Shown here: positions 1 through 64,000 of the stretch, one piece after another
How the letters are laid out: each line of letters starts with the position of its first letter
Position numbering within the stretch: the first letter of the stretch is position 1
NCBI RefSeq assembly: GCF_003201205.1
Contig: NZ_QICN01000003.1
Coordinates: 186,001 to 250,000, forward strand
Source of the DNA: Sinimarinibacterium flocculans
GTDB lineage: Bacteria > Pseudomonadota > Gammaproteobacteria > Nevskiales > Nevskiaceae
Length of the DNA stretch: 64,000 bases
Reading direction: 5' to 3'
Program-made: the position numbers and the translations under genes
Notes under the pieces: generated by a model
Seen by the model: the letters and a program-made list of their open reading frames with translations, nothing else
Databases searched by the model: none
What the model was told of the DNA's origin: nothing

Positions 1-1896
1 GAACCGCTGGAGGATCTCGGCGACCGCCTGCAGCGCGTGTGGGGGCCGGTCTCCCACCTGTTCAGCGTCAACAGCACCGCCGAGTGGCGCAAGACGTACA
101 ACGCCTGCCTGCCCAAGATCACCGCCTACAGCATCGAGCTGTCGCAGTCCGAGCCGCTGTTCCGCGCCTACCAGGCGCTCGCCGACAGCCCGGCTTTCGC
201 GTCGTACACGCCGGCGCGGCGCAAGGTGGTGACCGACGCCCTGCGCGATTTCCGCCTGTCCGGCATCGGCCTGCCGCCGGAGCAGAAGGAGCGCTACAAG
301 GCGCTGTCGCTGAGGCTTTCCGAACTGCAGACCAAGTTCGAAGAACATCTGATGGACGCGATCCAGGCGTGGAGCCTGCCGATCGACGACGAGTCGCGCC
401 TCGCCGGCATGACCGAGGCCGCCCGCCACGCCGCGCGCGAGAAGGCGCAGGTGAAGAACCTGGAGGGCTGGCTGCTGACACTGGACTTTCCCAGCTACGA
501 CGCCGTCATCACCTATGCCGACGATCGCGAGCTGCGCCGCGAGATCTACACCGCCTACGCGACGCGCGCCTCCGACCAGGGCCCGCAGGCAGGCCGGTTC
601 GACAACGGTCCGCTGATGGAGCAGATCCTCGCCGCGCGCTTCGAGCTGGCGCGGCTGCTCGGCTTCGACAACTACGCCGAGCTCTCGCTGGCGACGAAGA
701 TGGCCGAGTCGCCGGCGCAGGTCGACAAGTTCATCACCGACCTCGCGCAGCGCGCCCGGCCGCGTGCGCAGGCCGAGCTCGACGCCCTGCGCCAGTTCGC
801 GCGCCAGCGCGACGGTCTCGACGACTTCCAGCCGTGGGATGCGCCCTACTACGCCGAGAAGCTCAAGACCGAGACGCTCGGCCTGTCGGAAGAAGCGCTG
901 CGTCCCTACTTCCCACTGCCCGGCGTGCTCGACGGCCTGTTCGCACTGGTGCAGCGTCTCTACGGGATTCGCGTCGCGCGCGCCGAGGGCATCAGCACCT
1001 GGCATGCGGACGTCAGCACCTGGCAACTCACCGACGCGGCAGGCGACCCGGTCGGCGTGTTCTACCTGGACCCCTACGCGCGCGACGACAAGCGCAGCGG
1101 CGCGTGGATGGACGAATGCCTGGGGCGCCGCCGCAGTCCGGCCGGACTGCAGCGACCCTCCGCCTACCTGGTCTGCAATTTCACGCCGCCGCGCCCGGGG
1201 CAGCCGGCGCTGCTGACCCACGACGAGGCACTGACCCTGTTCCATGAATTCGGTCACGGCCTGCACCACCTGCTGACGCGGGTCGACGAGGCCTCGGTCT
1301 CCGGCATCCGCGGCGTCGCCTGGGATGCGGTCGAACTGCCGAGCCAGTTCATGGAGAACTGGTGCTACGACCCGGCGACGCTGCGCGGCTTCGCGCGGCA
1401 CTGGCAGACCGGCGAAGCGCTACCCGACGAGCAGATCGACAAGCTGCGGGCCTCGCGTCATTTCCAGACGGGCCTGGCGACGGTGCGACAGCTCGAGTTC
1501 GCGCTGTTCGACCTGCGTCTGCACCGCGATTACGACCCGGCGCGCGGCGCCGACGTCGCCGCCGCGATCGATGCCGTCCGCGACGAGGTCGCGGTGATCA
1601 AGCCGCCGGCGTTCAACCGCATGCCGTGGAGCTTCTCGCACATCTTCGCCGGCGGCTATGCCGCGGGTTACTACAGCTACAAGTGGGCCGAGGTACTGTC
1701 GGCCGACGCCTTCGCCGCCTTCGAGGAAAGCGGCTTTGCGCCCGAAACCGGCGCCCGCTTCCGCGACACGGTGCTGGCGCAGGGCGGATCGCGCGAGGCC
1801 ATGGAGCTGTTCGTCGAGTTCCGCGGCCGCAAGCCCAGCGTCGAGGCGCTGCTGCGTCACAGCGGGCTGGTGGAGGACACGGCCGCCGCCGCGTAG
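1..1896 (+). CDS. prlC: oligopeptidase A, M3 family zinc metallopeptidase (5' truncated)
   Basis: Cytoplasmic M3 (thimet) oligopeptidase that degrades short peptides, including cleaved signal peptides. The frame is open from base 1, so the start lies left of the window. About 631 codons are present against roughly 680 in E. coli OpdA, so some 50 N-terminal residues are missing. The zinc motif HEFGH is at bases 1243-1257, followed by HHLL, and the third-ligand helix with ELPSQFMENW lies about 27 residues later. The typical C-terminal GGYAAGYYSY segment is present. The gene ends in TAG at 1894-1896, converges on the ycgB homologue, and is separated from it by a palindromic element. The family call is firm. 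The GTG at 37 is not the true start. Confidence 0.95.
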   Translation, partial: EPLEDLGDRLQRVWGPVSHLFSVNSTAEWRKTYNACLPKITAYSIELSQSEPLFRAYQALADSPAFASYTPARRKVVTDALRDFRLSGIGLPPEQKERYKALSLRLSELQTKFEEHLMDAIQAWSLPIDDESRLAGMTEAARHAAREKAQVKNLEGWLLTLDFPSYDAVITYADDRELRREIYTAYATRASDQGPQAGRFDNGPLMEQILAARFELARLLGFDNYAELSLATKMAESPAQVDKFITDLAQRARPRAQAELDALRQFARQRDGLDDFQPWDAPYYAEKLKTETLGLSEEALRPYFPLPGVLDGLFALVQRLYGIRVARAEGISTWHADVSTWQLTDAAGDPVGVFYLDPYARDDKRSGAWMDECLGRRRSPAGLQRPSAYLVCNFTPPRPGQPALLTHDEALTLFHEFGHGLHHLLTRVDEASVSGIRGVAWDAVELPSQFMENWCYDPATLRGFARHWQTGEALPDEQIDKLRASRHFQTGLATVRQLEFALFDLRLHRDYDPARGADVAAAIDAVRDEVAVIKPPAFNRMPWSFSHIFAGGYAAGYYSYKWAEVLSADAFAAFEESGFAPETGARFRDTVLAQGGSREAMELFVEFRGRKPSVEALLRHSGLVEDTAAAA

Positions 1897-1941
1897 CACT
1901 GGACGCGCGCGCCCGGCATCGACGCCGGGCACACCGCGTCC

Positions 1942-2107
1942 TAGGAGTCTGGGCGGTAGGAACCGCGCAGGCGAGGCAAAGCCATTTCGAGACAGGTTTC
2001 GCGTTGATTCGAGGCCAATAGCAGGGACTATTGGCCGAGAAGCAGCGCGGAAGATGGCCGAAATGGCGAAGTCGCAGCCACGCGCGTTTCTGCCGCCCAG
2101 GCTCCTA
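1942..2107. mobile_element. MITE-like long palindromic element
   Basis: A non-coding element of about 166 bp with imperfect 26-27 bp terminal inverted repeats. The left end begins TAGGAGTCTGGGCGG at 1942; the right end, read in reverse complement from 2107, begins TAGGAGCCTGGGCGG. Further inside, GCCATTTCG (1981-1989) pairs with CGAAATGGC (2059-2067). The centre is a perfect hairpin at 2013-2036 with arms GGCCAATAG and CTATTGGCC. The whole unit can therefore fold as one long hairpin. There is no coding capacity, so any movement would need a transposase in trans. The TA at both ends could be an IS630/Tc1-type TA target duplication. The right end supplies the TAG stop of the ycgB homologue. It may also act as a bidirectional terminator between converging genes. 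Confidence 0.7.
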
Positions 2108-3679
2108 TGATTTGATCTCGCGGCTGGCGACTTCCTTGTCGTTCTCGTCGACGGTCACCAAGCGCACCGCGAAGCCCCAGAGCCGGTGCAGGTGGCGCAG
2201 CACCTGCTCGGCGTCGTCGTCGAGCGGACGCCCGCGATGGCGGCGGTGTCGCAGCGTCAACGAACGATCACCGCGGCGGTCGTAGCGCAGCACCTGAATA
2301 TCCGGGATCTGGTTGTCGCGGTTGTACTGCGCGGCCATGAGACGGCGCACGCGGCGGTAGCCGTCGTCGTTGTGGATCGCATCCACCAGGTACGCGTCCT
2401 CGCTCTGGCGGTCGGCCACGGCGAACAGGCGGAACTCGCGCATCAGGCGCGGCGACAGGTACTGCCCGATGAAGGACTCGTCCTTGTAGTTGCGCATGGC
2501 GAAATCGAGCACGCTGCGCCAGTCGCTGCCGGCGATGTCCGGAAACCAGCTGCGGTCCTCCGCCGTCGGCGCCACGCAGATGCGCTTGAGGTCGGAGAAC
2601 ATCGCGAAACCCAGCGCATACGGGTTGATGCCGCCGTAGCCGCGCTGGTCGTAGCCGCGCTGGGACACCACGTTGGTATGCGCGCTGATGAACTCGAGCA
2701 TGAAGCCGGTATCGACCAGTCCCTTGTCGAACAGCCGGTTGAGGATCGTGTAGTGCCAGAACGTGGCCCAGCCCTCGTTCATGACCTTGGTCTGGCCCTG
2801 CGGGTAGAAGTACTGGGCCATCTTGCGCACGATGCGCACGATCTCGCTCTGCCACGGCTCGAGCCGTGGCGAGTGCTTCTCGACGAAGTACAGCAGGTTC
2901 TCCTGCGGCTCGGCCGGATAAATGCGTTCGGAACGCCTGGCGCGACGCTCCGCGTCGCGCCCCGCCTTGGGCAGCGTGCGCCAGATGTCGTCGTACTGCC
3001 GCCACGCGTGCCGCTCGCGCTCGATCTGGCGCTTGCGCTCGTCCTCCACGGACAGTGGCGCCGGATGGTGGTAACGGTCGACGCCGTGCTGCATCAGCGC
3101 ATGGCAGGAGTCCAGCACCTCCTCGACCGCCTGCTCGCCGTAGCGCTCCTCGCACTGCATCACGTACTTCTTCGCGAACACCATGTAGTCGATGATCGCG
3201 TCGGCATCGGTCCACTGCCGGAACAGGTAGTTGCCCTTGAAGAAGGAATTGTGGCCGTAGCAGGCGTGGGCGATGACCAGCGCCTGCATCGGCATCGTGT
3301 TCTCCTCCATCAGATACGCGATGCAGGGATTCGAGTTGATGACGATCTCGTAGGCCAGCCCCTGGTGTCCCTTGCGGTACAGGTGCTCGTTGCGGATGAA
3401 CTCCTTGCCGAAGCTCCAGTGCGCATAGCCGATCGGCAGGCCGAGCGAGGCGTAGGCATCGAGCATCTGCTCCGAGGCGATGATCTCGATCTGGTTCGGG
3501 TAGCAGTCGAGTCCGAACTCGCCGACGGCGATCTCGCGGATCGCCCGGTCGTAGGTATCGATCAGCTCGAAACTCCACTCGCCGCCGGCAGACAACGGCT
3601 GCACGCTCGGCGGCTGGACGCGCGCACCGCTGCGCGGTGTGGCGGATCGATCCGCGCGGGCCCCGGACGGCTTGCTCAT
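2105..3679 (-). CDS. ycgB: SpoVR family protein (YcgB-like)
   Basis: SpoVR/YcgB family protein of 524 aa, close to the usual length of about 510. The family was named from a Bacillus cortex mutant, but in proteobacteria it is co-inherited with YeaG/YeaH and linked to stationary-phase stress; its biochemistry is unknown. Conserved features visible are HACYGHNSFFK, VMNEGWATFWHY and the GYGGINPYALGF stretch. The start ATG overlaps the yeaH stop by 4 bp (ATGA, 3676-3679), so the two are translationally coupled. The stop TAG at 2105-2107 lies in the terminal repeat of the palindromic element. The first 30 or so residues are low-complexity and variable. Nothing suggests sporulation here. Confidence 0.93.
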   Translation of the reverse strand: MSKPSGARADRSATPRSGARVQPPSVQPLSAGGEWSFELIDTYDRAIREIAVGEFGLDCYPNQIEIIASEQMLDAYASLGLPIGYAHWSFGKEFIRNEHLYRKGHQGLAYEIVINSNPCIAYLMEENTMPMQALVIAHACYGHNSFFKGNYLFRQWTDADAIIDYMVFAKKYVMQCEERYGEQAVEEVLDSCHALMQHGVDRYHHPAPLSVEDERKRQIERERHAWRQYDDIWRTLPKAGRDAERRARRSERIYPAEPQENLLYFVEKHSPRLEPWQSEIVRIVRKMAQYFYPQGQTKVMNEGWATFWHYTILNRLFDKGLVDTGFMLEFISAHTNVVSQRGYDQRGYGGINPYALGFAMFSDLKRICVAPTAEDRSWFPDIAGSDWRSVLDFAMRNYKDESFIGQYLSPRLMREFRLFAVADRQSEDAYLVDAIHNDDGYRRVRRLMAAQYNRDNQIPDIQVLRYDRRGDRSLTLRHRRHRGRPLDDDAEQVLRHLHRLWGFAVRLVTVDENDKEVASREIKS

Positions 3680-4905
3680 GCAGCCTCCTTGGAAAACAGC
3701 TCACGCAGCACCGGGTAGATCTCGTTGCGCTCGGTGACGCTCTTCATCGCGAAGTCGGGATGATCGATGCGGGCATAGGCGTGCGCGAGCAGGCCGAGCG
3801 CCTCCGGTTCGTCCGGGATCTCGACGTAGGCGAAGTAGCGCAGGTCGGGCAACAGCCGGTCCTCGAGGAAGGCGCGGCTCTTCTCCGGGTCGGCGCCGAA
3901 GGCATCGCCGTCCGACACCTGCGCCCCGTAGATGTTCCACGTCGCCGGATCGAAGCGGGCCTCGATGATCTCGTCCATCAGCCGCAACGCCGACAGCACG
4001 ACGGTGCCACCGCTCTGGGTGCCGTAGAAGAAGGTCTGCTCGTCGACCTCCTGCGCGTTGTCGGTATGGCGGATGAAGACCAGCTCGACGCGTTCGTACT
4101 TGCGGCTCAGGAACAGGTACAGCAGCGTGAAGAAGCGCTTGGCCAGATCCTTCTTGTCCTCGGTCATCGACGCCGAGACGTCCATCAGGCAGAACATCAC
4201 CGCGCGCGCGACCGGCTGCGGCTCGCGCACGCGATGGCGGAAGCGCAGGTCGATCTCGTCGAGAAACGGCAGCCGCGACAGCCGCGCGCGCAGGGTCTCG
4301 ATGCGCTCGGCCAGCGCCGTCGTCGGCGAGCGTGCGTACTCGGCCTCGGCCTCCTCGAGTTCACGTCGGATCGGCGCGCCGATGGCGATGCGCCGCGCCT
4401 GTGCGTTGCGCAGCGAGCGCAGCACCGAGAGATTCGACGGCACGCCGCTGGGCGTGTAGCCGGCACGACGCCACTTGTAGTCGCGCACGTCGCCGAGCAC
4501 GTTGCGGATCAGGTGCGGCAGTTCCAGGTCGTCGAAGAACAGGTTCATGAATTCTTCGCGCGACAGCTTGAAGACGAAGTCGTCTTCCGCCTCGCCCTGC
4601 CCCTGACCACCGGCGCCGCCCTCCTCCGCCGGCGGTCGCGGGATGCGATCACCCTGCTGGAAGCGATGATTGCCCGGGTGCACGACCTCGCGGTCGCCGC
4701 CGCTGCCGTGCCGGAATGCCGGCTCGGAGATGTCCTTGACCGGCACCTTCACGTCACCGCCCTGCTCCATGTCGGTGATCGAGCGACGCGACACCAGATC
4801 GTCGACGGCGCGCCGGATCTGCTCCTTGTAGCGACGCAGGAAGCGGGCACGGTTGACCGCATTCTTCTTGCGGTCGTTGAGCCTGCGGTCGATGATGATC
4901 GACAT
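3676..4905 (-). CDS. yeaH: YeaH/YhbH family protein (DUF444, vWA-like)
   Basis: DUF444 protein of 409 aa, partner of the PrkA-type kinase YeaG in stress and nutrient-limitation responses. The N-terminus (IIIDRRLNDRKKNA) is the family signature. It is followed by a Gly-rich linker near residues 90-115 and a C-terminal von Willebrand A-like fold with the metal site DVSASM (the MIDAS DxSxS pattern) and a conserved YGAQVSDGDAF segment. The gene starts 22 bp after yeaG and overlaps the ycgB homologue by 4 bp, so yeaG-yeaH-ycgB forms one operon as in E. coli and Pseudomonas. The exact molecular role is not established in the family. Confidence 0.94.
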   Translation of the reverse strand: MSIIIDRRLNDRKKNAVNRARFLRRYKEQIRRAVDDLVSRRSITDMEQGGDVKVPVKDISEPAFRHGSGGDREVVHPGNHRFQQGDRIPRPPAEEGGAGGQGQGEAEDDFVFKLSREEFMNLFFDDLELPHLIRNVLGDVRDYKWRRAGYTPSGVPSNLSVLRSLRNAQARRIAIGAPIRRELEEAEAEYARSPTTALAERIETLRARLSRLPFLDEIDLRFRHRVREPQPVARAVMFCLMDVSASMTEDKKDLAKRFFTLLYLFLSRKYERVELVFIRHTDNAQEVDEQTFFYGTQSGGTVVLSALRLMDEIIEARFDPATWNIYGAQVSDGDAFGADPEKSRAFLEDRLLPDLRYFAYVEIPDEPEALGLLAHAYARIDHPDFAMKSVTERNEIYPVLRELFSKEAA

Positions 4906-4927
4906 CCCAGGTCTCCGGGCAGACGGG

Positions 4928-6850
4928 CTACTGCGACTTGCGCACGCGCAGATACCACTCCGACAGCAACCGCACCTGCTTCTCGGTGTAGCCCTTGGCC
5001 ACCATGCGCCCGACGAAGCTCTCGTGCTTCTTCTGGTCTTCCGCGGACGCCTTGGCGTTGAACGAGATCACCGGCAGCAGCTCCTCGGTGGACGAGAACA
5101 TCTTCTTCTCGATGACTTCGCGCAGCTTCTCGTAGCTGGTCCAGTGCGGGTTCTTGCCGCCCTGCTGCGCACGCGCGCGCAGCACGAAGTTCACGATCTC
5201 GTTGCGGAAGTCCTTGGGATTGGCGATGCCGGCCGGCTTCTCGATCTTCTCCAGCTCGGCGTTGAGCGCCGCGCGGTCGAAGGACTCTCCGGTCTCCGGG
5301 TCACGGTAGTCCTCGTCCTGGATCCAGTAGTCGGCAAAGGTGACGTAGCGGTCGAAGATGTTCTGGCCGTATTCGCCGTAGGACTCCAGGTACGCGGTCT
5401 GGATCTCCTTGCCGATGAACTCGGCGTAGCGCGGCGCCAGCCATCCCTTGATGAACTCGAGGCAGCGGCGCTGCTTGTCCTCGGACAGGTGCTCGCGCAG
5501 GATGCGCTGCTCCAGAACGTACATCAGGTGCACCGGATTGGCCGCCACCTCGGTCTGGTCGTAGTTGAACGTGGCTGACAGCACCTTGTACGCGAAGCGC
5601 GTCGACATGCCGTCCATGCCCTCGTCGACGCCGGCGTAGTCGCGGTATTCCTGCAGCGACTTGGCCGCCGGGTCGGTGTCCTTGAGCGTCTCGCCGTCGT
5701 AGACGCGCATCTTCGAGTAGATGCTGGAGTTCTCCGGCTCGACCAAGCGCGTGAGCACCGACCACTGCGCCATCATGTCGAGCGTGCCCGGCGCACACGG
5801 CGCCGTCGCCAGCGAGCTGTTGCGCAGCAGCTTCTCGTAGATCTTGACCTCTTCCGAGACCTGCAGGCAGTACGGCACCTTGACGATGTAGACGCGGTCG
5901 AGGAAGGCCTCGTTGTGCTTGTTGTTGCGGAAGCTCTGCCACTCGGACTCGTTCGAGTGCGCCAGCACGATGCCGTTGAACGGGATCGCCGAGAACCCCT
6001 CCGTGCCCTTGAAGTTGCCCTCCTGCGTCGCCGTCAGCAGCGGGTGCAGCATCTTGATCGGCGCCTTGAACATCTCGACGAACTCGAGCAGTCCCTGGTT
6101 GGCCAAGCACAGGCCGCCCGAGTAGCTGTAGGCGTCCGGATCGTCCTGCGCGAATTTCTCCAGCTTGCGGATGTCGACCTTGCCGACCAGCGAGGAGATG
6201 TCCTGGTTGTTCTCGTCACCGGGTTCGGTCTTGGTGATCGCCACCTGTCGCAGCACCGAGGGCTGCACACGCACGACCTTGAACTGGGTGATGTCGCCGT
6301 CGAACTCCGCGAGCCGCTTGATCGCCCACGGCGAGGCAATGCCGGTCAGGTAGCGCCGCGGGATACCGTATTCCTTTTCCAGCGCCGCGCCATCGCGCTG
6401 CGGGTTGAACAGGCCCAGCGGCGACTCGTTGATCGGCGAGCCCTTGAGGGCGTAGATCGGATGCGCCTCCATCAGCACCTTGAGGCGCTCGGCGATCGAC
6501 GACTTGCCGCCGCCGACCGGGCCGAGCAGGTAGAGGATCTGCTTGCGCTCCTCGAGCCCCTGCGCGGCGTGCTTGAAGTAGGCCACGATCTGCGCGATCA
6601 CGTCCTCCATGCCGAAGAACTCGCGAAACGCCGGATAGCGGCGGATCAGCCGGTTGGAGAAGATGCGCGACAGCCGCGGATCGTTGCGCGTGTCGATCGT
6701 TTCCGGTTCACCGATCGCGGCGAGCATGCGCTCGGCGGGCGTGGCGTAGGCCATCGGCTCGCGTTTGCACAGTTCGAGGTAGTCGTACAGCGACATTTCC
6801 TCGTCGCGGGCCTTGAGGTAGTGACTGCGAAAACTCTCCAGGACACTCAT
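4928..6850 (-). CDS. yeaG: PrkA-type serine protein kinase / AAA+ protein YeaG
   Basis: PrkA family protein of 640 aa, matching E. coli YeaG (about 644). It has an N-terminal AAA+ ATPase domain with Walker A GPVGGGKS near residue 110 and a C-terminal PrkA domain. PrkA/YeaG is a reported protein kinase, though some homologues also behave as AAA+ proteases; it acts in starvation and sustained nitrogen-stress responses. I chose the ATG at 6848-6850 (MSVLESF) because GGAG lies about 8 bases upstream and this start matches the family N-terminus. A longer open frame up to 6958 reads like upstream DNA. First gene of the operon with yeaH and ycgB. I found no convincing sigma-54 site upstream. Confidence 0.95.
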   Translation of the reverse strand: MSVLESFRSHYLKARDEEMSLYDYLELCKREPMAYATPAERMLAAIGEPETIDTRNDPRLSRIFSNRLIRRYPAFREFFGMEDVIAQIVAYFKHAAQGLEERKQILYLLGPVGGGKSSIAERLKVLMEAHPIYALKGSPINESPLGLFNPQRDGAALEKEYGIPRRYLTGIASPWAIKRLAEFDGDITQFKVVRVQPSVLRQVAITKTEPGDENNQDISSLVGKVDIRKLEKFAQDDPDAYSYSGGLCLANQGLLEFVEMFKAPIKMLHPLLTATQEGNFKGTEGFSAIPFNGIVLAHSNESEWQSFRNNKHNEAFLDRVYIVKVPYCLQVSEEVKIYEKLLRNSSLATAPCAPGTLDMMAQWSVLTRLVEPENSSIYSKMRVYDGETLKDTDPAAKSLQEYRDYAGVDEGMDGMSTRFAYKVLSATFNYDQTEVAANPVHLMYVLEQRILREHLSEDKQRRCLEFIKGWLAPRYAEFIGKEIQTAYLESYGEYGQNIFDRYVTFADYWIQDEDYRDPETGESFDRAALNAELEKIEKPAGIANPKDFRNEIVNFVLRARAQQGGKNPHWTSYEKLREVIEKKMFSSTEELLPVISFNAKASAEDQKKHESFVGRMVAKGYTEKQVRLLSEWYLRVRKSQ

Positions 6851-7117
6851 CAACGATCTCCGATCTGTTAGCGAGGCCTCCCCGTGCACCTTCAGGGTAC
6901 GCCTGTTGACATCGATCTGGCACGTGCCCCGGACGTCGATTTTCCGACCCGCCGGCACGTTCCCGACCCTCTCTTCACATGACCATGCAATTTCCGCGCA
7001 GTTTCGCGCGCATGGGGACAGCAGGTCGCCGCGGAACGATCAGCGGTGCCGCGCCGAGACCGCCCACCACCGCCGCCGGCCCGCTATGCTGCAGGGCCCA
7101 TGATCGAAGCCCGCACG

Positions 7118-7897
7118 ATGAAGATTGCGACCTGGAACGTGAACTCGCTGCGGGTGCGCCTGCCGCATCTGCTCGACTGGCTCGCCGCCAGTCCCGTCGA
7201 CGTCGTCGGCATCCAGGAGACCAAGCTGGTCGACGACGCCTTCCCGCATGCCGAGCTGGCCGCGGCCGGCTATCAGGCCGTGTTCAACGGGCAGAAGACC
7301 TACAACGGCGTGGCGCTGCTCGCGCGCCAGCCGCTCGAGGACGTGACACGCGACCTGCCCGGATTCGAGGACGAGCAGAAGCGCGTCATCGCCGCGACCA
7401 TCGACGGCGTGCGCGTGATCAACGTGTACGTCGTCAACGGCCAGGCGGTCGGCAGCGACAAGTACGGCTACAAGCTGCGGTTTCTGGAGGCCTTGCGTCA
7501 CTACGTGGCCGACGAACTGTCGCGCCATCCCGAGCTGGCGGTGGTCGGCGACTTCAACATCGCCCCTGCGGTGGAGGACACCCATGACCCGGCCGTCTGG
7601 GAAGGCCAGATCCTGTGCTCGGAGGCCGAACGCGACGCTCTGCGCGCGCTGCTGGCACTCGGCCTCAAGGACAGCTTCCGCCTGTTCGAGCAGCCGCCGA
7701 AGAGCTTTTCCTGGTGGGACTACCGACAGGCCGCGTTCCGACGCAACATGGGCCTGCGAATCGACCACGTGCTCATCTCCGGGCGCCTCGCGCAGCGCTG
7801 CGTGCAGTGCCAGATCGACACGGCACCGCGGCGCCTGGAGCGGCCGTCCGACCATGCGCCGGTGGTGGCAGAATTTGTCGCGTCAAGCCCGAAATGA
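7118..7897 (+). CDS. xthA: exodeoxyribonuclease III
   Basis: Exonuclease III / AP endonuclease of the EEP superfamily, 259 aa, acting in base-excision repair at abasic sites. Visible motifs are the N-terminal KIATWNVNSLR (Asn ligand), GIQETK (metal-binding Glu near residue 34), VVGDFNIAP (catalytic Asp/Asn) and the C-terminal RIDHVL and SDHAPV that carry the catalytic Asp-His. I chose ATG 7118 to fit the family N-terminus. An ATG at 7100 (six residues longer) is also possible and has weak GGG upstream. Divergent from yeaG. Nothing odd in length or motifs. Confidence 0.95.
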   Translation: MKIATWNVNSLRVRLPHLLDWLAASPVDVVGIQETKLVDDAFPHAELAAAGYQAVFNGQKTYNGVALLARQPLEDVTRDLPGFEDEQKRVIAATIDGVRVINVYVVNGQAVGSDKYGYKLRFLEALRHYVADELSRHPELAVVGDFNIAPAVEDTHDPAVWEGQILCSEAERDALRALLALGLKDSFRLFEQPPKSFSWWDYRQAAFRRNMGLRIDHVLISGRLAQRCVQCQIDTAPRRLERPSDHAPVVAEFVASSPK

Positions 7898-7986
7898 GCA
7901 AGGGTTCACTGTTCAGGCTCGCCCCGACGGGTCTAACATTGAACCCGTTCACACGGACCGTCACCGCCACGCGCCGGAGGAGCCTG

Positions 7987-8982
7987 ATGACCGCACAGCG
8001 GCGCAATCATTACGACGTCACCAACACCGTGCGCATCTCGCATCCGCACGACGTCGAGATCGCGGTCTGCGGGCTGTTGTCCGATCTGTATCCCAATGTC
8101 GACCTCGCCCCGCTGAGGCAGGCCTTCGACACCTTCGGCCGGCTATACGCCGGCCTGCTTCCGGGCTATTCCGGCTGCGACACCTGGTATCACGACGCCC
8201 AGCACAGCCTCGATTGCGCGCTGGCGATGGCGCGCCTGCTCGACGGTCACGAGCGCAGCGTCCCGGCGGCCACCCAGCTGGGCGCACGCCGCGCCGTGCT
8301 GGGGCTGATCATCGCGCTGTTCCACGATGCCGGCTACATCCGTCGCGAGGGCGACACGGCCACCAACGGCGCCGAATACACCCTCACCCACGTGCACCGC
8401 AGCGGCGAATTTCTCGCCGGGTTCCTGCCGACCGTGGGCTTCGCCACCGAAGCCAGCCTCGCACACCGCATCGTGCACTTCACCGGCTACGAGATCGCGC
8501 TGGACCAGATCCGCGTCGCCAACACCAAGGACCGCCTGCTCGGCTTCATGCTCGGCAGCGCCGACGTGCTCGCACAGACGGCCGATCGCTGCTATCTGGA
8601 GAAATGCCGCGACTTCCTCTACCGCGAGTTCGCGCTCTGCGGCCTGGCCGGTGACGGCCATCAGGCGGTGTACAGCTCGGCGGACAACCTGCTGGAGAAG
8701 ACCTTCGAGTTCAACCAGCGGCTGTGGGAGGAGCGCCTCGACGGCTACTTCGGCGGCATCCACCGCTTTCTCGACGCGCATTTCGGCGGTCCGAATCCCT
8801 ACGTCTCCGCGATCCGCGAACACATGGAGCGCATCGACCGGCTCAGCCGCAAACGCCGGTACGGCGAGCTGACGCGTCGCCCGGTCGCGATCAACGCCCA
8901 GCGCCTGCAGCGCATCCTGGGCCGCAGCGCGCGGCGTCGCGGAAACGCCGCCGGCCGCCGCGGTCAGCGGCTCGCGGCCTAG
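7987..8982 (+). CDS. HD-domain protein, putative phosphohydrolase
   Basis: Cytoplasmic 331-aa protein with an HD metal-dependent phosphohydrolase fold. Candidate ligands are the His in YHDAQHS, the HD pair in LFHDAGYI and a later His in the THVHRSGE region. Overall this resembles cyclic-nucleotide phosphodiesterase-type HD proteins, but I cannot name a substrate. The C-terminal 35 residues are very Arg-rich and probably disordered. The start at 7987 is supported by GGAGGAG at 7976-7982; the frame stays open upstream into xthA, but that part overlaps a real gene. The next gene, ggt, converges 12 bp away. Given the nucleotide cyclase at 34.5-35.4 kb, a role in cyclic-nucleotide turnover can be considered but is unsupported. 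Confidence 0.75.
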   Translation: MTAQRRNHYDVTNTVRISHPHDVEIAVCGLLSDLYPNVDLAPLRQAFDTFGRLYAGLLPGYSGCDTWYHDAQHSLDCALAMARLLDGHERSVPAATQLGARRAVLGLIIALFHDAGYIRREGDTATNGAEYTLTHVHRSGEFLAGFLPTVGFATEASLAHRIVHFTGYEIALDQIRVANTKDRLLGFMLGSADVLAQTADRCYLEKCRDFLYREFALCGLAGDGHQAVYSSADNLLEKTFEFNQRLWEERLDGYFGGIHRFLDAHFGGPNPYVSAIREHMERIDRLSRKRRYGELTRRPVAINAQRLQRILGRSARRRGNAAGRRGQRLAA

Positions 8983-8994
8983 CGCCGCGCCCTA

Positions 8995-11430
<2,436 letters not shown>

Positions 11431-11496
11431 GTCTGCTTCCCGTACGCTGTGATGCCGAGGACGATCCGCTTCGGGGCAATATACGCGTCCGCGCGC

Positions 11497-12063
11497 TCAG
11501 CCGTCGGCCGCCGGATGACGATAGCTCGCCAGTCCGTAGCCGACCTGGCCGGCCTGCTTCTCGCGCAGCCACTCGAAGCGCTCCGGCAGTTCGGGCCGTT
11601 CGCCGCCCCACTCGAGGAACACGCGGTTGTGCGGATGCAGCACCTTGGGCAGTTCCAGCAATGCGCGGGACAGCAGGTCGGACTCGAACGGCGGATCGAG
11701 AAAGACCACGTGGAAGCGGTGCCAGGTCTGCTGCAGGAAGTAGATGGCATCCATCGGCACCACGTCCGTGTGCTGCGCCTTGAGCGCCTGCAACGCGTTC
11801 TTCACGCGCGCGCACTGGCGCGCACCCTGCTCGACGAAGGTGCAGTGCGCGGCCCCGCGCGACAGCGCCTCGATGCCCATCGCACCGCTGCCGGCGAACA
11901 GGTCGAGACAGCGGGCGCCTTCGATCACCGGCGCCAGCCAGTCGAAGGTGGTCTGCCGTACGCGATCAGGCGTCGCGCGCACGCCGTCGCCGGCATCGAA
12001 CTCGATCAGCCGCGAGCGCCACTGGCCGCCGATGACCCTCAGCTTTCCCGCTTCGCGGGTCAT
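11497..12063 (-). CDS. rsmD: 16S rRNA (guanine966-N2)-methyltransferase
   Basis: RsmD, SAM-dependent methyltransferase of G966 in 16S rRNA, 188 aa. Motif I is DLFAGSGAMGIEALSRGA and the catalytic amino-methyltransferase motif is DPPF; both are intact, as is the N-terminal RVIGGQWRSR. The ATG at 12061-12063 gives the usual N-terminus. An ATG at 12090 would add nine residues and fall inside a hairpin, so I consider it less likely. Upstream of coaD on the same strand. Confidence 0.94.
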   Translation of the reverse strand: MTREAGKLRVIGGQWRSRLIEFDAGDGVRATPDRVRQTTFDWLAPVIEGARCLDLFAGSGAMGIEALSRGAAHCTFVEQGARQCARVKNALQALKAQHTDVVPMDAIYFLQQTWHRFHVVFLDPPFESDLLSRALLELPKVLHPHNRVFLEWGGERPELPERFEWLREKQAGQVGYGLASYRHPAADG

Positions 12064-12079
12064 TGCACGTCCTGCATCG

Positions 12080-12103
12080 GCCTGCGCCATGCCTGGCGCA
12101 GGC
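12080..12103. other. 10-bp-stem hairpin upstream of rsmD
   Basis: Perfect inverted repeat GCCTGCGCCA / TGGCGCAGGC with a four-base loop, in the 108-bp gap between the SRPBCC gene and rsmD. It is followed by only three T on the plus strand and has no T-tract on the minus strand, so it is not a clear intrinsic terminator. It may be a weak terminator for the upstream gene or a leader hairpin for rsmD. Confidence 0.35.
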
Positions 12104-12171
12104 TTTCCGGACGAGCGGCAAGATCGGTCAGGACCTTCATGTCGCCGACTTTAGCGACGGCGACAACGGCG

Positions 12172-12632
12172 TCAACCGGTCAGCGCGCCGAAGCGTTGCC
12201 GCAGCCGGCGATGACGGTGATCGAAGAGCTGCGCGACCAGCACACGGACCAGCGGCGCGGCGATGCGCAGCCGCGGCTCGATCCGCAGCTCGTCGATCAC
12301 GCGGGCGCCACCCGCCACCGGCTCGACGCGGCGATGGTGGATCCAGCGACGCTGCAGCCACGAGGTGGAATCCTCGTCAAAACGCATGCCCGGCCCGACG
12401 CGGCGCAGGCACAGCGCGTGACGGTCGAACGGTAATACGCCGAAGGCGAGCAGCCAGCTGCGGAACAGCACCCCGTCCGGCAGCTCGCCGGCATCCGGCA
12501 GCCGTGCGCGATCGGACGGATGGGTCATGCGCACCAGCGGCATCAACTCGAAGTTGACGCCCGCCATCGAGGTCGCGTGCTGCCACAGCGCATCGGGCGC
12601 GGCGGCCAGCCGCGACTCGACGCGCAGATCGA

Positions 12633-12636
<4 letters not shown>
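12172..12636 (-). CDS. SRPBCC-fold hypothetical protein
   Basis: 154-aa protein with the look of a START/SRPBCC (polyketide cyclase-like) ligand-binding fold. It begins with a short beta strand rich in charged residues ([18 protein letters not shown]), where the 'ap.dalW' pattern is typical of helix 1, and ends in a long amphipathic C-terminal helix ([18 protein letters not shown]). The WIHHRRVEP segment with preceding D/S residues fits a core strand. No catalytic residues can be named. The start overlaps the tldD stop by 4 bp (ATGA), so it is coupled to the tldD-nit-yhdP-rng-maf block, which usually lacks this gene. Confidence 0.65.
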
Positions 12637-14072
<1,436 letters not shown>

Positions 14073-14086
14073 GAGACGGTCAGTGA

Positions 14087-14908
14087 TCAGGTGAGACGAC
14101 GGTGGTCGAGTGCGGGGAAGCTGCGGCGCTGCGCCTGGCGCGCCTGGGCGTCGAGTTCGGCGACGACGACGCCGGGTGCGTCGCCGGCATCGTCCAGCAC
14201 GCGGCCCCAGGGGTCGATGATGCAGCTGTGTCCCCAGGTACGGCGGCCGGCGGCGTGCGTGCCGCACTGGTTGGACGCCAGAACATGGCAGAGGTTCTCC
14301 ACGGCGCGGGCGCGCAGCAGCATCTCCCAGTGCGCTTCGCCGGTGCGCGCCGTGAACGCCGACGGCACGCACAAGACCTCCGCCCCCGCGGCGAGCAGGC
14401 GACGGTACAGCTCGGGAAAGCGCAGGTCGTAGCACACCGACAGCCCGAGCCGGCCCAGCGGCGTGTCGACGACCACCGGTTCCGGTGCCCCGGGCGCGAT
14501 CGTCGCCGACTCGCGGTAGCGCTCGCCGCTGCCGTCGGGGACTTCGATGTCGAACAGGTGGATCTTGTCGTAGCGTGCCACGCGCACACCTTGCGGATTC
14601 CAGACGCCGCAGGCGGCATGGACGCGACCGCTGTCCCCGGGCACGGCGAGCGGGATCGTTCCGCCGACGATCCACAGCGACAGCGCACGCGCCTGCGCGG
14701 CGAGAAAGTCCTGGATCGGCCCGCTGCCGTCGCCTTCGGCCAGCGCCAGCTTGTCGGACTCGCGCTCGCCCATGCAGGCGAAGTTCTCGGGCAGGACCGC
14801 GAGGCTGGCGCCGGCGTCGGCCGCGGCGCGCAGACCGCCGGCGGCGGCCGCGAGATTGGCGTCGCGGTCGGCGCCCGAGTTCATCTGGATGACGGCAGCG
14901 CGGCTCAT
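14087..14908 (-). CDS. carbon-nitrogen hydrolase (Nit1/Nit2-like amidase)
   Basis: Nitrilase-superfamily hydrolase, 273 aa. The catalytic triad is visible: Glu in PENF, Lys in YDKIHLFD and Cys in [11 protein letters not shown]. The RFPEL context and family length fit the Nit1/Nit2 branch, many members of which are deaminated-glutathione amidases; that substrate is inferred. The ATG at 14906-14908 (MSRAAVIQM) was preferred over an in-frame start 12 codons earlier, because that one would overlap yhdP and adds a non-conserved tail. Sits 7 bp after yhdP and 14 bp before tldD, its standard neighbourhood. Confidence 0.92.
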
Positions 14909-14915
14909 CGGCACA

Positions 14916-17900
14916 TCATCCCGCGCCCTGACCGGCAGCGCCATCGCTGGATTCGATCCGTTCCACGCGCGGATTGTCCCAGGAACCGCTGACGCGATAG
15001 CTGAACTGCGTGACCTGCTCCAGCGGCTTGTCGAGCAGCTCCTGCGCCAGCAGCACCAGCGCGCCGACCGCCGGGCCGCCGAGCAGGACGGCCCCGAGCG
15101 TGACCCCGGACGAGACGTCCGGATACACGGTGATGCGTTGATCGTAGTCGCGTGCGAGCAGACCGACGCTGCCGCGCACGTCCATGCTCAGCGAGGAACC
15201 GTCGACGCGCAGGTCCTGCGTCGTCGCCTGCCCGCCGGCGAGCGTGAACCGGCCACCGATGCGGTCGAAGGCCAGGCCCTCGCCGACGACATCGTCGAAA
15301 TTCAGCGCCAACCGCCGTGGCAGCGTGTAGAAGTTCAGCAGCGCCAGCGCGCGGCTGGCGCCGGGTTTGACCGCTCGCAGCTGGCCGTCGCGGAAGTCGA
15401 GATCGATGCGCCCTTCCGCCAGCTCCCAGCGCAGGCCGTCGGCATGGGGCGCCCAGCTCAGGGTCGCCGACAGTGCCGCCGAGTCGGCCTCGACGTTGGG
15501 CGCGTAGCCCAGCGCCACGAGCAGGCGGTCGGCGTAGCGGGTCTGCAGTTCGAAGGCCAGCTCACCGGAGGAACGGCCGTCCTGCCGCTGCCAACGTCCG
15601 TCGCCGCTCAACTCGGCGTCACCACCAGCGAAACGGATGCGCGCCGTCTGGCCGCCGGGGATGCGCTGCGTCGACAGTTCGCCGCGACCCATTTGCGTCT
15701 CGCCCAGTCCCAAGGCGTCGGTGAGCAGGTCGAGCGTCGGCAATCGCGATGGATCGATTGGCTCGGCGGCCGCACCCGCGCCGGCGTCCGGCGCCTGTTG
15801 GGGTTGCAAGGACTCGAAGTTCAGGTGCTGCAGGCGCGCCACCAGGTGACCTTCGCCAGCCGGCAGCCAGCGCAGCTCGCCGCGCGCGCCGGCGCCATCA
15901 AGGTCTACGCGCCAGCCGTCACCCTGCGGCGCGTACTTCAGGCGTGTCGCCGCCACTGCGGTCTGTCCCCAGATCACGCGACCGGCATCGATGTCGATCG
16001 CGTCGATACGCGGCACGGCGGCGACCGCTGGTCCGGCGCCCGAATCGTCCGCGCCCGCGGGCGCAACCGACGGTGCGGGGCCGTTCAGCACGCGTTGCCA
16101 GCCGGCGAGATCCAGCGTTTCCACCTGGCCGTCGATCTCGATCCGTCCGGGCTGCGCACGCGGCGCCGTGCCGGCGCCCAGGCGCAGATACAGACCGCCG
16201 AGGGTCGTCGCTGCATCGTCGGCGTTGCGCTGCAAGCTGAGGTCGAGGCCCGCGCGTTCGGCATAGTCGAGACCGACGCGCAGGCCGGCCTCGTCGTCGG
16301 CACCGATGCGCAGTTGCACCGGCGCCGTTGTGTCGGCGTCCTTGGCCAGCGGCGGCGGCAAATCGACCGTGGTCCCCTGCAGCGCCGATGCCAGGGTCAG
16401 GCGGGTGTCGGCCTGCAGCGGCAACGTGGCCTGCCAGGCACTGCGTCCATGCAGCGCCGCGCGCACGAACGCCGGCAGGAAGCGCGACAGTCCGCCGCCG
16501 TCGGCCTGTGGCGCGAACTCGAAGTCCGCGCGCACGATTCCGAAGCTGCCGTCCCGTGCGTCGATGCGCAGCGCCAGCGGCACATCGGCGAAACTCGCGC
16601 GCAGCGCTTCGGCCGTCACGCCTTCGTTGTTGAAACCGACGACGCCACCGAGGGCCTCGATCGGCGGCTCCAGTCCCTGGTAGTGCAGCGTCGCACCATC
16701 GAGCGCGACCGTGCCCTCGACCTGCGTCGCCGCCGTCTCGCGCAGCGGCACGTCGAGCCGCAGCGTCACGCGCGCATCACCCTGCGCACGCGTGCGGTCG
16801 AGCAGTACGGCGAGACGCTCGCGCAACGGCGACGCCTCGAGAAAGGCGTAGTGACCGGGCAACGTGCCGTCGACCAGGGCATCGACACCCAGGCGCTGTT
16901 CCTTGAAGTCGTCGATCCATACCCGCGCCTCGCTGATGCGACTGTCGAGCGCCCGGCCGGCGAGCACGTCGGCGCGCAGGCCGTTGCCGCCGAAGATCAG
17001 CCGCGCGCGCAGATCCTCCAGGCGCGGCCATCGGGGCGCATAGTCGAGCGCCGCGTCCGCCACTTCCAGCTCCAGCGACCATTCGCCGGTCGGCCGCCGG
17101 TGATACGGAAAGTCGCGCAGCGGCCCGCGGATGCGCAGGTCGCCATTCGGAATGCGGGCCGCAACGATCGCGCGCTCCAGCCAGGACTTGAGACTGTCCG
17201 GCCAGTGCTGCGGCATGTAGGGAGCGGCGTCGAGGACCGTGCCCGCCTGCAAGGTCGCGGCGAGATCGATCTGCGGCGCAGCGTTCTGCGGCAGCAGGAT
17301 CTCGACGCGCCCGTCGGCGCTGATGCTCGCCAGCTGCGCCGAGAAATCCTCGCTGGCGACGCGCCATCCCTGCGTCGTGCGCGACCAGCCCAGCTCGGCG
17401 CGCAACTGCCCGATCGGCACGTCCCGCTCCAGCGTTTCGGGGAGCGTCACGGTCAGCGGCCCGGGCGTGAGCCGCAAGGTGCCGCCGTTCTCGTCGGCGC
17501 CGAGTTCCCCGTCGAGCCCGCTGAAACCGAAGGCGCGATGCGTGCGCAGGGCGATGTCGTGCAGCCGCGCGCGCAGGGCGTAGCGCGGCGCACCGGCACC
17601 ATGCCGGTAGCGCAGCACCAGGCCTTCGACCTCGCCGCTGGCGCCGGACACCATCTGCAGCCACGACGGGGTCGCCCGCCAGACGCCGGCCCATGCCGCC
17701 AGTCGCGTCAGTTCGAGCCGGTCGGCATCGAAGTCGTAGGCCGTGGCGTCGTCCGCCCCCTCGATGCGCAGACTGCCGCGCAGCAGCGGCGCCTCGTCGA
17801 AGCTCAGGTCAGCGACGTCGACGCGCCAGCCGCGCGGCTCGCGCACCGCCGCGAGCACGGCGCTGCTGCTGCGCGCGCTGGACAGCACGCCGGCACGCGA

Positions 17901-18749
17901 CAGCACGAGGCCGCCGGAGCCCAGCTCGAGGCGCGCACGCACGGGCATCCCGCGCACGATCTCGCCTTCGAGCCGGCCGTCGAGGTCGGCGGCCAGAATC
18001 TGCGCGCCGGGCAGGAGCCAGTGACGCAGCCAGCCCTGCGGCTGCAGATCGTCGAACTGCACCTCGAAGCGCCCGGCCCAGTCCTGTGGCTGCGCCGCCG
18101 GCCCGTCGATCTGCGCCTGCAGCTCGATGCTACCGCCCCGGTCCGCCGGCAGCCGGATATCGGCCTCGACGCTCAAGCCGCTGCCGGAGCGGTCGATCTG
18201 CGCCTCGGCCAGGCGCAGCTGCGTGGGCAGCTCGCCCAGCAGCGGGTGACGCACACGCAGCTCGCAGTTCTCCAGGCGCACGCGATCGAAGCGCTCGAGC
18301 CCCTCTTGCCACTGCCCCCGCCGCAGGCTTTCCTCTGCGCCGACTTCGAACCCGGCGACGCGCAGCTTGCCGTCTTCGTCGAGGTAGGCGGACAGGCGCA
18401 GTCCGGACAGCTCCAGTCGCGACGGCATCCATTCGCCGCGCAGTGCACGCTCCAGGCTGAAGCCGAGGCTCAGGCGGTCGACGCTGATCTGCGACTGGCC
18501 ATCGTCGCTGTACAGCGTGATGCCCGACAGATCGAAGCGTGGCGCCAGGCCGCGCCACGACAGGCTGATGCCGCCGATCTGCACTGGCCGGCCGGTGGCG
18601 TCGCCGACCCAGGCGGCGAGGTCCTCGCGATAGCTCGGGACCGCCAGGACCGCGAGCTGGAACGCACCGCTGGATACGGCGCCCACGATGACCGTGGCGG
18701 CGATCAGCGAGACCGCCCAGGTCCACCAGCGGCGCTTGGTACGTTCCAT
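14916..18749 (-). CDS. yhdP: YhdP family AsmA-like envelope protein
   Basis: Large envelope protein of 1277 aa (E. coli YhdP 1266). One N-terminal membrane anchor at about residues 12-36 is followed by a very long beta-rich periplasmic part. YhdP is an AsmA/VPS13-like bridge-type protein implicated with TamB and YdbH in phospholipid transport to the outer membrane. The C-terminal region with DFRDGQLRAVKPGASR and LNFDDVVGEGLAFDRIGG is the conserved AsmA-type end of the family. Transcribed after rng with a 112-bp gap and followed 7 bp later by the nitrilase. The opposite strand is open for over 4 kb, but that is only a consequence of high GC. Confidence 0.93.
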   Translation of the reverse strand: MERTKRRWWTWAVSLIAATVIVGAVSSGAFQLAVLAVPSYREDLAAWVGDATGRPVQIGGISLSWRGLAPRFDLSGITLYSDDGQSQISVDRLSLGFSLERALRGEWMPSRLELSGLRLSAYLDEDGKLRVAGFEVGAEESLRRGQWQEGLERFDRVRLENCELRVRHPLLGELPTQLRLAEAQIDRSGSGLSVEADIRLPADRGGSIELQAQIDGPAAQPQDWAGRFEVQFDDLQPQGWLRHWLLPGAQILAADLDGRLEGEIVRGMPVRARLELGSGGLVLSRAGVLSSARSSSAVLAAVREPRGWRVDVADLSFDEAPLLRGSLRIEGADDATAYDFDADRLELTRLAAWAGVWRATPSWLQMVSGASGEVEGLVLRYRHGAGAPRYALRARLHDIALRTHRAFGFSGLDGELGADENGGTLRLTPGPLTVTLPETLERDVPIGQLRAELGWSRTTQGWRVASEDFSAQLASISADGRVEILLPQNAAPQIDLAATLQAGTVLDAAPYMPQHWPDSLKSWLERAIVAARIPNGDLRIRGPLRDFPYHRRPTGEWSLELEVADAALDYAPRWPRLEDLRARLIFGGNGLRADVLAGRALDSRISEARVWIDDFKEQRLGVDALVDGTLPGHYAFLEASPLRERLAVLLDRTRAQGDARVTLRLDVPLRETAATQVEGTVALDGATLHYQGLEPPIEALGGVVGFNNEGVTAEALRASFADVPLALRIDARDGSFGIVRADFEFAPQADGGGLSRFLPAFVRAALHGRSAWQATLPLQADTRLTLASALQGTTVDLPPPLAKDADTTAPVQLRIGADDEAGLRVGLDYAERAGLDLSLQRNADDAATTLGGLYLRLGAGTAPRAQPGRIEIDGQVETLDLAGWQRVLNGPAPSVAPAGADDSGAGPAVAAVPRIDAIDIDAGRVIWGQTAVAATRLKYAPQGDGWRVDLDGAGARGELRWLPAGEGHLVARLQHLNFESLQPQQAPDAGAGAAAEPIDPSRLPTLDLLTDALGLGETQMGRGELSTQRIPGGQTARIRFAGGDAELSGDGRWQRQDGRSSGELAFELQTRYADRLLVALGYAPNVEADSAALSATLSWAPHADGLRWELAEGRIDLDFRDGQLRAVKPGASRALALLNFYTLPRRLALNFDDVVGEGLAFDRIGGRFTLAGGQATTQDLRVDGSSLSMDVRGSVGLLARDYDQRITVYPDVSSGVTLGAVLLGGPAVGALVLLAQELLDKPLEQVTQFSYRVSGSWDNPRVERIESSDGAAGQGAG

Positions 18750-18861
18750 CGGAGGAGAATCGCTCTCGAAAGGCGCAGTTCAGGGAGGCGTATTGTCGCG
18801 CCCGCGGCAAGAAGGGGCCAAACCCGGCGCGGCGCGCGGGTGTCTTGCCGCCGGGAGACGG

Positions 18862-20319
18862 TCAGAGCGGAACGACGTCGAAGCTCTCCTGCCCGTAGGC
18901 GCTCTCCGCCTGCAGGCGGATGGGTCGCTCCAGCGCGGTTTCCAGGTTCGCGAGCCCCAGCGACTCCTCCTCGACCAGGCTGCGGATCACGTTCGGTGCC
19001 GCCAGCACCAGGAAGCCCTTGGCCTCGAACTGGCGCGCCGCGCGCTGCACCTCGCGTGCGATTTCGTGACAGACGGTCTCGACGGTCTTGATCGTCCCGC
19101 CGCCGTTGCAGGTCGGGCACGGCTCGCAGAGGATGTGGCCGAGCGATTCGCGGGTGCGCTTGCGCGTCATCTCGATCAGCCCCAGCGGCGAGAACGCGTG
19201 CACCTGGGTGCGGGCGTGATCGGCAGCGAGCGCCCGCTCGAGCGCGCGCAGCACCTGCGCCCGGTGGTCCTCGGATCTCATGTCGATGAAATCGAGAATG
19301 ATGATGCCGCCGAGATTGCGCAGCCGCAGCTGCCGGGCGATCGCCTGCGCCGCCTCGAGATTGGTCTTGAGCACCGTCTCTTCGAGGTTGCGGTGACCGA
19401 TGTAGGCGCCGGTGTTGACGTCGATCGTGGTCATCGCCTCGGTCTGGTCGATCACCAGGTGCCCGCCCGACTTGAGTTCGACGCGCCGGTTGAGCGCACG
19501 GTTGATGTCGTCCTCGACGCCGTAGAGGTCGAAGATCGGTGCCGCACCCTCGTACAGCTCGATCAGCGGCGCGGCGTGCGGCACGAACAACTGGGCGAAC
19601 TGCTTGACGCGGCGGCATTCCTCGGGGTCGTCGATGCGCACCCGCTCGACGTCGGTGCCGAGCAGGTCGCGCAGGATGCGCATCGACAGCGGCAGATCGC
19701 CGTGCACGAGGGAGCCGGGCTTGCTGCCTGCCGCCTGGTCGCTGATCGCCTTCCACAGCCGCAGCAGGAAGGCGACATCCGCCTCCAGCGCCTCGGCGTC
19801 GGCGCCCTCGGCCGCCGTGCGCGCAATCAAGCCGAACTCTGGTGCCATGCGCTGCTGCAGCGCGTCGAGCACCTCGCGCAGGCGGTCGCGCTCGCCGTCG
19901 TCCTCGATGCGTGCGGACACGCCCACGTGCTTTTCGTGCGGCAGCAGCACCAGATAGCGCGACGGGATCGACAGCAGCGTCGTCAGCCGCGCCCCCTTGC
20001 TGCCGATCGGATCCTTGAGGATCTGCACCAGCACCTGCTGGCCGTCCTGCAGCAGCTGCGAGATGCTCGGCATGCCGTCGCCATTGACCGGCAGCGGCAC
20101 CATGTCGGCGACGTGCAGGAACGCCGTGCGTTCGAGGCCGATCTCGACGAACGCCGCCTGCATGCCGGGCAGCACGCGTTGTATCGCGCCCTTGTAGATG
20201 TTGCCGGTCAGTCCATGCCGCGACGCGCGCTGCATGTGAATCTCCTGCGCGGCGCCGCCCTCGACGAGCGCTACACGGGTCTCCTGCTGGCCGATGTTGA
20301 CGAGGATTTCAGTGCTCAT
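18862..20319 (-). CDS. rng: ribonuclease G
   Basis: RNase G, 485 aa (E. coli 489), endoribonuclease for 16S rRNA 5'-end maturation and mRNA turnover. Domain order: N-terminal S1-like region (NIYKGAIQRVLPGMQAAF), RNase H-like middle, DNase I-like catalytic domain with TIDVNTGAY and ILDFIDM supplying the metal-binding Asp residues, and the Zn-link CEPCPTCNGGG. It lacks the long C-terminal scaffold of RNase E, so it is the G type. The start (ATG 20317-20319) overlaps the maf stop by 4 bp. The maf-rng-yhdP order is conserved. Confidence 0.96.
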   Translation of the reverse strand: MSTEILVNIGQQETRVALVEGGAAQEIHMQRASRHGLTGNIYKGAIQRVLPGMQAAFVEIGLERTAFLHVADMVPLPVNGDGMPSISQLLQDGQQVLVQILKDPIGSKGARLTTLLSIPSRYLVLLPHEKHVGVSARIEDDGERDRLREVLDALQQRMAPEFGLIARTAAEGADAEALEADVAFLLRLWKAISDQAAGSKPGSLVHGDLPLSMRILRDLLGTDVERVRIDDPEECRRVKQFAQLFVPHAAPLIELYEGAAPIFDLYGVEDDINRALNRRVELKSGGHLVIDQTEAMTTIDVNTGAYIGHRNLEETVLKTNLEAAQAIARQLRLRNLGGIIILDFIDMRSEDHRAQVLRALERALAADHARTQVHAFSPLGLIEMTRKRTRESLGHILCEPCPTCNGGGTIKTVETVCHEIAREVQRAARQFEAKGFLVLAAPNVIRSLVEEESLGLANLETALERPIRLQAESAYGQESFDVVPL

Positions 20320-20918
20320 GGCGTGGAACGTGAGCCTTCGGGCGCGAGAACGTCGATGCCGGACGCGCGCAGCAGCTCGCAGGTTTCGAAGATCGGCAGG
20401 CCGACGATGCCGCTGTAGCTGCCACGGATGCCGCGGACGAAGGCGGCGCCCAGGCCCTGGATCGCGTAGCCGCCGGCCTTGTCGGCCGGCTCGCCGGTAT
20501 CCCAGTAGGCGGCAGCCGCCTGCGGCGTGACCGGACCGAACTCGACCTCGCTCACCGACAGGCGCACCGCCTCGCGATCGCCATGCACCAGCGCCACCGC
20601 CGAGTAGACCTCGTGCGCGCGGCCGGACAGTCGCAGCAGCAGCGCGATGCCGTGGTTGCGGTCGGTCGGCTTGCCGAGAATCTCGCCGTCGAGCACGACG
20701 TCGGTGTCGGCACCGAGCACCGGCAGCGCCGCCGTGCCGCGCGCGCGTGCGGCACGCGCCTTTTCCAGCGCGACGCGGCGGGCGTAGTCGGCCGCCGGTT
20801 CGCCGGCCGTGGCACTTTCGGCCACGTCCGCCGGGTTCACGGCAAAACGCAGCCCGAGCTGCCGCAGCAGCTCCTGGCGACGCGGCGAGCGCGACGCGAG
20901 CACCAACTGGTCCTTCAC
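20316..20918 (-). CDS. maf: Maf family nucleotide pyrophosphatase (YhdE type)
   Basis: Maf/YhdE house-cleaning pyrophosphatase, 200 aa, hydrolysing dTTP/UTP and modified pyrimidine nucleotides. Motifs: N-terminal SRSPRRQELLRQLG, DYARRVALEKA, and the catalytic GADTDVVLDGEILGKP with the metal-binding Asp. YSGIVGLP near the C-terminus is also family-typical. Overlaps rng by 4 bp. Divergent from the aldolase gene with a 108-bp intergenic region that presumably holds promoters for both; no clear -35/-10 pair stands out. Confidence 0.95.
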   Translation of the reverse strand: MKDQLVLASRSPRRQELLRQLGLRFAVNPADVAESATAGEPAADYARRVALEKARAARARGTAALPVLGADTDVVLDGEILGKPTDRNHGIALLLRLSGRAHEVYSAVALVHGDREAVRLSVSEVEFGPVTPQAAAAYWDTGEPADKAGGYAIQGLGAAFVRGIRGSYSGIVGLPIFETCELLRASGIDVLAPEGSRSTP

Positions 20919-21026
20919 CGAACCTCCTCAAGATCGTGCCGGCACCGAAGACGCCGGCCGCAGCTTGAGCTAGGTTACCCGGGCGGCGGGTATGCCGCAC
21001 GCCGCCACCGCGAGGAGAATCCCCCA

Positions 21027-21779
21027 ATGACCGACATCCGCAGCCGCGTCTCGCCCGAGGAATGGCAGGCCCGCGTCGATCTCGCTGCCGCCTACCGGCT
21101 GGTGGCCGACTTCGGCTGGGACGACCTCGTGTTCACGCACATCTCCGCACGCGTGCCCGGCCCGGCACCGCACTTCCTGATCAACCCTTACGGCTGGCTG
21201 TTCGAGGAGATCACCGCCAGCAGCCTGGTCAAGGTCGACCTCGATGGCCGCAAGGTCATGGAATCGCCGAACGAGATCAACCCGGCCGGCTTCACGATCC
21301 ACAGCGCCATCCACGCGGCCCGCGCCGACGCGCACTGCGTGATGCACACCCATTCACTGAACGGTGTCGCCGTGTCGGCGCAGAAGAACGGCGTGCTGCC
21401 GGTCTCGCAGCAGTCGACGCTGGTGCTGGCCTCGCTGGCCTATCACGACTACGAGGGCATCGCCCTGCGCGACGACGAGAAGCCGCGTCTGGTCGCGGAC
21501 TTCGGCGACAAGACCTTCCTGATGCTGCGCAATCACGGGCTGCTGACCGTCGGCGCCAGCGCTGCCGACGCCTTCCTCGCCATGTACGTCTTCGAGGCCG
21601 CGTGCACGATCCAGGTGCGCGCCCAGTCCGGCGGCGGCGAACTGGTGCCGGTGAATCCGCAGATCGTCGCGGGCGTGCAGCAGGCTGCCAGCGCGGTCAC
21701 GCGCGGGCTGGGCGGCCAGCTCGCTTGGCCGGGACTGCTGCGGCGGCTGGACCGGCTCGACCCGTCGTACAAGACCTGA
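21027..21779 (+). CDS. class II aldolase/adducin family protein
   Basis: Zinc-dependent class II aldolase/adducin fold, 250 aa. Metal ligands visible: MHTHS (HxH) and the later NHGLL His. The Glu in SPNEINPAGF corresponds to the catalytic acid position. The family includes fuculose/ribulose phosphate aldolases, but this branch (FGWDDLVFTHISARVP start) is commonly annotated only as class II aldolase-like, so I do not assign a substrate. Start ATG at 21027 has GAGGAG at 21012-21017. A monocistronic gene between the divergent maf and the convergent Nramp-like gene. Confidence 0.88.
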   Translation: MTDIRSRVSPEEWQARVDLAAAYRLVADFGWDDLVFTHISARVPGPAPHFLINPYGWLFEEITASSLVKVDLDGRKVMESPNEINPAGFTIHSAIHAARADAHCVMHTHSLNGVAVSAQKNGVLPVSQQSTLVLASLAYHDYEGIALRDDEKPRLVADFGDKTFLMLRNHGLLTVGASAADAFLAMYVFEAACTIQVRAQSGGGELVPVNPQIVAGVQQAASAVTRGLGGQLAWPGLLRRLDRLDPSYKT

Positions 21780-21795
21780 GGCGGCGCCGGAACGC

Positions 21796-23025
21796 TCAGC
21801 CGCCCGCGCGCACCCCGCGCACGGCAAGCACGACGAAGAACAGCAGGACGCCGGTCAGCAACGCGACGGTGGCGCCGCCATTGCGCAGTGGGCCGAGCCG
21901 AACGCGACTGCCGTTCATGACCAGCAGCGCCAGTGCGAGCACGGGGATGAACGCGGCGCCGACCATCGCGTAGAGCTTCTGCATCCGCTCGAAGCCGGAC
22001 AGCAGCCCGAACGTCGGCAGCAGGGCCAGTGCGAGCAGGTAGGCCCGGTAGGCCGTGCTGCTGTCCAGGCCGGCCGGCCGGATGCGGATCCAGCCGAGCA
22101 CGCGGCCGACATCGGCGAACAGGTAGGGCACCGCCTGCCAGACACCGAGCAGGCTGGAGAACAGCGCGCCCCAGGCGCCGATCAGGAACAGCAGGCGCGC
22201 GCCCGGTCCGAGCGCGGCCTGCAACTGGTCGCCGAGATCGACGATCAGGTTGGCGCCGCTGCCGCCAACGGGTACGCGGCTGCCGATGATCACCATCGCC
22301 ATCCCGAACAGCGCGGTCGCCGCGTAACCCACCGCCAGATCGATGCGGGTGACGCGCATGGCCGCGGCACCTTCGCGGCCGGCCGCACGCATCCAGTAGC
22401 CGTAGCACAGCACCGTGAGCGTCCCGCCGACACCGCCGATCAGCGCGAGCGTCCAGCTCAGCCCCTGCGCATCGTGCGCGACGGACGGCACCAGGCCCGC
22501 GGCAACCTCGGCGGTGCCGGGCCACAACCGCACCGCCGTCACCAGCACGACGGCGAACATCAACACGATGCAAGCACGCATGACCCGTTCGAACACGGCG
22601 AAGCCGCCGACCCACACCAGCGCGAGACCGGCCACGGCGTGCACGACACCCCAGATGCGCTTGCCGCCGGCAAGGTCGTCTCCGATCGGCAACAGCGCCT
22701 GCGCGGCGACGCCACAGGCGCTGACCAGCGCGGCGCCGACGAAGTAGCTCCACAGCAGCAGGTACGGCAGAAACAGCCACAGCGCGATCCGCCCGAAGCG
22801 CGCAGCGACGCCCTCGAGAAAGCTCAGCCCCGTCGCCAGCTGCCAGCGGGCAAGCCCCTCGTTGAGGACGAACTTGAACAGCGCGCCGACGATCACGGCC
22901 CACAGCACCGCCACGCCCAGATGGCCGCCGGCGAAGGCCGCCGTGGCCAGATCGCCGGCGCCGACACCGGTCGCCGCCAGCAGCATGCCGGGCCCCAGCA
23001 CGGCGAGGACTGCAGCCGGCCTCAC
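21796..23025 (-). CDS. Nramp-like divalent metal transporter homologue (divergent)
   Basis: Polytopic membrane protein of 409 aa with about 11 hydrophobic segments and the N-terminal LGPGMLLAATGVGAGDLATA pattern of the Nramp/APC fold. The canonical TM1 metal motif DPGN is replaced by GAGD, and I see no TM6 MPH motif; the equivalent region reads GGTLTVLCYGYWMR. It therefore belongs to the Nramp-related group lacking canonical manganese/iron ligands, and the substrate is unknown. Start GTG at 23023-23025 overlaps the stop TGA of the DUF4105 gene as GTGA. This also places the conserved N-terminus correctly. Confidence 0.85.
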   Translation of the reverse strand: MRPAAVLAVLGPGMLLAATGVGAGDLATAAFAGGHLGVAVLWAVIVGALFKFVLNEGLARWQLATGLSFLEGVAARFGRIALWLFLPYLLLWSYFVGAALVSACGVAAQALLPIGDDLAGGKRIWGVVHAVAGLALVWVGGFAVFERVMRACIVLMFAVVLVTAVRLWPGTAEVAAGLVPSVAHDAQGLSWTLALIGGVGGTLTVLCYGYWMRAAGREGAAAMRVTRIDLAVGYAATALFGMAMVIIGSRVPVGGSGANLIVDLGDQLQAALGPGARLLFLIGAWGALFSSLLGVWQAVPYLFADVGRVLGWIRIRPAGLDSSTAYRAYLLALALLPTFGLLSGFERMQKLYAMVGAAFIPVLALALLVMNGSRVRLGPLRNGGATVALLTGVLLFFVVLAVRGVRAGG

Positions 23026-24230
23026 CGGCCGCGCCGCAATCCGTACAGCACGGCCAGGCCCGGCGGCAGCAGCAGGCCGACCCAGTGCAGGTTCGGCTGC
23101 GTCCCGTAGAGCGCGAGCGGCAGTGCGGCAATGCTGGCGACCGCGATCACCACGGCGATGCCGCGCGCGAAAACCGTCTGCCGCGGCTGGCGCGACCCTG
23201 CGCGTCGCGCCAGCGCCGGCAGCAGCCCCCACCACAGCGGATGGATCAGCAGCAGGTTGTGGTTGCGCGCCATGCTCCAGTGATCGGTCGCCAGCCAGCC
23301 CAGCAGCAGTACCAGGCCGCCAAGACCGGCGAGCGTCGCGTACAGCGTCGCCAGCAGGGCGAAGCTGCCGCGCGCCCACGCGCGAGCGCCCGCCCGCGCG
23401 AGCAGCAGCAGCGCGCCGGCCAGGATCAGGCCGCCGCACAGAAACGGCAACGTCAGCGCCGGCGGGGCCGGTGCCGGCGCCTCGGCTGCGGCGACCAGTG
23501 TCCGCTCGGCCGCGACCAGTGCCCGCGTGCCACCGTCGCCGTCGCCGTCGTCGACCCGCACCTCGCGCAGCGACTCCATGAGCCGCTGGGGGATGAAGCC
23601 CTCGGCCCACTGGTCGAGCGGCGGGTCGACGCGCGGCCCCAGCCCGAGATCCATCGCCGCCATCAGCGACGGCATCGGCGCCATCAGCCGCAGTACCTCG
23701 CCGCGATAGGTTCCGGTCCCGGGCCGCGCCTCGAGGTGCCGGCGTAGCGTGCCGCCGAGCGCCCGGTCGATCGCGTCGCGCGCCTTGGTCGAGCAGTTGG
23801 CGAGAAAGTAGTCGTAACGGTAGTCGGCGTGCTCCGGCCGGGCATTCCACGCCAGGAAATCGGCCAGCGCGCGCGCCTGGTCATCGTCGAGCGCGAGCCG
23901 CTGCTCGATGGCCCAGCGCCGCTCTGCCGCGTACTGGCGCAGGGTCCAGTCCAGCGGCGCGACGTCGAGCCGGTACAGCATGCGACCGCGCGCGAAGTTG
24001 AGAAAGAAATTCTCCTGCGCGAAATCGAAGATGCCGTAGTTGTAGACCTGCGGCGCGACCCCGTCCTCGCGCACCAGCAGCGCGTTGTGACCGAAACGCT
24101 GCCAGTAGATCTCGCCGGGTGCGAACGTCAGCAGGCTGACCTGCGGCGGCGCCTGCGCGTGCACCGGCGCGGCGACGGCGGACGACACCAGCGCCAGCAG
24201 CGCGGCCGCCAGCCCCCTTGCGGACGGCAT
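23022..24230 (-). CDS. DUF4105 membrane protein
   Basis: 402-aa protein with a signal peptide (residues 1-26, ending HAQA) and a lumenal DUF4105 domain: SLLTFAPGEIYWQRFGHNALLV, YNYGIFDF, ENFFLNFARGRMLY and YDYFLANCSTKARDAID. The invariant His and the NC pair suggest an NlpC/P60-like Cys-His fold, but enzymatic activity is unproven. The C-terminal 170 residues hold about five membrane helices. It starts 1 bp into the corC stop (TGATG) and is coupled to the Nramp-like gene by GTGA. In E. coli the gene after corC is the apolipoprotein N-acyltransferase lnt; here this unrelated gene takes the place. Confidence 0.85.
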   Translation of the reverse strand: MPSARGLAAALLALVSSAVAAPVHAQAPPQVSLLTFAPGEIYWQRFGHNALLVREDGVAPQVYNYGIFDFAQENFFLNFARGRMLYRLDVAPLDWTLRQYAAERRWAIEQRLALDDDQARALADFLAWNARPEHADYRYDYFLANCSTKARDAIDRALGGTLRRHLEARPGTGTYRGEVLRLMAPMPSLMAAMDLGLGPRVDPPLDQWAEGFIPQRLMESLREVRVDDGDGDGGTRALVAAERTLVAAAEAPAPAPPALTLPFLCGGLILAGALLLLARAGARAWARGSFALLATLYATLAGLGGLVLLLGWLATDHWSMARNHNLLLIHPLWWGLLPALARRAGSRQPRQTVFARGIAVVIAVASIAALPLALYGTQPNLHWVGLLLPPGLAVLYGLRRGR

Positions 24231-25099
24231 CAGCCCGGCGCCAGGGTGACCTGGAACTGATGGACGCGCCGACCGTCGGCGCGCTGCACGTTGAAGTTGA
24301 AGCGGTCGATGCGCACGCTCTCTCCGCGCTTGGGCATGTGACCGAAGCGGTGCAGCACGAAACCGCCGACGGTGTCGAACTCCTCGTCCGGGAAGTCGGT
24401 CCCGAAGTATTCGTTGAACTCCTCGATCGGCGTCAGCGCGTTGACCAGATAGCGGCGCTCGTCCTGCTTGAGGATCGGCGCGCTCTCGGCCTCGTCGTAC
24501 TCGTCGTCGATCTCGCCGACGATCTGCTCGAGCACGTCCTCGATCGTCACCAGTCCGGCGACCCCGCCGTATTCGTCGACGACCAGCGCCATGTGGTTGC
24601 GCCCTCGACGGAAGTCTTTGAGCAGCACGTTCAGCCGCTTGGACTCGGGCACGAACACCGCCGGCCGTGTCAGCCGGCGCATGTCGAAGCTGGCGACACC
24701 GAAGCCGGGGGCACCACCGCTGAACTTGAGCAGATCCTTGGCCAGCAGGATGCCGACGACCTCGTCGCGCGACTCGCCGATCACCGGGAAGCGCGAATGG
24801 CCGGACTCGACGACGACTGCGAGAATTCGCTCCAGCGGCCAGGCCTGGTCGACGACGACCATCTGCGCGCGCGGCACCATGACGTCGCGCACCTGGGTCT
24901 CCGCGGTCTCGAGAATGCCCTCGAACATCCCCAGCGCATCGGCATCCATCAGCTCGGCGGCCTGGGCCTCGCGCAGCAGTTCGAGCAGATCGTCGCGGGT
25001 TCGCGGGCCGGTGCCGGCCAGGCGCTGCGTGACGCGCCGCCACCAGTTCGACAAGCCGCCGTCGTCGGCCTTCGTGCCGTTACTGTCGTCTTCGTTCAT
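24230..25099 (-). CDS. corC: CorC/YbeX family CBS-domain transporter-associated protein
   Basis: 289-aa protein with two CBS domains (about residues 70-190; [13 protein letters not shown] and [23 protein letters not shown]) and a C-terminal CorC_HlyC domain (about 205-285). Linked to magnesium/cobalt homeostasis, with YbeX more recently connected to ribosome and Mg2+ balance. It has no membrane helices, which fits the soluble YbeX type. Overlaps ybeY by 4 bp at its start and the DUF4105 gene by 1 bp at its end. Confidence 0.94.
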
Positions 25100-25539
25100 T
25101 GGTAAGGGTCGTCGAAACCCAGCCTCCTGAGAATACGGGTTTCGCGCGCTTCCATGCGCCGCGCATCGCTGTCGCGCTCGTGATCATAGCCGCGCAGATG
25201 CAGGCAGCCGTGCACGACCATGTGCGCCCAGTGGGCGCGCCGTGTCTTGTTCTGCTCGCTCGCCTCGCGGGCGACGACGGGCGCGCAGATCACGAGGTCG
25301 CCCAGCACCTCGCCCTCTCCGGCGAAGGACAGCACGTTCGTCGGCTTGTCCTTGCCACGGTAGTCGCGGTTGAGCGTGCGGCTCTCGGCCTCGCCGACGA
25401 TGCGGATCGTCAGCTCGCCATGGCGCGCCGGCAGCGCGGCCCGTGCAAAATCCCGCAGACTCGACGCGGCCGGAATGCCGGCGGCCGGTACCGCACGCTG
25501 CACGACGATCGGCGTGACGCAGGCAGGCATCGCGTTCAC
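25096..25539 (-). CDS. ybeY: endoribonuclease YbeY
   Basis: YbeY, 147 aa, zinc endoribonuclease for 16S rRNA 3'-end maturation and late 70S quality control. The zinc site is [15 protein letters not shown] (HxxxHxxxxxH type, with the last His in GYDH). The conserved [15 protein letters not shown] segment is intact. Starts overlapping the ybeZ stop by 4 bp and overlaps corC by 4 bp, within the canonical miaB-ybeZ-ybeY-corC operon. Confidence 0.96.
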
Positions 25540-26537
25540 TCGCCCGGCGCCCGGCGCTGGTCGAAGTCGTCGTAGGCCTGGACGATCGCCTGCACCAGCG
25601 GATGGCGCACGACATCTTCCTTGCGAAAGTGCGTGAAGCTGATGCCCGGCACGTCGCGCAGCACCTCCAGGGATTGCCGCAGGCCGGAGGTCTGGTGCTT
25701 CGGCAGGTCGATCTGCGTCATGTCGCCGGTGACCACCGCGACACTGCCGAAGCCGATGCGCGTCAGGAACATCTTCATCTGCTCGACCGAGGTGTTCTGC
25801 GCCTCGTCGAGAATCACGAAGGACTCGTTGAGCGTGCGCCCGCGCATGAACGCCAGCGGCGCGATCTCGATGACACTCTTCTCGATCAGGCGCGCAACCC
25901 GTTCGAAGCCGAGCATCTCGTAGAGCGCGTCGTACAGCGGACGCAGGTAGGGATTGATCTTGTCCGCCATGTCGCCGGGCAGGAACCCGAGCTTCTCGCC
26001 GGCCTCGACCGCCGGACGCACCAGCACGAGGCGCCGCACGCGATCGCGCTCCAGCGCCTGCACCGCGCTGGCGACGGCCAGATAGGTCTTGCCGGTGCCG
26101 GCGGGGCCGACGCCGAAGTTCAGGTCATGGGTCGCGATCGACTTCAGATACGCCTTCTGCTGCGTGCCGCGGCCGCGCACGACGCCGCGCTTGGTACGGA
26201 TCACGACCTCGTCGTGCGTGCTGCTCGGCGCGGCATCGTCGGCGGCATCGGCCGAGGCGCCGCCGTGTTCCGCCAGCGCGAGGTGCACGTGCTCGGACGT
26301 GACCGTGTCGTCGAGGGTCTGGTTGAACAGCTGTGCCAGTACCGCCTCGCCGGCCGCGATGTCGCGACGCGCACCGACCAGCTGATAGCGGTTGCTGCGG
26401 TTGCGGATCTCGATACCGAGGCGCAGCTCGATCTGGCGCAGGTGGGCGTCGAACGGGCCATTGAGATTGGCCAGGCGCTGGCTGTCGTCGGGCTCGAGGA
26501 CGAGGTCGGCACGTGCCTGGGCGGGACGCGTACTCAC
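25536..26537 (-). CDS. ybeZ: PhoH-family ATPase YbeZ
   Basis: PhoH-like P-loop ATPase, about 333 aa, that works with YbeY in RNA handling. Walker A is [13 protein letters not shown], Walker B-like [23 protein letters not shown], and [12 protein letters not shown] is conserved. I chose the GTG at 26535-26537: it lies one base after the miaB stop and has GGTGG upstream. The ATG at 26570 would run 32 bp into miaB and add a non-conserved leader. Confidence in the start is moderate; the gene call is firm. Confidence 0.94.
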
Positions 26538-26538
26538 G

Positions 26539-27900
26539 TCAGGCCACCCTGGGCGAGGCTGCGAGGCCATCGTCGGTGCGTCGGAGCACGCCCCGCAGGG
26601 AGTTGTTCAGGGCCTCGGTCACTTCGACGTCGACGAACTGTCCGATCAGCTCCGCCGTACCTTCGAAATTGACCCAGCGGTTGGTCGAGGTGCGGCCGGC
26701 CATCTGGCCGGCCCAGCGCGCCGGCCGCTCGACGAGCACACGCTGGGTGGTGCCGACCAGTTTGCGCTTGAACGCATCGTCGAGCGTCCGGATGCGGGTC
26801 TGCAGGATGCCGAGCCGCTGGTGCTTCTCCGCATCGCTGACGGTATCGCGCAGGTTCGCCGCCGGCGTACCCGGCCGCGGGCTGTAGATGAAGCTGAACG
26901 CGCAGTCGAAGCCGGCTTCGTGGATCAGATCCATCGTCATCGCGAAATCGGCGTCGGTCTCGGTGGGATAGCCGACGATGAAATCGGAAGACAGCGAGAT
27001 GTCGGGACGAGCCGCGCGGATCCGGCGGATCTGGTCGAGATAGCGCTCGCGGGTGTAGCCACGCTTCATCATGCCGAGGATGCGGTTCGAGCCGGACTGC
27101 ACCGGGAGATGCAGATAGCTCGCCAACTTCGGCTCCTCGGCGAAGGCGTCGATCAGCGCGTCGCTGAACTCCGCCGGATGCGAGGTCGTGTAACGGATGC
27201 GCGCGATGCCCGGCATGCGCGCGATGAAATTGACCAGCAGCGCCAGATCGCAGATCTCGCCGCCGGAGCCCATGCCCCCACGATAGGCATTGACGTTCTG
27301 GCCCAGCAGCGTCACTTCGCGCACCCCCTGCTCAGCCAGCTGGGCGATCTCGGCAAGCACGTCGTCGAGCGGCCGGCTCACCTCCTCGCCGCGGGTGTAC
27401 GGCACCACGCAGAAGGTGCAGTACTTGGAGCAGCCTTCCATGATGCTGACGAAGGCGCTCGGCCCTTCTGCGCGCGGCTCCGGCAGCCGGTCGAACTTCT
27501 CGATCTCGGGAAAGCTGACGTCGACCACCGGCTTGCGCGCCTCGCGCGTCGTGTCGAGCAGGGTCGGCAGGCGGTGCAGGGTCTGCGGTCCGAAGACGAT
27601 ATCGACCAGCGGCTGGCGCTCGGTGATGGCCTGGCCTTCCTGCGAGGCCACGCAGCCGCCGACGCCGATGACCCGGTCCGGCGCGGTCTGCTTCCATTCC
27701 TTCCAGCGGCCGAGCTCGGAGAACACCTTCTCCTGCGCCTTCTCGCGCACCGAGCAGGTGTTGAGCAGCAGCAGGTCGGCCTCGTCCGGGTTCCGGGTGC
27801 GCTCGTAGCCGTGCGAGGCAGCGAGCACGTCGACCATCTTGGCCGAGTCGTACTCGTTCATCTGGCAACCGTAGCTGATGAGGTACAGCTTCTTGGACAT
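26539..27900 (-). CDS. miaB: tRNA-2-methylthio-N6-dimethylallyladenosine synthase
   Basis: MiaB, 453 aa, radical-SAM methylthiotransferase that converts i6A37 to ms2i6A37 in tRNA. Domain order: UPF0004 domain with cluster-binding Cys in [16 protein letters not shown] and GVGGCVA; radical SAM motif CSKYCTFC at about residues 155-162; C-terminal TRAM domain. Start MSKKLYL at 27898-27900. A perfect TATAAT on the minus strand lies 27-32 bases upstream of the start. First gene of the miaB-ybeZ-ybeY-corC-DUF4105-Nramp run. Confidence 0.97.
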
Positions 27901-27926
27901 CGGGACCGGAGGTGACGCGGCCGGCC

Positions 27927-27932
27927 ATTATA
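27927..27932 (-). promoter_or_regulatory. candidate -10 box of the miaB operon
   Basis: Perfect TATAAT on the minus strand, 27 bases upstream of the miaB ATG, in the only AT-rich patch of the 55-bp gap. No good -35 is visible at 16-18 bp, so it would need an activator or be a weak promoter. Confidence 0.4.
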
Positions 27933-27955
27933 AGCGAGTGAAAACGCGCCTATTT

Positions 27956-28390
27956 TTACAGCTTGCGCAGCCAGTCCTCGACCCCGGCCTCGATGTCGTC
28001 GAAGGCCTTGACGAAGGCTTGGCGCGGCCGCTGGTAGGGGTCGGCCACGTCGGCGTTTTCCCGCCATTTCAGCAGTTTGTGCACGCGGCCACGCAGCTGG
28101 GGGTACTGGCGATTGAGCCAGTCGCTGTGCGTCTGGTCGAGCGTCAGCACCAGATCCATCGACGCCAGCAAGGGCAGCGTCGCCTGCTGGGCACGGTGCG
28201 CCGACAGGTCCAGCCCGTGTTCGGCGGCGACGTCCACGGCCGTCGGATCGGCCGGATAACCGACCAGGGCGCCGGTGCCGGCAGACAGGACCCGCTGCAC
28301 GCGGCTGCCCAGGCGCGCACGCAACAGGGCCTCGGCAATCGGACTGCGGCAGATATTGCCGGTGCAGATGACGATGAGGTGATTGAACAT
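27956..28390 (-). CDS. low-molecular-weight protein tyrosine phosphatase
   Basis: LMW-PTP of 144 aa. The P-loop is CTGNICRSP (CxxxxxRS) at residues 9-17, and the general-acid Asp lies in the DPYQRP motif at about 116-121. The family includes Wzb/Etp, which dephosphorylate tyrosine kinases of exopolysaccharide export, but no BY-kinase or capsule gene is present here. Instead a Ser/Thr kinase gene starts divergently 175 bp away, so a role in the local phospho-signalling block can be considered. The spacing of the P-loop and DPY motif is normal. Confidence 0.92.
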   Translation of the reverse strand: MFNHLIVICTGNICRSPIAEALLRARLGSRVQRVLSAGTGALVGYPADPTAVDVAAEHGLDLSAHRAQQATLPLLASMDLVLTLDQTHSDWLNRQYPQLRGRVHKLLKWRENADVADPYQRPRQAFVKAFDDIEAGVEDWLRKL

Positions 28391-28532
28391 GTCGACGCGA
28401 GTGGCGGGAAAGGTCCCCGCGCCACGCGCAGGGATGATGCGGCCGCCCGGTCGGCAGGACCGCGGGCGCCGCGAAGGTTTCGAGCGGTCGCATATTGTAC
28501 GCGGCTCACGGTTCGCACCCGCATCATGGCGC

Positions 28533-28538
28533 TATAGT
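28533..28538 (+). promoter_or_regulatory. candidate -10 box of the Ser/Thr kinase gene
   Basis: TATAGT on the plus strand, 28 bases before the kinase ATG, in the 175-bp divergent region. The best -35-like hexamer (TTCGCA, 28512-28517) is spaced only 15 bp away, so the assignment is tentative. Confidence 0.3.
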
Positions 28539-28565
28539 CGCCCGACTCACCCCCGTATCGCGACC

Positions 28566-29972
28566 ATGCCGCAGCCCGGACAGATTCTCGGCAACTATCG
28601 CATCGTGCGCCTGCTCGGTACCGGCGGCTTCGCCGAGGTCTACGAGGCCGAGGACCCGCTGCTGAGCCGCAAGGTGGCGATCAAGGTGCTGCTGCCGGAG
28701 TTCACGCGCACCGGCGACGTGCTCGCCCGCTTCCAGCGCGAGGTGCGGGCCGCCGCCGCTCTCGAGCATCCGGGCATCGTCCAGATCTATGCCGTCGGGG
28801 AAAGCGAAGGCATCAACTTCTACGCCATGCGCCTGCTCGCCGGCGGCGACCTGCGCAGGCGCATCGCCGAAGGGCTCAAGCCGCAGCAGGCGCTGAAGAT
28901 CCTGGAGCAGCTCGCCTCGGCGCTGGAGCACGCACACGCGCAGGACATCGTGCATCGCGACATCAAGCCCGAGAACATCCTGTTCGACGCCGACGACAAT
29001 CCGGTGCTGACCGACTTCGGCATCGCCAAGGTGCTGCGGGCGCAGGAACAGCTGACGGCGGCCGGCACCTCGGTGGGCACGCCGCGCTACTTGAGCCCGG
29101 AACAGGCGCGCGGCGGCACCGTGGATGCGCGCAGCGATCTCTACAGCCTCGGCGTGATCCTGTTCGAGATGCTCGCCGGCAGGCGGCCGTTCGATGCGCC
29201 CGATCCGCTGTCGGTCATCATCATGCACGCGACCGAGCCGGTGCCGAAGCTGCCGCCGGAACATGCCGGCCTGCAGCCGCTGATCGACAGCCTGATGGCC
29301 AAGCACCCGGGCCAGCGCCCGGAGTCGGCGACGGCGCTGCGCGCCCAGCTCCGCAGCCTGCTGCAGTCCGTCGCACCGCCGCGTCCGGCGGCACCCGTGC
29401 CGAGCACGGCGCCGGCAGCGATGCCGGCCAGCCCGCCACCGCCACCGGCTGCAGCACTGAGCCCGCCACCCGCAGCGGCGCCCGGGGCCGCGACGCCGGA
29501 AGCCGGCCCGAAGACCGAAACCGGCGGATCGGCGATGCGGCGCCTGCTCACCGGTACCGGCAGCATCGCATTCGTCCTGCTCATCGCCGCGCTCGCGTGG
29601 CGACTGCTCGCACCCGCGCCGCAGCAGCCCGCCGCCGTGCAAGACCGCACCGCGACGGCGACACCGGTGCCGGTCACCGATACCGGCGCCGCAGGCGAGG
29701 AGGCGACGGCGACCGAGAGCCGGGCAGAGCGCATCGCCCGCGAAAAACGTCGCTGCGCCCTGCATGTCTCGGCGCTGACCGCGGAAGGGGACTTGGTCTA
29801 CGATGACGCCTTGCGGTTTCCAGGCGCTCGCGCCGAGGCCGATGGCTCGGGCATCTGGGTGCCGAACGTCCAGCTCGGCAACGGCCAGTGGGTCAATGCG
29901 CTGGTCACGCCGGAAGGCTGCGTGCTGATCCGCAGCCTGGCCGCCGGCGCCGGCGCACCGGCCTCGCCGTAA
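28566..29972 (+). CDS. membrane Ser/Thr protein kinase, PknB-like
   Basis: Hanks-type Ser/Thr kinase of 468 aa. Kinase domain at about residues 10-265: Gly loop GTGGFAEVYEAED, VAIK Lys40, HRDIKPEN with catalytic Asp132, DFG Asp150, and GTPRYLSPEQ. A Pro/Ala-rich linker (about 272-318) leads to one membrane helix at about 332-349. The C-terminal 115 residues are then periplasmic and contain just two Cys (397 and 452), which could form a disulfide; a redox-sensing role is inference. It lacks PASTA repeats. ATG 28566 follows the intergenic region; a longer open frame upstream is not supported. Followed by the cytochrome gene on the same strand after 33 bp. Confidence 0.93.
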   Translation: MPQPGQILGNYRIVRLLGTGGFAEVYEAEDPLLSRKVAIKVLLPEFTRTGDVLARFQREVRAAAALEHPGIVQIYAVGESEGINFYAMRLLAGGDLRRRIAEGLKPQQALKILEQLASALEHAHAQDIVHRDIKPENILFDADDNPVLTDFGIAKVLRAQEQLTAAGTSVGTPRYLSPEQARGGTVDARSDLYSLGVILFEMLAGRRPFDAPDPLSVIIMHATEPVPKLPPEHAGLQPLIDSLMAKHPGQRPESATALRAQLRSLLQSVAPPRPAAPVPSTAPAAMPASPPPPPAAALSPPPAAAPGAATPEAGPKTETGGSAMRRLLTGTGSIAFVLLIAALAWRLLAPAPQQPAAVQDRTATATPVPVTDTGAAGEEATATESRAERIAREKRRCALHVSALTAEGDLVYDDALRFPGARAEADGSGIWVPNVQLGNGQWVNALVTPEGCVLIRSLAAGAGAPASP

Positions 29973-30005
29973 GCGTCGACACGAAACGGGATATTGGGGG
30001 GAACC

Positions 30006-31343
30006 ATGCACGCAAGCTCGCTGTTTCGCCAGCTCGGTTTCTGCGGCCTCGTCGCCTTCGGCCTGCTCGGCGCGATGGCGCATGCGGCACCGCCGATGCC
30101 ATTCGAGGACCAGTGGCAGCACATCGGCGTCGCCACCTGTGCCGGGAGCAACTGCCACGGGTCGCAGCGACCGTTCGACGACTCGCCGGTGCTGCAGAAC
30201 GAGTACTTCCTGTGGCAGCGCGACGACGCGCACTCCAACGCCTACAAGCTGCTGCTGACGCCGGACGGCAAGCGCATCGCCGCCAATCTGGGCATCAAGG
30301 ACGCCGCCTCGGCGCCCGAGTGCCTCACCTGTCATACCGACTACGTGCCCGCGAACCTGCGCGGCCGGCGCTACTCGATGACCGAAGGCGTCGGCTGCGA
30401 GGCCTGCCACGGCGGCGCACAGGAGTGGCTGGGGCCGCACGTTTCCGGCAACACGCATGCGCAGAACGTCGCGCAGGGCCTGTATCCGCTCGAAGACCCG
30501 GTCGCGCGCGCACGGCTGTGCCTGCACTGCCACATGGGGACCAAGGACAAGCCGATCGACCACCGCATCATGGGCGCCGGCCATCCGCCGCTGGAGTTCG
30601 AGCTCGACACCTTCACCAACATCCAGCCGGCCCATTTCCGCGTCGATGCCGACTACCGCCAGCGCAAGCCGGCGTATGCCCCAGGCGCCAAGGTCTGGGC
30701 GATCGGACAGCTGCTGGCGGCCGAGACTTTCCTCGACGGCCTGCTGGGCGACCGTTTCACCGATCGCGGCATGTTCCCGGAGCTGGTGTTCTTCGACTGC
30801 AACGCCTGCCACCACCCGATGCAGGCGCCGCGCTGGAGCGCCGGCACCGGCGGCCCGCTCGGCCCCGGCGAGCCGCGACTGGCCGATGCCTATCTGGTGA
30901 TGACCGGCGTGGTGCTCAACACGCTGCAACCCGACGCCGGCGCCCGCTGGACCGCCGCGCTCGCCGACCTGCATCGCGCCTCGATGCAGTCGGTCGCGAA
31001 GACCCGGGAGGCGGCGAAGACCCTGCGCGACATCGCCTCGGCGACGCTGCCGCAGATCGGCAAGCTGACGCTGAGCAAGGCGCAGGCGCTGGAGCTGATC
31101 GACCGCATCGCGGCCGCCGGGCTCGAAGGCAAGGCCGGCGACTACACCGCGGCCAAGCAGATCTACTACGCGTCCGACGCGCTGTTCTACTATCTGCGCC
31201 AAGATCACGGCGTTCCGGCGTCTGCGTTGCAGGGGCCGATCGACGAGCTGTTCGCTGCGGTCGACGCAGGCCAGTCCTATAATCCGGACTCGCTGCGCAG
31301 CGCGTTGCGCAAGCTGCGCAGCGGCGCGCAGCAGCTGCGCTGA
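30006..31343 (+). CDS. multihaem c-type cytochrome, cytochrome c554-like
   Basis: Periplasmic multihaem cytochrome, 445 aa, with a signal peptide (residues 1-27, ending AHA). Haem motifs: CAGSNCH at 45-51, which is CX4CH rather than CxxCH, then CLTCH 106, CEACH 131, CLHCH 172 and CNACHH 265. The first motif, the GVGCEACHGGAQEWLGPH context and the spacing resemble cytochrome c554/multihaem family proteins. The last 150 residues are helical and haem-free. The start has a GGGGGGAA ribosome-binding region directly upstream. It is flanked on the same strand by a Ser/Thr kinase (33 bp) and a PP2C phosphatase (10 bp), probably one operon. Function inferred as electron transfer; partners unknown. Confidence 0.88.
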   Translation: MHASSLFRQLGFCGLVAFGLLGAMAHAAPPMPFEDQWQHIGVATCAGSNCHGSQRPFDDSPVLQNEYFLWQRDDAHSNAYKLLLTPDGKRIAANLGIKDAASAPECLTCHTDYVPANLRGRRYSMTEGVGCEACHGGAQEWLGPHVSGNTHAQNVAQGLYPLEDPVARARLCLHCHMGTKDKPIDHRIMGAGHPPLEFELDTFTNIQPAHFRVDADYRQRKPAYAPGAKVWAIGQLLAAETFLDGLLGDRFTDRGMFPELVFFDCNACHHPMQAPRWSAGTGGPLGPGEPRLADAYLVMTGVVLNTLQPDAGARWTAALADLHRASMQSVAKTREAAKTLRDIASATLPQIGKLTLSKAQALELIDRIAAAGLEGKAGDYTAAKQIYYASDALFYYLRQDHGVPASALQGPIDELFAAVDAGQSYNPDSLRSALRKLRSGAQQLR

Positions 31344-31353
31344 GCCTGTGCGC

Positions 31354-32094
31354 ATGTTTCGCTTTCTACGCCCGAGCGGGAGGCGTCAGCTGAATATCAC
31401 CATTGCGGGTGCCACGCACCAGGGCAAGCAGCGCGACCACAACGAAGACGCGTTCGTCGTCATTCCGGCGAGCCTGTCCGCGGCCGTGGCCGACGGCATG
31501 GGCGGCCTCGCGCGCGGCGAAGTGGCGAGCCGCATGGTCGTCGACGTGCTGGCCGAAGCGCTCCAGCAGGGACAGGGCACGGCCGAAGCTCTCCAGGACG
31601 CGCACCGCCGTATCCGCGAGACCAGCATGACCGGCACCGATCGCATGGGCTCGACGGCCGTCGTGCTGACGATCGAGGGCGCCAGGGCCATGCTGCACTG
31701 GGTCGGCGACAGCCGCGCCTATCTCTGGCGCGACGGTGCGCTCAAACAGGTCACCAAGGACCACTCCTTCGTCGAGGAACTGATCGATGCCGGGGCCATC
31801 AGCGCCCACGAGGCCGAAAGCCACCCGAACCGCAACGTGCTCACGCGTGCCGTGGGCATCCGCGACACGATGGAGATCAAGGTCGATGCGGTGAAGGTCG
31901 ACCTGCAGGCCGGCGACTGCGTGCTGCTGTGCACCGACGGCCTGCACGGCTACCTGCCGCAGCCGGCGATCGTCGACTGCCTGAAACGCGGGGGCAGCGC
32001 GAAAGAGATCGTCGAACGCCTGATCGAGCGCACGCTCAGCGACTCCGAAGCCGGGGACAACGTCACGGCCGTCTGCGCAATCGTCGAGGGCTGA
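31354..32094 (+). CDS. PP2C-type Ser/Thr phosphatase
   Basis: PP2C (PPM) phosphatase of about 246 aa without a membrane segment. Metal-binding Asp/Glu motifs are all present: RDHNEDAF, VADGMGG, WVGDSRAYL, LLCTDGLHGYLP and the final EAGDNVTAV. It is expected to reverse the action of the kinases on either side. Start: ATG 31354 is used; a GTG two codons earlier (31348) is equally possible. It ends 6 bp before the second kinase gene and starts 10 bp after the cytochrome gene. Confidence 0.93.
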   Translation: MFRFLRPSGRRQLNITIAGATHQGKQRDHNEDAFVVIPASLSAAVADGMGGLARGEVASRMVVDVLAEALQQGQGTAEALQDAHRRIRETSMTGTDRMGSTAVVLTIEGARAMLHWVGDSRAYLWRDGALKQVTKDHSFVEELIDAGAISAHEAESHPNRNVLTRAVGIRDTMEIKVDAVKVDLQAGDCVLLCTDGLHGYLPQPAIVDCLKRGGSAKEIVERLIERTLSDSEAGDNVTAVCAIVEG

Positions 32095-32100
32095 TCGCTC

Positions 32101-34380
32101 GTGCTGCCTGCCGGTACCCTGCTGGGCAACTACAAGATCCTGCGCCAGCTCGGCTCCGGCGGGATGGCCGACGTCTACGAGGCCGAGGACCAGACGCTGG
32201 GCCGGCGCGTCGCGCTCAAGGTGCTGCCCCCGGAGTTCGGCCGCAACCCGCAACTCGTCGCGCGCTTCGAGAAGGAAGTGCGCTCGTCGGCCTCCCTCAA
32301 CCACGCCGGCATCGTCACCGTCTTCGAGGTCGGACGCGCCGAGGGCGTGCACTACTACTCGATGCGCCTGCTCACCGGCGGCGACCTGCGGGCGCGCATC
32401 GAGCAGGGGCTGACCGACATCCAGGCGCTGTCGATCCTGCGCGAGATCACCGACGCCTTCGTGCATGCCCACGCGGCCGGCTTCGTGCACCGCGACGTCA
32501 AGCCCGAGAACATCCTGTTCGACGAACAGGGCCGTGCGGTGCTCACCGACTTCGGCATCGCCAAGGCGATCTCGTCGGAGTCGAAGATGACCGCTACCGG
32601 CGTGTCGATCGGCACGCCGCGCTACATCAGTCCCGAACAGGCGCGCGGCAAGTCCGTCGATGCGCGCGCGGATCTCTACAGCCTCGGCTGCATCCTCTAC
32701 GAGATGCTCACCGGGCAGCCGCCGTTCGACGCGGAAGAATCGCTGGCGCTGATCTTCAAGCACGTGACCGAGCCGGTCCCGCGCCTGCCCGAGGCGATGG
32801 CCCGCTACCAGCCGCTGGTCGACTCGCTGATGGCCAAGGAGCCGGATCAGCGCCCGGGTTCCTCGACCGAGCTGCTCGGACTGATCGACGCACTGCTGCC
32901 GATGCAGCGCACGGGCGCCCTGCCCCAGTACGCCACGGGCGCTTTCGGGGCCATGCCGACGGCCTCGGGCGTCGGCACCGGGAACAGCCTGCCGACGGTC
33001 GTCACCGGTGAGCGCGGCGACCTGGAACGCCTCGAGCGCGAGAAGCGGGAAAAGGACGAAGCCGAGCGCCAGCGCCGCCAGCAGGAGGACGAGGCGCGTC
33101 GCCAGCAGGAAGCCGCAGAGCGCGAGCGCGTCGAGCAGCAGCGACGCGAACAGCAGGCGCGCGAACGTCAGCAGGCCGAGGAGGCCCGGCGCCGCGCCGA
33201 GGAAGAAGCCGCCCGCAAGCGCGCCGCCGACGAGGCCGCGGCGCGGGAACGGGCCGAGGCCGAGAGAAAGCGGCAGGAAGAACTCGACCGGCAGCGCGCC
33301 GAGCAGGACGCTCAACGCCGCGCCGCGGCCGAGCAGGCCGAGCGCGAACGGGCCGAAGCCGAGCGCCAGCGGCGCGAGGAAGAGGAGCGCCGCAAGGCCG
33401 AGGAAGCCGAACGCAAGCGTCAGCAGGCCGAGGCGGAACGGCAGAAGCGCGAGGAAGAACAGCGCATCAAGGCGGAACAGGCTGCCACGCGCAAGGCCGA
33501 AAAGGAGCGCCAGGCGCGCGAAGCCGCCGAGCGCAAGCAGGCCGAGGCCGAGGCGGCGCGGCAGAAGCGCGAGGTCCAGGCGCGGATCAAGGCCGAGGAA
33601 AAGGCGCGCAAGCAGGCTGAGAACGAAGCCGAGCGCCAACGCCGTGCCGCCGAAAAACAGCGTGCACAGGCCGAACAGGCCGCCCTCAAGCGCGAGGCCG
33701 CGGCGCGCGGCGAGGCTCCGGCCGAGAAGCGCACCGGCCTGATCGTCGCCGCGGTCGCCGTCGGGCTCGGCGTCGTGATTCTGGTGTGGTGGCTGCTGCG
33801 CTCACCCGCGGACGAGGCCGAGGCGCAACCGCAGCCCACGGCCGCCGCGACGGCCCGACCCACCGAAGCGCCGGACCGGACCTTCGGCTCGCAGCCGGCC
33901 CGCGAGCAGGAACGGCTGCGCCAGGAACTCGAGGCGCAAGCCACGCCCCGTGCGACCCCGCCGCCGGCTCCGACGCCCGCGCCGACTCCGTCAGCGACGC
34001 CCCGCCCGACAGCAACCCCGTCACCGACGGCGGCACCGACACCCGAACCGCAACCCTCGCCGACGCCGGTCGCCACGCCGCGGCCGACGCCGACGCCTGC
34101 ACCGACGCCGGATACCCGCGCCGCCGAGGCGGAGGCCCGCCGGCGCGCCCAGGAAGAGGCGCGGCAACGTGCCGCCGAGGAAGAGGCGCGCAAGCAGCGG
34201 GCCGAAGAGGATGCACGCATCCTGCGTGAGGCGCAGGATGCGGCTGCGGCGGCCCAGCGGCAGCGCGAGGCCGAGGCGGCGGCCGCCGCCGAGCGCGAGC
34301 GCCTGGAAGAAGAGGCGAGAAAGGCCGCGGAAGAGGAAAAGAAGCCCGACGAGCGCCTGAGGCGGCCGTTCGGGTTCTGA
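32101..34380 (+). CDS. membrane Ser/Thr protein kinase with long charged linker
   Basis: Hanks-type kinase of 759 aa starting at GTG 32101. Kinase domain about 10-265: GSGGMADVYEAED, Lys40, HRDVKPEN with Asp132, DFG Asp150, GTPRYISPEQ. Residues about 307-540 are almost entirely E/A/R/K/Q with heptad-like runs, a very long cytoplasmic coiled coil or single alpha-helix. One membrane helix lies at about 547-567. The outside part has a Pro-Thr-Ala-rich stalk (about 577-672) and a second charged helical end (about 673-750). There is no recognised sensor domain. The kinase domain closely parallels the first kinase, so the pair probably arose by duplication. Last gene of the plus-strand block. Confidence 0.92.
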   Translation: MLPAGTLLGNYKILRQLGSGGMADVYEAEDQTLGRRVALKVLPPEFGRNPQLVARFEKEVRSSASLNHAGIVTVFEVGRAEGVHYYSMRLLTGGDLRARIEQGLTDIQALSILREITDAFVHAHAAGFVHRDVKPENILFDEQGRAVLTDFGIAKAISSESKMTATGVSIGTPRYISPEQARGKSVDARADLYSLGCILYEMLTGQPPFDAEESLALIFKHVTEPVPRLPEAMARYQPLVDSLMAKEPDQRPGSSTELLGLIDALLPMQRTGALPQYATGAFGAMPTASGVGTGNSLPTVVTGERGDLERLEREKREKDEAERQRRQQEDEARRQQEAAERERVEQQRREQQARERQQAEEARRRAEEEAARKRAADEAAARERAEAERKRQEELDRQRAEQDAQRRAAAEQAERERAEAERQRREEEERRKAEEAERKRQQAEAERQKREEEQRIKAEQAATRKAEKERQAREAAERKQAEAEAARQKREVQARIKAEEKARKQAENEAERQRRAAEKQRAQAEQAALKREAAARGEAPAEKRTGLIVAAVAVGLGVVILVWWLLRSPADEAEAQPQPTAAATARPTEAPDRTFGSQPAREQERLRQELEAQATPRATPPPAPTPAPTPSATPRPTATPSPTAAPTPEPQPSPTPVATPRPTPTPAPTPDTRAAEAEARRRAQEEARQRAAEEEARKQRAEEDARILREAQDAAAAAQRQREAEAAAAAERERLEEEARKAAEEEKKPDERLRRPFGF

Positions 34381-34386
34381 CCGGCA

Positions 34387-34401
34387 GGGCCGTTGCGGCC
34401 C
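34387..34401 (+). terminator. candidate terminator after the kinase block
   Basis: GGGCCG-TTG-CGGCCC hairpin just after the second kinase stop, extendable by ACCGG/GGT with a bulge. There is no T-run after it, so it is a weak intrinsic terminator at best. It lies in the 93-bp gap between convergent genes, where some terminator is expected. Confidence 0.4.
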
Positions 34402-34473
34402 GGTGGTTGCTGCAGTCTCTTCAGGGCGCCGACCGCGACCCGCCCGGCCCGCGCCGAGGTCTTCCGCGGACGC

Positions 34474-35361
34474 TCAGGAGACTTCGTAGCTCAACAGGTG
34501 CGCCAGACCTTCGTCGGGACGCTCGCCGAGCGCAAACACGCCACGCCCGAGCAAGGTGAAGACCTCGCGGCGGATGTAGACGAACTTGTCGGCATCGGCG
34601 CCCTCTGGACGCACATAGGTGCCGTTGGTGCTCTCGTCCACCAGCGTGTACTTGCCGCGATGCATCTCGATGCGCGCGTGCACGCGCGATGCGAACGGCG
34701 ACGGGACGACGAGACTGCAGCCCTCCTCGCGGCCGATCGTGTACGGCATCTGCTGGGCGGCGATGAGGATGCTGTGTGCCCCATACTTGAGTAACAGGCC
34801 GGTGCTGGCCGGCAACGCCACCTCGCTCGGTGCGATGAAGATCTGCGTGGCTGCCCGGCGGTCCCAGAGCAACTGCACGATCATCAGCGACTGGGTGATG
34901 CCCTTGACCGGTGTCTGGTCGAACAGGCGGACCGAGCCCCGCAATTCCGGCGACAGCAGTGCCGAGGTCGCCTCCGTCGTCAGCACCTGTTCGGCCTTGG
35001 CCATGTCGCACAGGCGCGCAGCGACGTTGACGGCGTCGCCGAAGACATCGTCCTCGCGCGACACGACCGGTCCCAGCGTGAACCCCACCCGGAACTGCAC
35101 CGGCAACTCGCCGTCCTGCCGGGGCTCGCGCGCCTGCCGCTGCACCTCGATCGATGCATGCGCGGCGGCATCGGCATCCGGCAGCTCGCACATGGCGCAA
35201 TCGCCGATGGTCTTGATCAGACGACCGCCGCGCCGGATCGCCGCGTCCGCCACGCGTTCGAGCGCGCCGCGGATCAGGGCCTCGGCGCGCTCGTCACCCA
35301 GTCGTCGATAAAGCGCCGTACTGCCGACGACGTCGGCGAACAGTACGGCTCGTTGCTCCAT
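34474..35361 (-). CDS. class III adenylate/guanylate cyclase fused to an FHA domain
   Basis: Soluble 295-aa protein. Residues 1-165 form a class III cyclase catalytic domain with metal-binding Asp10 (FADVVGST) and Asp54 (KTIGDC), the base-contacting Lys50 and Asp109 (VFGDAV), and transition-state Asn112 and Arg116 (VNVAARL). All catalytic positions are filled. Lys/Asp at the base-specifying sites favour ATP, so cAMP is the likely product. Residues about 200-280 form an FHA domain (TIGREEGCSL, SRVHARIE, STNGTYV) able to bind phosphothreonine. Thus cyclase output could be set by the neighbouring Ser/Thr kinases. A flavoprotein with two cyclic-nucleotide-binding domains lies 13 kb away on the same strand, a plausible target. 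Confidence 0.92.
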   Translation of the reverse strand: MEQRAVLFADVVGSTALYRRLGDERAEALIRGALERVADAAIRRGGRLIKTIGDCAMCELPDADAAAHASIEVQRQAREPRQDGELPVQFRVGFTLGPVVSREDDVFGDAVNVAARLCDMAKAEQVLTTEATSALLSPELRGSVRLFDQTPVKGITQSLMIVQLLWDRRAATQIFIAPSEVALPASTGLLLKYGAHSILIAAQQMPYTIGREEGCSLVVPSPFASRVHARIEMHRGKYTLVDESTNGTYVRPEGADADKFVYIRREVFTLLGRGVFALGERPDEGLAHLLSYEVS

Positions 35362-35425
35362 CTCGATGATCGGCCTCCACCGGCAGCGGGCCGGCGCCCG
35401 CTCAGCCGGAGCAGCATCCTTGTGC

Positions 35426-36163
35426 TTAGAACGAGTACAGGTACGTGAGCTGCATGTAGCTTTCGGTCAGATCCACGTCGAGCCGCAGGTTGCCGTCGGG
35501 CACGCCGTCGCCGTCCACGTCCACCGGCTGGACATCGGAAGAGTCGCCGGTGAAGCGCTGGTAGCGGAACTGCAGGCTGTGCTGCGGCATGCTCTTGAGC
35601 GAGCCGCTGAGCTTGAAGCTGATGCCTTCGTAGTCGAACTCCTCGCCCTCGAACGGGAAGTCCTTGGCTTCGGAGAAGTTGTACGCGAGCGAGGAGCCGA
35701 CGACGAAATCGCCGACCTCGACGCCGCCGATGCCGGCGCCGAGGAAGAAGCCGGACTCGTTGAAGGTGTCGTCGTCGAAGAAGCCGTCGCCCTGCATGCC
35801 CTTGCGATAGCCGACGAATGCCGACCAGTGCTGGCCAATCAGATAGCCCAGAGAGACGAGCACGTCCGTGCGGTCGAGATCCGCGTCCGAATCCACGGCC
35901 AGGAACTCGATGCCGATGTCGCCGAAGAAGTTGCCATAGGCCGCGCTGGCACCGACCTGGGCGCCGTAAGCCGTCTCCCAGCTGTCGTCCGACTGCCCTT
36001 CCACGATGACGTCGCCGGTATCGGCGTCCGCGATCACGAACGTCGCATCCTGCTGATACATGCCGAGCGTGGGCCCGACGCGCGCGGAGAAGTACATTTC
36101 TTCGGCCATCGCCGTGTTTGCCACCGCCAACAGTCCCGCCGCCACCGCAATCTTCAGTTTCAT
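35426..36163 (-). CDS. small outer-membrane beta-barrel protein
   Basis: 245-aa exported protein: signal peptide 1-20 (ending AMA), then alternating beta strands typical of an 8-10-strand barrel, ending in a C-terminal Phe (YLYSF), the usual outer-membrane assembly signal. A short acidic loop DVDGDGVPDG near residue 215 looks calcium-binding (thrombospondin type-3-like). No specific family recognised. The start is supported by GGGG about 8 bases before the ATG. Lies 64 bp upstream of the cyclase-FHA gene on the same strand. Confidence 0.78.
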   Translation of the reverse strand: MKLKIAVAAGLLAVANTAMAEEMYFSARVGPTLGMYQQDATFVIADADTGDVIVEGQSDDSWETAYGAQVGASAAYGNFFGDIGIEFLAVDSDADLDRTDVLVSLGYLIGQHWSAFVGYRKGMQGDGFFDDDTFNESGFFLGAGIGGVEVGDFVVGSSLAYNFSEAKDFPFEGEEFDYEGISFKLSGSLKSMPQHSLQFRYQRFTGDSSDVQPVDVDGDGVPDGNLRLDVDLTESYMQLTYLYSF

Positions 36164-36219
36164 GCTCAGATCCCCTGTTGCCCGCAAAAAGCCTATGCGT
36201 CGCGCCGACATCATAGCGC

Positions 36220-36254
36220 GAACGCCCCGCCGGCAGGCCGTGCCGACGGCGTTC
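36220..36254. other. long hairpin upstream of the outer-membrane protein gene
   Basis: Inverted repeat with outer arms GAACGCC (36220-36226) and GGCGTTC (36248-36254) and inner arms GCCGGCA / TGCCGAC with one mismatch. It lies in the 159-bp gap before the barrel gene, next to a minus-strand TATGAT (36210-36215) that could be its -10 box, so it may overlap the promoter. Confidence 0.4.
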
Positions 36255-36262
36255 TAATCGAA

Positions 36263-36290
36263 GGGCCACACCACTGCCGTGATGTGGCCC
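36263..36290 (-). terminator. candidate terminator of the lipoprotein gene
   Basis: Stem GGGCCACA / TGTGGCCC with a 12-base loop, 33-60 bases downstream of the lipoprotein stop. On the minus strand it is followed by TTCGATTAGA, a poor T-tract. It is the best hairpin to end the upstream transcript. Confidence 0.4.
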
Positions 36291-36322
36291 CCGTACCGCC
36301 TATCCTTCGTGCCGGCGCGCGG

Positions 36323-37444
36323 CTACTGCTTGCTGAACGGCAGCGACGTCAGCACGTAACCGGGTCGGGTGTCCTCTGCACGGCAGTCGTCCGGCAGCGC
36401 GTTCGCCTGGCCCGGATACGAAGTGCGGGGCACGCCGAGGAACAGCAGCTCGTAGTTGTCGTCGCCATCCTCGTCGGCGATGCGCAGACGGTTGAAGCAC
36501 GGCACCGGCGTATTCGTCTGCGGATCGACCGTCGGTTCGAAGTCGATCGCCCGGGTACGCAGGCTGTTCTGGTTGCTGTCGATCTCGCCGCCGATCACGT
36601 AAGTGCCGGACACCTGGGGCGTGATCGCCTCGCCGGCACTGCAATCGTCCGCGGTATAGGTGTACGCCGCCTCCGTGTAGGTCGTCCCTTCGGCCGTGAA
36701 GATCAGGCCCAGGCGGGCCGCCCGGATCGTCGCCTCGCCTGCGGCGAAATCGACGATGTCGAGACAGCTGCTGAGCCAAGTGCCGTCGAGCCGCTCCGGC
36801 ATCTCGGCGCCAGGCGGCTGATCGTCGATCACGGCCGGACGCTGCGCTCCGATGCTGATGCAGGGGTTCGCCACCGTCGAGATACTGCCGTCGCTGCCCT
36901 CCACGGACAGGTCGAAGCAGATCTCGTTACCGGTCGCCAGGTCGAGGTTCTCCGGAAGCTCGGCGCGAAAATCGAGCGTTGTCAGCGCGATGAAGCCGAA
37001 TTCCTGCTTGCGCACGGAGATCCAGGGCTTTTCTCCCGACTTGCCCCCGCCGTCGCCGCCTACGGGCACGTTGAAGTAGAAGTTGGTCGCACCGGTGATC
37101 TTCGCGTAGAGATTGCTCAGATCGGGCCCGCCATCGATGCGGACCGGCACCGCCACCATGTCGCCGGGCACGGCGGTCGACTCGGAAATGCCCTCGGTGA
37201 CCTTGGGGCCTTCTTCGCCGGCGTTGGCCGGCGGCACGCCGTTCTCGATCTCGATCATCAGGGCGCCGGCATCGACCTTGTCGGCGAGCGCCTGCATCAG
37301 CGCGTTGGGATCGTTGAGCGGGACGGGATTGTCGTTGCCCCCGTCGCCGCCACCCCCTCCGCCGCATCCACCCAGCAGCAGGGTCGCTGCGCAGAGGACC
37401 GGCGCGAGATGGCGCGCCGAGGCCGGTACCGTCACATTGTTCAT
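36323..37444 (-). CDS. lipoprotein of unknown function
   Basis: 373-aa secreted lipoprotein: lipobox LLGGC with Cys27, followed by a poly-Gly stretch and low-complexity linker. The mature part is rich in beta-strand, Asp and Asn, has few Cys, and includes a PVRIDGGPDLSNLYAKITGA region that looks like an Ig/adhesin-like fold; no named domain recognised. The start ATG 37442-37444 has GAGAGG upstream. It lies 212 bp after the decahaem cytochrome gene on the same strand, with its own possible promoter. Association with the cytochrome operon is by position only. Confidence 0.72.
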   Translation of the reverse strand: MNNVTVPASARHLAPVLCAATLLLGGCGGGGGGDGGNDNPVPLNDPNALMQALADKVDAGALMIEIENGVPPANAGEEGPKVTEGISESTAVPGDMVAVPVRIDGGPDLSNLYAKITGATNFYFNVPVGGDGGGKSGEKPWISVRKQEFGFIALTTLDFRAELPENLDLATGNEICFDLSVEGSDGSISTVANPCISIGAQRPAVIDDQPPGAEMPERLDGTWLSSCLDIVDFAAGEATIRAARLGLIFTAEGTTYTEAAYTYTADDCSAGEAITPQVSGTYVIGGEIDSNQNSLRTRAIDFEPTVDPQTNTPVPCFNRLRIADEDGDDNYELLFLGVPRTSYPGQANALPDDCRAEDTRPGYVLTSLPFSKQ

Positions 37445-37656
37445 CGCCGTTACCTCTCGATCAGTTGCGTCGCAGCGGTCTGTTCGCTGCGGCTCATTTT
37501 CCCGAGCCTGCCCCGAAACGCCTTCCGTGGCGCGGGCCCGCCAGAACCACAGGCTAGCCGATGCAGCCCTGCGCAGGCGATACCTGGGTCGCAATGGGCG
37601 TCAGCGACAGGGCCTCCCCGCAGGCGCCACTGAGACGCAGGTCACCGTGCGGGCCA

Positions 37657-40600
37657 TCAGTTCTCCACGAACCAGGGCTTGCCCTCTTCGTCCAGGTACA
37701 GCGCCTGCTGCTCTTCGAGTGTGAAGGGCCGCGAACCGATGCGCCCGAAGACGGCGATCTGTCCGCCGGTCTCGTCGACGGCGCGATCCCGGTGCAGGCC
37801 CTCGGACACCGCCAGCGCCGGCCGGTCGGTGCGGCGGCTCGCGATGAGCTGCGGCTTCGGATCAGGTGAGAACCCGTAGAAGCCCGGCTGGGTCTCGGGG
37901 CTCATGAGCTGCACCACCTTGAGGCCCTGGGCGCCATCGGCCACGTAGGCGAACAGCGAGGCATTGGTCGCACCGACCTTCACGTCACGGGCATCCGTGA
38001 TCTGGCCCTCGGCGTTGAACTGCTGGTACAGCAGCGGCTGCTCCGGATTGGTAATGTCGACGATGCCCAGCCCCTCGGCGCCGGCAGCGACGTAGGCGTA
38101 GGTGCGCACGAGATAGACGCGATGCGCGTCGCTGAACGGCACCAGCGCGCCTTCGACCACCCGGGGGCGCTCGGGCTGGGTGACATCGACGGCCTGCAGT
38201 CCTTTGCCGGTGACCGCGAACAGATAGCGGAACTGCACGGCCGTGCCGCGCACGTCCTGCAACGGAATCGTCGTCGCCACCTTCGGCTGCAGCGGATCGG
38301 CGAGATTGAGCACGACGATGCCGGCATCGGCCGCGACGTACACCCAGTCGCCGGCCACGGTCAGGTGGCGTGCGCCGTTGAGGATGCCGCCTTCATTCCA
38401 GGTGAGGGCGCGCTCCAGGAAGTTGTTGCGCGGCTCGCCGTCCGACAGCGTATTGATGTCGACGAGAATCAGCCCTTCCTCGCTGTCGCTGATCAGCGCG
38501 TAGTTGTAGATCGGATGGAACGGCTGTTCCATGTTGATCTCGCGCATCAGCTCACCCTGGTTGCGGTCCGGGTGGATCGGCTGGTTCGACGGCAGGGCGA
38601 CACAGGTCGCATTGCGCGTCTTGACGTGGATGTCCTGGCCCAGCGGCGAGAACGGCGCGGAGATGATGCGCTGCGAGAAGCCCTTGTTGGCGATCGCGTT
38701 GACGTCGTAGACCTCGAAGCCGTCGCTGCCCTGCGCCGCATAGAGGTACTCGCCGCGCAGCTGCAGGCAGTTGACCGCATCGCCCGCCCCGTGGGAGTGC
38801 TCGGTCTCGAGCTCGCGCCCGCGCATCTCGTGCTTGCCGTAGCGCTCCGGATAGGCATAGCGATGCAGGTAGCTGCCGATGACCGCCTGCGGCTCGTCCC
38901 ACTCCGTCACCGTCACGGCCGAAACGCCGCCATCGGTTCCGAGCCAGGCGTTGTAGCCGATGAAGTTCATGAAGTTGGTGCCGTGCAGCAGCAGCTGCGC
39001 CATGATGGCGTTGTTGTCGTTGGCCTTCGACAGATGGCAGTCCTCGCACTGCTTGGTCTCGGTCTTGCGCTCGGTGTGCGCGTAGTGCGGCGCAAAGGCC
39101 TGCGAGGAATAGCCGCTGGCCGCCACCGGCGGCTGCTGGATGTAGATCTTCTCGCGGTTGACGTTGGTCGACGACAGCACCAGCGCGCTCGACGAACGCA
39201 CCGGCGCGATGCGGCCGCCCTTGGCCGGCCCGTGCTTGCCGAGCTGGAACACGTCGTCGCGCGCAACCTGCGGGTTGTAGGTCGCGAAGTTACGCGACTC
39301 GGTGCCGTCGTAGTGCTGGTCCGGCGTCTTCCAGTTGGCCTCGATCGGCAGATGGCAGCCGCCGCAACTCGTCGTCCACGAGGTGTGGCAGGTCACGCAC
39401 ATCATCTCCTCTTCCTTGTGTGCGCGGTCGGCCGGCTTCACGTCCGTGCCCCAGTTCTGCTTGGCCGTGTTCGCCGCCATCGTCTTGGCGCGCGCCGCCT
39501 TCTCGTTGTAGTGCGGGTTGCCCTTGGTCACCGAGTCTTTGACCAAGCTCATCTCCCACTCGAGCCCCTCGGTCACGCTGGAGCGCTGGATCAGCTTGCC
39601 GTTGACCCACTCGAAGCGCAGCTGGCCGAAAGCCGTGCGCATCAGCGACAGGTCGTTGCCGCCTTCGGGCGCTGCCGGGCCGCTGGTCAGCAGGCTCGGA
39701 TAGGCGTCCGCGGTGCCGTGACAGTCCGCGCACTCGATCTCGATCGCCTGCGCGACCTCGCCGTAGATATGACCGTCACCGTGCATGTCCTGCGAGAAGT
39801 GGCAGTCCACGCAATGCATGCCGACGTCGACGTGGATCGACGACATGTGCACAGCTTTCTTGAACTTGTCCGGATCGTCGTCGGAGACGATGTTGCCGTC
39901 CTCGTCGAGCAGGCGGCCCTTGCGGTCGCGCTTGAAGATCGCGCGGAAGTTCCAGCCGTGGCCGTGGTAGTCGGCGAACTGCGTGTCGCGCAGCAGCGGA
40001 TTCATCTCGCTGACCTGCTTGAGGAACTCCGGGTCGCCCCACTTGCCGCGCACCGCAGCGCCTTCGGGATTGCGCTGGTTGATCTTGCGGATCTCGTCGA
40101 AGCTCGGCTTCTTCTCCTCGACCGGCCACATGAACGGCGCGTCGGACTCGTAGTCCCACATCGTGTAGCCGAGGAAGCTGTTCACGAACACGTTCGGCTG
40201 GTGCATGTGGCAGCTCATGCACTGGCTGGTTGGGATCGCCGAGGTGAACTGGTGCTGCAGCGGATGGCCGGAGCGGTTCTTCGGAATCGTCGGATCGGCG
40301 CTCTGCGACAGGCCGGTATGGCCGGCCACGGCATACGGGCCACTGTGGCGCGGATCGCGGTCGTTCGCGTAGACGACGTGGCAGGCGGCACAACCCGAGG
40401 AGCGGTAGTCACCCGGCTGGTCGTTGGTGCCGAGGAACCACATCAGCGGATCGTTCAGGCGCGTCTTGTGGACGTTGAGCACGGGCACCGAGATGCGCAG
40501 GCCGGTACCGGGGCCGCGATTCGACTGGCGCTGGTCGGGACGACCCGGCTCCTCGAGCCGCTGGATCGTGCCGACGACGTTCGGCACCGCCGTCTCGGCG

Positions 40601-41382
40601 AACAGGTTCACGATGTTGCGACCACCGCGCTCGAACACGCGGAAGACGTCACCCGGCGGGGTCGTCTGCCAGCTCGGCAGCGGATAGAGCTTCTCGATGA
40701 CGCCCTTGGCCTTCATGTCCTCGTCGGGCACGACCGGGCCGAGCAGCGTCGTCGCCTCGCCTTCGCGCGAATACGACTCGCCGAGGATGTAGTGCTTGAA
40801 CGGCAGGATGCCGTTGTTGTACGAGGCGCCGCCCCAGAGCATCGCGCCGGTGGCCATGATGCTGCGCTCGGCGGCCTCGATGATCGGCAGGTGGCAGGAG
40901 CCGCAAGCCTCGCGCGCCACGCGGTAGTCGCTCGGATTGACGAAGCGCACGTACTCCGGGCTCTCGCGGTTGAGCAGCGCGTAGCTGTGCTCCGGGTTCG
41001 CCGAGCTGGGCCATTCCCAGGTCTTGGGGAACATCGGCAGCACGTGCGCCTGCGCCAGCATGTCGGCATAGGGGGTGCTGCCCACGTCGAAGCCGTCGGG
41101 CTTCATCACCGTCGCGTTGCCGCCGTGGCAGTCGGTGCAGCCGAGGATCACGCCCGGCTGCCGGTGCATGGTCTTCTGATCCGTTCCGGTATGGCAGGAG
41201 ACGCAGCCGACGCTCTTCGCGTCGGCCACCGCCTGCGCCTGCGAGCGCGGCGCCGGCGGGGCCACCTCGTAGACGATGTCCTGCGGCTTCTCACCGCCGG
41301 CGGCGAGCGCCGGCACATTCGCGAGAGCGGTCATGCTGCCGATCAGTGCGACAGTCAGCTTCATGGCTAGGGCTCTGCTCAT
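37657..41382 (-). CDS. secreted decahaem cytochrome c with C-terminal LVIVD-type propeller
   Basis: 1241-aa exported protein. Signal peptide about 1-28 (ALAA end). Ten CxxCH haem sites at residues 60, 82, 160, 331, 388, 524, 551, 662, 673 and 779. From about 865 to 1190 it holds repeats of the LVIVD type (GEYLYAAQGSDGFEVYDV, DWVYVAADAGIVVLNLADP, YVAAGAEGLGIVDITNPEQP), which form a beta-propeller usually found at cell surfaces. No lipobox, so it is periplasmic or secreted. It is the last gene of the operon, 2 bp after the barrel gene. An alternative ATG at 41364 would shorten it by six residues. Inferred role: outer terminal of an electron conduit. It is not an MtrC/OmcA-type protein by layout. 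Confidence 0.9.
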   Translation of the reverse strand: MSRALAMKLTVALIGSMTALANVPALAAGGEKPQDIVYEVAPPAPRSQAQAVADAKSVGCVSCHTGTDQKTMHRQPGVILGCTDCHGGNATVMKPDGFDVGSTPYADMLAQAHVLPMFPKTWEWPSSANPEHSYALLNRESPEYVRFVNPSDYRVAREACGSCHLPIIEAAERSIMATGAMLWGGASYNNGILPFKHYILGESYSREGEATTLLGPVVPDEDMKAKGVIEKLYPLPSWQTTPPGDVFRVFERGGRNIVNLFAETAVPNVVGTIQRLEEPGRPDQRQSNRGPGTGLRISVPVLNVHKTRLNDPLMWFLGTNDQPGDYRSSGCAACHVVYANDRDPRHSGPYAVAGHTGLSQSADPTIPKNRSGHPLQHQFTSAIPTSQCMSCHMHQPNVFVNSFLGYTMWDYESDAPFMWPVEEKKPSFDEIRKINQRNPEGAAVRGKWGDPEFLKQVSEMNPLLRDTQFADYHGHGWNFRAIFKRDRKGRLLDEDGNIVSDDDPDKFKKAVHMSSIHVDVGMHCVDCHFSQDMHGDGHIYGEVAQAIEIECADCHGTADAYPSLLTSGPAAPEGGNDLSLMRTAFGQLRFEWVNGKLIQRSSVTEGLEWEMSLVKDSVTKGNPHYNEKAARAKTMAANTAKQNWGTDVKPADRAHKEEEMMCVTCHTSWTTSCGGCHLPIEANWKTPDQHYDGTESRNFATYNPQVARDDVFQLGKHGPAKGGRIAPVRSSSALVLSSTNVNREKIYIQQPPVAASGYSSQAFAPHYAHTERKTETKQCEDCHLSKANDNNAIMAQLLLHGTNFMNFIGYNAWLGTDGGVSAVTVTEWDEPQAVIGSYLHRYAYPERYGKHEMRGRELETEHSHGAGDAVNCLQLRGEYLYAAQGSDGFEVYDVNAIANKGFSQRIISAPFSPLGQDIHVKTRNATCVALPSNQPIHPDRNQGELMREINMEQPFHPIYNYALISDSEEGLILVDINTLSDGEPRNNFLERALTWNEGGILNGARHLTVAGDWVYVAADAGIVVLNLADPLQPKVATTIPLQDVRGTAVQFRYLFAVTGKGLQAVDVTQPERPRVVEGALVPFSDAHRVYLVRTYAYVAAGAEGLGIVDITNPEQPLLYQQFNAEGQITDARDVKVGATNASLFAYVADGAQGLKVVQLMSPETQPGFYGFSPDPKPQLIASRRTDRPALAVSEGLHRDRAVDETGGQIAVFGRIGSRPFTLEEQQALYLDEEGKPWFVEN

Positions 41383-41384
41383 GG

Positions 41385-43397
41385 CTACCAGGTCAGCGTC
41401 AGATTGAGGAGGACGGAGTACGGCAACTCGTCGTCGCCGAACAGCGCCTTGTAGCCGTCGCCGGGCAGAAGCACGGCACCGGACGCGCGGAACACCACGT
41501 TCTGCGTGAAGAACGGCCGCCAGATCGTCGCCACCGACAGATCGGTGCCGATGTTGTTGCCCACGTTGGCCTGCTGGCGCGCGGCCTCGATGACCTCGGT
41601 GGTCGCAAAGGCGATCTGGTTGACGTTGGTCGAGATGCGGAACTGCGGCGTCAGGTCGAAGTCCGCACCGACACCGAGAATCACGGTGCCGGGATTGGTG
41701 AAGTTCGACTGCCCCTCTTCCTTGGAACTACGCAAGGTGTTGAGGATGCCGTTGCGGCCGGACAGTGCGACGCCGCCGCCACCGATCAGCGGCACGTTCT
41801 GGCGCACCCAGAAGCTGGTGTCGGCGCCGGCGAACAGCGCGTTCTCGAACACCGCATCGAAGCCGTTCTCGACGTCGTCGTAGGGATCGTCGTCGCCTGA
41901 GGCGTACAGCGCGGTGAAGCGCAGGCGCCGCCAGTCGAAGTCGAAGCCGACTTCGGTCGCCAGCAGGAAGGCGCGGATGTCGGTCGCGCGGTCGACGAAC
42001 ACACCGCGGTCCTGGTCGCCGAACAGCAGGTAGGCCGATCCGGTGAAGTTCAGGCGGCCGAAGTGGCCTTCGCCGTTGAGGCCGGCGTAGTACGCGTCGT
42101 AGTTGCGCGGCTTCTCGATGCCCAGCGACGCCGGACGCTCGATGAACCCGTTGTTGTTGAAGTACAGGCCTTCGTCGCCTTCGCGATTGCGGTTGTAGAG
42201 CAGCACCGCCTCGCTGACCATGCCCAGGACCGGGAAGTCCTGCCAGTAGAAATTGGTGACGAAGACGTCGTCCTTGCGCAGCGGCTTGCCGAGATCGTTC
42301 AGGCCGGAATTGGTGTCCTTCTCGACGCGGCGGAACCAGGCGACGTTGTAGAGGTAGATGTTGTTGTTGCGGTTGCCGAACAGGCGGATGCCGAGCTGCT
42401 CGTCGCGGAACAGGAAACCGCGGAAGTCGGCGTTGAACGGCTGGATACCGACGCGCAGCGAATCGAAGTCGTAGCGCTTGGTCCAGTCCCACAGATGCTT
42501 GTCGATGAACAGGTCCTGCACGCCGATGTGCTGGTCGTCGCGCGTATCGCCCTTGGTCGGATCGATGAACAGCGCGCGGTTCTGCTCGGCAGTCACGCGG
42601 TTGACGTTGAAGACCGGCGTGAAGCGGAACTCCCAGTCCGGCGGCATGAAGGTCGTGTTGCCCTTGTACAGCACCAGGCCGACGCCGAGATTCTGCTGCA
42701 GGATGAGCTGGTCGCCGTCACCGATCAGGCCCGGGGCGCCGGGACGGTTCTCGCCCTGCGGCGCCACCGGCGTCGGCAGGCGCCGCGGTTCGACGACGGT
42801 GTCGGAGATGACCGTGGCGTTGAAGAACCAGTCCTTGCCGATCACCGGCCGGTCGGCCTTGAGCGTGTTCTGGTTGTACGGGTCGTACCACGGATAGTCG
42901 GTGACCCCGAGCGCGCGCGTGAGCTGCCAGCGATCCGGCACGACCTCCTTGCGGAACTCGGCATCGGCGCCGGGCTTGGCCACCGGCTTGAGCCCGCTGG
43001 CGCGGTTGGGCGAGAACGGCACGCGCTGACCGCGCGCCGGAGCACCCGGCTCGGCCCGCTCGCCGCTGGCATCCGGACGCGTGTAGTCCGGCTGGCCGGG
43101 ACGACGACGCCCCTGGACGGCCGGCTGCGTCGCGGCAGCAGGTACCGGCTTGGCCGGCGCCGGCGCCTCTGCGCGGGCCGGTGCCTCGCCGGGGCGGCGA
43201 CGGTCGACCCCGATGCTCGGTGCCGGCAGGGGCGCCGGCCGCGGCGTGGCCGTCGGCTGCGGCAGTACGTCGGCGGGCAGCTGGGTGTCACGCTCGGCGC
43301 GATCGCCCGGGCGCCGGCGTTCCTCCTGCGCCTGCGCGCCCACGGCGCACAGCGAGAGCAGCAGGACCGCGCAGATCGAGAGGCGCTTAGAGACCAT
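41385..43397 (-). CDS. large outer-membrane beta-barrel with RRRPG-repeat N-terminal tail
   Basis: 670-aa exported protein with signal peptide 1-24 (AQAQ). Residues 25-150 form a Pro/Arg-rich disordered tail with three RRRPG motifs at 27-31, 66-70 and 97-101. From about 160 on it has alternating hydrophobic strands with acidic loops, ending in LNLTLTW, an aromatic C-terminal outer-membrane signal. The size fits a barrel of 18 or more strands. DWEFRFTPVFNVN and similar strands recall uncharacterised outer-membrane proteins next to multihaem cytochromes. The start overlaps the HbpS-like gene by 11 bp. Inferred role: porin sheath through which haem proteins pass electrons, as MtrB does, although I see no MtrB signature CxxC. 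Confidence 0.82.
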   Translation of the reverse strand: MVSKRLSICAVLLLSLCAVGAQAQEERRRPGDRAERDTQLPADVLPQPTATPRPAPLPAPSIGVDRRRPGEAPARAEAPAPAKPVPAAATQPAVQGRRRPGQPDYTRPDASGERAEPGAPARGQRVPFSPNRASGLKPVAKPGADAEFRKEVVPDRWQLTRALGVTDYPWYDPYNQNTLKADRPVIGKDWFFNATVISDTVVEPRRLPTPVAPQGENRPGAPGLIGDGDQLILQQNLGVGLVLYKGNTTFMPPDWEFRFTPVFNVNRVTAEQNRALFIDPTKGDTRDDQHIGVQDLFIDKHLWDWTKRYDFDSLRVGIQPFNADFRGFLFRDEQLGIRLFGNRNNNIYLYNVAWFRRVEKDTNSGLNDLGKPLRKDDVFVTNFYWQDFPVLGMVSEAVLLYNRNREGDEGLYFNNNGFIERPASLGIEKPRNYDAYYAGLNGEGHFGRLNFTGSAYLLFGDQDRGVFVDRATDIRAFLLATEVGFDFDWRRLRFTALYASGDDDPYDDVENGFDAVFENALFAGADTSFWVRQNVPLIGGGGVALSGRNGILNTLRSSKEEGQSNFTNPGTVILGVGADFDLTPQFRISTNVNQIAFATTEVIEAARQQANVGNNIGTDLSVATIWRPFFTQNVVFRASGAVLLPGDGYKALFGDDELPYSVLLNLTLTW

Positions 43398-45534
43398 CGC
43401 AAACCCCCTGTTCGTCCGAATCCAGGAACGGGGTCTGCGGACAGATCACGTAGCGCAGGTTGACGCCGAAACCGGCGGGGGCGAGCTGGTCGGCCCGGAC
43501 CGGGATCGGCGCATTGTTGATGCTGCCGGGCCCAAGCTCCTTGCCGACCTGGTCGATCGCGAGAAACGGCAGGAAGTCATCCTGTTCGAGACCGTCGCCC
43601 GACAGGCCGATGGCGCCGATCAGCTCACCACCGCGATAGATCGGGAAACCGCCGGCGAACAGCGTGATGCCGTTGCGCAGTTCCGGCACATCGTTCACCT
43701 GCTCCGGCGCACCGCCGAGGATGTCGCTGATCGGGTTGTACCCGGTGCAGCCGGTACCGACCGACGGATCGCCCGGATCGGCCGGCAGGTCGGTGGGCGC
43801 AGCGCCGAGCACGAAGGCGAGATGGCGGATGATCGCGTTGTAGACCAGATCCAGTTCGAGCCCGGTCGAGAAGATGCTCCATTCGCCCACCGGCTTGGAC
43901 AGCGGCCCGGGCGGGTTGCCCTCGACGTCGTCCGGGTAGAACGGCCGGCCGATGTTGCCGATCGCGCGCGTCGAGAACGCGTTGTCGCCGAACTCGATGT
44001 CGAGGAAGTTGCGGAAGTTGTCCGCGTATTGACCGATGTCCTCGCGACGCAGCGTCGGCGGATCCGGCAGGACGCTGCCCGGCGCCGGCGGGCCGACGTT
44101 GACGTATTCGGCCGGCGGCAGCGCTGCGAGCTTCGCGGCACCGCCGGTCTTGGAGAAGAACAGGGCGCTGCGCGCCTTCTGCGCGTTGACGTCGATGGCG
44201 TCGACGAGCGCGTCGCGGGTGCGTGCGGCACCGACGATGTCGCCATTGACGTCGACGATGACCAGATGGATGCCCGCCGGCGAGCCCAGCGGCTTGCGGA
44301 CTTGGCTGCGCGTGCGGTTGGCCAGCGCGACGGACTTCACCAGCAGCGCCTCGACCTCGGCCTGCGTGAGACCGTTGGCGCCGGCACCCGCCTGCGCCGG
44401 AAAGCGGTTCTGGTTGTTCTGATCGACGATCACGAAGCCGTCGACGGCGGCCAGCCCCGGCGCATCGGTGACGGTATCGGCGGCGCGGATGCCGGAGTCC
44501 GCCAGACCGAAGCGCGTGCCGGCAGCGACCTGTGCGTTGGCATACCCGCGAATGGCGATCAGGCCGTCGCCGTCGTCGAGCGGCGGCAGGGGGTCGAAGG
44601 CCGGCGTCTGCTGGCCCAGGAGCTGATCCAGCGTCAGCAGATCGTCGAAATCCACGTCGGCGAAGCGCAGCGTCTTGCCCTCGACGGTGATCACGTCGGC
44701 GCGCCGGTCGCGCGGCGCGGCATAACCGAAGGTGGCCGCGGTGGCGATGATCTCGTCGATGTTGCCGTTGGGGTCCGTGTCGAGATCGTTGTCGATGACG
44801 ACCTTGTCGACGCCGTAGACGCCATCGGCGATCACGCCGACGGCACCGACGGTCACGCCGGCCTTGAACAGTGGCAGGCCGCCGGGATCGGCAGCGAAGC
44901 CGATCGCCGAACGATGCGGGCCCGGGTCGGGGCCGATGCCGTTGAAGCGACGCGAGATGTCCGAGCACGGCAGCTGGCTGATCTGCACACCGAACAGCGG
45001 GCCGCCGGGCGTGCTGCCCTCGCCCGGGTTGAAGTTCTCCTGGATGATCTGCCCGGCGGTACGCGAGGTGAACGCGTTGCCTTCGGAGGAGAAGTACATC
45101 GAGGTCAGCGCCTTGGCGAGCGCGCCGAGTTCCGACGGCACGATGCCGACGTTGTCGACACCGCCGCTGACGAGCGCACCGGTGCGACGATCGATGCCGG
45201 AAGTGATGTTGATCAGCGCCGGCGCACCGGGCATGCGGTAGGCGGCGAGGATGTTGCCGACGCGGTCGGTGACGACGAAGGTCGCCGGCCGGTTGCGCGC
45301 ACCGGCCTCGGCGACGCCCTGCGCGATGATGCGCTGCACGTCCGCCACTTCGAGGCGTTGCGGATTGTCGGTCTGACAGAAACCGGTGCACGGCGCCTGC
45401 CCCGGCACCAGCCCGATGCCGGTGACGTTGTCAGGTCGATCTCCCCCGGAACAGCTCCCCAGTAACAACGCGGTGATGGCCCCCGCCAGCGCTGCCCCCG
45501 AAGACTTACTGCCCCATTTCCAGCGTCTGCCCAT
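43387..45534 (-). CDS. lipoprotein with two HbpS/GlcG-like (haem-degrading family) domains
   Basis: 715-aa lipoprotein with lipobox LLLGSC, Cys28. Two divergent copies of the HbpS/GlcG (DUF336) fold are visible. The N-terminal copy, about 55-300, has VQRIIAQGVAEAGA, ATFVVTDRVGNILAAYRMPG and GVTVGAVGVIADG. The C-terminal copy, about 400-660, has HLVIVDVNGDIVGAART, ALFFSKTG and the diagnostic ITLFAGGFPIYRGGELIGAIGLSG. HbpS binds haem and senses redox stress in Streptomyces. Here a haem-handling or electron-transfer-complex role is inferred from the cytochrome neighbours. Start ATG 45532-45534 with AGGGAG upstream, overlapping the FHA-decahaem gene by 29 bp in another frame; it also overlaps the barrel gene by 11 bp. 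Confidence 0.85.
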   Translation of the reverse strand: MGRRWKWGSKSSGAALAGAITALLLGSCSGGDRPDNVTGIGLVPGQAPCTGFCQTDNPQRLEVADVQRIIAQGVAEAGARNRPATFVVTDRVGNILAAYRMPGAPALINITSGIDRRTGALVSGGVDNVGIVPSELGALAKALTSMYFSSEGNAFTSRTAGQIIQENFNPGEGSTPGGPLFGVQISQLPCSDISRRFNGIGPDPGPHRSAIGFAADPGGLPLFKAGVTVGAVGVIADGVYGVDKVVIDNDLDTDPNGNIDEIIATAATFGYAAPRDRRADVITVEGKTLRFADVDFDDLLTLDQLLGQQTPAFDPLPPLDDGDGLIAIRGYANAQVAAGTRFGLADSGIRAADTVTDAPGLAAVDGFVIVDQNNQNRFPAQAGAGANGLTQAEVEALLVKSVALANRTRSQVRKPLGSPAGIHLVIVDVNGDIVGAARTRDALVDAIDVNAQKARSALFFSKTGGAAKLAALPPAEYVNVGPPAPGSVLPDPPTLRREDIGQYADNFRNFLDIEFGDNAFSTRAIGNIGRPFYPDDVEGNPPGPLSKPVGEWSIFSTGLELDLVYNAIIRHLAFVLGAAPTDLPADPGDPSVGTGCTGYNPISDILGGAPEQVNDVPELRNGITLFAGGFPIYRGGELIGAIGLSGDGLEQDDFLPFLAIDQVGKELGPGSINNAPIPVRADQLAPAGFGVNLRYVICPQTPFLDSDEQGVCDGL

Positions 45535-47140
45535 TTGCAAGTTCTCCCTTGAACTTGCTCATCGTCAGATCCACCGCCTGATGAAAGCGGTGGCAGTCGA
45601 TGCAGGTGGATTGGATACTTGCGGACGAATCTACCCCGCCATGGCAGGCACGACAAGACTCGATCTGCGGTAACAACAGGTCATTTGAGTCCCCGCTCAC
45701 ACTTGCCGCGTGGCAACTGTCGCAGGCAACCCACTGATGCGGTTCGTGCGTGAAACGCGCTTTCGGCATCCACGTCTTGCGCAGCAGCGGCTCGCGCACG
45801 CGCGCGAACTGATTCTCTTTCGCCCTGTCGATCTCGTGGCACTTCGCGCAGACGCGCCGCTCGAATACTTCCTCGATCTGGTCCGGTGCACTGCCCGGTT
45901 CGCCGCGGTCGGCGCGCTCGCCTGGCCGGCGCCGGTCGGAGACCGGATCCGGCTCGGTTGCCGCCACCGGTGTCATGCCGACCGCGCTCTCGAGCAGCGT
46001 ACGCACCGCATCGGTATCGCCATGCGGCAACCGGAACGGCAGCCCGCCGACGTCGACGTCGAGCTGGTGACAACGCTGGCAGTCGGTCTCGAAACGCATC
46101 GGCTCGAAGCCGACCGCACCCGGGCCGGGACGATGACAGTCGTCGCACTGCAGCACCTCCGGCCCGTCCGGACCACGCACGCCGCGGGCATCCAGGTGCA
46201 GGTCGTGCGGATAGATCAGGCCGGAGACGTCCTCGGTGCTCTCGTCGAGCAGGGCGCGCAGCGACTGCGGACCGGTTTCGGTCATCGTCGTCGCGGTGAC
46301 GCGGAATGCCGGATGGCCGTCGGCGAAGTCGAAGACCGCAGGCGCGTCGCGCAGCGCGGCGAAATCCTGCGGCCGCTCGTGACAGTCCGCACACAGGGCC
46401 GGATGCTGCGGCAGCACGGCGTGGGTGTCGCCGTGCTCGAAGTGGCAGCTCGCGCAGGTCTGGCCGTCGAGACCCGAATCGTGCATCGACTGCGCGTCGT
46501 CGCCGTGATGGGTGACCGCGGCGTGGCACTGCAGGCAGGACTCGTCGCGCACACGCACGAACAGCCGATCGTGACAGGCGCCGCACTCGACACCGAACTG
46601 CAGATGCGCGTTGCTGATCTGCCCGGACGTCCACCAGCGGTCGCTCGGCATCCAGTCGCCGACCCAGGCGGGCGGCGACACCGCGCGCAGGATCAGCGGC
46701 ACGACCAGGCACACGAGCAGCACCAGCACGGCGCCGATCACCGCCGGCCGCCGCTGACGCCAGCCCGCTTCGCCGAGCGTCGTCGTCGCATCGTCGCCGG
46801 CGCCGGCCTGGTCGGGATCGCGTTCGCGCACCTCGAGCATCAGGCCACCGCTTTCGGTGATCGAGACACGGACGCGGTGACCGCCGACCTGCAGTTCGTC
46901 CCCGGGCGCCAGCACCGCCGTGCGCTGCCCGACGAGACCGTTGACGATGACGTCGACGGTGCTCAGACAATCGAGCTGCAGCGTCAGGCTCGTCGCCGGC
47001 GTCAGGCGCAGGTGATGCAGCGCGACCAGCAGACCGGGAAGCTGGATCGTGTTGTCGGTCGCGCGGCCGATGGTGATGGCGCCGCTGACCGTCTGTTCCG
47101 TCTTCGCGCCGTCCGGCGCATGGCGTCTGACCAGAATCAT
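45506..47140 (-). CDS. inner-membrane FHA-TM-decahaem cytochrome
   Basis: 544-aa protein without a signal peptide. Residues 1-105 resemble an FHA domain (TIGRATDNTIQLPG, VALHHLRL, VIVNG); the usual Ser before the His is Ala40. One membrane helix spans 132-154. Residues 186-517 carry ten CxxCH sites at 186, 202, 229, 250, 332, 354, 431, 473, 496 and 513, so the haem part is periplasmic and the FHA part cytoplasmic. An RRRPG motif at 403-407 matches those in the barrel two genes downstream. Such an FHA-multihaem fusion is not a family I can name. Inferred role: tethered periplasmic electron carrier whose cytoplasmic end docks a phosphoprotein. It starts 13 bp after the cytochrome b-like gene. 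Confidence 0.88.
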   Translation of the reverse strand: MILVRRHAPDGAKTEQTVSGAITIGRATDNTIQLPGLLVALHHLRLTPATSLTLQLDCLSTVDVIVNGLVGQRTAVLAPGDELQVGGHRVRVSITESGGLMLEVRERDPDQAGAGDDATTTLGEAGWRQRRPAVIGAVLVLLVCLVVPLILRAVSPPAWVGDWMPSDRWWTSGQISNAHLQFGVECGACHDRLFVRVRDESCLQCHAAVTHHGDDAQSMHDSGLDGQTCASCHFEHGDTHAVLPQHPALCADCHERPQDFAALRDAPAVFDFADGHPAFRVTATTMTETGPQSLRALLDESTEDVSGLIYPHDLHLDARGVRGPDGPEVLQCDDCHRPGPGAVGFEPMRFETDCQRCHQLDVDVGGLPFRLPHGDTDAVRTLLESAVGMTPVAATEPDPVSDRRRPGERADRGEPGSAPDQIEEVFERRVCAKCHEIDRAKENQFARVREPLLRKTWMPKARFTHEPHQWVACDSCHAASVSGDSNDLLLPQIESCRACHGGVDSSASIQSTCIDCHRFHQAVDLTMSKFKGELANGQTLEMGQ

Positions 47141-47153
47141 GTCCGGTTCGCGC

Positions 47154-48149
47154 TCACCAGTAGAGGAAGACGGTCACGATGTGCACCAGCAGCGCCGCCA
47201 GCAGCGCGACGGTCAGCGGCACGTGCACGTACAGCCAGACGGCAAGGCGCGAACGCAACGTGATGTCGCGGTTGACCTTGTCGAGCAGCGCCTTGCGCTT
47301 GGCGATCGTCTGCAACAGTTTCTGCAGATTCTCGGAAGCCTTGTCGCCGCCCCGCGCCGCGCCGGCGGCGAAGATCTGATCGGCCACGAAGGCGATCGTC
47401 GCCTGGCGACCGCCGCGTTGCGGCATCGCGCCGGCGGCTGCCTGCGCCTGCAGCTGCGTGCGCTTGACCTTGAAGAACTGGTCCAGGCCACCGGCCTCTC
47501 CGGGGGACCGGTAGCGGCCGCTGAGCTGCTCCCATGCGCTGCCGCCGATGCGTACCTTGCCGACCGAGCGCGCGACCACCGCATGCGTCTCCGGATCGAT
47601 GCGGTCGGCCAGCGACAGCGCGGACTCGTTGAGCTGGTGGATCTCCTGCAGCATCGCGCGGAATTCCATCTCGTTGCGGTTAGCGGTGACCTGCCGCGGC
47701 AGCACCGAGTACGCGAGAATGCCGTAGATGCCGCTGACGATGACCAGCATCATCAGCACCCAGGCCAGCGTATGGACGTTGAGCCCGAGCTGGAATCCGG
47801 TGTGCAGCGTGGCGACCACGATCAGCGACAGACCCAGGTACACGTGTGCCGACACCCAGGCCTGCACCGGCGCGCGGCCTTCGCGGAACTGGCGCTTGCG
47901 CACGCCGAACCAGGCCAGCCAGACGATCAGCGCCGCGCCCAGCGTGCCCAAGCCATAGCCGAGCCAGGTGCTGCCGCTGCTGCCTTCGATCGGGTCGTGC
48001 CAGGCATAGAGCACGAACGACAGCGCACACAACGCAACCGCCACCTTCAGGTAGAAGGCGTTGCGATAGACGAGAAAGGACTCGTGCCGTGCGGGACCGC
48101 TGCGCTCGCCGCCGCGCAGCCGGGCGAACCACGCGCTAACGCCCGCCAC
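47154..48149 (-). CDS. membrane protein with di-haem cytochrome b-like His pairs
   Basis: 331-aa membrane protein with about five helices (near 33-50, 61-83, 97-120, 125-150 and 303-331) and a long soluble loop of about 150 residues between the fourth and fifth. His102 and His116 lie 14 residues apart in one helix, and His309 and His323 lie 14 apart in the last helix. This 14-residue spacing is that of the bis-His ligands of the two haems in bc1/b6f cytochrome b. I infer a di-haem b-type quinol- or quinone-reactive subunit, but the family is not recognised. Start: GTG 48147-48149, overlapping the flavoprotein gene by 14 bp, with GAGG upstream. Confidence 0.75.
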   Translation of the reverse strand: MAGVSAWFARLRGGERSGPARHESFLVYRNAFYLKVAVALCALSFVLYAWHDPIEGSSGSTWLGYGLGTLGAALIVWLAWFGVRKRQFREGRAPVQAWVSAHVYLGLSLIVVATLHTGFQLGLNVHTLAWVLMMLVIVSGIYGILAYSVLPRQVTANRNEMEFRAMLQEIHQLNESALSLADRIDPETHAVVARSVGKVRIGGSAWEQLSGRYRSPGEAGGLDQFFKVKRTQLQAQAAAGAMPQRGGRQATIAFVADQIFAAGAARGGDKASENLQKLLQTIAKRKALLDKVNRDITLRSRLAVWLYVHVPLTVALLAALLVHIVTVFLYW

Positions 48150-50556
48150 GCGACAGCACCTCGAAGAACTCCTCGGGGCCGACGCGGATCGCCGCACCGG
48201 TCGGGCAGGCCTGCACGCAGGCCGGGCCGGCCTCGCGCGGACCGCACATGTCGCACTTCACCGCCTTCTTGATCGCACCCTTGGGGTAGTCGTGGATGTC
48301 GCTGCCGGGCGCAGGACCCTTGCCGAACAGCAGCCAGCGCCACAGGCTCGGCGCCTCGGGCGACTGCACGCCCATCTGGATCACGCCGTAGGGACAGTTG
48401 CGCTCGCAGTTGCCGCAACCGATGCAGGTGTTCTGGATGAAGACCTCGCCGTTGGGCGAGCGGTGGATCGCATCGGGCGGGCAATCCTTCATGCAGTGCG
48501 GATGCTCGCAATGCCGGCACGAGGTCGGCACGTGCAGATTGTCGAAGGTCGCTCCGGCCTCGCGGTCGAGCCGCGAAACGTTGCCGTGCGTCGCCGCGCA
48601 GGCCTTCTCGCACTGGTCGCAGCGGATGCACAGCGCCTCGTCGATCAGCAGGGCATCCGTGGCTTCGCCGAGACCTTCGCCGAGCAGGAAGTGCATCCGC
48701 GCGCCGCGCTCGGGGTCGCGCTCCATCAGCAGGCGCTGCTCGATCTGGTCGCGGAAGCGCGCCTGCACCGTCGCCTTCATCTCCGGATTCTGCGCGAGCA
48801 GTTCGAGGAAGGGCTTGGCGTCGAGGCGGATCGTCTCGGTCTTGATCGCCGCGGTGGCGGTCTGGCTGCGCGACGAGCCGGCGATCACGTCGAGTTCGCC
48901 GAAGTACTGACCGGCAGCGTGGTACTGCAGCACCACGTCGCGCGTGCCCACGCGCGCCGACAGCGTCACCGATCCGCTACGGATCAGGTGGATGTGCTCG
49001 GACGCATCGCCCGGGTTGTAGATCGCTTCCTTGGCCTTGAACTGGCACAGCTGCGCCGTATCGACGATGGCCTTGAGCTGCGCGTCCTCGGCTCCGGGCA
49101 CCAGATACCGCTCCAGCGCGCGCTGGGTGAACACGCGGTCGACGTACGCGCGGGCGCGGTCATTGGCGCTGATCAGCTTGAGCATCGCGCGACGCGGCAC
49201 CTCGATCAGCACGCAGTCCTTGCCGGCGATGACCGCGGCCGAGCGCGGGCGCCCGGAGATCAGCGCCATCTCGCCGAAGATGCGGCCCGCCTTGATCGTG
49301 CGCAGCTTTGCCGGGTCGGCGGGATCGAGCTGCACGCCCACCTCGCCGGAGACGATGATGAACACCGAGTTGCCGTAGTCGCCCTCCTTGTACAGCGTCT
49401 CGCCGATCGGCGGCGAGAAGATGCGGCTCTCGAGCAGGAACTCGCGCAACTGCAGGCGGTTCATCGCCGCCAGCACCGGCGAGCGGCGGTTGAGCACGTC
49501 GAGGAAGGCCTCGACATCGGGGTTGGCGGAGAACGCCGAGAATTTCTCGCGCAGGATCGGCTCGTCCGCCGGGGCCACCGGGCGGCCGCAGATGAACTCG
49601 ACGACCTCGTAGCCCTGGTTCATCGCCTGCTTGATCAGCGGGTAGCCCGCCAGCGCTCCGATGATGTAGAGCCCGGGCACGTTGGACTCGTAGGTCGGCG
49701 AGACCGCGGGCACCGCGGCCGGGTCCTGGTTCGGGAACTGGATGCCGCAGGACTCGACGAAGGCGCGCTGCGGCGTGGCGCCCAGGCGCGCGATGATGCG
49801 ATCGCAGGGCACGTCGACCGCGCCCTCCTTGGAATTGAGCCGCAGCAGCATCGGCTTGCCGCTGGCGTGGTCCGCCTCGAGCTTCTCCACGACCTCCGGC
49901 GAGCTGTTGTAGTGACAGCGCACCTTGCCCTGCTCGATGGCGTTGAGAATCAGGCTGTTGTTGCCGTCCTTGGCGCGCGAGAACTCGTTCTTGCGGTTGA
50001 CGATGTGCACCGTGTTGTTGCGCGCCAGCGCCACGGCATTCTCGATCGCGGCATCGCCGGCGCCGATGACGACGATGGTCTCGCCCTTGTATTCGTCCGG
50101 GTCGTCGAGCTGGTACTGGATGTTCGGCAGATCCTCGCCGGGCACACCCATCTTGCGCGGGTTGCCCTGCACGCCGATGCCGAGCACGACCTTCTCGGCG
50201 AGCACAGTGTCGCCGGACGCCATCGTCAGCGCGAAACCGGCGTCCTGCTTCTCGATCTTCACGACCTCCGCACGATGGCGGACGTTGACCTTCAGGCGGG
50301 CCGTGTCGGTGTTCCAGACGTCGAGAATCTTCTCGCGCGTACCGGCGTCGAAGCCGGTCGACGCGCGCAGCGGCAGCACGTTGGGCTCGGCCATGACGTG
50401 CTTGCCCTTCTGGTACCGGAAGATCGTGTTCGACAGGTGCGGCTGCGCCTCGAGCAGCACGTGCGAGTCGCCCATTTCCGCTGCACGGCATGCGGCCGAG
50501 AGTCCTCCCGGCCCGGAACCCACGATGGCGATACGGTAGCTTTCGGCTGTCGACAT
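48136..50556 (-). CDS. flavoprotein fused to two cyclic-nucleotide-binding domains and a 4[4Fe-4S] ferredoxin
   Basis: 806-aa cytoplasmic fusion. Residues 8-330: FAD/NAD(P) pyridine nucleotide-disulfide oxidoreductase fold with FAD motif GSGPGG (13-18) and NAD(P) motif VVIGAGDAAIE. It lacks the CxxC of thioredoxin reductase. Residues about 365-490 and 500-620: two CRP-type cyclic-nucleotide-binding domains, each with a phosphate-binding cassette (FGEMALISGRPRSA and FGELDVIAGSSRSQTA; Glu and Arg kept in both). Residues about 640-795: HybA/DmsB-like ferredoxin part with four Cys clusters (CIRCDQC, CRHCEHPHC, CIGCGNC, CDMC...CVQACP). Inferred: NAD(P)H-linked electron entry or exit, gated by cyclic nucleotide. 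First gene of the operon. ATG 50554-50556 matches the Rossmann N-terminus. Confidence 0.92.
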   Translation of the reverse strand: MSTAESYRIAIVGSGPGGLSAACRAAEMGDSHVLLEAQPHLSNTIFRYQKGKHVMAEPNVLPLRASTGFDAGTREKILDVWNTDTARLKVNVRHRAEVVKIEKQDAGFALTMASGDTVLAEKVVLGIGVQGNPRKMGVPGEDLPNIQYQLDDPDEYKGETIVVIGAGDAAIENAVALARNNTVHIVNRKNEFSRAKDGNNSLILNAIEQGKVRCHYNSSPEVVEKLEADHASGKPMLLRLNSKEGAVDVPCDRIIARLGATPQRAFVESCGIQFPNQDPAAVPAVSPTYESNVPGLYIIGALAGYPLIKQAMNQGYEVVEFICGRPVAPADEPILREKFSAFSANPDVEAFLDVLNRRSPVLAAMNRLQLREFLLESRIFSPPIGETLYKEGDYGNSVFIIVSGEVGVQLDPADPAKLRTIKAGRIFGEMALISGRPRSAAVIAGKDCVLIEVPRRAMLKLISANDRARAYVDRVFTQRALERYLVPGAEDAQLKAIVDTAQLCQFKAKEAIYNPGDASEHIHLIRSGSVTLSARVGTRDVVLQYHAAGQYFGELDVIAGSSRSQTATAAIKTETIRLDAKPFLELLAQNPEMKATVQARFRDQIEQRLLMERDPERGARMHFLLGEGLGEATDALLIDEALCIRCDQCEKACAATHGNVSRLDREAGATFDNLHVPTSCRHCEHPHCMKDCPPDAIHRSPNGEVFIQNTCIGCGNCERNCPYGVIQMGVQSPEAPSLWRWLLFGKGPAPGSDIHDYPKGAIKKAVKCDMCGPREAGPACVQACPTGAAIRVGPEEFFEVLSRGGR

Positions 50557-50608
50557 GCGCCCCCCGACGAAGGCCGACACCTTATCCGAAGGCGGTCATC
50601 CGATGCGA

Positions 50609-50653
50609 GCGTTGCGCACGTCGAACTGTTGACTGCGTCAAATTGCGCAACGC
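50609..50653. promoter_or_regulatory. nested palindromes upstream of the redox operon
   Basis: In the 116-bp gap before the flavoprotein gene, GCGTTGCGCA (50609-50618) and TGCGCAACGC (50644-50653) form a perfect 10-bp inverted repeat. Between them lies TTGACTGCGTCAA (50629-50641), a perfect palindrome with a 3-base centre that resembles the half-sites of FNR/Dnr-type CRP-family operators but with one base less spacing. It could be an operator, or a terminator/attenuator hairpin after ssb. No clear -10/-35 pair found. Confidence 0.5.
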
Positions 50654-50672
50654 CGCCGCTGCACGGGGCCCG

Positions 50673-51149
50673 TCAGAACGGGATGTCGTCGTCCTCGAAC
50701 GGCGCATCCATGCCCTGTGCCGGCGCGGCCGCCGGTGCGGCGCGCGATGCCGGCGCCGCCTGACGACGCGGCTCGTAGCCGCCGCCGTCGCCACCCATCG
50801 GCGCCGAACCGCCGCCACGCCCGTCGAGCATCTGCATGTCGTTGACCATGATCTCGGTGGTATAGCGGTCGATGCCGTCCTTCTCCCACTTGCGCGTGCG
50901 CAGGCTGCCCTCGACGTACACCTTCGCACCCTTCTTCAGGTACTGGCCGGCGATCTCGGCGAGCTTGCGGCGGAAGACGACGTTGTGCCACTCCGTCATC
51001 TCCTTCTTCTCGCCGGACTGCTTGTCGGTCCAGCTCTCGGTCGTCGCGAGCGTGACGTTGCAGACGGCATCGCCATTGGGGAAATAGCGCACCTCGGGAT
51101 CCTTGCCGAGGTTGCCGATGAGAATGACCTTGTTGACTCCGCGCGCCAT
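50673..51149 (-). CDS. ssb: single-stranded DNA-binding protein
   Basis: SSB, 158 aa: OB fold at about residues 4-108 starting [17 protein letters not shown], a Gly/Pro/Ala-rich linker, and the acidic tip DDDIPF that recruits replication and repair partners. The start at 51147-51149 matches the family; a longer frame is not supported. It lies 19 bp after the MFS gene. uvrA is divergent beyond that, a common ssb-uvrA neighbourhood in which this MFS gene is often interposed. Confidence 0.97.
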
Positions 51150-51168
51150 GGTGATCTCCGTGGTTCGT

Positions 51169-52365
51169 TCAGATGCGTATGCCGTTGTCGGCGCGCGCCG
51201 CGGGCGGCCGGGACGCATTCACCGGTCCCATGCCCGCCGCGACGGCAAGCCAGATTATCGGTAACAGGACTGCCGCTGCCAACGCGCCGCCGATCCCGCC
51301 GTACTGCAGGCCCAGACCGCCGAGCACGCCGCCGGCAAAGGCGCCGAGAAACTGGGCGCTGGAATAGACGCCCAGCGCCGCGCCCTTCTGCGCCACCGGC
51401 GCCAGACGCGAGATCATCGACGGCAGGGCGCCTTCGAGAAAGTTGAAGGCAATGAAATACAGCAGCAGGGCCGCCACCAGCACGGCGGCCACCCCGTGTC
51501 CGAGCGCGGCCAGCGCCAGCGCCCCGGCCAGCAGCGCGACCATGCCGACGAAGACCGCCTTGAGGCGGCTTGCACCCTCGGCATAGCGGATCAGCGGAAA
51601 GACCGGCACGAGGCTGAGCACCAGCACCGGCAGATACAGCTTCCAGTGCGCCGCGCTGGGCATGTCCATGGTCTGCACGATCGCCAGCGGCACGACCGTG
51701 AAAACCGCCGTCATGCAGGCGTGCAGCAGGAAGATGCCGACGTCGAGGCGCAGCAGCTGGCGGTCGGCGAGCACGGCCCGCAGGCTGCCACGCTGTGGCG
51801 GCTGCGGCGGCGGGGTCGGCACGCCCAGCAGCAGCACCGGCAGGCTCATCAGCGCCAGCACCGCGGTGAGCCGGAAGATGCCGTCCACGCCGATCCAGCC
51901 GGCCACCAGCGGGCCGAGCACCAGCGCGAGCACGAAGGCCAGGCCCATGCCGGCGCCGAGAATCGCCATCGCCATCGTGCGCACCGCATCGCGGGTGACG
52001 TCGGCGAGCAGCGCCGCGACCGCGGCCGACACGGCGCCGGCGCCCTGCAGCGCGCGTCCGGCGATGATCCAGCCGATCTCGTCGGTCGCGCCGGCCACCC
52101 AGCTGCCGGCGGCGAAGACCAGCATCCCGGCGACGATCACCGGCTTGCGCCCGAAACGGTCCGAAGCCATGCCCATCGGGATCTGCAGCAGGGCCTGGGT
52201 CAGGCCGTAGATGCCGATCGCCAGGCCAATCTGCCACGGCTGCGCGGGCACCGGCAGGTGTCCGGCGTACAGCGCGAACACCGGCAGGACCATGAACATG
52301 CCGAGCATGCGCAGTGCGTAAAGCGCACCCAGCGCGAAAACGGCGCGCCATTCCAGGGCATTCAT
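51169..52365 (-). CDS. MFS transporter, YajR-like
   Basis: Major facilitator of 398 aa with 12 predicted helices. The loop 2-3 signature reads [16 protein letters not shown], and motif C-like glycine-rich stretches ([21 protein letters not shown]) indicate an antiporter branch. N-terminus [24 protein letters not shown] is typical of YajR-type drug-proton antiporters located between ssb and uvrA, but the C-terminal ferredoxin-like domain of YajR is absent. Substrate unknown. Divergent from uvrA with a 132-bp gap. Confidence 0.92.
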
Positions 52366-52497
52366 GGAGGTGGATTCAGCAATGGTTCGGCTTGGGGGGA
52401 CGGCCGCCCGCGGCGGCCCCGGTTGTGGCCAGTGCCGGTCACATCGTCGCCGGCGAGGACCGCTATATTAGCCGGTCCGCGATTTCCCCCTCAGATC

Positions 52498-55324
<2,827 letters not shown>

Positions 55325-55326
<2 letters not shown>

Positions 55327-55355
55327 AGAAGGCGGCCGTTGCGGCCGCCTTCTTC
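55325..55355. terminator. bidirectional terminator between uvrA and the DUF1302 gene
   Basis: Perfect 14-bp stem GAAGAAGGCGGCCG / CGGCCGCCTTCTTC with a TTG loop, overlapping the last two bases of the uvrA stop. The GAAGAA/TTCTTC outer arms give a partial A/T tail in both directions. The genes converge here. Confidence 0.75.
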
Positions 55356-55374
55356 CCGCCGCCGATGACGCGGC

Positions 55375-58017
55375 TCAGAACTGCACGCGCACGAAGGCGC
55401 GCGCCATGTCCTTGTCGCGCTGCAGGTTGGCCTCGTTGCCGCCGGTGAACCAGGTGTAGCCGAGGTAGAACGCGAGGTTGGACTTGTAACGGGTCTCCAC
55501 CTGCAGATCCATCGTCTTGCGGCCTTCGATGAAGTTCTCGCCCGGCCCGGGTGCCGTGCCCTTGACGTTGTGCTGCCAGATGAACTGCGGCGCGAACGAG
55601 ATGCCGGGGAACACCGATTCGTAGCGCAGGATGCCGATCATGACGTAACCCCAGGAGAACGGGTCGGGATACAGATCCAGGTTCGCCTGCGAGGGATTGA
55701 AGCGCAGACCGTCGACCCCGAACGAACAGGACTCGCGCGGCAGCTTGGTCACCGGGTCATAGGAGCAGGCCTGCCGGGAGCGATCGGCACCGGTGCCGTC
55801 GGCGCCGGCGCTGGCGTGCGCGTAGGTGCCGGCCGCCTCGAACTGGAGTTCGTCGAGATCCGGCAGGTCCGGCACCCAGGTCGCGCCGACTTCGAACACG
55901 AACAGGATCTGGTCGGCACCGATCGGGTTGTCGCTGGCGCCGAGCACCTGCGTTCCGCCGAGGTTGAACTGGAAGGTGTCCATCCGCTCGTAGCCGCGGA
56001 TGTAGCAGGGATTGCTGCGGTCGTAGGGGACGAAGTCCGGATTCGGCTTGAGGTCGGTGGTCTGGTCGCGGCTGTAGCGGTTCTGGCTGCCCAGATAGCG
56101 CGGTTCGCAGGCGGCGTTCTCGCCGGCCTCGATGCCGCGGTACGGCGTCACGAAGGCCGGGAAGGAGCGCGCCGAACCCGGTGCATGGCCGATTGCCAGA
56201 TCGAAGGTGTCGGTGAACGCGCCGGGCGTGCCAGTCGCATCGACGACGTAATCACTCGGCGCGTAAACGCCAAGGCTTCCCAAGGATAGCGTTGGGCTGC
56301 TTCCTGGGCCAACTGCTCCAACGCCGACCGTTGTTCCGGCGCAACCAGCGCCGGCCGGGAGCACATTAGGCACGCCGATGACTCCACCGGTAAGCTGACT
56401 GGCAAGCCCGAAGATTGTATCGACGAGTCCGAGCGCGCCGTTCAAGGCGTCGCCGGTTGGCAGCAAACGCGGCAGATCGGGGTCGTGGCAGCGCGATAAC
56501 GTCGGCCCGAATGCAGCAAAGATTAAATCCTCAGTGTCGACTTGCAGTGGCGCGTTCGGACGCCATGCAACTTCGCCCTGGAACGACCAGCCCAGCGCCG
56601 TCGTCGCAAAGCTCAGCCCGAACAGATGAATATCTTCCGGATACTCGACCAGCAACTTGACCGTATCCAGCGGCACCGCGTTACTCGTGGCGTTAGCCAC
56701 ATCGCCACCGGTCAGTGACCGAATCAGGGGCAGATCAGGACAAACCAACAAGAAGCTCACAGGATCGTAGGCATCGATGCCCAGCGCGTTGCCCTCGCGG
56801 CGGCCGCAACTCGCGACGGTCGAGAAAAAACTCGCGTAAGGCAGTCTCGAGTGGTAGCTCATCGCATAGACGCCAAACTCCGTGCCGTTATTCAGAGTCT
56901 CCGCGTAATACTTCAACGACAGGCCGTACTGTCCTGAGGTGCGCGGTTCGAGGTCCGCCAGACGCTCGATTGTCAATGACGTATTCGTGACGCCGGAAAG
57001 CGGCGTATAAAGTGGGTACATGAGTCCGGCTGGATCCTCCGCACTGCCTCCAAATTGGACGTAAGCATAGTCGACTGCATTGTCGACCCCGACCACGTCC
57101 GAAACCGCCATCATTGATCCCGGCGCGGGCGCCTCGAGTGGTTGCCATTCGAACTGGTAGAACGCCTCCAGCGACGCACTATCAAAAGGCTCGAAGCCAA
57201 TCGAAATCATACTGATTGGCGTGAAAATCTCCTCGACAAGGTAACCCACACGGTAAAAGTTGTTCGCGTTGACGGGATTCGCCTGGTTTAGTGAGTTCAG
57301 CGCCTGCAGTAAGGATTCGCCCCAATTGATCAAGTGGCGCCCGATCTTGAAGCTTAATTCCTTGTCGTCCCACAGCGGCACCGAGCCAAAGAGGTAGGCA
57401 TCCTGAAGCTGCAGCTCGCCGCCAATCTGGCTCAGCGTTTCACCGCTGCGCGGCAGCGAGACTGGGCCTCCGCGCCCGTACTGGACGATGCCGAGGGTCG
57501 GATCGCGCAGCGCGAACTCGTCGCGATTCTCGGCGGTGATCAGGTTCGGGTGGTATTCCTCGAAGTCCTCATTGACCCAGTCGTGGTAGTACAGGCCCTT
57601 GGCGAAGATGCCGTAGTTGCCCCAGGTCAGGGTGAGGTCCTGGGTGATCTTGAGCAGGCCTGAGGTCAGATCATGCTTGTCATAGTTCCAGTTGCCGTCG
57701 TCGTAGTTCGGGCTGAACTGCCCTGGCGCGGCGGCCAGCGCAAAGGCCGGATGTCCCTGATCGCGGAACAGACCCTGACAGGCCTGATTCGGCCCGCCAC
57801 AGACATCGGGATTGATATTGGCCTTGCCGAGGTAGTCGGTGCTGCGGTCCTGCATGCGCATCGATGCGCCGATCACGACCGAGCTGTTGAGCACACCCTC
57901 GATCGACTCTTCCCCCCAGGGCAGGGTGAAGCTGATGGCCGAAGCGCTGCCGTACGGCAACACACAGGCAGCAGCAAGCACGGCACTCGCGATACGGCGA
58001 TTCGCCAGCAATTTCAT
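55375..58017 (-). CDS. DUF1302 family outer-membrane protein
   Basis: 880-aa DUF1302 protein: signal peptide 1-27 (ASA), then ISFTLPWGEESIEGVLNSSVVIGASMRMQDRS, the family start, and a C-terminal barrel ending in RVQF. These proteins occur with DUF1329 and RND/BCCT genes in degraders of steroids and hydrocarbons and are thought to be envelope components of substrate or lipid export; here no DUF1329 gene is adjacent. Bases from about 56,260 to 57,470 are clearly AT-richer and use different codons than both ends, suggesting a recombined central block. ATG at 58015-58017 has GGGGGAGAGA upstream. The preceding 143-bp gap holds short palindromes (TTACGTAA, CAAGCTCTTG). Confidence 0.9.
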   Translation of the reverse strand: MKLLANRRIASAVLAAACVLPYGSASAISFTLPWGEESIEGVLNSSVVIGASMRMQDRSTDYLGKANINPDVCGGPNQACQGLFRDQGHPAFALAAAPGQFSPNYDDGNWNYDKHDLTSGLLKITQDLTLTWGNYGIFAKGLYYHDWVNEDFEEYHPNLITAENRDEFALRDPTLGIVQYGRGGPVSLPRSGETLSQIGGELQLQDAYLFGSVPLWDDKELSFKIGRHLINWGESLLQALNSLNQANPVNANNFYRVGYLVEEIFTPISMISIGFEPFDSASLEAFYQFEWQPLEAPAPGSMMAVSDVVGVDNAVDYAYVQFGGSAEDPAGLMYPLYTPLSGVTNTSLTIERLADLEPRTSGQYGLSLKYYAETLNNGTEFGVYAMSYHSRLPYASFFSTVASCGRREGNALGIDAYDPVSFLLVCPDLPLIRSLTGGDVANATSNAVPLDTVKLLVEYPEDIHLFGLSFATTALGWSFQGEVAWRPNAPLQVDTEDLIFAAFGPTLSRCHDPDLPRLLPTGDALNGALGLVDTIFGLASQLTGGVIGVPNVLPAGAGCAGTTVGVGAVGPGSSPTLSLGSLGVYAPSDYVVDATGTPGAFTDTFDLAIGHAPGSARSFPAFVTPYRGIEAGENAACEPRYLGSQNRYSRDQTTDLKPNPDFVPYDRSNPCYIRGYERMDTFQFNLGGTQVLGASDNPIGADQILFVFEVGATWVPDLPDLDELQFEAAGTYAHASAGADGTGADRSRQACSYDPVTKLPRESCSFGVDGLRFNPSQANLDLYPDPFSWGYVMIGILRYESVFPGISFAPQFIWQHNVKGTAPGPGENFIEGRKTMDLQVETRYKSNLAFYLGYTWFTGGNEANLQRDKDMARAFVRVQF

Positions 58018-58160
58018 TGGTCTCTCCCCCGACAAACGGGCGCACGGCACAGCAACCGACCGAGCGTTCAGCGCCGCGTGTGCGAACGCATTCGGACCGC
58101 TCGAATCAAGCTCTTGCGGAGATTACGTAAGTTCGCGTCGAGCACGCAACCGGCATCGCA

Positions 58161-58946
58161 TCAGGGCCTTGCGCCACCGAGCATCCGCCGCGCCTCGACC
58201 AGCGCCGCGGTGTACGGATGCTGCGGCGCGGACAGCAAGTCCGCGCTCATGCCGCGCTCGACGATCTGACCGGCACGCATCACCACGGCCTCGCGACACA
58301 ACTCCGACACGACACCGAGATCGTGCGAGATCAGCAACAGTGCCAGCCCGCGCTCGCGGCACTGCTCGCCGATCAGCTCGAGCATCCGGGCCTGCGTGGT
58401 CACGTCCAGAGCGGTGGTCGGTTCGTCGGCGATCAGCAGCCGCGGCTCGCACGCGAGCGCCATCGCCAGTGCCACTCGCTGGCACATGCCGCCGGACAGT
58501 TCGTGCGGATACTGATGCAGACGTCGGCCGGCATCGGCGACGCGCACGGCATCCAGCAGGCGATGGGCTTCGGCCAGCGCTGCCGCGCGCGAACGGCCAA
58601 GGTGGTATTGCTGGCCCTCGGCCAGCTGCACGCCGATGCGCAGGTGCGGATTGAGGCTCGCGGCCGGATTCTGGAACACCGCCGCAAGCTGCGCGCCGCG
58701 GATGCGGTGAAGGTCTCGCTCGCGCAGGCCGATCAGCTCGCGTCCCGCGAATTGCACACTGCCGCTGAGGCGCGCCGACGCGTCGCACAGGCCCAGCACC
58801 GCGAGCGCCGTCTGTGACTTGCCGGACCCGGATTCGCCGACGATGCCGAGTGCCTCGCCCGCGTCGAGCGCGAAACCGATTCCGTCGACGACGGCACGCG
58901 CACCCAGATGCACCCGCAGATCCGCAACCGCGAGCAGCGCACTCAT
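58161..58946 (-). CDS. oppD: peptide/nickel-type ABC transporter ATP-binding protein (OppD/DppD-like, short)
   Basis: ABC ATPase of 261 aa. Walker A GESGSGKSQ, Q-loop VFQNPAASLNPH, signature LSGGMCQRVALAMAL, Walker B LLIADEPTTALD, H-loop SHDLGVV. The C-terminal QHPYTAALVEA is the start of the oligopeptide-family C-terminal region, but it ends there, without the about 60-residue cysteine-rich Fe-S tail of full OppD/DppD. It overlaps oppC by 4 bp (ATGA). No oppF-type second ATPase follows, so either this one forms a homodimer or its partner is elsewhere. Confidence 0.92.
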   Translation of the reverse strand: MSALLAVADLRVHLGARAVVDGIGFALDAGEALGIVGESGSGKSQTALAVLGLCDASARLSGSVQFAGRELIGLRERDLHRIRGAQLAAVFQNPAASLNPHLRIGVQLAEGQQYHLGRSRAAALAEAHRLLDAVRVADAGRRLHQYPHELSGGMCQRVALAMALACEPRLLIADEPTTALDVTTQARMLELIGEQCRERGLALLLISHDLGVVSELCREAVVMRAGQIVERGMSADLLSAPQHPYTAALVEARRMLGGARP

Positions 58947-59770
58947 CGGTCGCCGTCCCGCTGACGCAGCCGCTCGCCGAGGACGTTCAGACACAGCAGC
59001 GTCGTCACCAGAAAGCCGGCCGGAAACGCCAGTGCCCACGGCGTGATCTCCATGTCGCGTGCGCCGTCATTGATCAGCATGCCCCAGCTCGCATGCGGCT
59101 CCTGGACGCCGAGGCCGAGAAAGCTCAGGAACGATTCGATCAGGATCGCCTGTGGCACGGTCAGCGTCGCCACCGCAATGACCGGCGCACTCAGGTTCGG
59201 CAGGATGTGGCGCAGGATGATGCGCACATCGGTGACGCCAGCCAGGCCGGCGGCGATGACAAATCCGCGCTGGCGCAAGGCCAGCGTCTGGCCACGCACG
59301 ACGCGGGCCATGTCGAGCCAGGTGACCGCGCCAATCGCCGCAAAGACCAGCCACAGCTCGCGGCCGAAGGCGACCATCAGCAGGATCACGATGAACAGGA
59401 ACGGCAGCGCATAGAGCACATCGACACCGCGCATCATCCACTGATCGATGCGCCCGCCGAAGTAGCCCGCCAGCGCACCCCAGGCGACGCCGATGATCAC
59501 CGACACCATCGTCGCGACCAGTCCGACGAGCAGAGAGGTCCGGCCACCTTCGAGTGTGCGCACGAACAGGTCGCGGCCGAGACTGTCGGTCCCGAACCAG
59601 TGTCGCGCATCGAGCGTCGGCGCCGCACCCCAGTCGGCCGCGAAGTCGATGGCGTCGACAGCGTGCGGACTCAGCAGTGGGCCGATCGACACGGCGAGCA
59701 CGATCAGGCCGAGAATCACGGCCGCGACGCCGCCGGCGAAATGCCGGGCCAATGGCTTGGCGATCGTCAT
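58943..59770 (-). CDS. oppC: peptide ABC transporter permease (OppC-like)
   Basis: 275-aa inner-membrane permease with six predicted helices and the N-terminal OppC_N segment (LARHFAGGVAAVILGLIVLAV). Loop HWFGTDSLGRDLFVRTLEGGRTSL is diagnostic of OppC/DppC permeases; the coupling EAA motif corresponds to the AAGLAGVTDVRIILRHILPN segment. ATG 59768-59770 overlaps the oppB stop by 4 bp. Confidence 0.94.
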   Translation of the reverse strand: MTIAKPLARHFAGGVAAVILGLIVLAVSIGPLLSPHAVDAIDFAADWGAAPTLDARHWFGTDSLGRDLFVRTLEGGRTSLLVGLVATMVSVIIGVAWGALAGYFGGRIDQWMMRGVDVLYALPFLFIVILLMVAFGRELWLVFAAIGAVTWLDMARVVRGQTLALRQRGFVIAAGLAGVTDVRIILRHILPNLSAPVIAVATLTVPQAILIESFLSFLGLGVQEPHASWGMLINDGARDMEITPWALAFPAGFLVTTLLCLNVLGERLRQRDGDR

Positions 59771-60690
59771 GATGGGCGCAACCGCGGATCGAGCAGGCCG
59801 TAGAGCACGTCGACCAGCAGGTTGAACACGACGATCAGGGCGCCGTACAGCAGCACGACACCCAGCACCAGCGTGTAGTCGCGATTGAGTGCACCTTGCA
59901 CGAAGTGGCGACCGATACCGGGAATGCCAAAGATCTGTTCGACGACGACCGAGCCGGTCATCAAACCCGCGGCCGCGGGGCCCAGATACGACAGCACCGG
60001 CAGCAGCGCCGGCCGCCATGCATGCCGCCACAGCAGCAACCGCGGCGGCAGGCCCTTGGCCCGCGCCGTGAGCATGAACGGTGCGGCCAATGCCTCGATC
60101 ATGCCGGCGCGCGCGAGGCGCGCGACGTAGGCGAGTTGCGGCAGCGCCAGGGCGATTACCGGCAAAACCAGATCCTGCCCGCTGCCATCGCGCCAGCCAC
60201 CTGCAGGGAGCCAGGCAAGGCTCACCGCGAAGACCAGCACCAGCAGCGGCGCGACCACGAAGTTCGGCACCGACACGCCAGCCACCGAGAACAAGGCGAT
60301 GATGCGGTCGCGCCAGCCCCCGGGTCGCTGCGCAGCAGCAAAGCCGAGCACAACCCCCGGGGGCACGGCGACAAGCAGCGCCAGCGCGCCGAGCAGCAGT
60401 GACGCCGGCAACCCGGCAGCAATCAGATCGATCACCCGATAGCCGTCGTACTGGAACGACGGCCCGAGATCGCCGCGCAGCACATCTGCGGTGTAGCGCA
60501 GGTACTGACGCCACAGCGGCTCGTCGAGGTGGTACTGCGCGGCAATCGCGGCCTCGATCTGCGGCGGCAGGCTGCGCTCCCGATCGAGGGGCCCACCCGG
60601 CGCCGCGCGCAACAGGAAGAAACTCAGGGTCAGCAGCGCCAGCAGCGTCAACAGACCGGCGATCGTACGCCGCAGCAGGAACAGCGCCAT
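59767..60690 (-). CDS. oppB: peptide ABC transporter permease (OppB-like)
   Basis: 307-aa inner-membrane permease with six helices. FLLRRTIAGLLTLLALLTLSFFLLRAAPGGP is the OppB/DppB N-terminus, and the coupling region is TARAKGLPPRLLLWRHAWRPALLPV. VEQIFGIPGIGRHFVQGALNRDY near the C-terminus is also diagnostic. Its start shares one base with the oppA stop (TGATG), indicating coupling. Confidence 0.95.
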   Translation of the reverse strand: MALFLLRRTIAGLLTLLALLTLSFFLLRAAPGGPLDRERSLPPQIEAAIAAQYHLDEPLWRQYLRYTADVLRGDLGPSFQYDGYRVIDLIAAGLPASLLLGALALLVAVPPGVVLGFAAAQRPGGWRDRIIALFSVAGVSVPNFVVAPLLVLVFAVSLAWLPAGGWRDGSGQDLVLPVIALALPQLAYVARLARAGMIEALAAPFMLTARAKGLPPRLLLWRHAWRPALLPVLSYLGPAAAGLMTGSVVVEQIFGIPGIGRHFVQGALNRDYTLVLGVVLLYGALIVVFNLLVDVLYGLLDPRLRPS

Positions 60691-62279
60691 CAGCGGTCAC
60701 CCGGCGCGCGGTCCAGCGCGAGATCCTTGCTGTAGTGATAGTCGAGCGGGTTGTCGCGCCACCCGCGCACGCGCGGCGCCACCAGGTGCTTGGACACGTA
60801 GAAGTAGAGCGGGATCACCGGCACGTCGTCGAGTATCCGGCGCTCGGCTGCGGCAAGGAGGTTTGCTCGCACCGCAGGCTCGGCGGTGGCCGCCGCCCGC
60901 ATCAGTGCAGCGTCGAACCCGGCGTCGACCCAGCCGCTGTCGTTCTTGCCGTGCTCGCTGTGGAGGATGCCGAGGAAGCTCATCGGGTCGTTGAAGTCGG
61001 CCATCCACGCGGCGCGGAACGCCTGGGTCTCGCGGCGCAGGCGGCGCTTGTGCAGGAACACCTTGAACTCCTCGTTGACCAGGCGCGTGCGCACGCCCAG
61101 CGCCTGCCTCCACATCGCCGCGACCACGGTCGCGACGCGGCGATGGCTCTCGTGCGTGTTGTAGCGGATCTCGACCTCGAGCGGTCGCTCGTCGCCGTAG
61201 CCGGCCTGCCGGTACAGGCGCAGCGCTTCGGCCTGCCTGCGCGTCGGCGTCCAGTCCTGCCAGTCCGGTCGCGGGGCCTCCAGCGCGTGCATGCCGGGTG
61301 GCACGAAGCTCCAGGCCGGCAAGGCGAGACCGTGCAGTACCTTGTCGGCCAGCACCTGCCGGTCGATGACCATCGACAGGGCCTGACGCAGTGCCGGCTT
61401 GCCGGCGAAGGGGGCACGGGTCAGGTTGAGGCCGTAGTAGTAGACCCCCAGATACGGCGCGATGCGCAGCGCGCCCGGATACTCGCGACGGATGCGCGCC
61501 GCCTGCAGCGGCGGGATCTCGTAGGTGATGTCGAGCTCGCCGGCGCGGAAGCGCTGCAGCTCCGCGTGGATGTCCTCGGTGACCAGATAGCGCACCCACG
61601 GGATCGCCGCCGCTGCGCGATAGTGCGGGTTGCGCTCCAGTTCGACGTGCGACTGCACGACCCATCCGGCGAGACGATAGGCGCCGTTGCTGACCAGACG
61701 GCCCGGACGGGCGAAACCGCTGCCGTGCGCGCTCAGACTGGCGCGGTGCACCGGGAACGCCGACGGATGCGCCAGCATGCCCGGCAGCGCCGGCGTCGGC
61801 GCATCGAGCGTCACCTGCAGCGTCCGCGCGTCGACGGCCTGCACGCCGAGCCGATGCGCCGGCAGCCGGCCGTCGATGATCGCGGCGGCGTTGCGCACCG
61901 GCTCGAACATGCGCGCAAAACTGGACCCGGTGTCGGGCGTGACGCTGCGCTGCAGGCCGAAGACGAAGTCCGCGGCGACCACCGTATCGCCGTTGGACCA
62001 GCGCAGGTCATCGCGCAGGTGGAAGCGGTAGACCCGTCCATCGTCGCTGACCTCCCAGGATCGGGCGGCCGCCGGGATCGCGCTGCCGTCGTCGCCAACG
62101 GCCGTCAGCCCCTCGAACAGGTCGCGGACGATGTTGCCGGCGCTGACACCCTCGACGCGATGCGGATCGAGCGTTTCCGGCTCGGGGCCGTTGCCGATGC
62201 GCAGCACGTCGGCGGCTGCGGACACGTCTGCACACAGCGTCGACAGCAACAGGGTCGTGAACCACAGGGCGGCGCGCAT
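60690..62279 (-). CDS. oppA: peptide-binding periplasmic protein (OppA-like)
   Basis: 529-aa solute-binding protein, SBP family 5. Signal peptide 1-22 (ending SAAA), then VLRIGNGPEPETLDPHRVEG, the family start. The conserved core region YRFHLRDDLRWSNGDTVVAADFVFGLQR is intact. It captures oligopeptides for the OppBCD transporter encoded downstream. ATG 62277-62279 gives the complete signal peptide. The frame is open further upstream, but that part lies in the inserted palindromic element and is not coding. The element sits 11 bp before the start, so it may have displaced or provided the promoter. Confidence 0.94.
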   Translation of the reverse strand: MRAALWFTTLLLSTLCADVSAAADVLRIGNGPEPETLDPHRVEGVSAGNIVRDLFEGLTAVGDDGSAIPAAARSWEVSDDGRVYRFHLRDDLRWSNGDTVVAADFVFGLQRSVTPDTGSSFARMFEPVRNAAAIIDGRLPAHRLGVQAVDARTLQVTLDAPTPALPGMLAHPSAFPVHRASLSAHGSGFARPGRLVSNGAYRLAGWVVQSHVELERNPHYRAAAAIPWVRYLVTEDIHAELQRFRAGELDITYEIPPLQAARIRREYPGALRIAPYLGVYYYGLNLTRAPFAGKPALRQALSMVIDRQVLADKVLHGLALPAWSFVPPGMHALEAPRPDWQDWTPTRRQAEALRLYRQAGYGDERPLEVEIRYNTHESHRRVATVVAAMWRQALGVRTRLVNEEFKVFLHKRRLRRETQAFRAAWMADFNDPMSFLGILHSEHGKNDSGWVDAGFDAALMRAAATAEPAVRANLLAAAERRILDDVPVIPLYFYVSKHLVAPRVRGWRDNPLDYHYSKDLALDRAPGDR

Positions 62280-62290
62280 GCGCCCGAGCT

Positions 62291-62604
62291 TAGGGCCTGT
62301 TAACGCTATGGACATCACTGTGATGCCACCGGATTTGCGGCCAGGCAAGGCGCGACGAGGGAATTTGGTGGTTCCAAATGACCGAGGAGGACATGGCCAT
62401 GCTGAGCGATGACCGACGTCATGGCGAAGTAAGCCATGTCCGCATGGCCGCAAATCCGGTGGCACCCCGGAGGGGCGGGGCCGTTTTGGCGCATCGCGGC
62501 GTCAGTCGTCGCTCGCGTACGTCGAGTACGCCACGCTCCTCCTTCCTTGCGCTGCGCCAAAACAGCCTCCGTCACAGCGACGGCCATAGCGTTAACAGGC
62601 CCTA
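62291..62604. mobile_element. MITE-like palindromic element with nested hairpins
   Basis: 314-bp non-coding element with perfect 21-bp terminal inverted repeats (62291-62311 and 62584-62604; outer bases TAGGGCCTGTTAACGC). The similarity continues about 16 bp further in, imperfectly. A second perfect 20-bp inverted repeat lies inside (62324-62343 / 62445-62464), and a third, GTTTTGGCGCA / TGCGCCAAAAC (62483-62493 / 62553-62563), encloses a small CGTAC/GTACG hairpin. The unit could fold into a branched structure with two arms. It contains no transposase. TA at both ends suggests IS630/Tc1-type TA duplication. It fills the 322-bp gap between oppA and the EamA gene and supplies the latter's TAG stop. 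Confidence 0.75.
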
Positions 62605-63507
62605 GCCCGATCTGCCCCGCACCGGCCGGCGCGAGGCCAGCGTCACCAGCACGACGCCGGCGAGAATCACCAGCGTACCCGCGATCTGCGGCCCCTGCAT
62701 CGCCTCGTCGAGCAGCCACCAGCCGAGCAGCACGGCGATCGCCGGGTTGACATAGGCGTAGGTGCCGAGCTGCGCTGGCGTCACCTCGTGGACCAGCCAG
62801 AAGTAGGCGCCATAGGCGATGCACGAACCGAAGACGACGAGATAGATCAGCGCCCCCAGCGCCTCGGGCGTCGGCGTCCAGCGTTGCGCATCGCCCAGTG
62901 CCAGGCCGAGCGTCGTCATGATCGCGCCGGTGATCAGCATCTGCAGCGCGGCTGCCATCAGCGGGGTGCAGCCGAGCGGGTAGCGCCGTGAGATCACCGA
63001 ACCGGCGGCCCACAGCACCGGTGCCGCCAGCAGGGCTGCGTAGGCGAACCACGGTGCGCTGCGCAGATGCAGGCCGCTGCCGACCAGCAGCGCGACGCCG
63101 GCCAGCCCGAGCAGCAGGCCCGCGCCGGCGGCCCAGCTCAGGCGGTCGCCGCGCCCGCCGATCGCACCGAAGCAGGCCATCCAGATGGCCGACGTGGCGA
63201 TGATCAGGGCGGCCTGGTTGGACTCCACCCAGTGTTCGGCCCAAGTCACCAGGCCATTGCCGCCGACGAGCATCAGGATGGCCGTCGCTGCGATGATCAC
63301 CCAGTCGCGCCGGCTGGCCGGCAGGCGTGCGCCGCGCAGCCAGGCATATCCGAACAGCAGCGGCGCGGCGATGAGGAAACGCACGCCGGCAAACAGCACG
63401 GGCGGCAGGTCCTGGACACCGATGCGGATCGCAAGATAGGTCGACCCCCAGACGATGTAGACGACCGCAAATGCGGACGCGACCAGCAGGGGACGCGAGG
63501 CCGTCAC
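62602..63507 (-). CDS. EamA family drug/metabolite permease
   Basis: 301-aa DMT-superfamily permease with ten predicted helices and two EamA repeats. VVYIVWGSTYLAIRIGV near the N-terminus and YAYVNPAIAVLLGWWLLDE near the C-terminus are typical of RhaT/YdcZ-like exporters. Substrate unknown. I chose GTG 63505-63507 because it puts the first helix at the expected distance and starts 13 bp after the TPR gene; a longer frame upstream gives an Arg-rich non-conserved leader within that gene. The stop TAG (62602-62604) lies in the terminal repeat of the MITE-like element. Confidence 0.9.
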   Translation of the reverse strand: MTASRPLLVASAFAVVYIVWGSTYLAIRIGVQDLPPVLFAGVRFLIAAPLLFGYAWLRGARLPASRRDWVIIAATAILMLVGGNGLVTWAEHWVESNQAALIIATSAIWMACFGAIGGRGDRLSWAAGAGLLLGLAGVALLVGSGLHLRSAPWFAYAALLAAPVLWAAGSVISRRYPLGCTPLMAAALQMLITGAIMTTLGLALGDAQRWTPTPEALGALIYLVVFGSCIAYGAYFWLVHEVTPAQLGTYAYVNPAIAVLLGWWLLDEAMQGPQIAGTLVILAGVVLVTLASRRPVRGRSG

Positions 63508-63520
63508 GCGGACATGCCCG

Positions 63521-64000
63521 TCAGTTCTTCGCCTTTTCCTCTTCCGGCGCCGCGTCGCTGGATTCGGCGGCGGCAATCGCGGCCTGCGCTTCGGCCTCTT
63601 CGGTCTGCGCAATGTGATTCAGCCATTGCGTGGCGTTGCTGCGACTCTCGTCGTAACGCTGCGCCTTGCGCAGCGAGGCGATCGCGGCCTTGCGGTTACC
63701 CGACTGGAACGCGGCAACGCCTTCGAGATAGGCCGCATCGCCCATCTTCTTGATGCCCTTGGCCTGCGCCTGGGAGAGAACGTCGAGCGCTTCCTTCCAG
63801 CGCTCGTCCTCGACGTAGATCTGGCCGAGCCGATAGAAGATCTCGCCGTCGCTGGCCTTGGCAGCCGCGCGCTTGAGCACGACCTCCGCCTTGCCGTATT
63901 CGCGCGCCATGGTCCAGGCGTCGCCGGTCAGGCTCAGGGTCTTCTCATCGGGCTTGAGGATGCCGCGCTCGAGCCCATCCTCGAGTACCTGCGCCGCCTT
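63521..64000 (-). CDS. TPR protein of the TonB2-cluster type (5' truncated)
   Basis: The C-terminal 159 codons of a tetratricopeptide-repeat protein; the frame runs off the right edge, so the start is outside the window. Visible repeats: VVLKRAAAKASDGEIFYRLGQIYVEDERWKEALDVLSQA and AAYLEGVAAFQSGNRKAAIASLRKA, then a SRSNATQWLNHIAQ end and an Ala/Glu tail. This layout matches the TPR gene that closes DUF3450-ExbB-ExbD-TonB2 clusters in gammaproteobacteria, so such a cluster probably lies to the right. The ATG at 63908 is internal, because the upstream codons continue the same repeat. Confidence 0.85.
   Translation of the reverse strand, partial: KAAQVLEDGLERGILKPDEKTLSLTGDAWTMAREYGKAEVVLKRAAAKASDGEIFYRLGQIYVEDERWKEALDVLSQAQAKGIKKMGDAAYLEGVAAFQSGNRKAAIASLRKAQRYDESRSNATQWLNHIAQTEEAEAQAAIAAAESSDAAPEEEKAKN

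Follow-up and report, generated by a model that had tools for sequence, protein, structure and literature searches.

The window (the whole 64,000-nucleotide stretch of DNA that was analysed) carries six genes between positions 37657 and 50556, all of which are located on the minus strand (g1 to g6, Table 1). From the ORF coordinates, it can be seen that g1 and g2 overlap by 14 bp, g3 and g4 by 29 bp and g4 and g5 by 11 bp, and that gaps of 13 bp and 2 bp separate g2 from g3 and g5 from g6, respectively. These coordinates bear out the overlaps and gaps that had been claimed in the earlier note. The same note had taken the six genes for a complete set, and this view was abandoned since a seventh core gene (g7) had been overlooked, as had the kinase, phosphatase and cyclase genes around it. 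Among the window proteins, g3 and g6 contain ten CXXCH motifs each and g1, g2, g4 and g5 none. For g1 the start codon is ATG, and an alternative GTG at 50580 is possible. Automatic ORF starts are often placed too far upstream, and for this reason the lipobox counts and the motif counts of g5 given below are rough. When the region 36200-51300 was scanned for promoters and terminators, such signals were no commoner than in shuffles. The comparison with related loci involved 107 loci including four repeats, and 103 distinct loci were left after removal; the four repeats are still contained in the lipobox counts, in the neighbour-gene counts given for 107 loci, in the distance correlations and in the counts for the FHA pocket and the stricter cyclic-nucleotide pattern.

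Table 1. Genes of the putative conduit and of its signalling neighbourhood (window coordinates)
Gene	Position	Strand	Product or predicted features	Basis
g1	48136-50556	-	NAD(P)H/FAD oxidoreductase with two cyclic-nucleotide-binding domains and a 4x[4Fe-4S] ferredoxin domain, 806 aa	
g2	47154-48149	-	di-haem b protein of the inner membrane with about five hydrophobic segments	
g3	45506-47140	-	N-terminal FHA domain, one hydrophobic segment, periplasmic decahaem cytochrome	
g4	43387-45534	-	HbpS-like lipoprotein	PF03928, lipobox pattern
g5	41385-43397	-	predicted outer-membrane beta-barrel, AlgE/OprD fold	AF2 model
g6	37657-41382	-	decahaem cytochrome of 1241 aa carrying an LVIVD beta-propeller at its C-terminal end	
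g7	29994-31343	+	cytochrome c554-type protein; seventh core gene, about 6.3 kb from g6	
kinase	28566-29972	+	Ser/Thr protein kinase, adjoins g7	PF00069, 158 bits
phosphatase	31348-32094	+	PP2C-type protein phosphatase, adjoins g7	PF13672
second kinase	32101-34380	+	second Ser/Thr protein kinase	PF00069
cyclase	34474-35361	-	class III nucleotide cyclase with FHA domain	PF00211, PF00498

The Pfam profile of g1, which lies directly upstream of g2, comprises a pyridine-nucleotide-disulphide oxidoreductase (PF13738/PF07992), PF00027 in two stretches, and PF13247 (45.9 bits, cut-off 26.2) together with other Fer4 matches. In its ferredoxin part, 16 cysteines are invariant in 13/13 aligned sequences, which is enough for four [4Fe-4S] clusters. 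Glutamate and arginine are the key residues of the phosphate-binding cassette of cyclic-nucleotide-binding (cNMP) domains. Both are invariant in the first cNMP domain of g1 (13/13 aligned rows); in the second domain, the glutamate is present in 13/13 rows and the arginine in nearly all. A stricter cyclic-nucleotide-binding pattern matches only 45 of the 73 g1 ORFs. Binding of cyclic nucleotides to g1 would be a probable control of electron entry. For g2, the b561 profile was the sole Pfam match and stayed below threshold (17.6 bits vs 30.1), and PDB sequence relatives were not found up to E 0.1. All 52 distinct g2 ORFs have two WX3HX13H motifs, a pattern absent from the six other gene families. 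SGXXG, found in 51 of the 52, is frequent in other families as well. For g3, FHA and cytochrome c3/c7 were matched, the long hydrophobic segment comprises aa 129-161, and ten CXXCH motifs were counted in each of 69 distinct ORFs. The phosphothreonine pocket of FHA domains consists of a serine and arginine pair. In the window g3, these positions are occupied by Ala-Leu, and across the relatives the serine was found in 9 and the arginine in 0 of 47 readable stretches (72 ORFs, duplicates kept). Since the pair is mostly lost, phosphothreonine signalling via this domain is not supported. Thus, the idea of built-in signalling put forward previously receives uneven support, from the key residues of the cNMP domains in g1 but mostly not from the FHA domain of g3. 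The distances of g1, g2 and g3 correlate pairwise (rho 0.60-0.70), above all shuffles.

In the outer part of the locus, PF03928 (HbpS-like) matches g4 in three stretches with 67.0 bits (gathering score 25). Seven cysteines are invariant in 16/16 g4 sequences, and a lipobox pattern is present in 56 of 84 homologous ORFs (rough count). For g5, only a sub-threshold alginate-export match was obtained (19.4 bits vs 25.2), and PDB sequence relatives were not detected up to E 1. Its AF2 model is a beta-barrel, in line with the barrel proposed in the earlier note, and has 18-19 strands; AlgE/OprD are its nearest folds in Foldseek and VIA-align (AlgE in VIA-align: Z 27.2, rmsd 2.8, 361 aligned). MtrB is absent among the 50 listed VIA-align entries. 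The N-terminal tail of the model is of low confidence and involves three copies of RRRPG at aa 27, 66 and 97; the same motif is found in g3 (aa 403-407), where it lies in the stretch that connects haem 6 to haem 7. Pfam identified LVIVD repeats and cytochrome c3/c7 in g6, and ten CXXCH motifs are present in 96/96 distinct g6 ORFs. The propeller is present in the AF2 model of g6 (mean pLDDT of the whole model 63.6, haem part of low confidence), and the only PDB match was non-significant (E 0.7). The N-terminus of g6 resembles a signal peptide, and a lipobox pattern was found in only 8 of 100 ORFs (rough count). The earlier note had called this protein secreted, a label that is corrected here: it may lie at the surface but may also be periplasmic. 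A viral origin of g5 or g6 was dismissed (zero PHROGs matches).

PF13435 was matched by g7 with 39 bits, and 54 of 55 g7 ORFs contain four CXXCH motifs (the remaining ORF is cut), with an additional CX4CH in relatives. Among 61 relatives, g6 was found in 17, g7 in 17 and both in 16, so that the two genes were apart in two genomes (Fisher p 1.4e-12). A strong g1 match (E < 1e-100) splits these 61 genomes in the same way. Moreover, g7 was present in 31/31 genomes from which the named g6 loci come; two of these genomes had already been counted among the 61 relatives.

The earlier note had suggested examining whether the six genes stay together across taxa, and here we found that they do. All six are present in 72 of the 103 distinct loci, and the linkage extends over two phyla. 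Of these 72 loci, 61 keep the exact order, 9 have g1 placed behind g6 and 2 are rearranged. The set is no chance assembly. One or more genes are lacking in 31 distinct loci, and a contig or fetch edge can explain 26 of them. Despite contig room, g4 is absent from L098 and L109, g3 from L077 and g1-g3 from L105; in L068, which together with L069 represents two copies within one genome, g1 is separated from g2 and a contig edge does not account for the incompleteness. A g6 relative was detected in 13 of 369 sampled genomes of the class and in 11 of 398 sampled genomes of the phylum (window genome counted in both), and in 26 of 247 genomes sampled from a second phylum. We took this phylum as Acidobacteriota, a label that rests on the Vicinamibacteria-titled L133, whose own g6 (66%) and gene arrangement resemble those of Proteobacteria. 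Four of the 15 loci read in this sample (L175-L178) carry g1-g7 complete and in order. The named g6 loci are the best 80 of at least 593 confirmed stretches (one gene may give more than one stretch) and are therefore biased to close relatives. Carriers among named isolates include Parahaliea maris, Limnobacter alexandrii, Stagnimonas aquatica and Sphingobium herbicidovorans. Copies were also found on Sphingobium plasmids, and the one plasmid read was typed conjugative. The MAG labels 'Mycobacteriaceae', 'Candidatus Marinimicrobia' and 'Bordetella parapertussis' may reflect mis-binning or mislabelling.

In two genomes (G376 and G091), g1-g2-g3-g7 are accompanied by a 5-haem cytochrome and by a barrel other than g5. 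This variant comprises the barrel and cytochromes with 5, 4 and 10 haems, and G091 has a second 4-haem protein. The similarity between g5 and the variant barrel is weak (30 bits), and the 5-haem protein of G376 had zero matches in the window genome. Five matches to the variant 5-haem cytochrome were obtained in the 369 class genomes, two at 59-68% and three at 39-40% identity, and the latter three may be a different protein. This arrangement suggests that g1-g3 and g7 would form a shared inner platform and g4-g6 an outer part, which could be replaced by another barrel and cytochrome. Probably, it is the outer part that sets the substrate.

The earlier note had stated that the subunit make-up differs from known systems. 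According to the accessible text of He et al. (2017; PMC5566968), PCC4 has a membrane protein of five helices that carries SGXXG and two WX3HX13H motifs, an Fe-S protein of the pfam13247 family (encoded upstream of this membrane protein in subgroup II), a porin, and cytochromes with 10, 5 and 4 haems. When likened by description, our system shares with it the g2 motifs, PF13247 in g1, the 10-haem g3, the 4-haem g7 and a porin. Unlike what is described there, a 10-haem LVIVD-propeller cytochrome replaces the 5-haem protein, an HbpS-like lipoprotein is added, and g1 unites Fe-S, FAD and cNMP domains in a single polypeptide; the variant of G376 and G091 has all three PCC4 haem counts. A 2026 report on genomes from the Sterkfontein karst (PMC13264449) describes, in its accessible sections, group 1 conduits, in which a large decahaem gene of 4-5 kb adjoins a porin of about 20 strands and a ferredoxin-NADP reductase is located nearby in 7/11. 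The 36 genomes found there to have a conduit of any group include 21 from Gammaproteobacteria or Acidobacteriota. In the window, g6, which is shorter (3.7 kb), adjoins a barrel modelled with 18-19 strands, and g1 is part of the operon. By description, the group 1 conduit is very probably the present system, presented in these sections without a name, a parts list for g2, g4 and g7, modularity or signalling domains. Thus, the claim of difference was too strong, because g1-g2-g3-g7 match the PCC4 features and the group 1 report is similar. The outer half is a little-studied variant.

Other conduits are less similar. PCC3 has membrane-protein motifs in common with our system, but its cytochromes have median haem numbers of 34 and 21 in the accessible text (PMC5566968) and none that large is present here, for which reason PCC3 was rejected. 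The Geobacter Ext systems (extHIJKL, extMNOPQS) also combine a porin, several multihaem cytochromes and a b-type cytochrome; unlike our locus they involve rhodanese, Rieske and 12-haem ExtM proteins, and the excerpts describe no fused NAD(P)H/ferredoxin protein (PMC5877670, PMC6148476). MtrCAB, MtoAB and PioAB share the combination of a barrel with decahaem cytochromes, and electrons enter there via a quinol dehydrogenase, CymA and others (in part after the accessible text of PMC6295460). In contrast, the window barrel is modelled as AlgE-type, and the decahaem proteins were rejected as MtrA/DmsE members because they remain below that cut-off (TIGR03508: 20.7 bits vs 192.2 for g3, none for g6 among the matches listed). 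The OmcA/MtrC family was rejected for g6, with TIGR03507 absent among the matches listed and PF22113 at 14.5 bits vs 30. A Methylobacter conduit reported in 2026 resembles our locus as a conduit cluster of aerobic bacteria with conserved gene order; as far as the excerpts go, it involves an MtrA-family decahaem protein, an MtrB/PioB-family porin and monohaem proteins, and the window set differs (PMC13322032). A 2024 survey covered about 60,000 bacterial genomes for multihaem clusters, and the present cluster may be among those in its supplements (PMC11475568).

Taken as a whole, g1-g7 are best explained as a porin-cytochrome conduit that would carry electrons across both membranes, and we estimate the probability of this reading at about two thirds. 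It draws on the domains, haem motifs, gene-set conservation and predicted barrel fold, from which we infer path and direction. The trans-envelope parts list of the earlier note was recovered: cysteines in g1, WX3HX13H in g2, ten CXXCH each in g3 and g6, and the g5 model. In the cytoplasm, g1 would pass electrons from NAD(P)H via FAD to four [4Fe-4S] clusters. From there, the two b haems of g2 would take them through the inner membrane and may exchange electrons with quinone on the way, and the ten c haems of g3, which would be anchored in the inner membrane, would carry them into the periplasm. With g7 as probable relay, the g5 barrel and g6, aided by the g4 lipoprotein, would deliver the electrons to an oxidant located either at the outer membrane or outside it. 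Several observations count against a conduit. MtrB barrels are wider than an AlgE-type barrel of 18-19 strands, the nearest folds of g5 are solute channels, and the five loci L098, L109, L077, L105 and L068 are incomplete or rearranged despite contig room. Furthermore, g6 mostly lacks a lipobox, and PCC4 is held in the accessible text to be without an extracellular cytochrome (PMC5566968).

As to direction, we slightly prefer net outward flow, by which bacteria that are mostly heterotrophs would dispose of surplus electrons or reduce metals. Electrons may instead run inward, with Fe(II), Mn(II), reduced humics or a cathode as the external donor and haem b, quinone and, via g1, NAD(P)+ as the acceptors. 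Such a flow was proposed for PCC4, which was found in Fe(II) oxidisers (He et al., 2017; accessible text of PMC5566968). One g6 locus (L087) is titled Haliea MAG 'Biocath_Gamma_022', and the window genome itself has RuBisCO. However, RuBisCO was detected in only 1/17 g6-positive relatives but in 7/16 g6-negative ones (16 controls picked from 44, lineage unmatched). A link of Calvin-cycle autotrophy to g6 is therefore not supported, and we counted these numbers for outward flow. Many of the named g6 hosts, moreover, we take to be aerobic heterotrophs, and inward flow appears rather unlikely to us.

Still less probable is an enzyme devoted to reducing a single soluble oxidant (e.g., a ferric chelate, or an oxyanion like selenite or tellurite), in which g6 would be the catalytic protein and g5 the substrate channel. 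The solute-channel fold of g5 would suit this function, loss of the porin ExtI impairs selenite and tellurite reduction according to the excerpts on Geobacter Ext, and g6 partially matches ExtM of the selenite/tellurite operon (NF040943). This match of 70.8 bits is far below the cut-off of 800, so that ExtM membership was rejected, and all ten haem motifs of g6 are ordinary CXXCH, among which no catalytic haem was identified from motifs alone. A non-respiratory redox sensor, in which the two cNMP domains of g1 and the FHA domain of g3 report the outside redox state to a kinase, phosphatase or cyclase, is highly improbable. In the window, g7 is located inside a kinase-g7-phosphatase-kinase block with the cyclase-FHA gene alongside, the g7-PP2C-kinase order recurs in L154 and L049, and a PP2C match was found in 20/103 distinct loci. 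Against this, the FHA pocket is mostly lost, with its arginine in none of the 47 readable stretches, the second kinase and the cyclase-FHA gene were matched in only 3/107 loci each, and twenty c haems together with four [4Fe-4S] clusters exceed the needs of a sensor.

The conduit candidate is real, widespread and modular, and it is a variant of an already known kind of conduit. With clearly less confidence, at well below even odds, we propose that it combines direct entry from the NAD(P)H pool via a cyclic-nucleotide-gated flavo-ferredoxin, in place of the quinol from which the Mtr, Pcc and Mto routes described so far start, with a fixed inner platform and exchangeable outer ends, and that transfer has carried it into a large number of species, probably hundreds, of Pseudomonadota and Acidobacteriota that are not regarded as electroactive. 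The presence of g6 in named isolates makes the question testable in culture. If the conduit reading is true, extracellular electron transfer would extend beyond metal respirers, the pairing of a constant inner platform with outer parts that can be exchanged would reveal which part sets the substrate, and cyclic-nucleotide-controlled entry from NAD(P)H would be an unusual feed for such a wire.

The six minus-strand genes g1 to g6 had been read in the earlier note as a complete trans-envelope electron conduit with built-in signalling domains, and their positions, overlaps and gaps agree with the gene coordinates in the window. With g6 as query, relatives were found in 17/61 related genomes and in 13/369 genomes of the class, the window's own genome being included in both counts. 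We read the neighbourhoods of 27 loci and of 80 named loci (the best 80 of at least 593 confirmed stretches, of which one gene may yield more than one); four of these 107 loci repeat another locus, which leaves 103 distinct ones. All six genes were present in 72 of the 103 distinct loci listed. The order g1-g6 on one strand was kept in 61 of the 72, in 9 g1 lies behind g6, and 2 are rearranged or split. For 26 of the remaining 31 distinct loci, the missing genes can be accounted for by an edge of the contig or of the stretch fetched. Despite sufficient room, g4 was not seen in L098 and L109, g3 not in L077 and g1-g3 not in L105; in L068, g1 lies away from g2.

The g1 product (806 aa) combines a pyridine-nucleotide/FAD oxidoreductase with a ferredoxin part and two modules for cyclic-nucleotide binding (Pfam, NCBIfam); the top NCBIfam match of the oxidoreductase was YpdA (132 bits, under its cut-off). 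In the ferredoxin part 16 cysteines were invariant in 13/13 aligned sequences, which would leave room for four [4Fe-4S] clusters. Two WX3HX13H motifs, the pattern of a putative two-haem b protein, occur in the membrane protein g2 and in 52/52 distinct relatives listed. In g3, an FHA domain is combined with ten CXXCH motifs and a single long hydrophobic segment (129-161). Since a basic stretch precedes this segment, the FHA domain is predicted to be cytoplasmic and the haems periplasmic. g4 is an HbpS-like lipoprotein. For g5, the structure model (mean pLDDT 75) predicts a barrel of 18-19 strands, and the closest solved folds among the matches listed were AlgE (Z 27.2; 361 residues at rmsd 2.8) and channels of the OprD type. 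g6 involves ten CXXCH motifs and a C-terminal LVIVD propeller. The haem counts were constant (ten in 96/96 g6 and 69/69 g3 distinct ORFs listed). Elsewhere in the window's own genome, a further protein contains several stretches resembling the g6 propeller (see the Table).

Clustering of neighbouring ORFs brought up a seventh gene, the c554-type cytochrome g7, which tblastn detected in 71 of the 103 distinct loci listed. It was present in 17/61 relatives, 16 of them with g6 (Fisher p 1.4e-12, which overstates independence as the 61 genomes are mutually related); the exceptions to this pairing were G384 (79% complete; g6 only) and G376. g1 matches below 1e-100 gave the same 16-1-1 split, from which weaker partial matches in 6 other genomes were left out. 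g7 was also found in 31/31 genomes behind named g6 loci (two repeat the relatives G396 and G387, the gene was sometimes already in view, and L103 lies outside the 31).

G376, which belongs to the window's own genus, carries g1, g2, g3 and g7, but the place of g4-g6 is taken by another barrel together with a 5-haem cytochrome. The same alternative was found in G091, a genome of another family (5-haem protein 68% and barrel 48% identical), which also has a second g7-like protein. At E-values up to 1e-60, g1 occurred in 17/369 class genomes, 13 of which have g6; of the other four, in G214 and G367 the contig stops behind g5, G091 holds the alternative and G028 is the fourth. Pairwise distance correlations, duplicate loci included, were highest among g1, g2 and g3 (rho 0.60-0.70), followed by g6-g7 (0.52) and g4-g5 (0.43), and those of g1-g4, g2-g4 and g3-g4 were not above the highest shuffle. 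Taken together, we read the alternative and the correlations as pointing to an inner platform that stays constant and an outer end that can be exchanged.

An RRxPG motif was present in 44/69 g3 and 42/87 g5 distinct ORFs listed (g5 approximate, as some starts are over-long) and in at most four ORFs of each of the other five families. Before duplicate removal the counts were 47/72 and 44/89, compared with 0.7 and 2.4 in shuffled sequences. Of the seven families, only g3, in its periplasmic linker, and g5, in its N-terminal tail, are enriched in RRRPG. The motif could let the inner and outer parts bind one common partner.

Support for the proposed built-in signalling domains is uneven between g1 and g3. 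In g1, Glu and Arg of the first cyclic-nucleotide module were kept in 13/13 aligned sequences, and in the second module Glu was kept in 13/13 and Arg in nearly all, although a strict pattern for the first module matched only 45/73 ORFs. In contrast, the FHA pocket of g3 is mostly lost (expected Ser in 9/47 and Arg in 0/47; 47 readable of 72), and the FHA part may therefore be a docking domain. Near g7 the window encodes a PP2C phosphatase, two Ser/Thr kinases and, adjoining these, a cyclase-FHA protein; together the genes may form a signalling island linked to the conduit. PP2C was seen again in 20 of the 103 distinct loci listed. Of the 107 loci listed, 3 showed the second kinase and 3 the cyclase-FHA gene. 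Two small exported-looking genes lie between the cyclase-FHA gene and g6; Pfam gave no match for either, and relatives were seen only in L046 among the 107 loci listed.

Positions in the window and loci of the features discussed
Feature	Position or loci	Strand	Remark
g1-g6	37657-50556	minus	
g7	29994-31343	plus	opposite to g1-g6
Kinase, g7, PP2C phosphatase, kinase, cyclase-FHA genes	28566-35361		
Small exported-looking gene	35426-36214		
Small exported-looking gene	36323-37444		
RRRPG in g3	aa 403-407		once
RRRPG in g5 tail	aa 27-31, 66-70, 97-101		three times
Protein resembling g6 propeller	G000:C2:34182-35624		window's own genome (G000), outside the window
Small protein, g3/g4	L074-L076, L080, L081, L089, L093, L104, L114, L146		
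Flanking membrane protein	L062, L063, L085, L120, L136, L141, L144		L063 and L144 are one place

The gene set extends beyond the class. In a phylum taken as Acidobacteriota, that of a genome titled Vicinamibacteria, g6 was found in 26/247 genomes. Of these 26, 15 were read as loci, and their g6 identities were about 42-57%. An intact, ordered g1-g7 series is present in four of the 15 (L175-L178). L174 is truncated behind g4; the remaining loci are incomplete or split, or have g5-g6 alone in the stretch. This presence suggests that the gene set is old or frequently transferred. Plasmids carry g6 too: of 13 such records, 12 come from Sphingobium and one comes from Sphingopyxis. Two plasmids are typed as conjugative, among them pMSHV, on which the other parts are annotated next to g6. 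On pMSHV (L156, Sphingobium herbicidovorans) the cluster forms two divergent halves and adjoins ShlB/FhaC two-partner secretion genes, a large hypothetical protein and a CHASE2 protein. In a divergent version (L181, genome G643 of the Acidobacteriota sample), g3 lacks the FHA part (403 aa, 10 CXXCH) and the first gene starts with Fe-S and cNMP parts. Ten loci, mostly titled Alphaproteobacteria, encode a small secreted-looking protein (149-217 aa), in most of them between g3 and g4. A membrane protein flanking the cluster at other loci presumably resembles the haem exporter CcmB.

Among published conduits, PCC4 (He et al. 2017, PMC5566968) is described with a porin, cytochromes of 4, 5 and 10 haems and an inner-membrane protein of five helices that carries two WX3HX13H motifs and SGXXG; its subgroup II also has a pfam13247 Fe-S protein. 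By these published features, the inner half and g7 of the window's variant fit PCC4, whereas its outer half differs; all three haem counts are present in the G376/G091 variant. A 2026 karst-genome paper describes eleven conduits in which a large decahaem cytochrome adjoins a porin with roughly 20 strands; in seven of the eleven, a ferredoxin-NADP reductase is encoded close by (PMC13264449). These are very probably the window's system, which goes unnamed in the section describing them, and a 2024 multihaem-cluster survey may include it in its supplements (PMC11475568). In the open-licence literature no paper joining 'FHA domain' with 'multiheme' was found, and the three papers matching 'LVIVD' plus 'heme' look unrelated by their titles and the opening lines of their abstracts.

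The likeliest path would lead from NAD(P)H via FAD, Fe-S clusters and the two b haems to g3, g7 and g5/g6. Electron uptake for CO2 fixation gains no support from the RuBisCO counts, since the enzyme was found in 1/17 g6-positive relatives (the window's own genome) vs 7/16 g6-negative ones (16 chosen of 44 negatives), a small sample of related genomes. Outward flow stands slightly ahead of inward flow, and g6 may lie outside the cell. The candidate conduit family is widespread, and the window holds a complete copy of it. What is new is a variant of the porin-cytochrome conduit, the inner half of which is like that of PCC4 and the outer half of which is hardly described.
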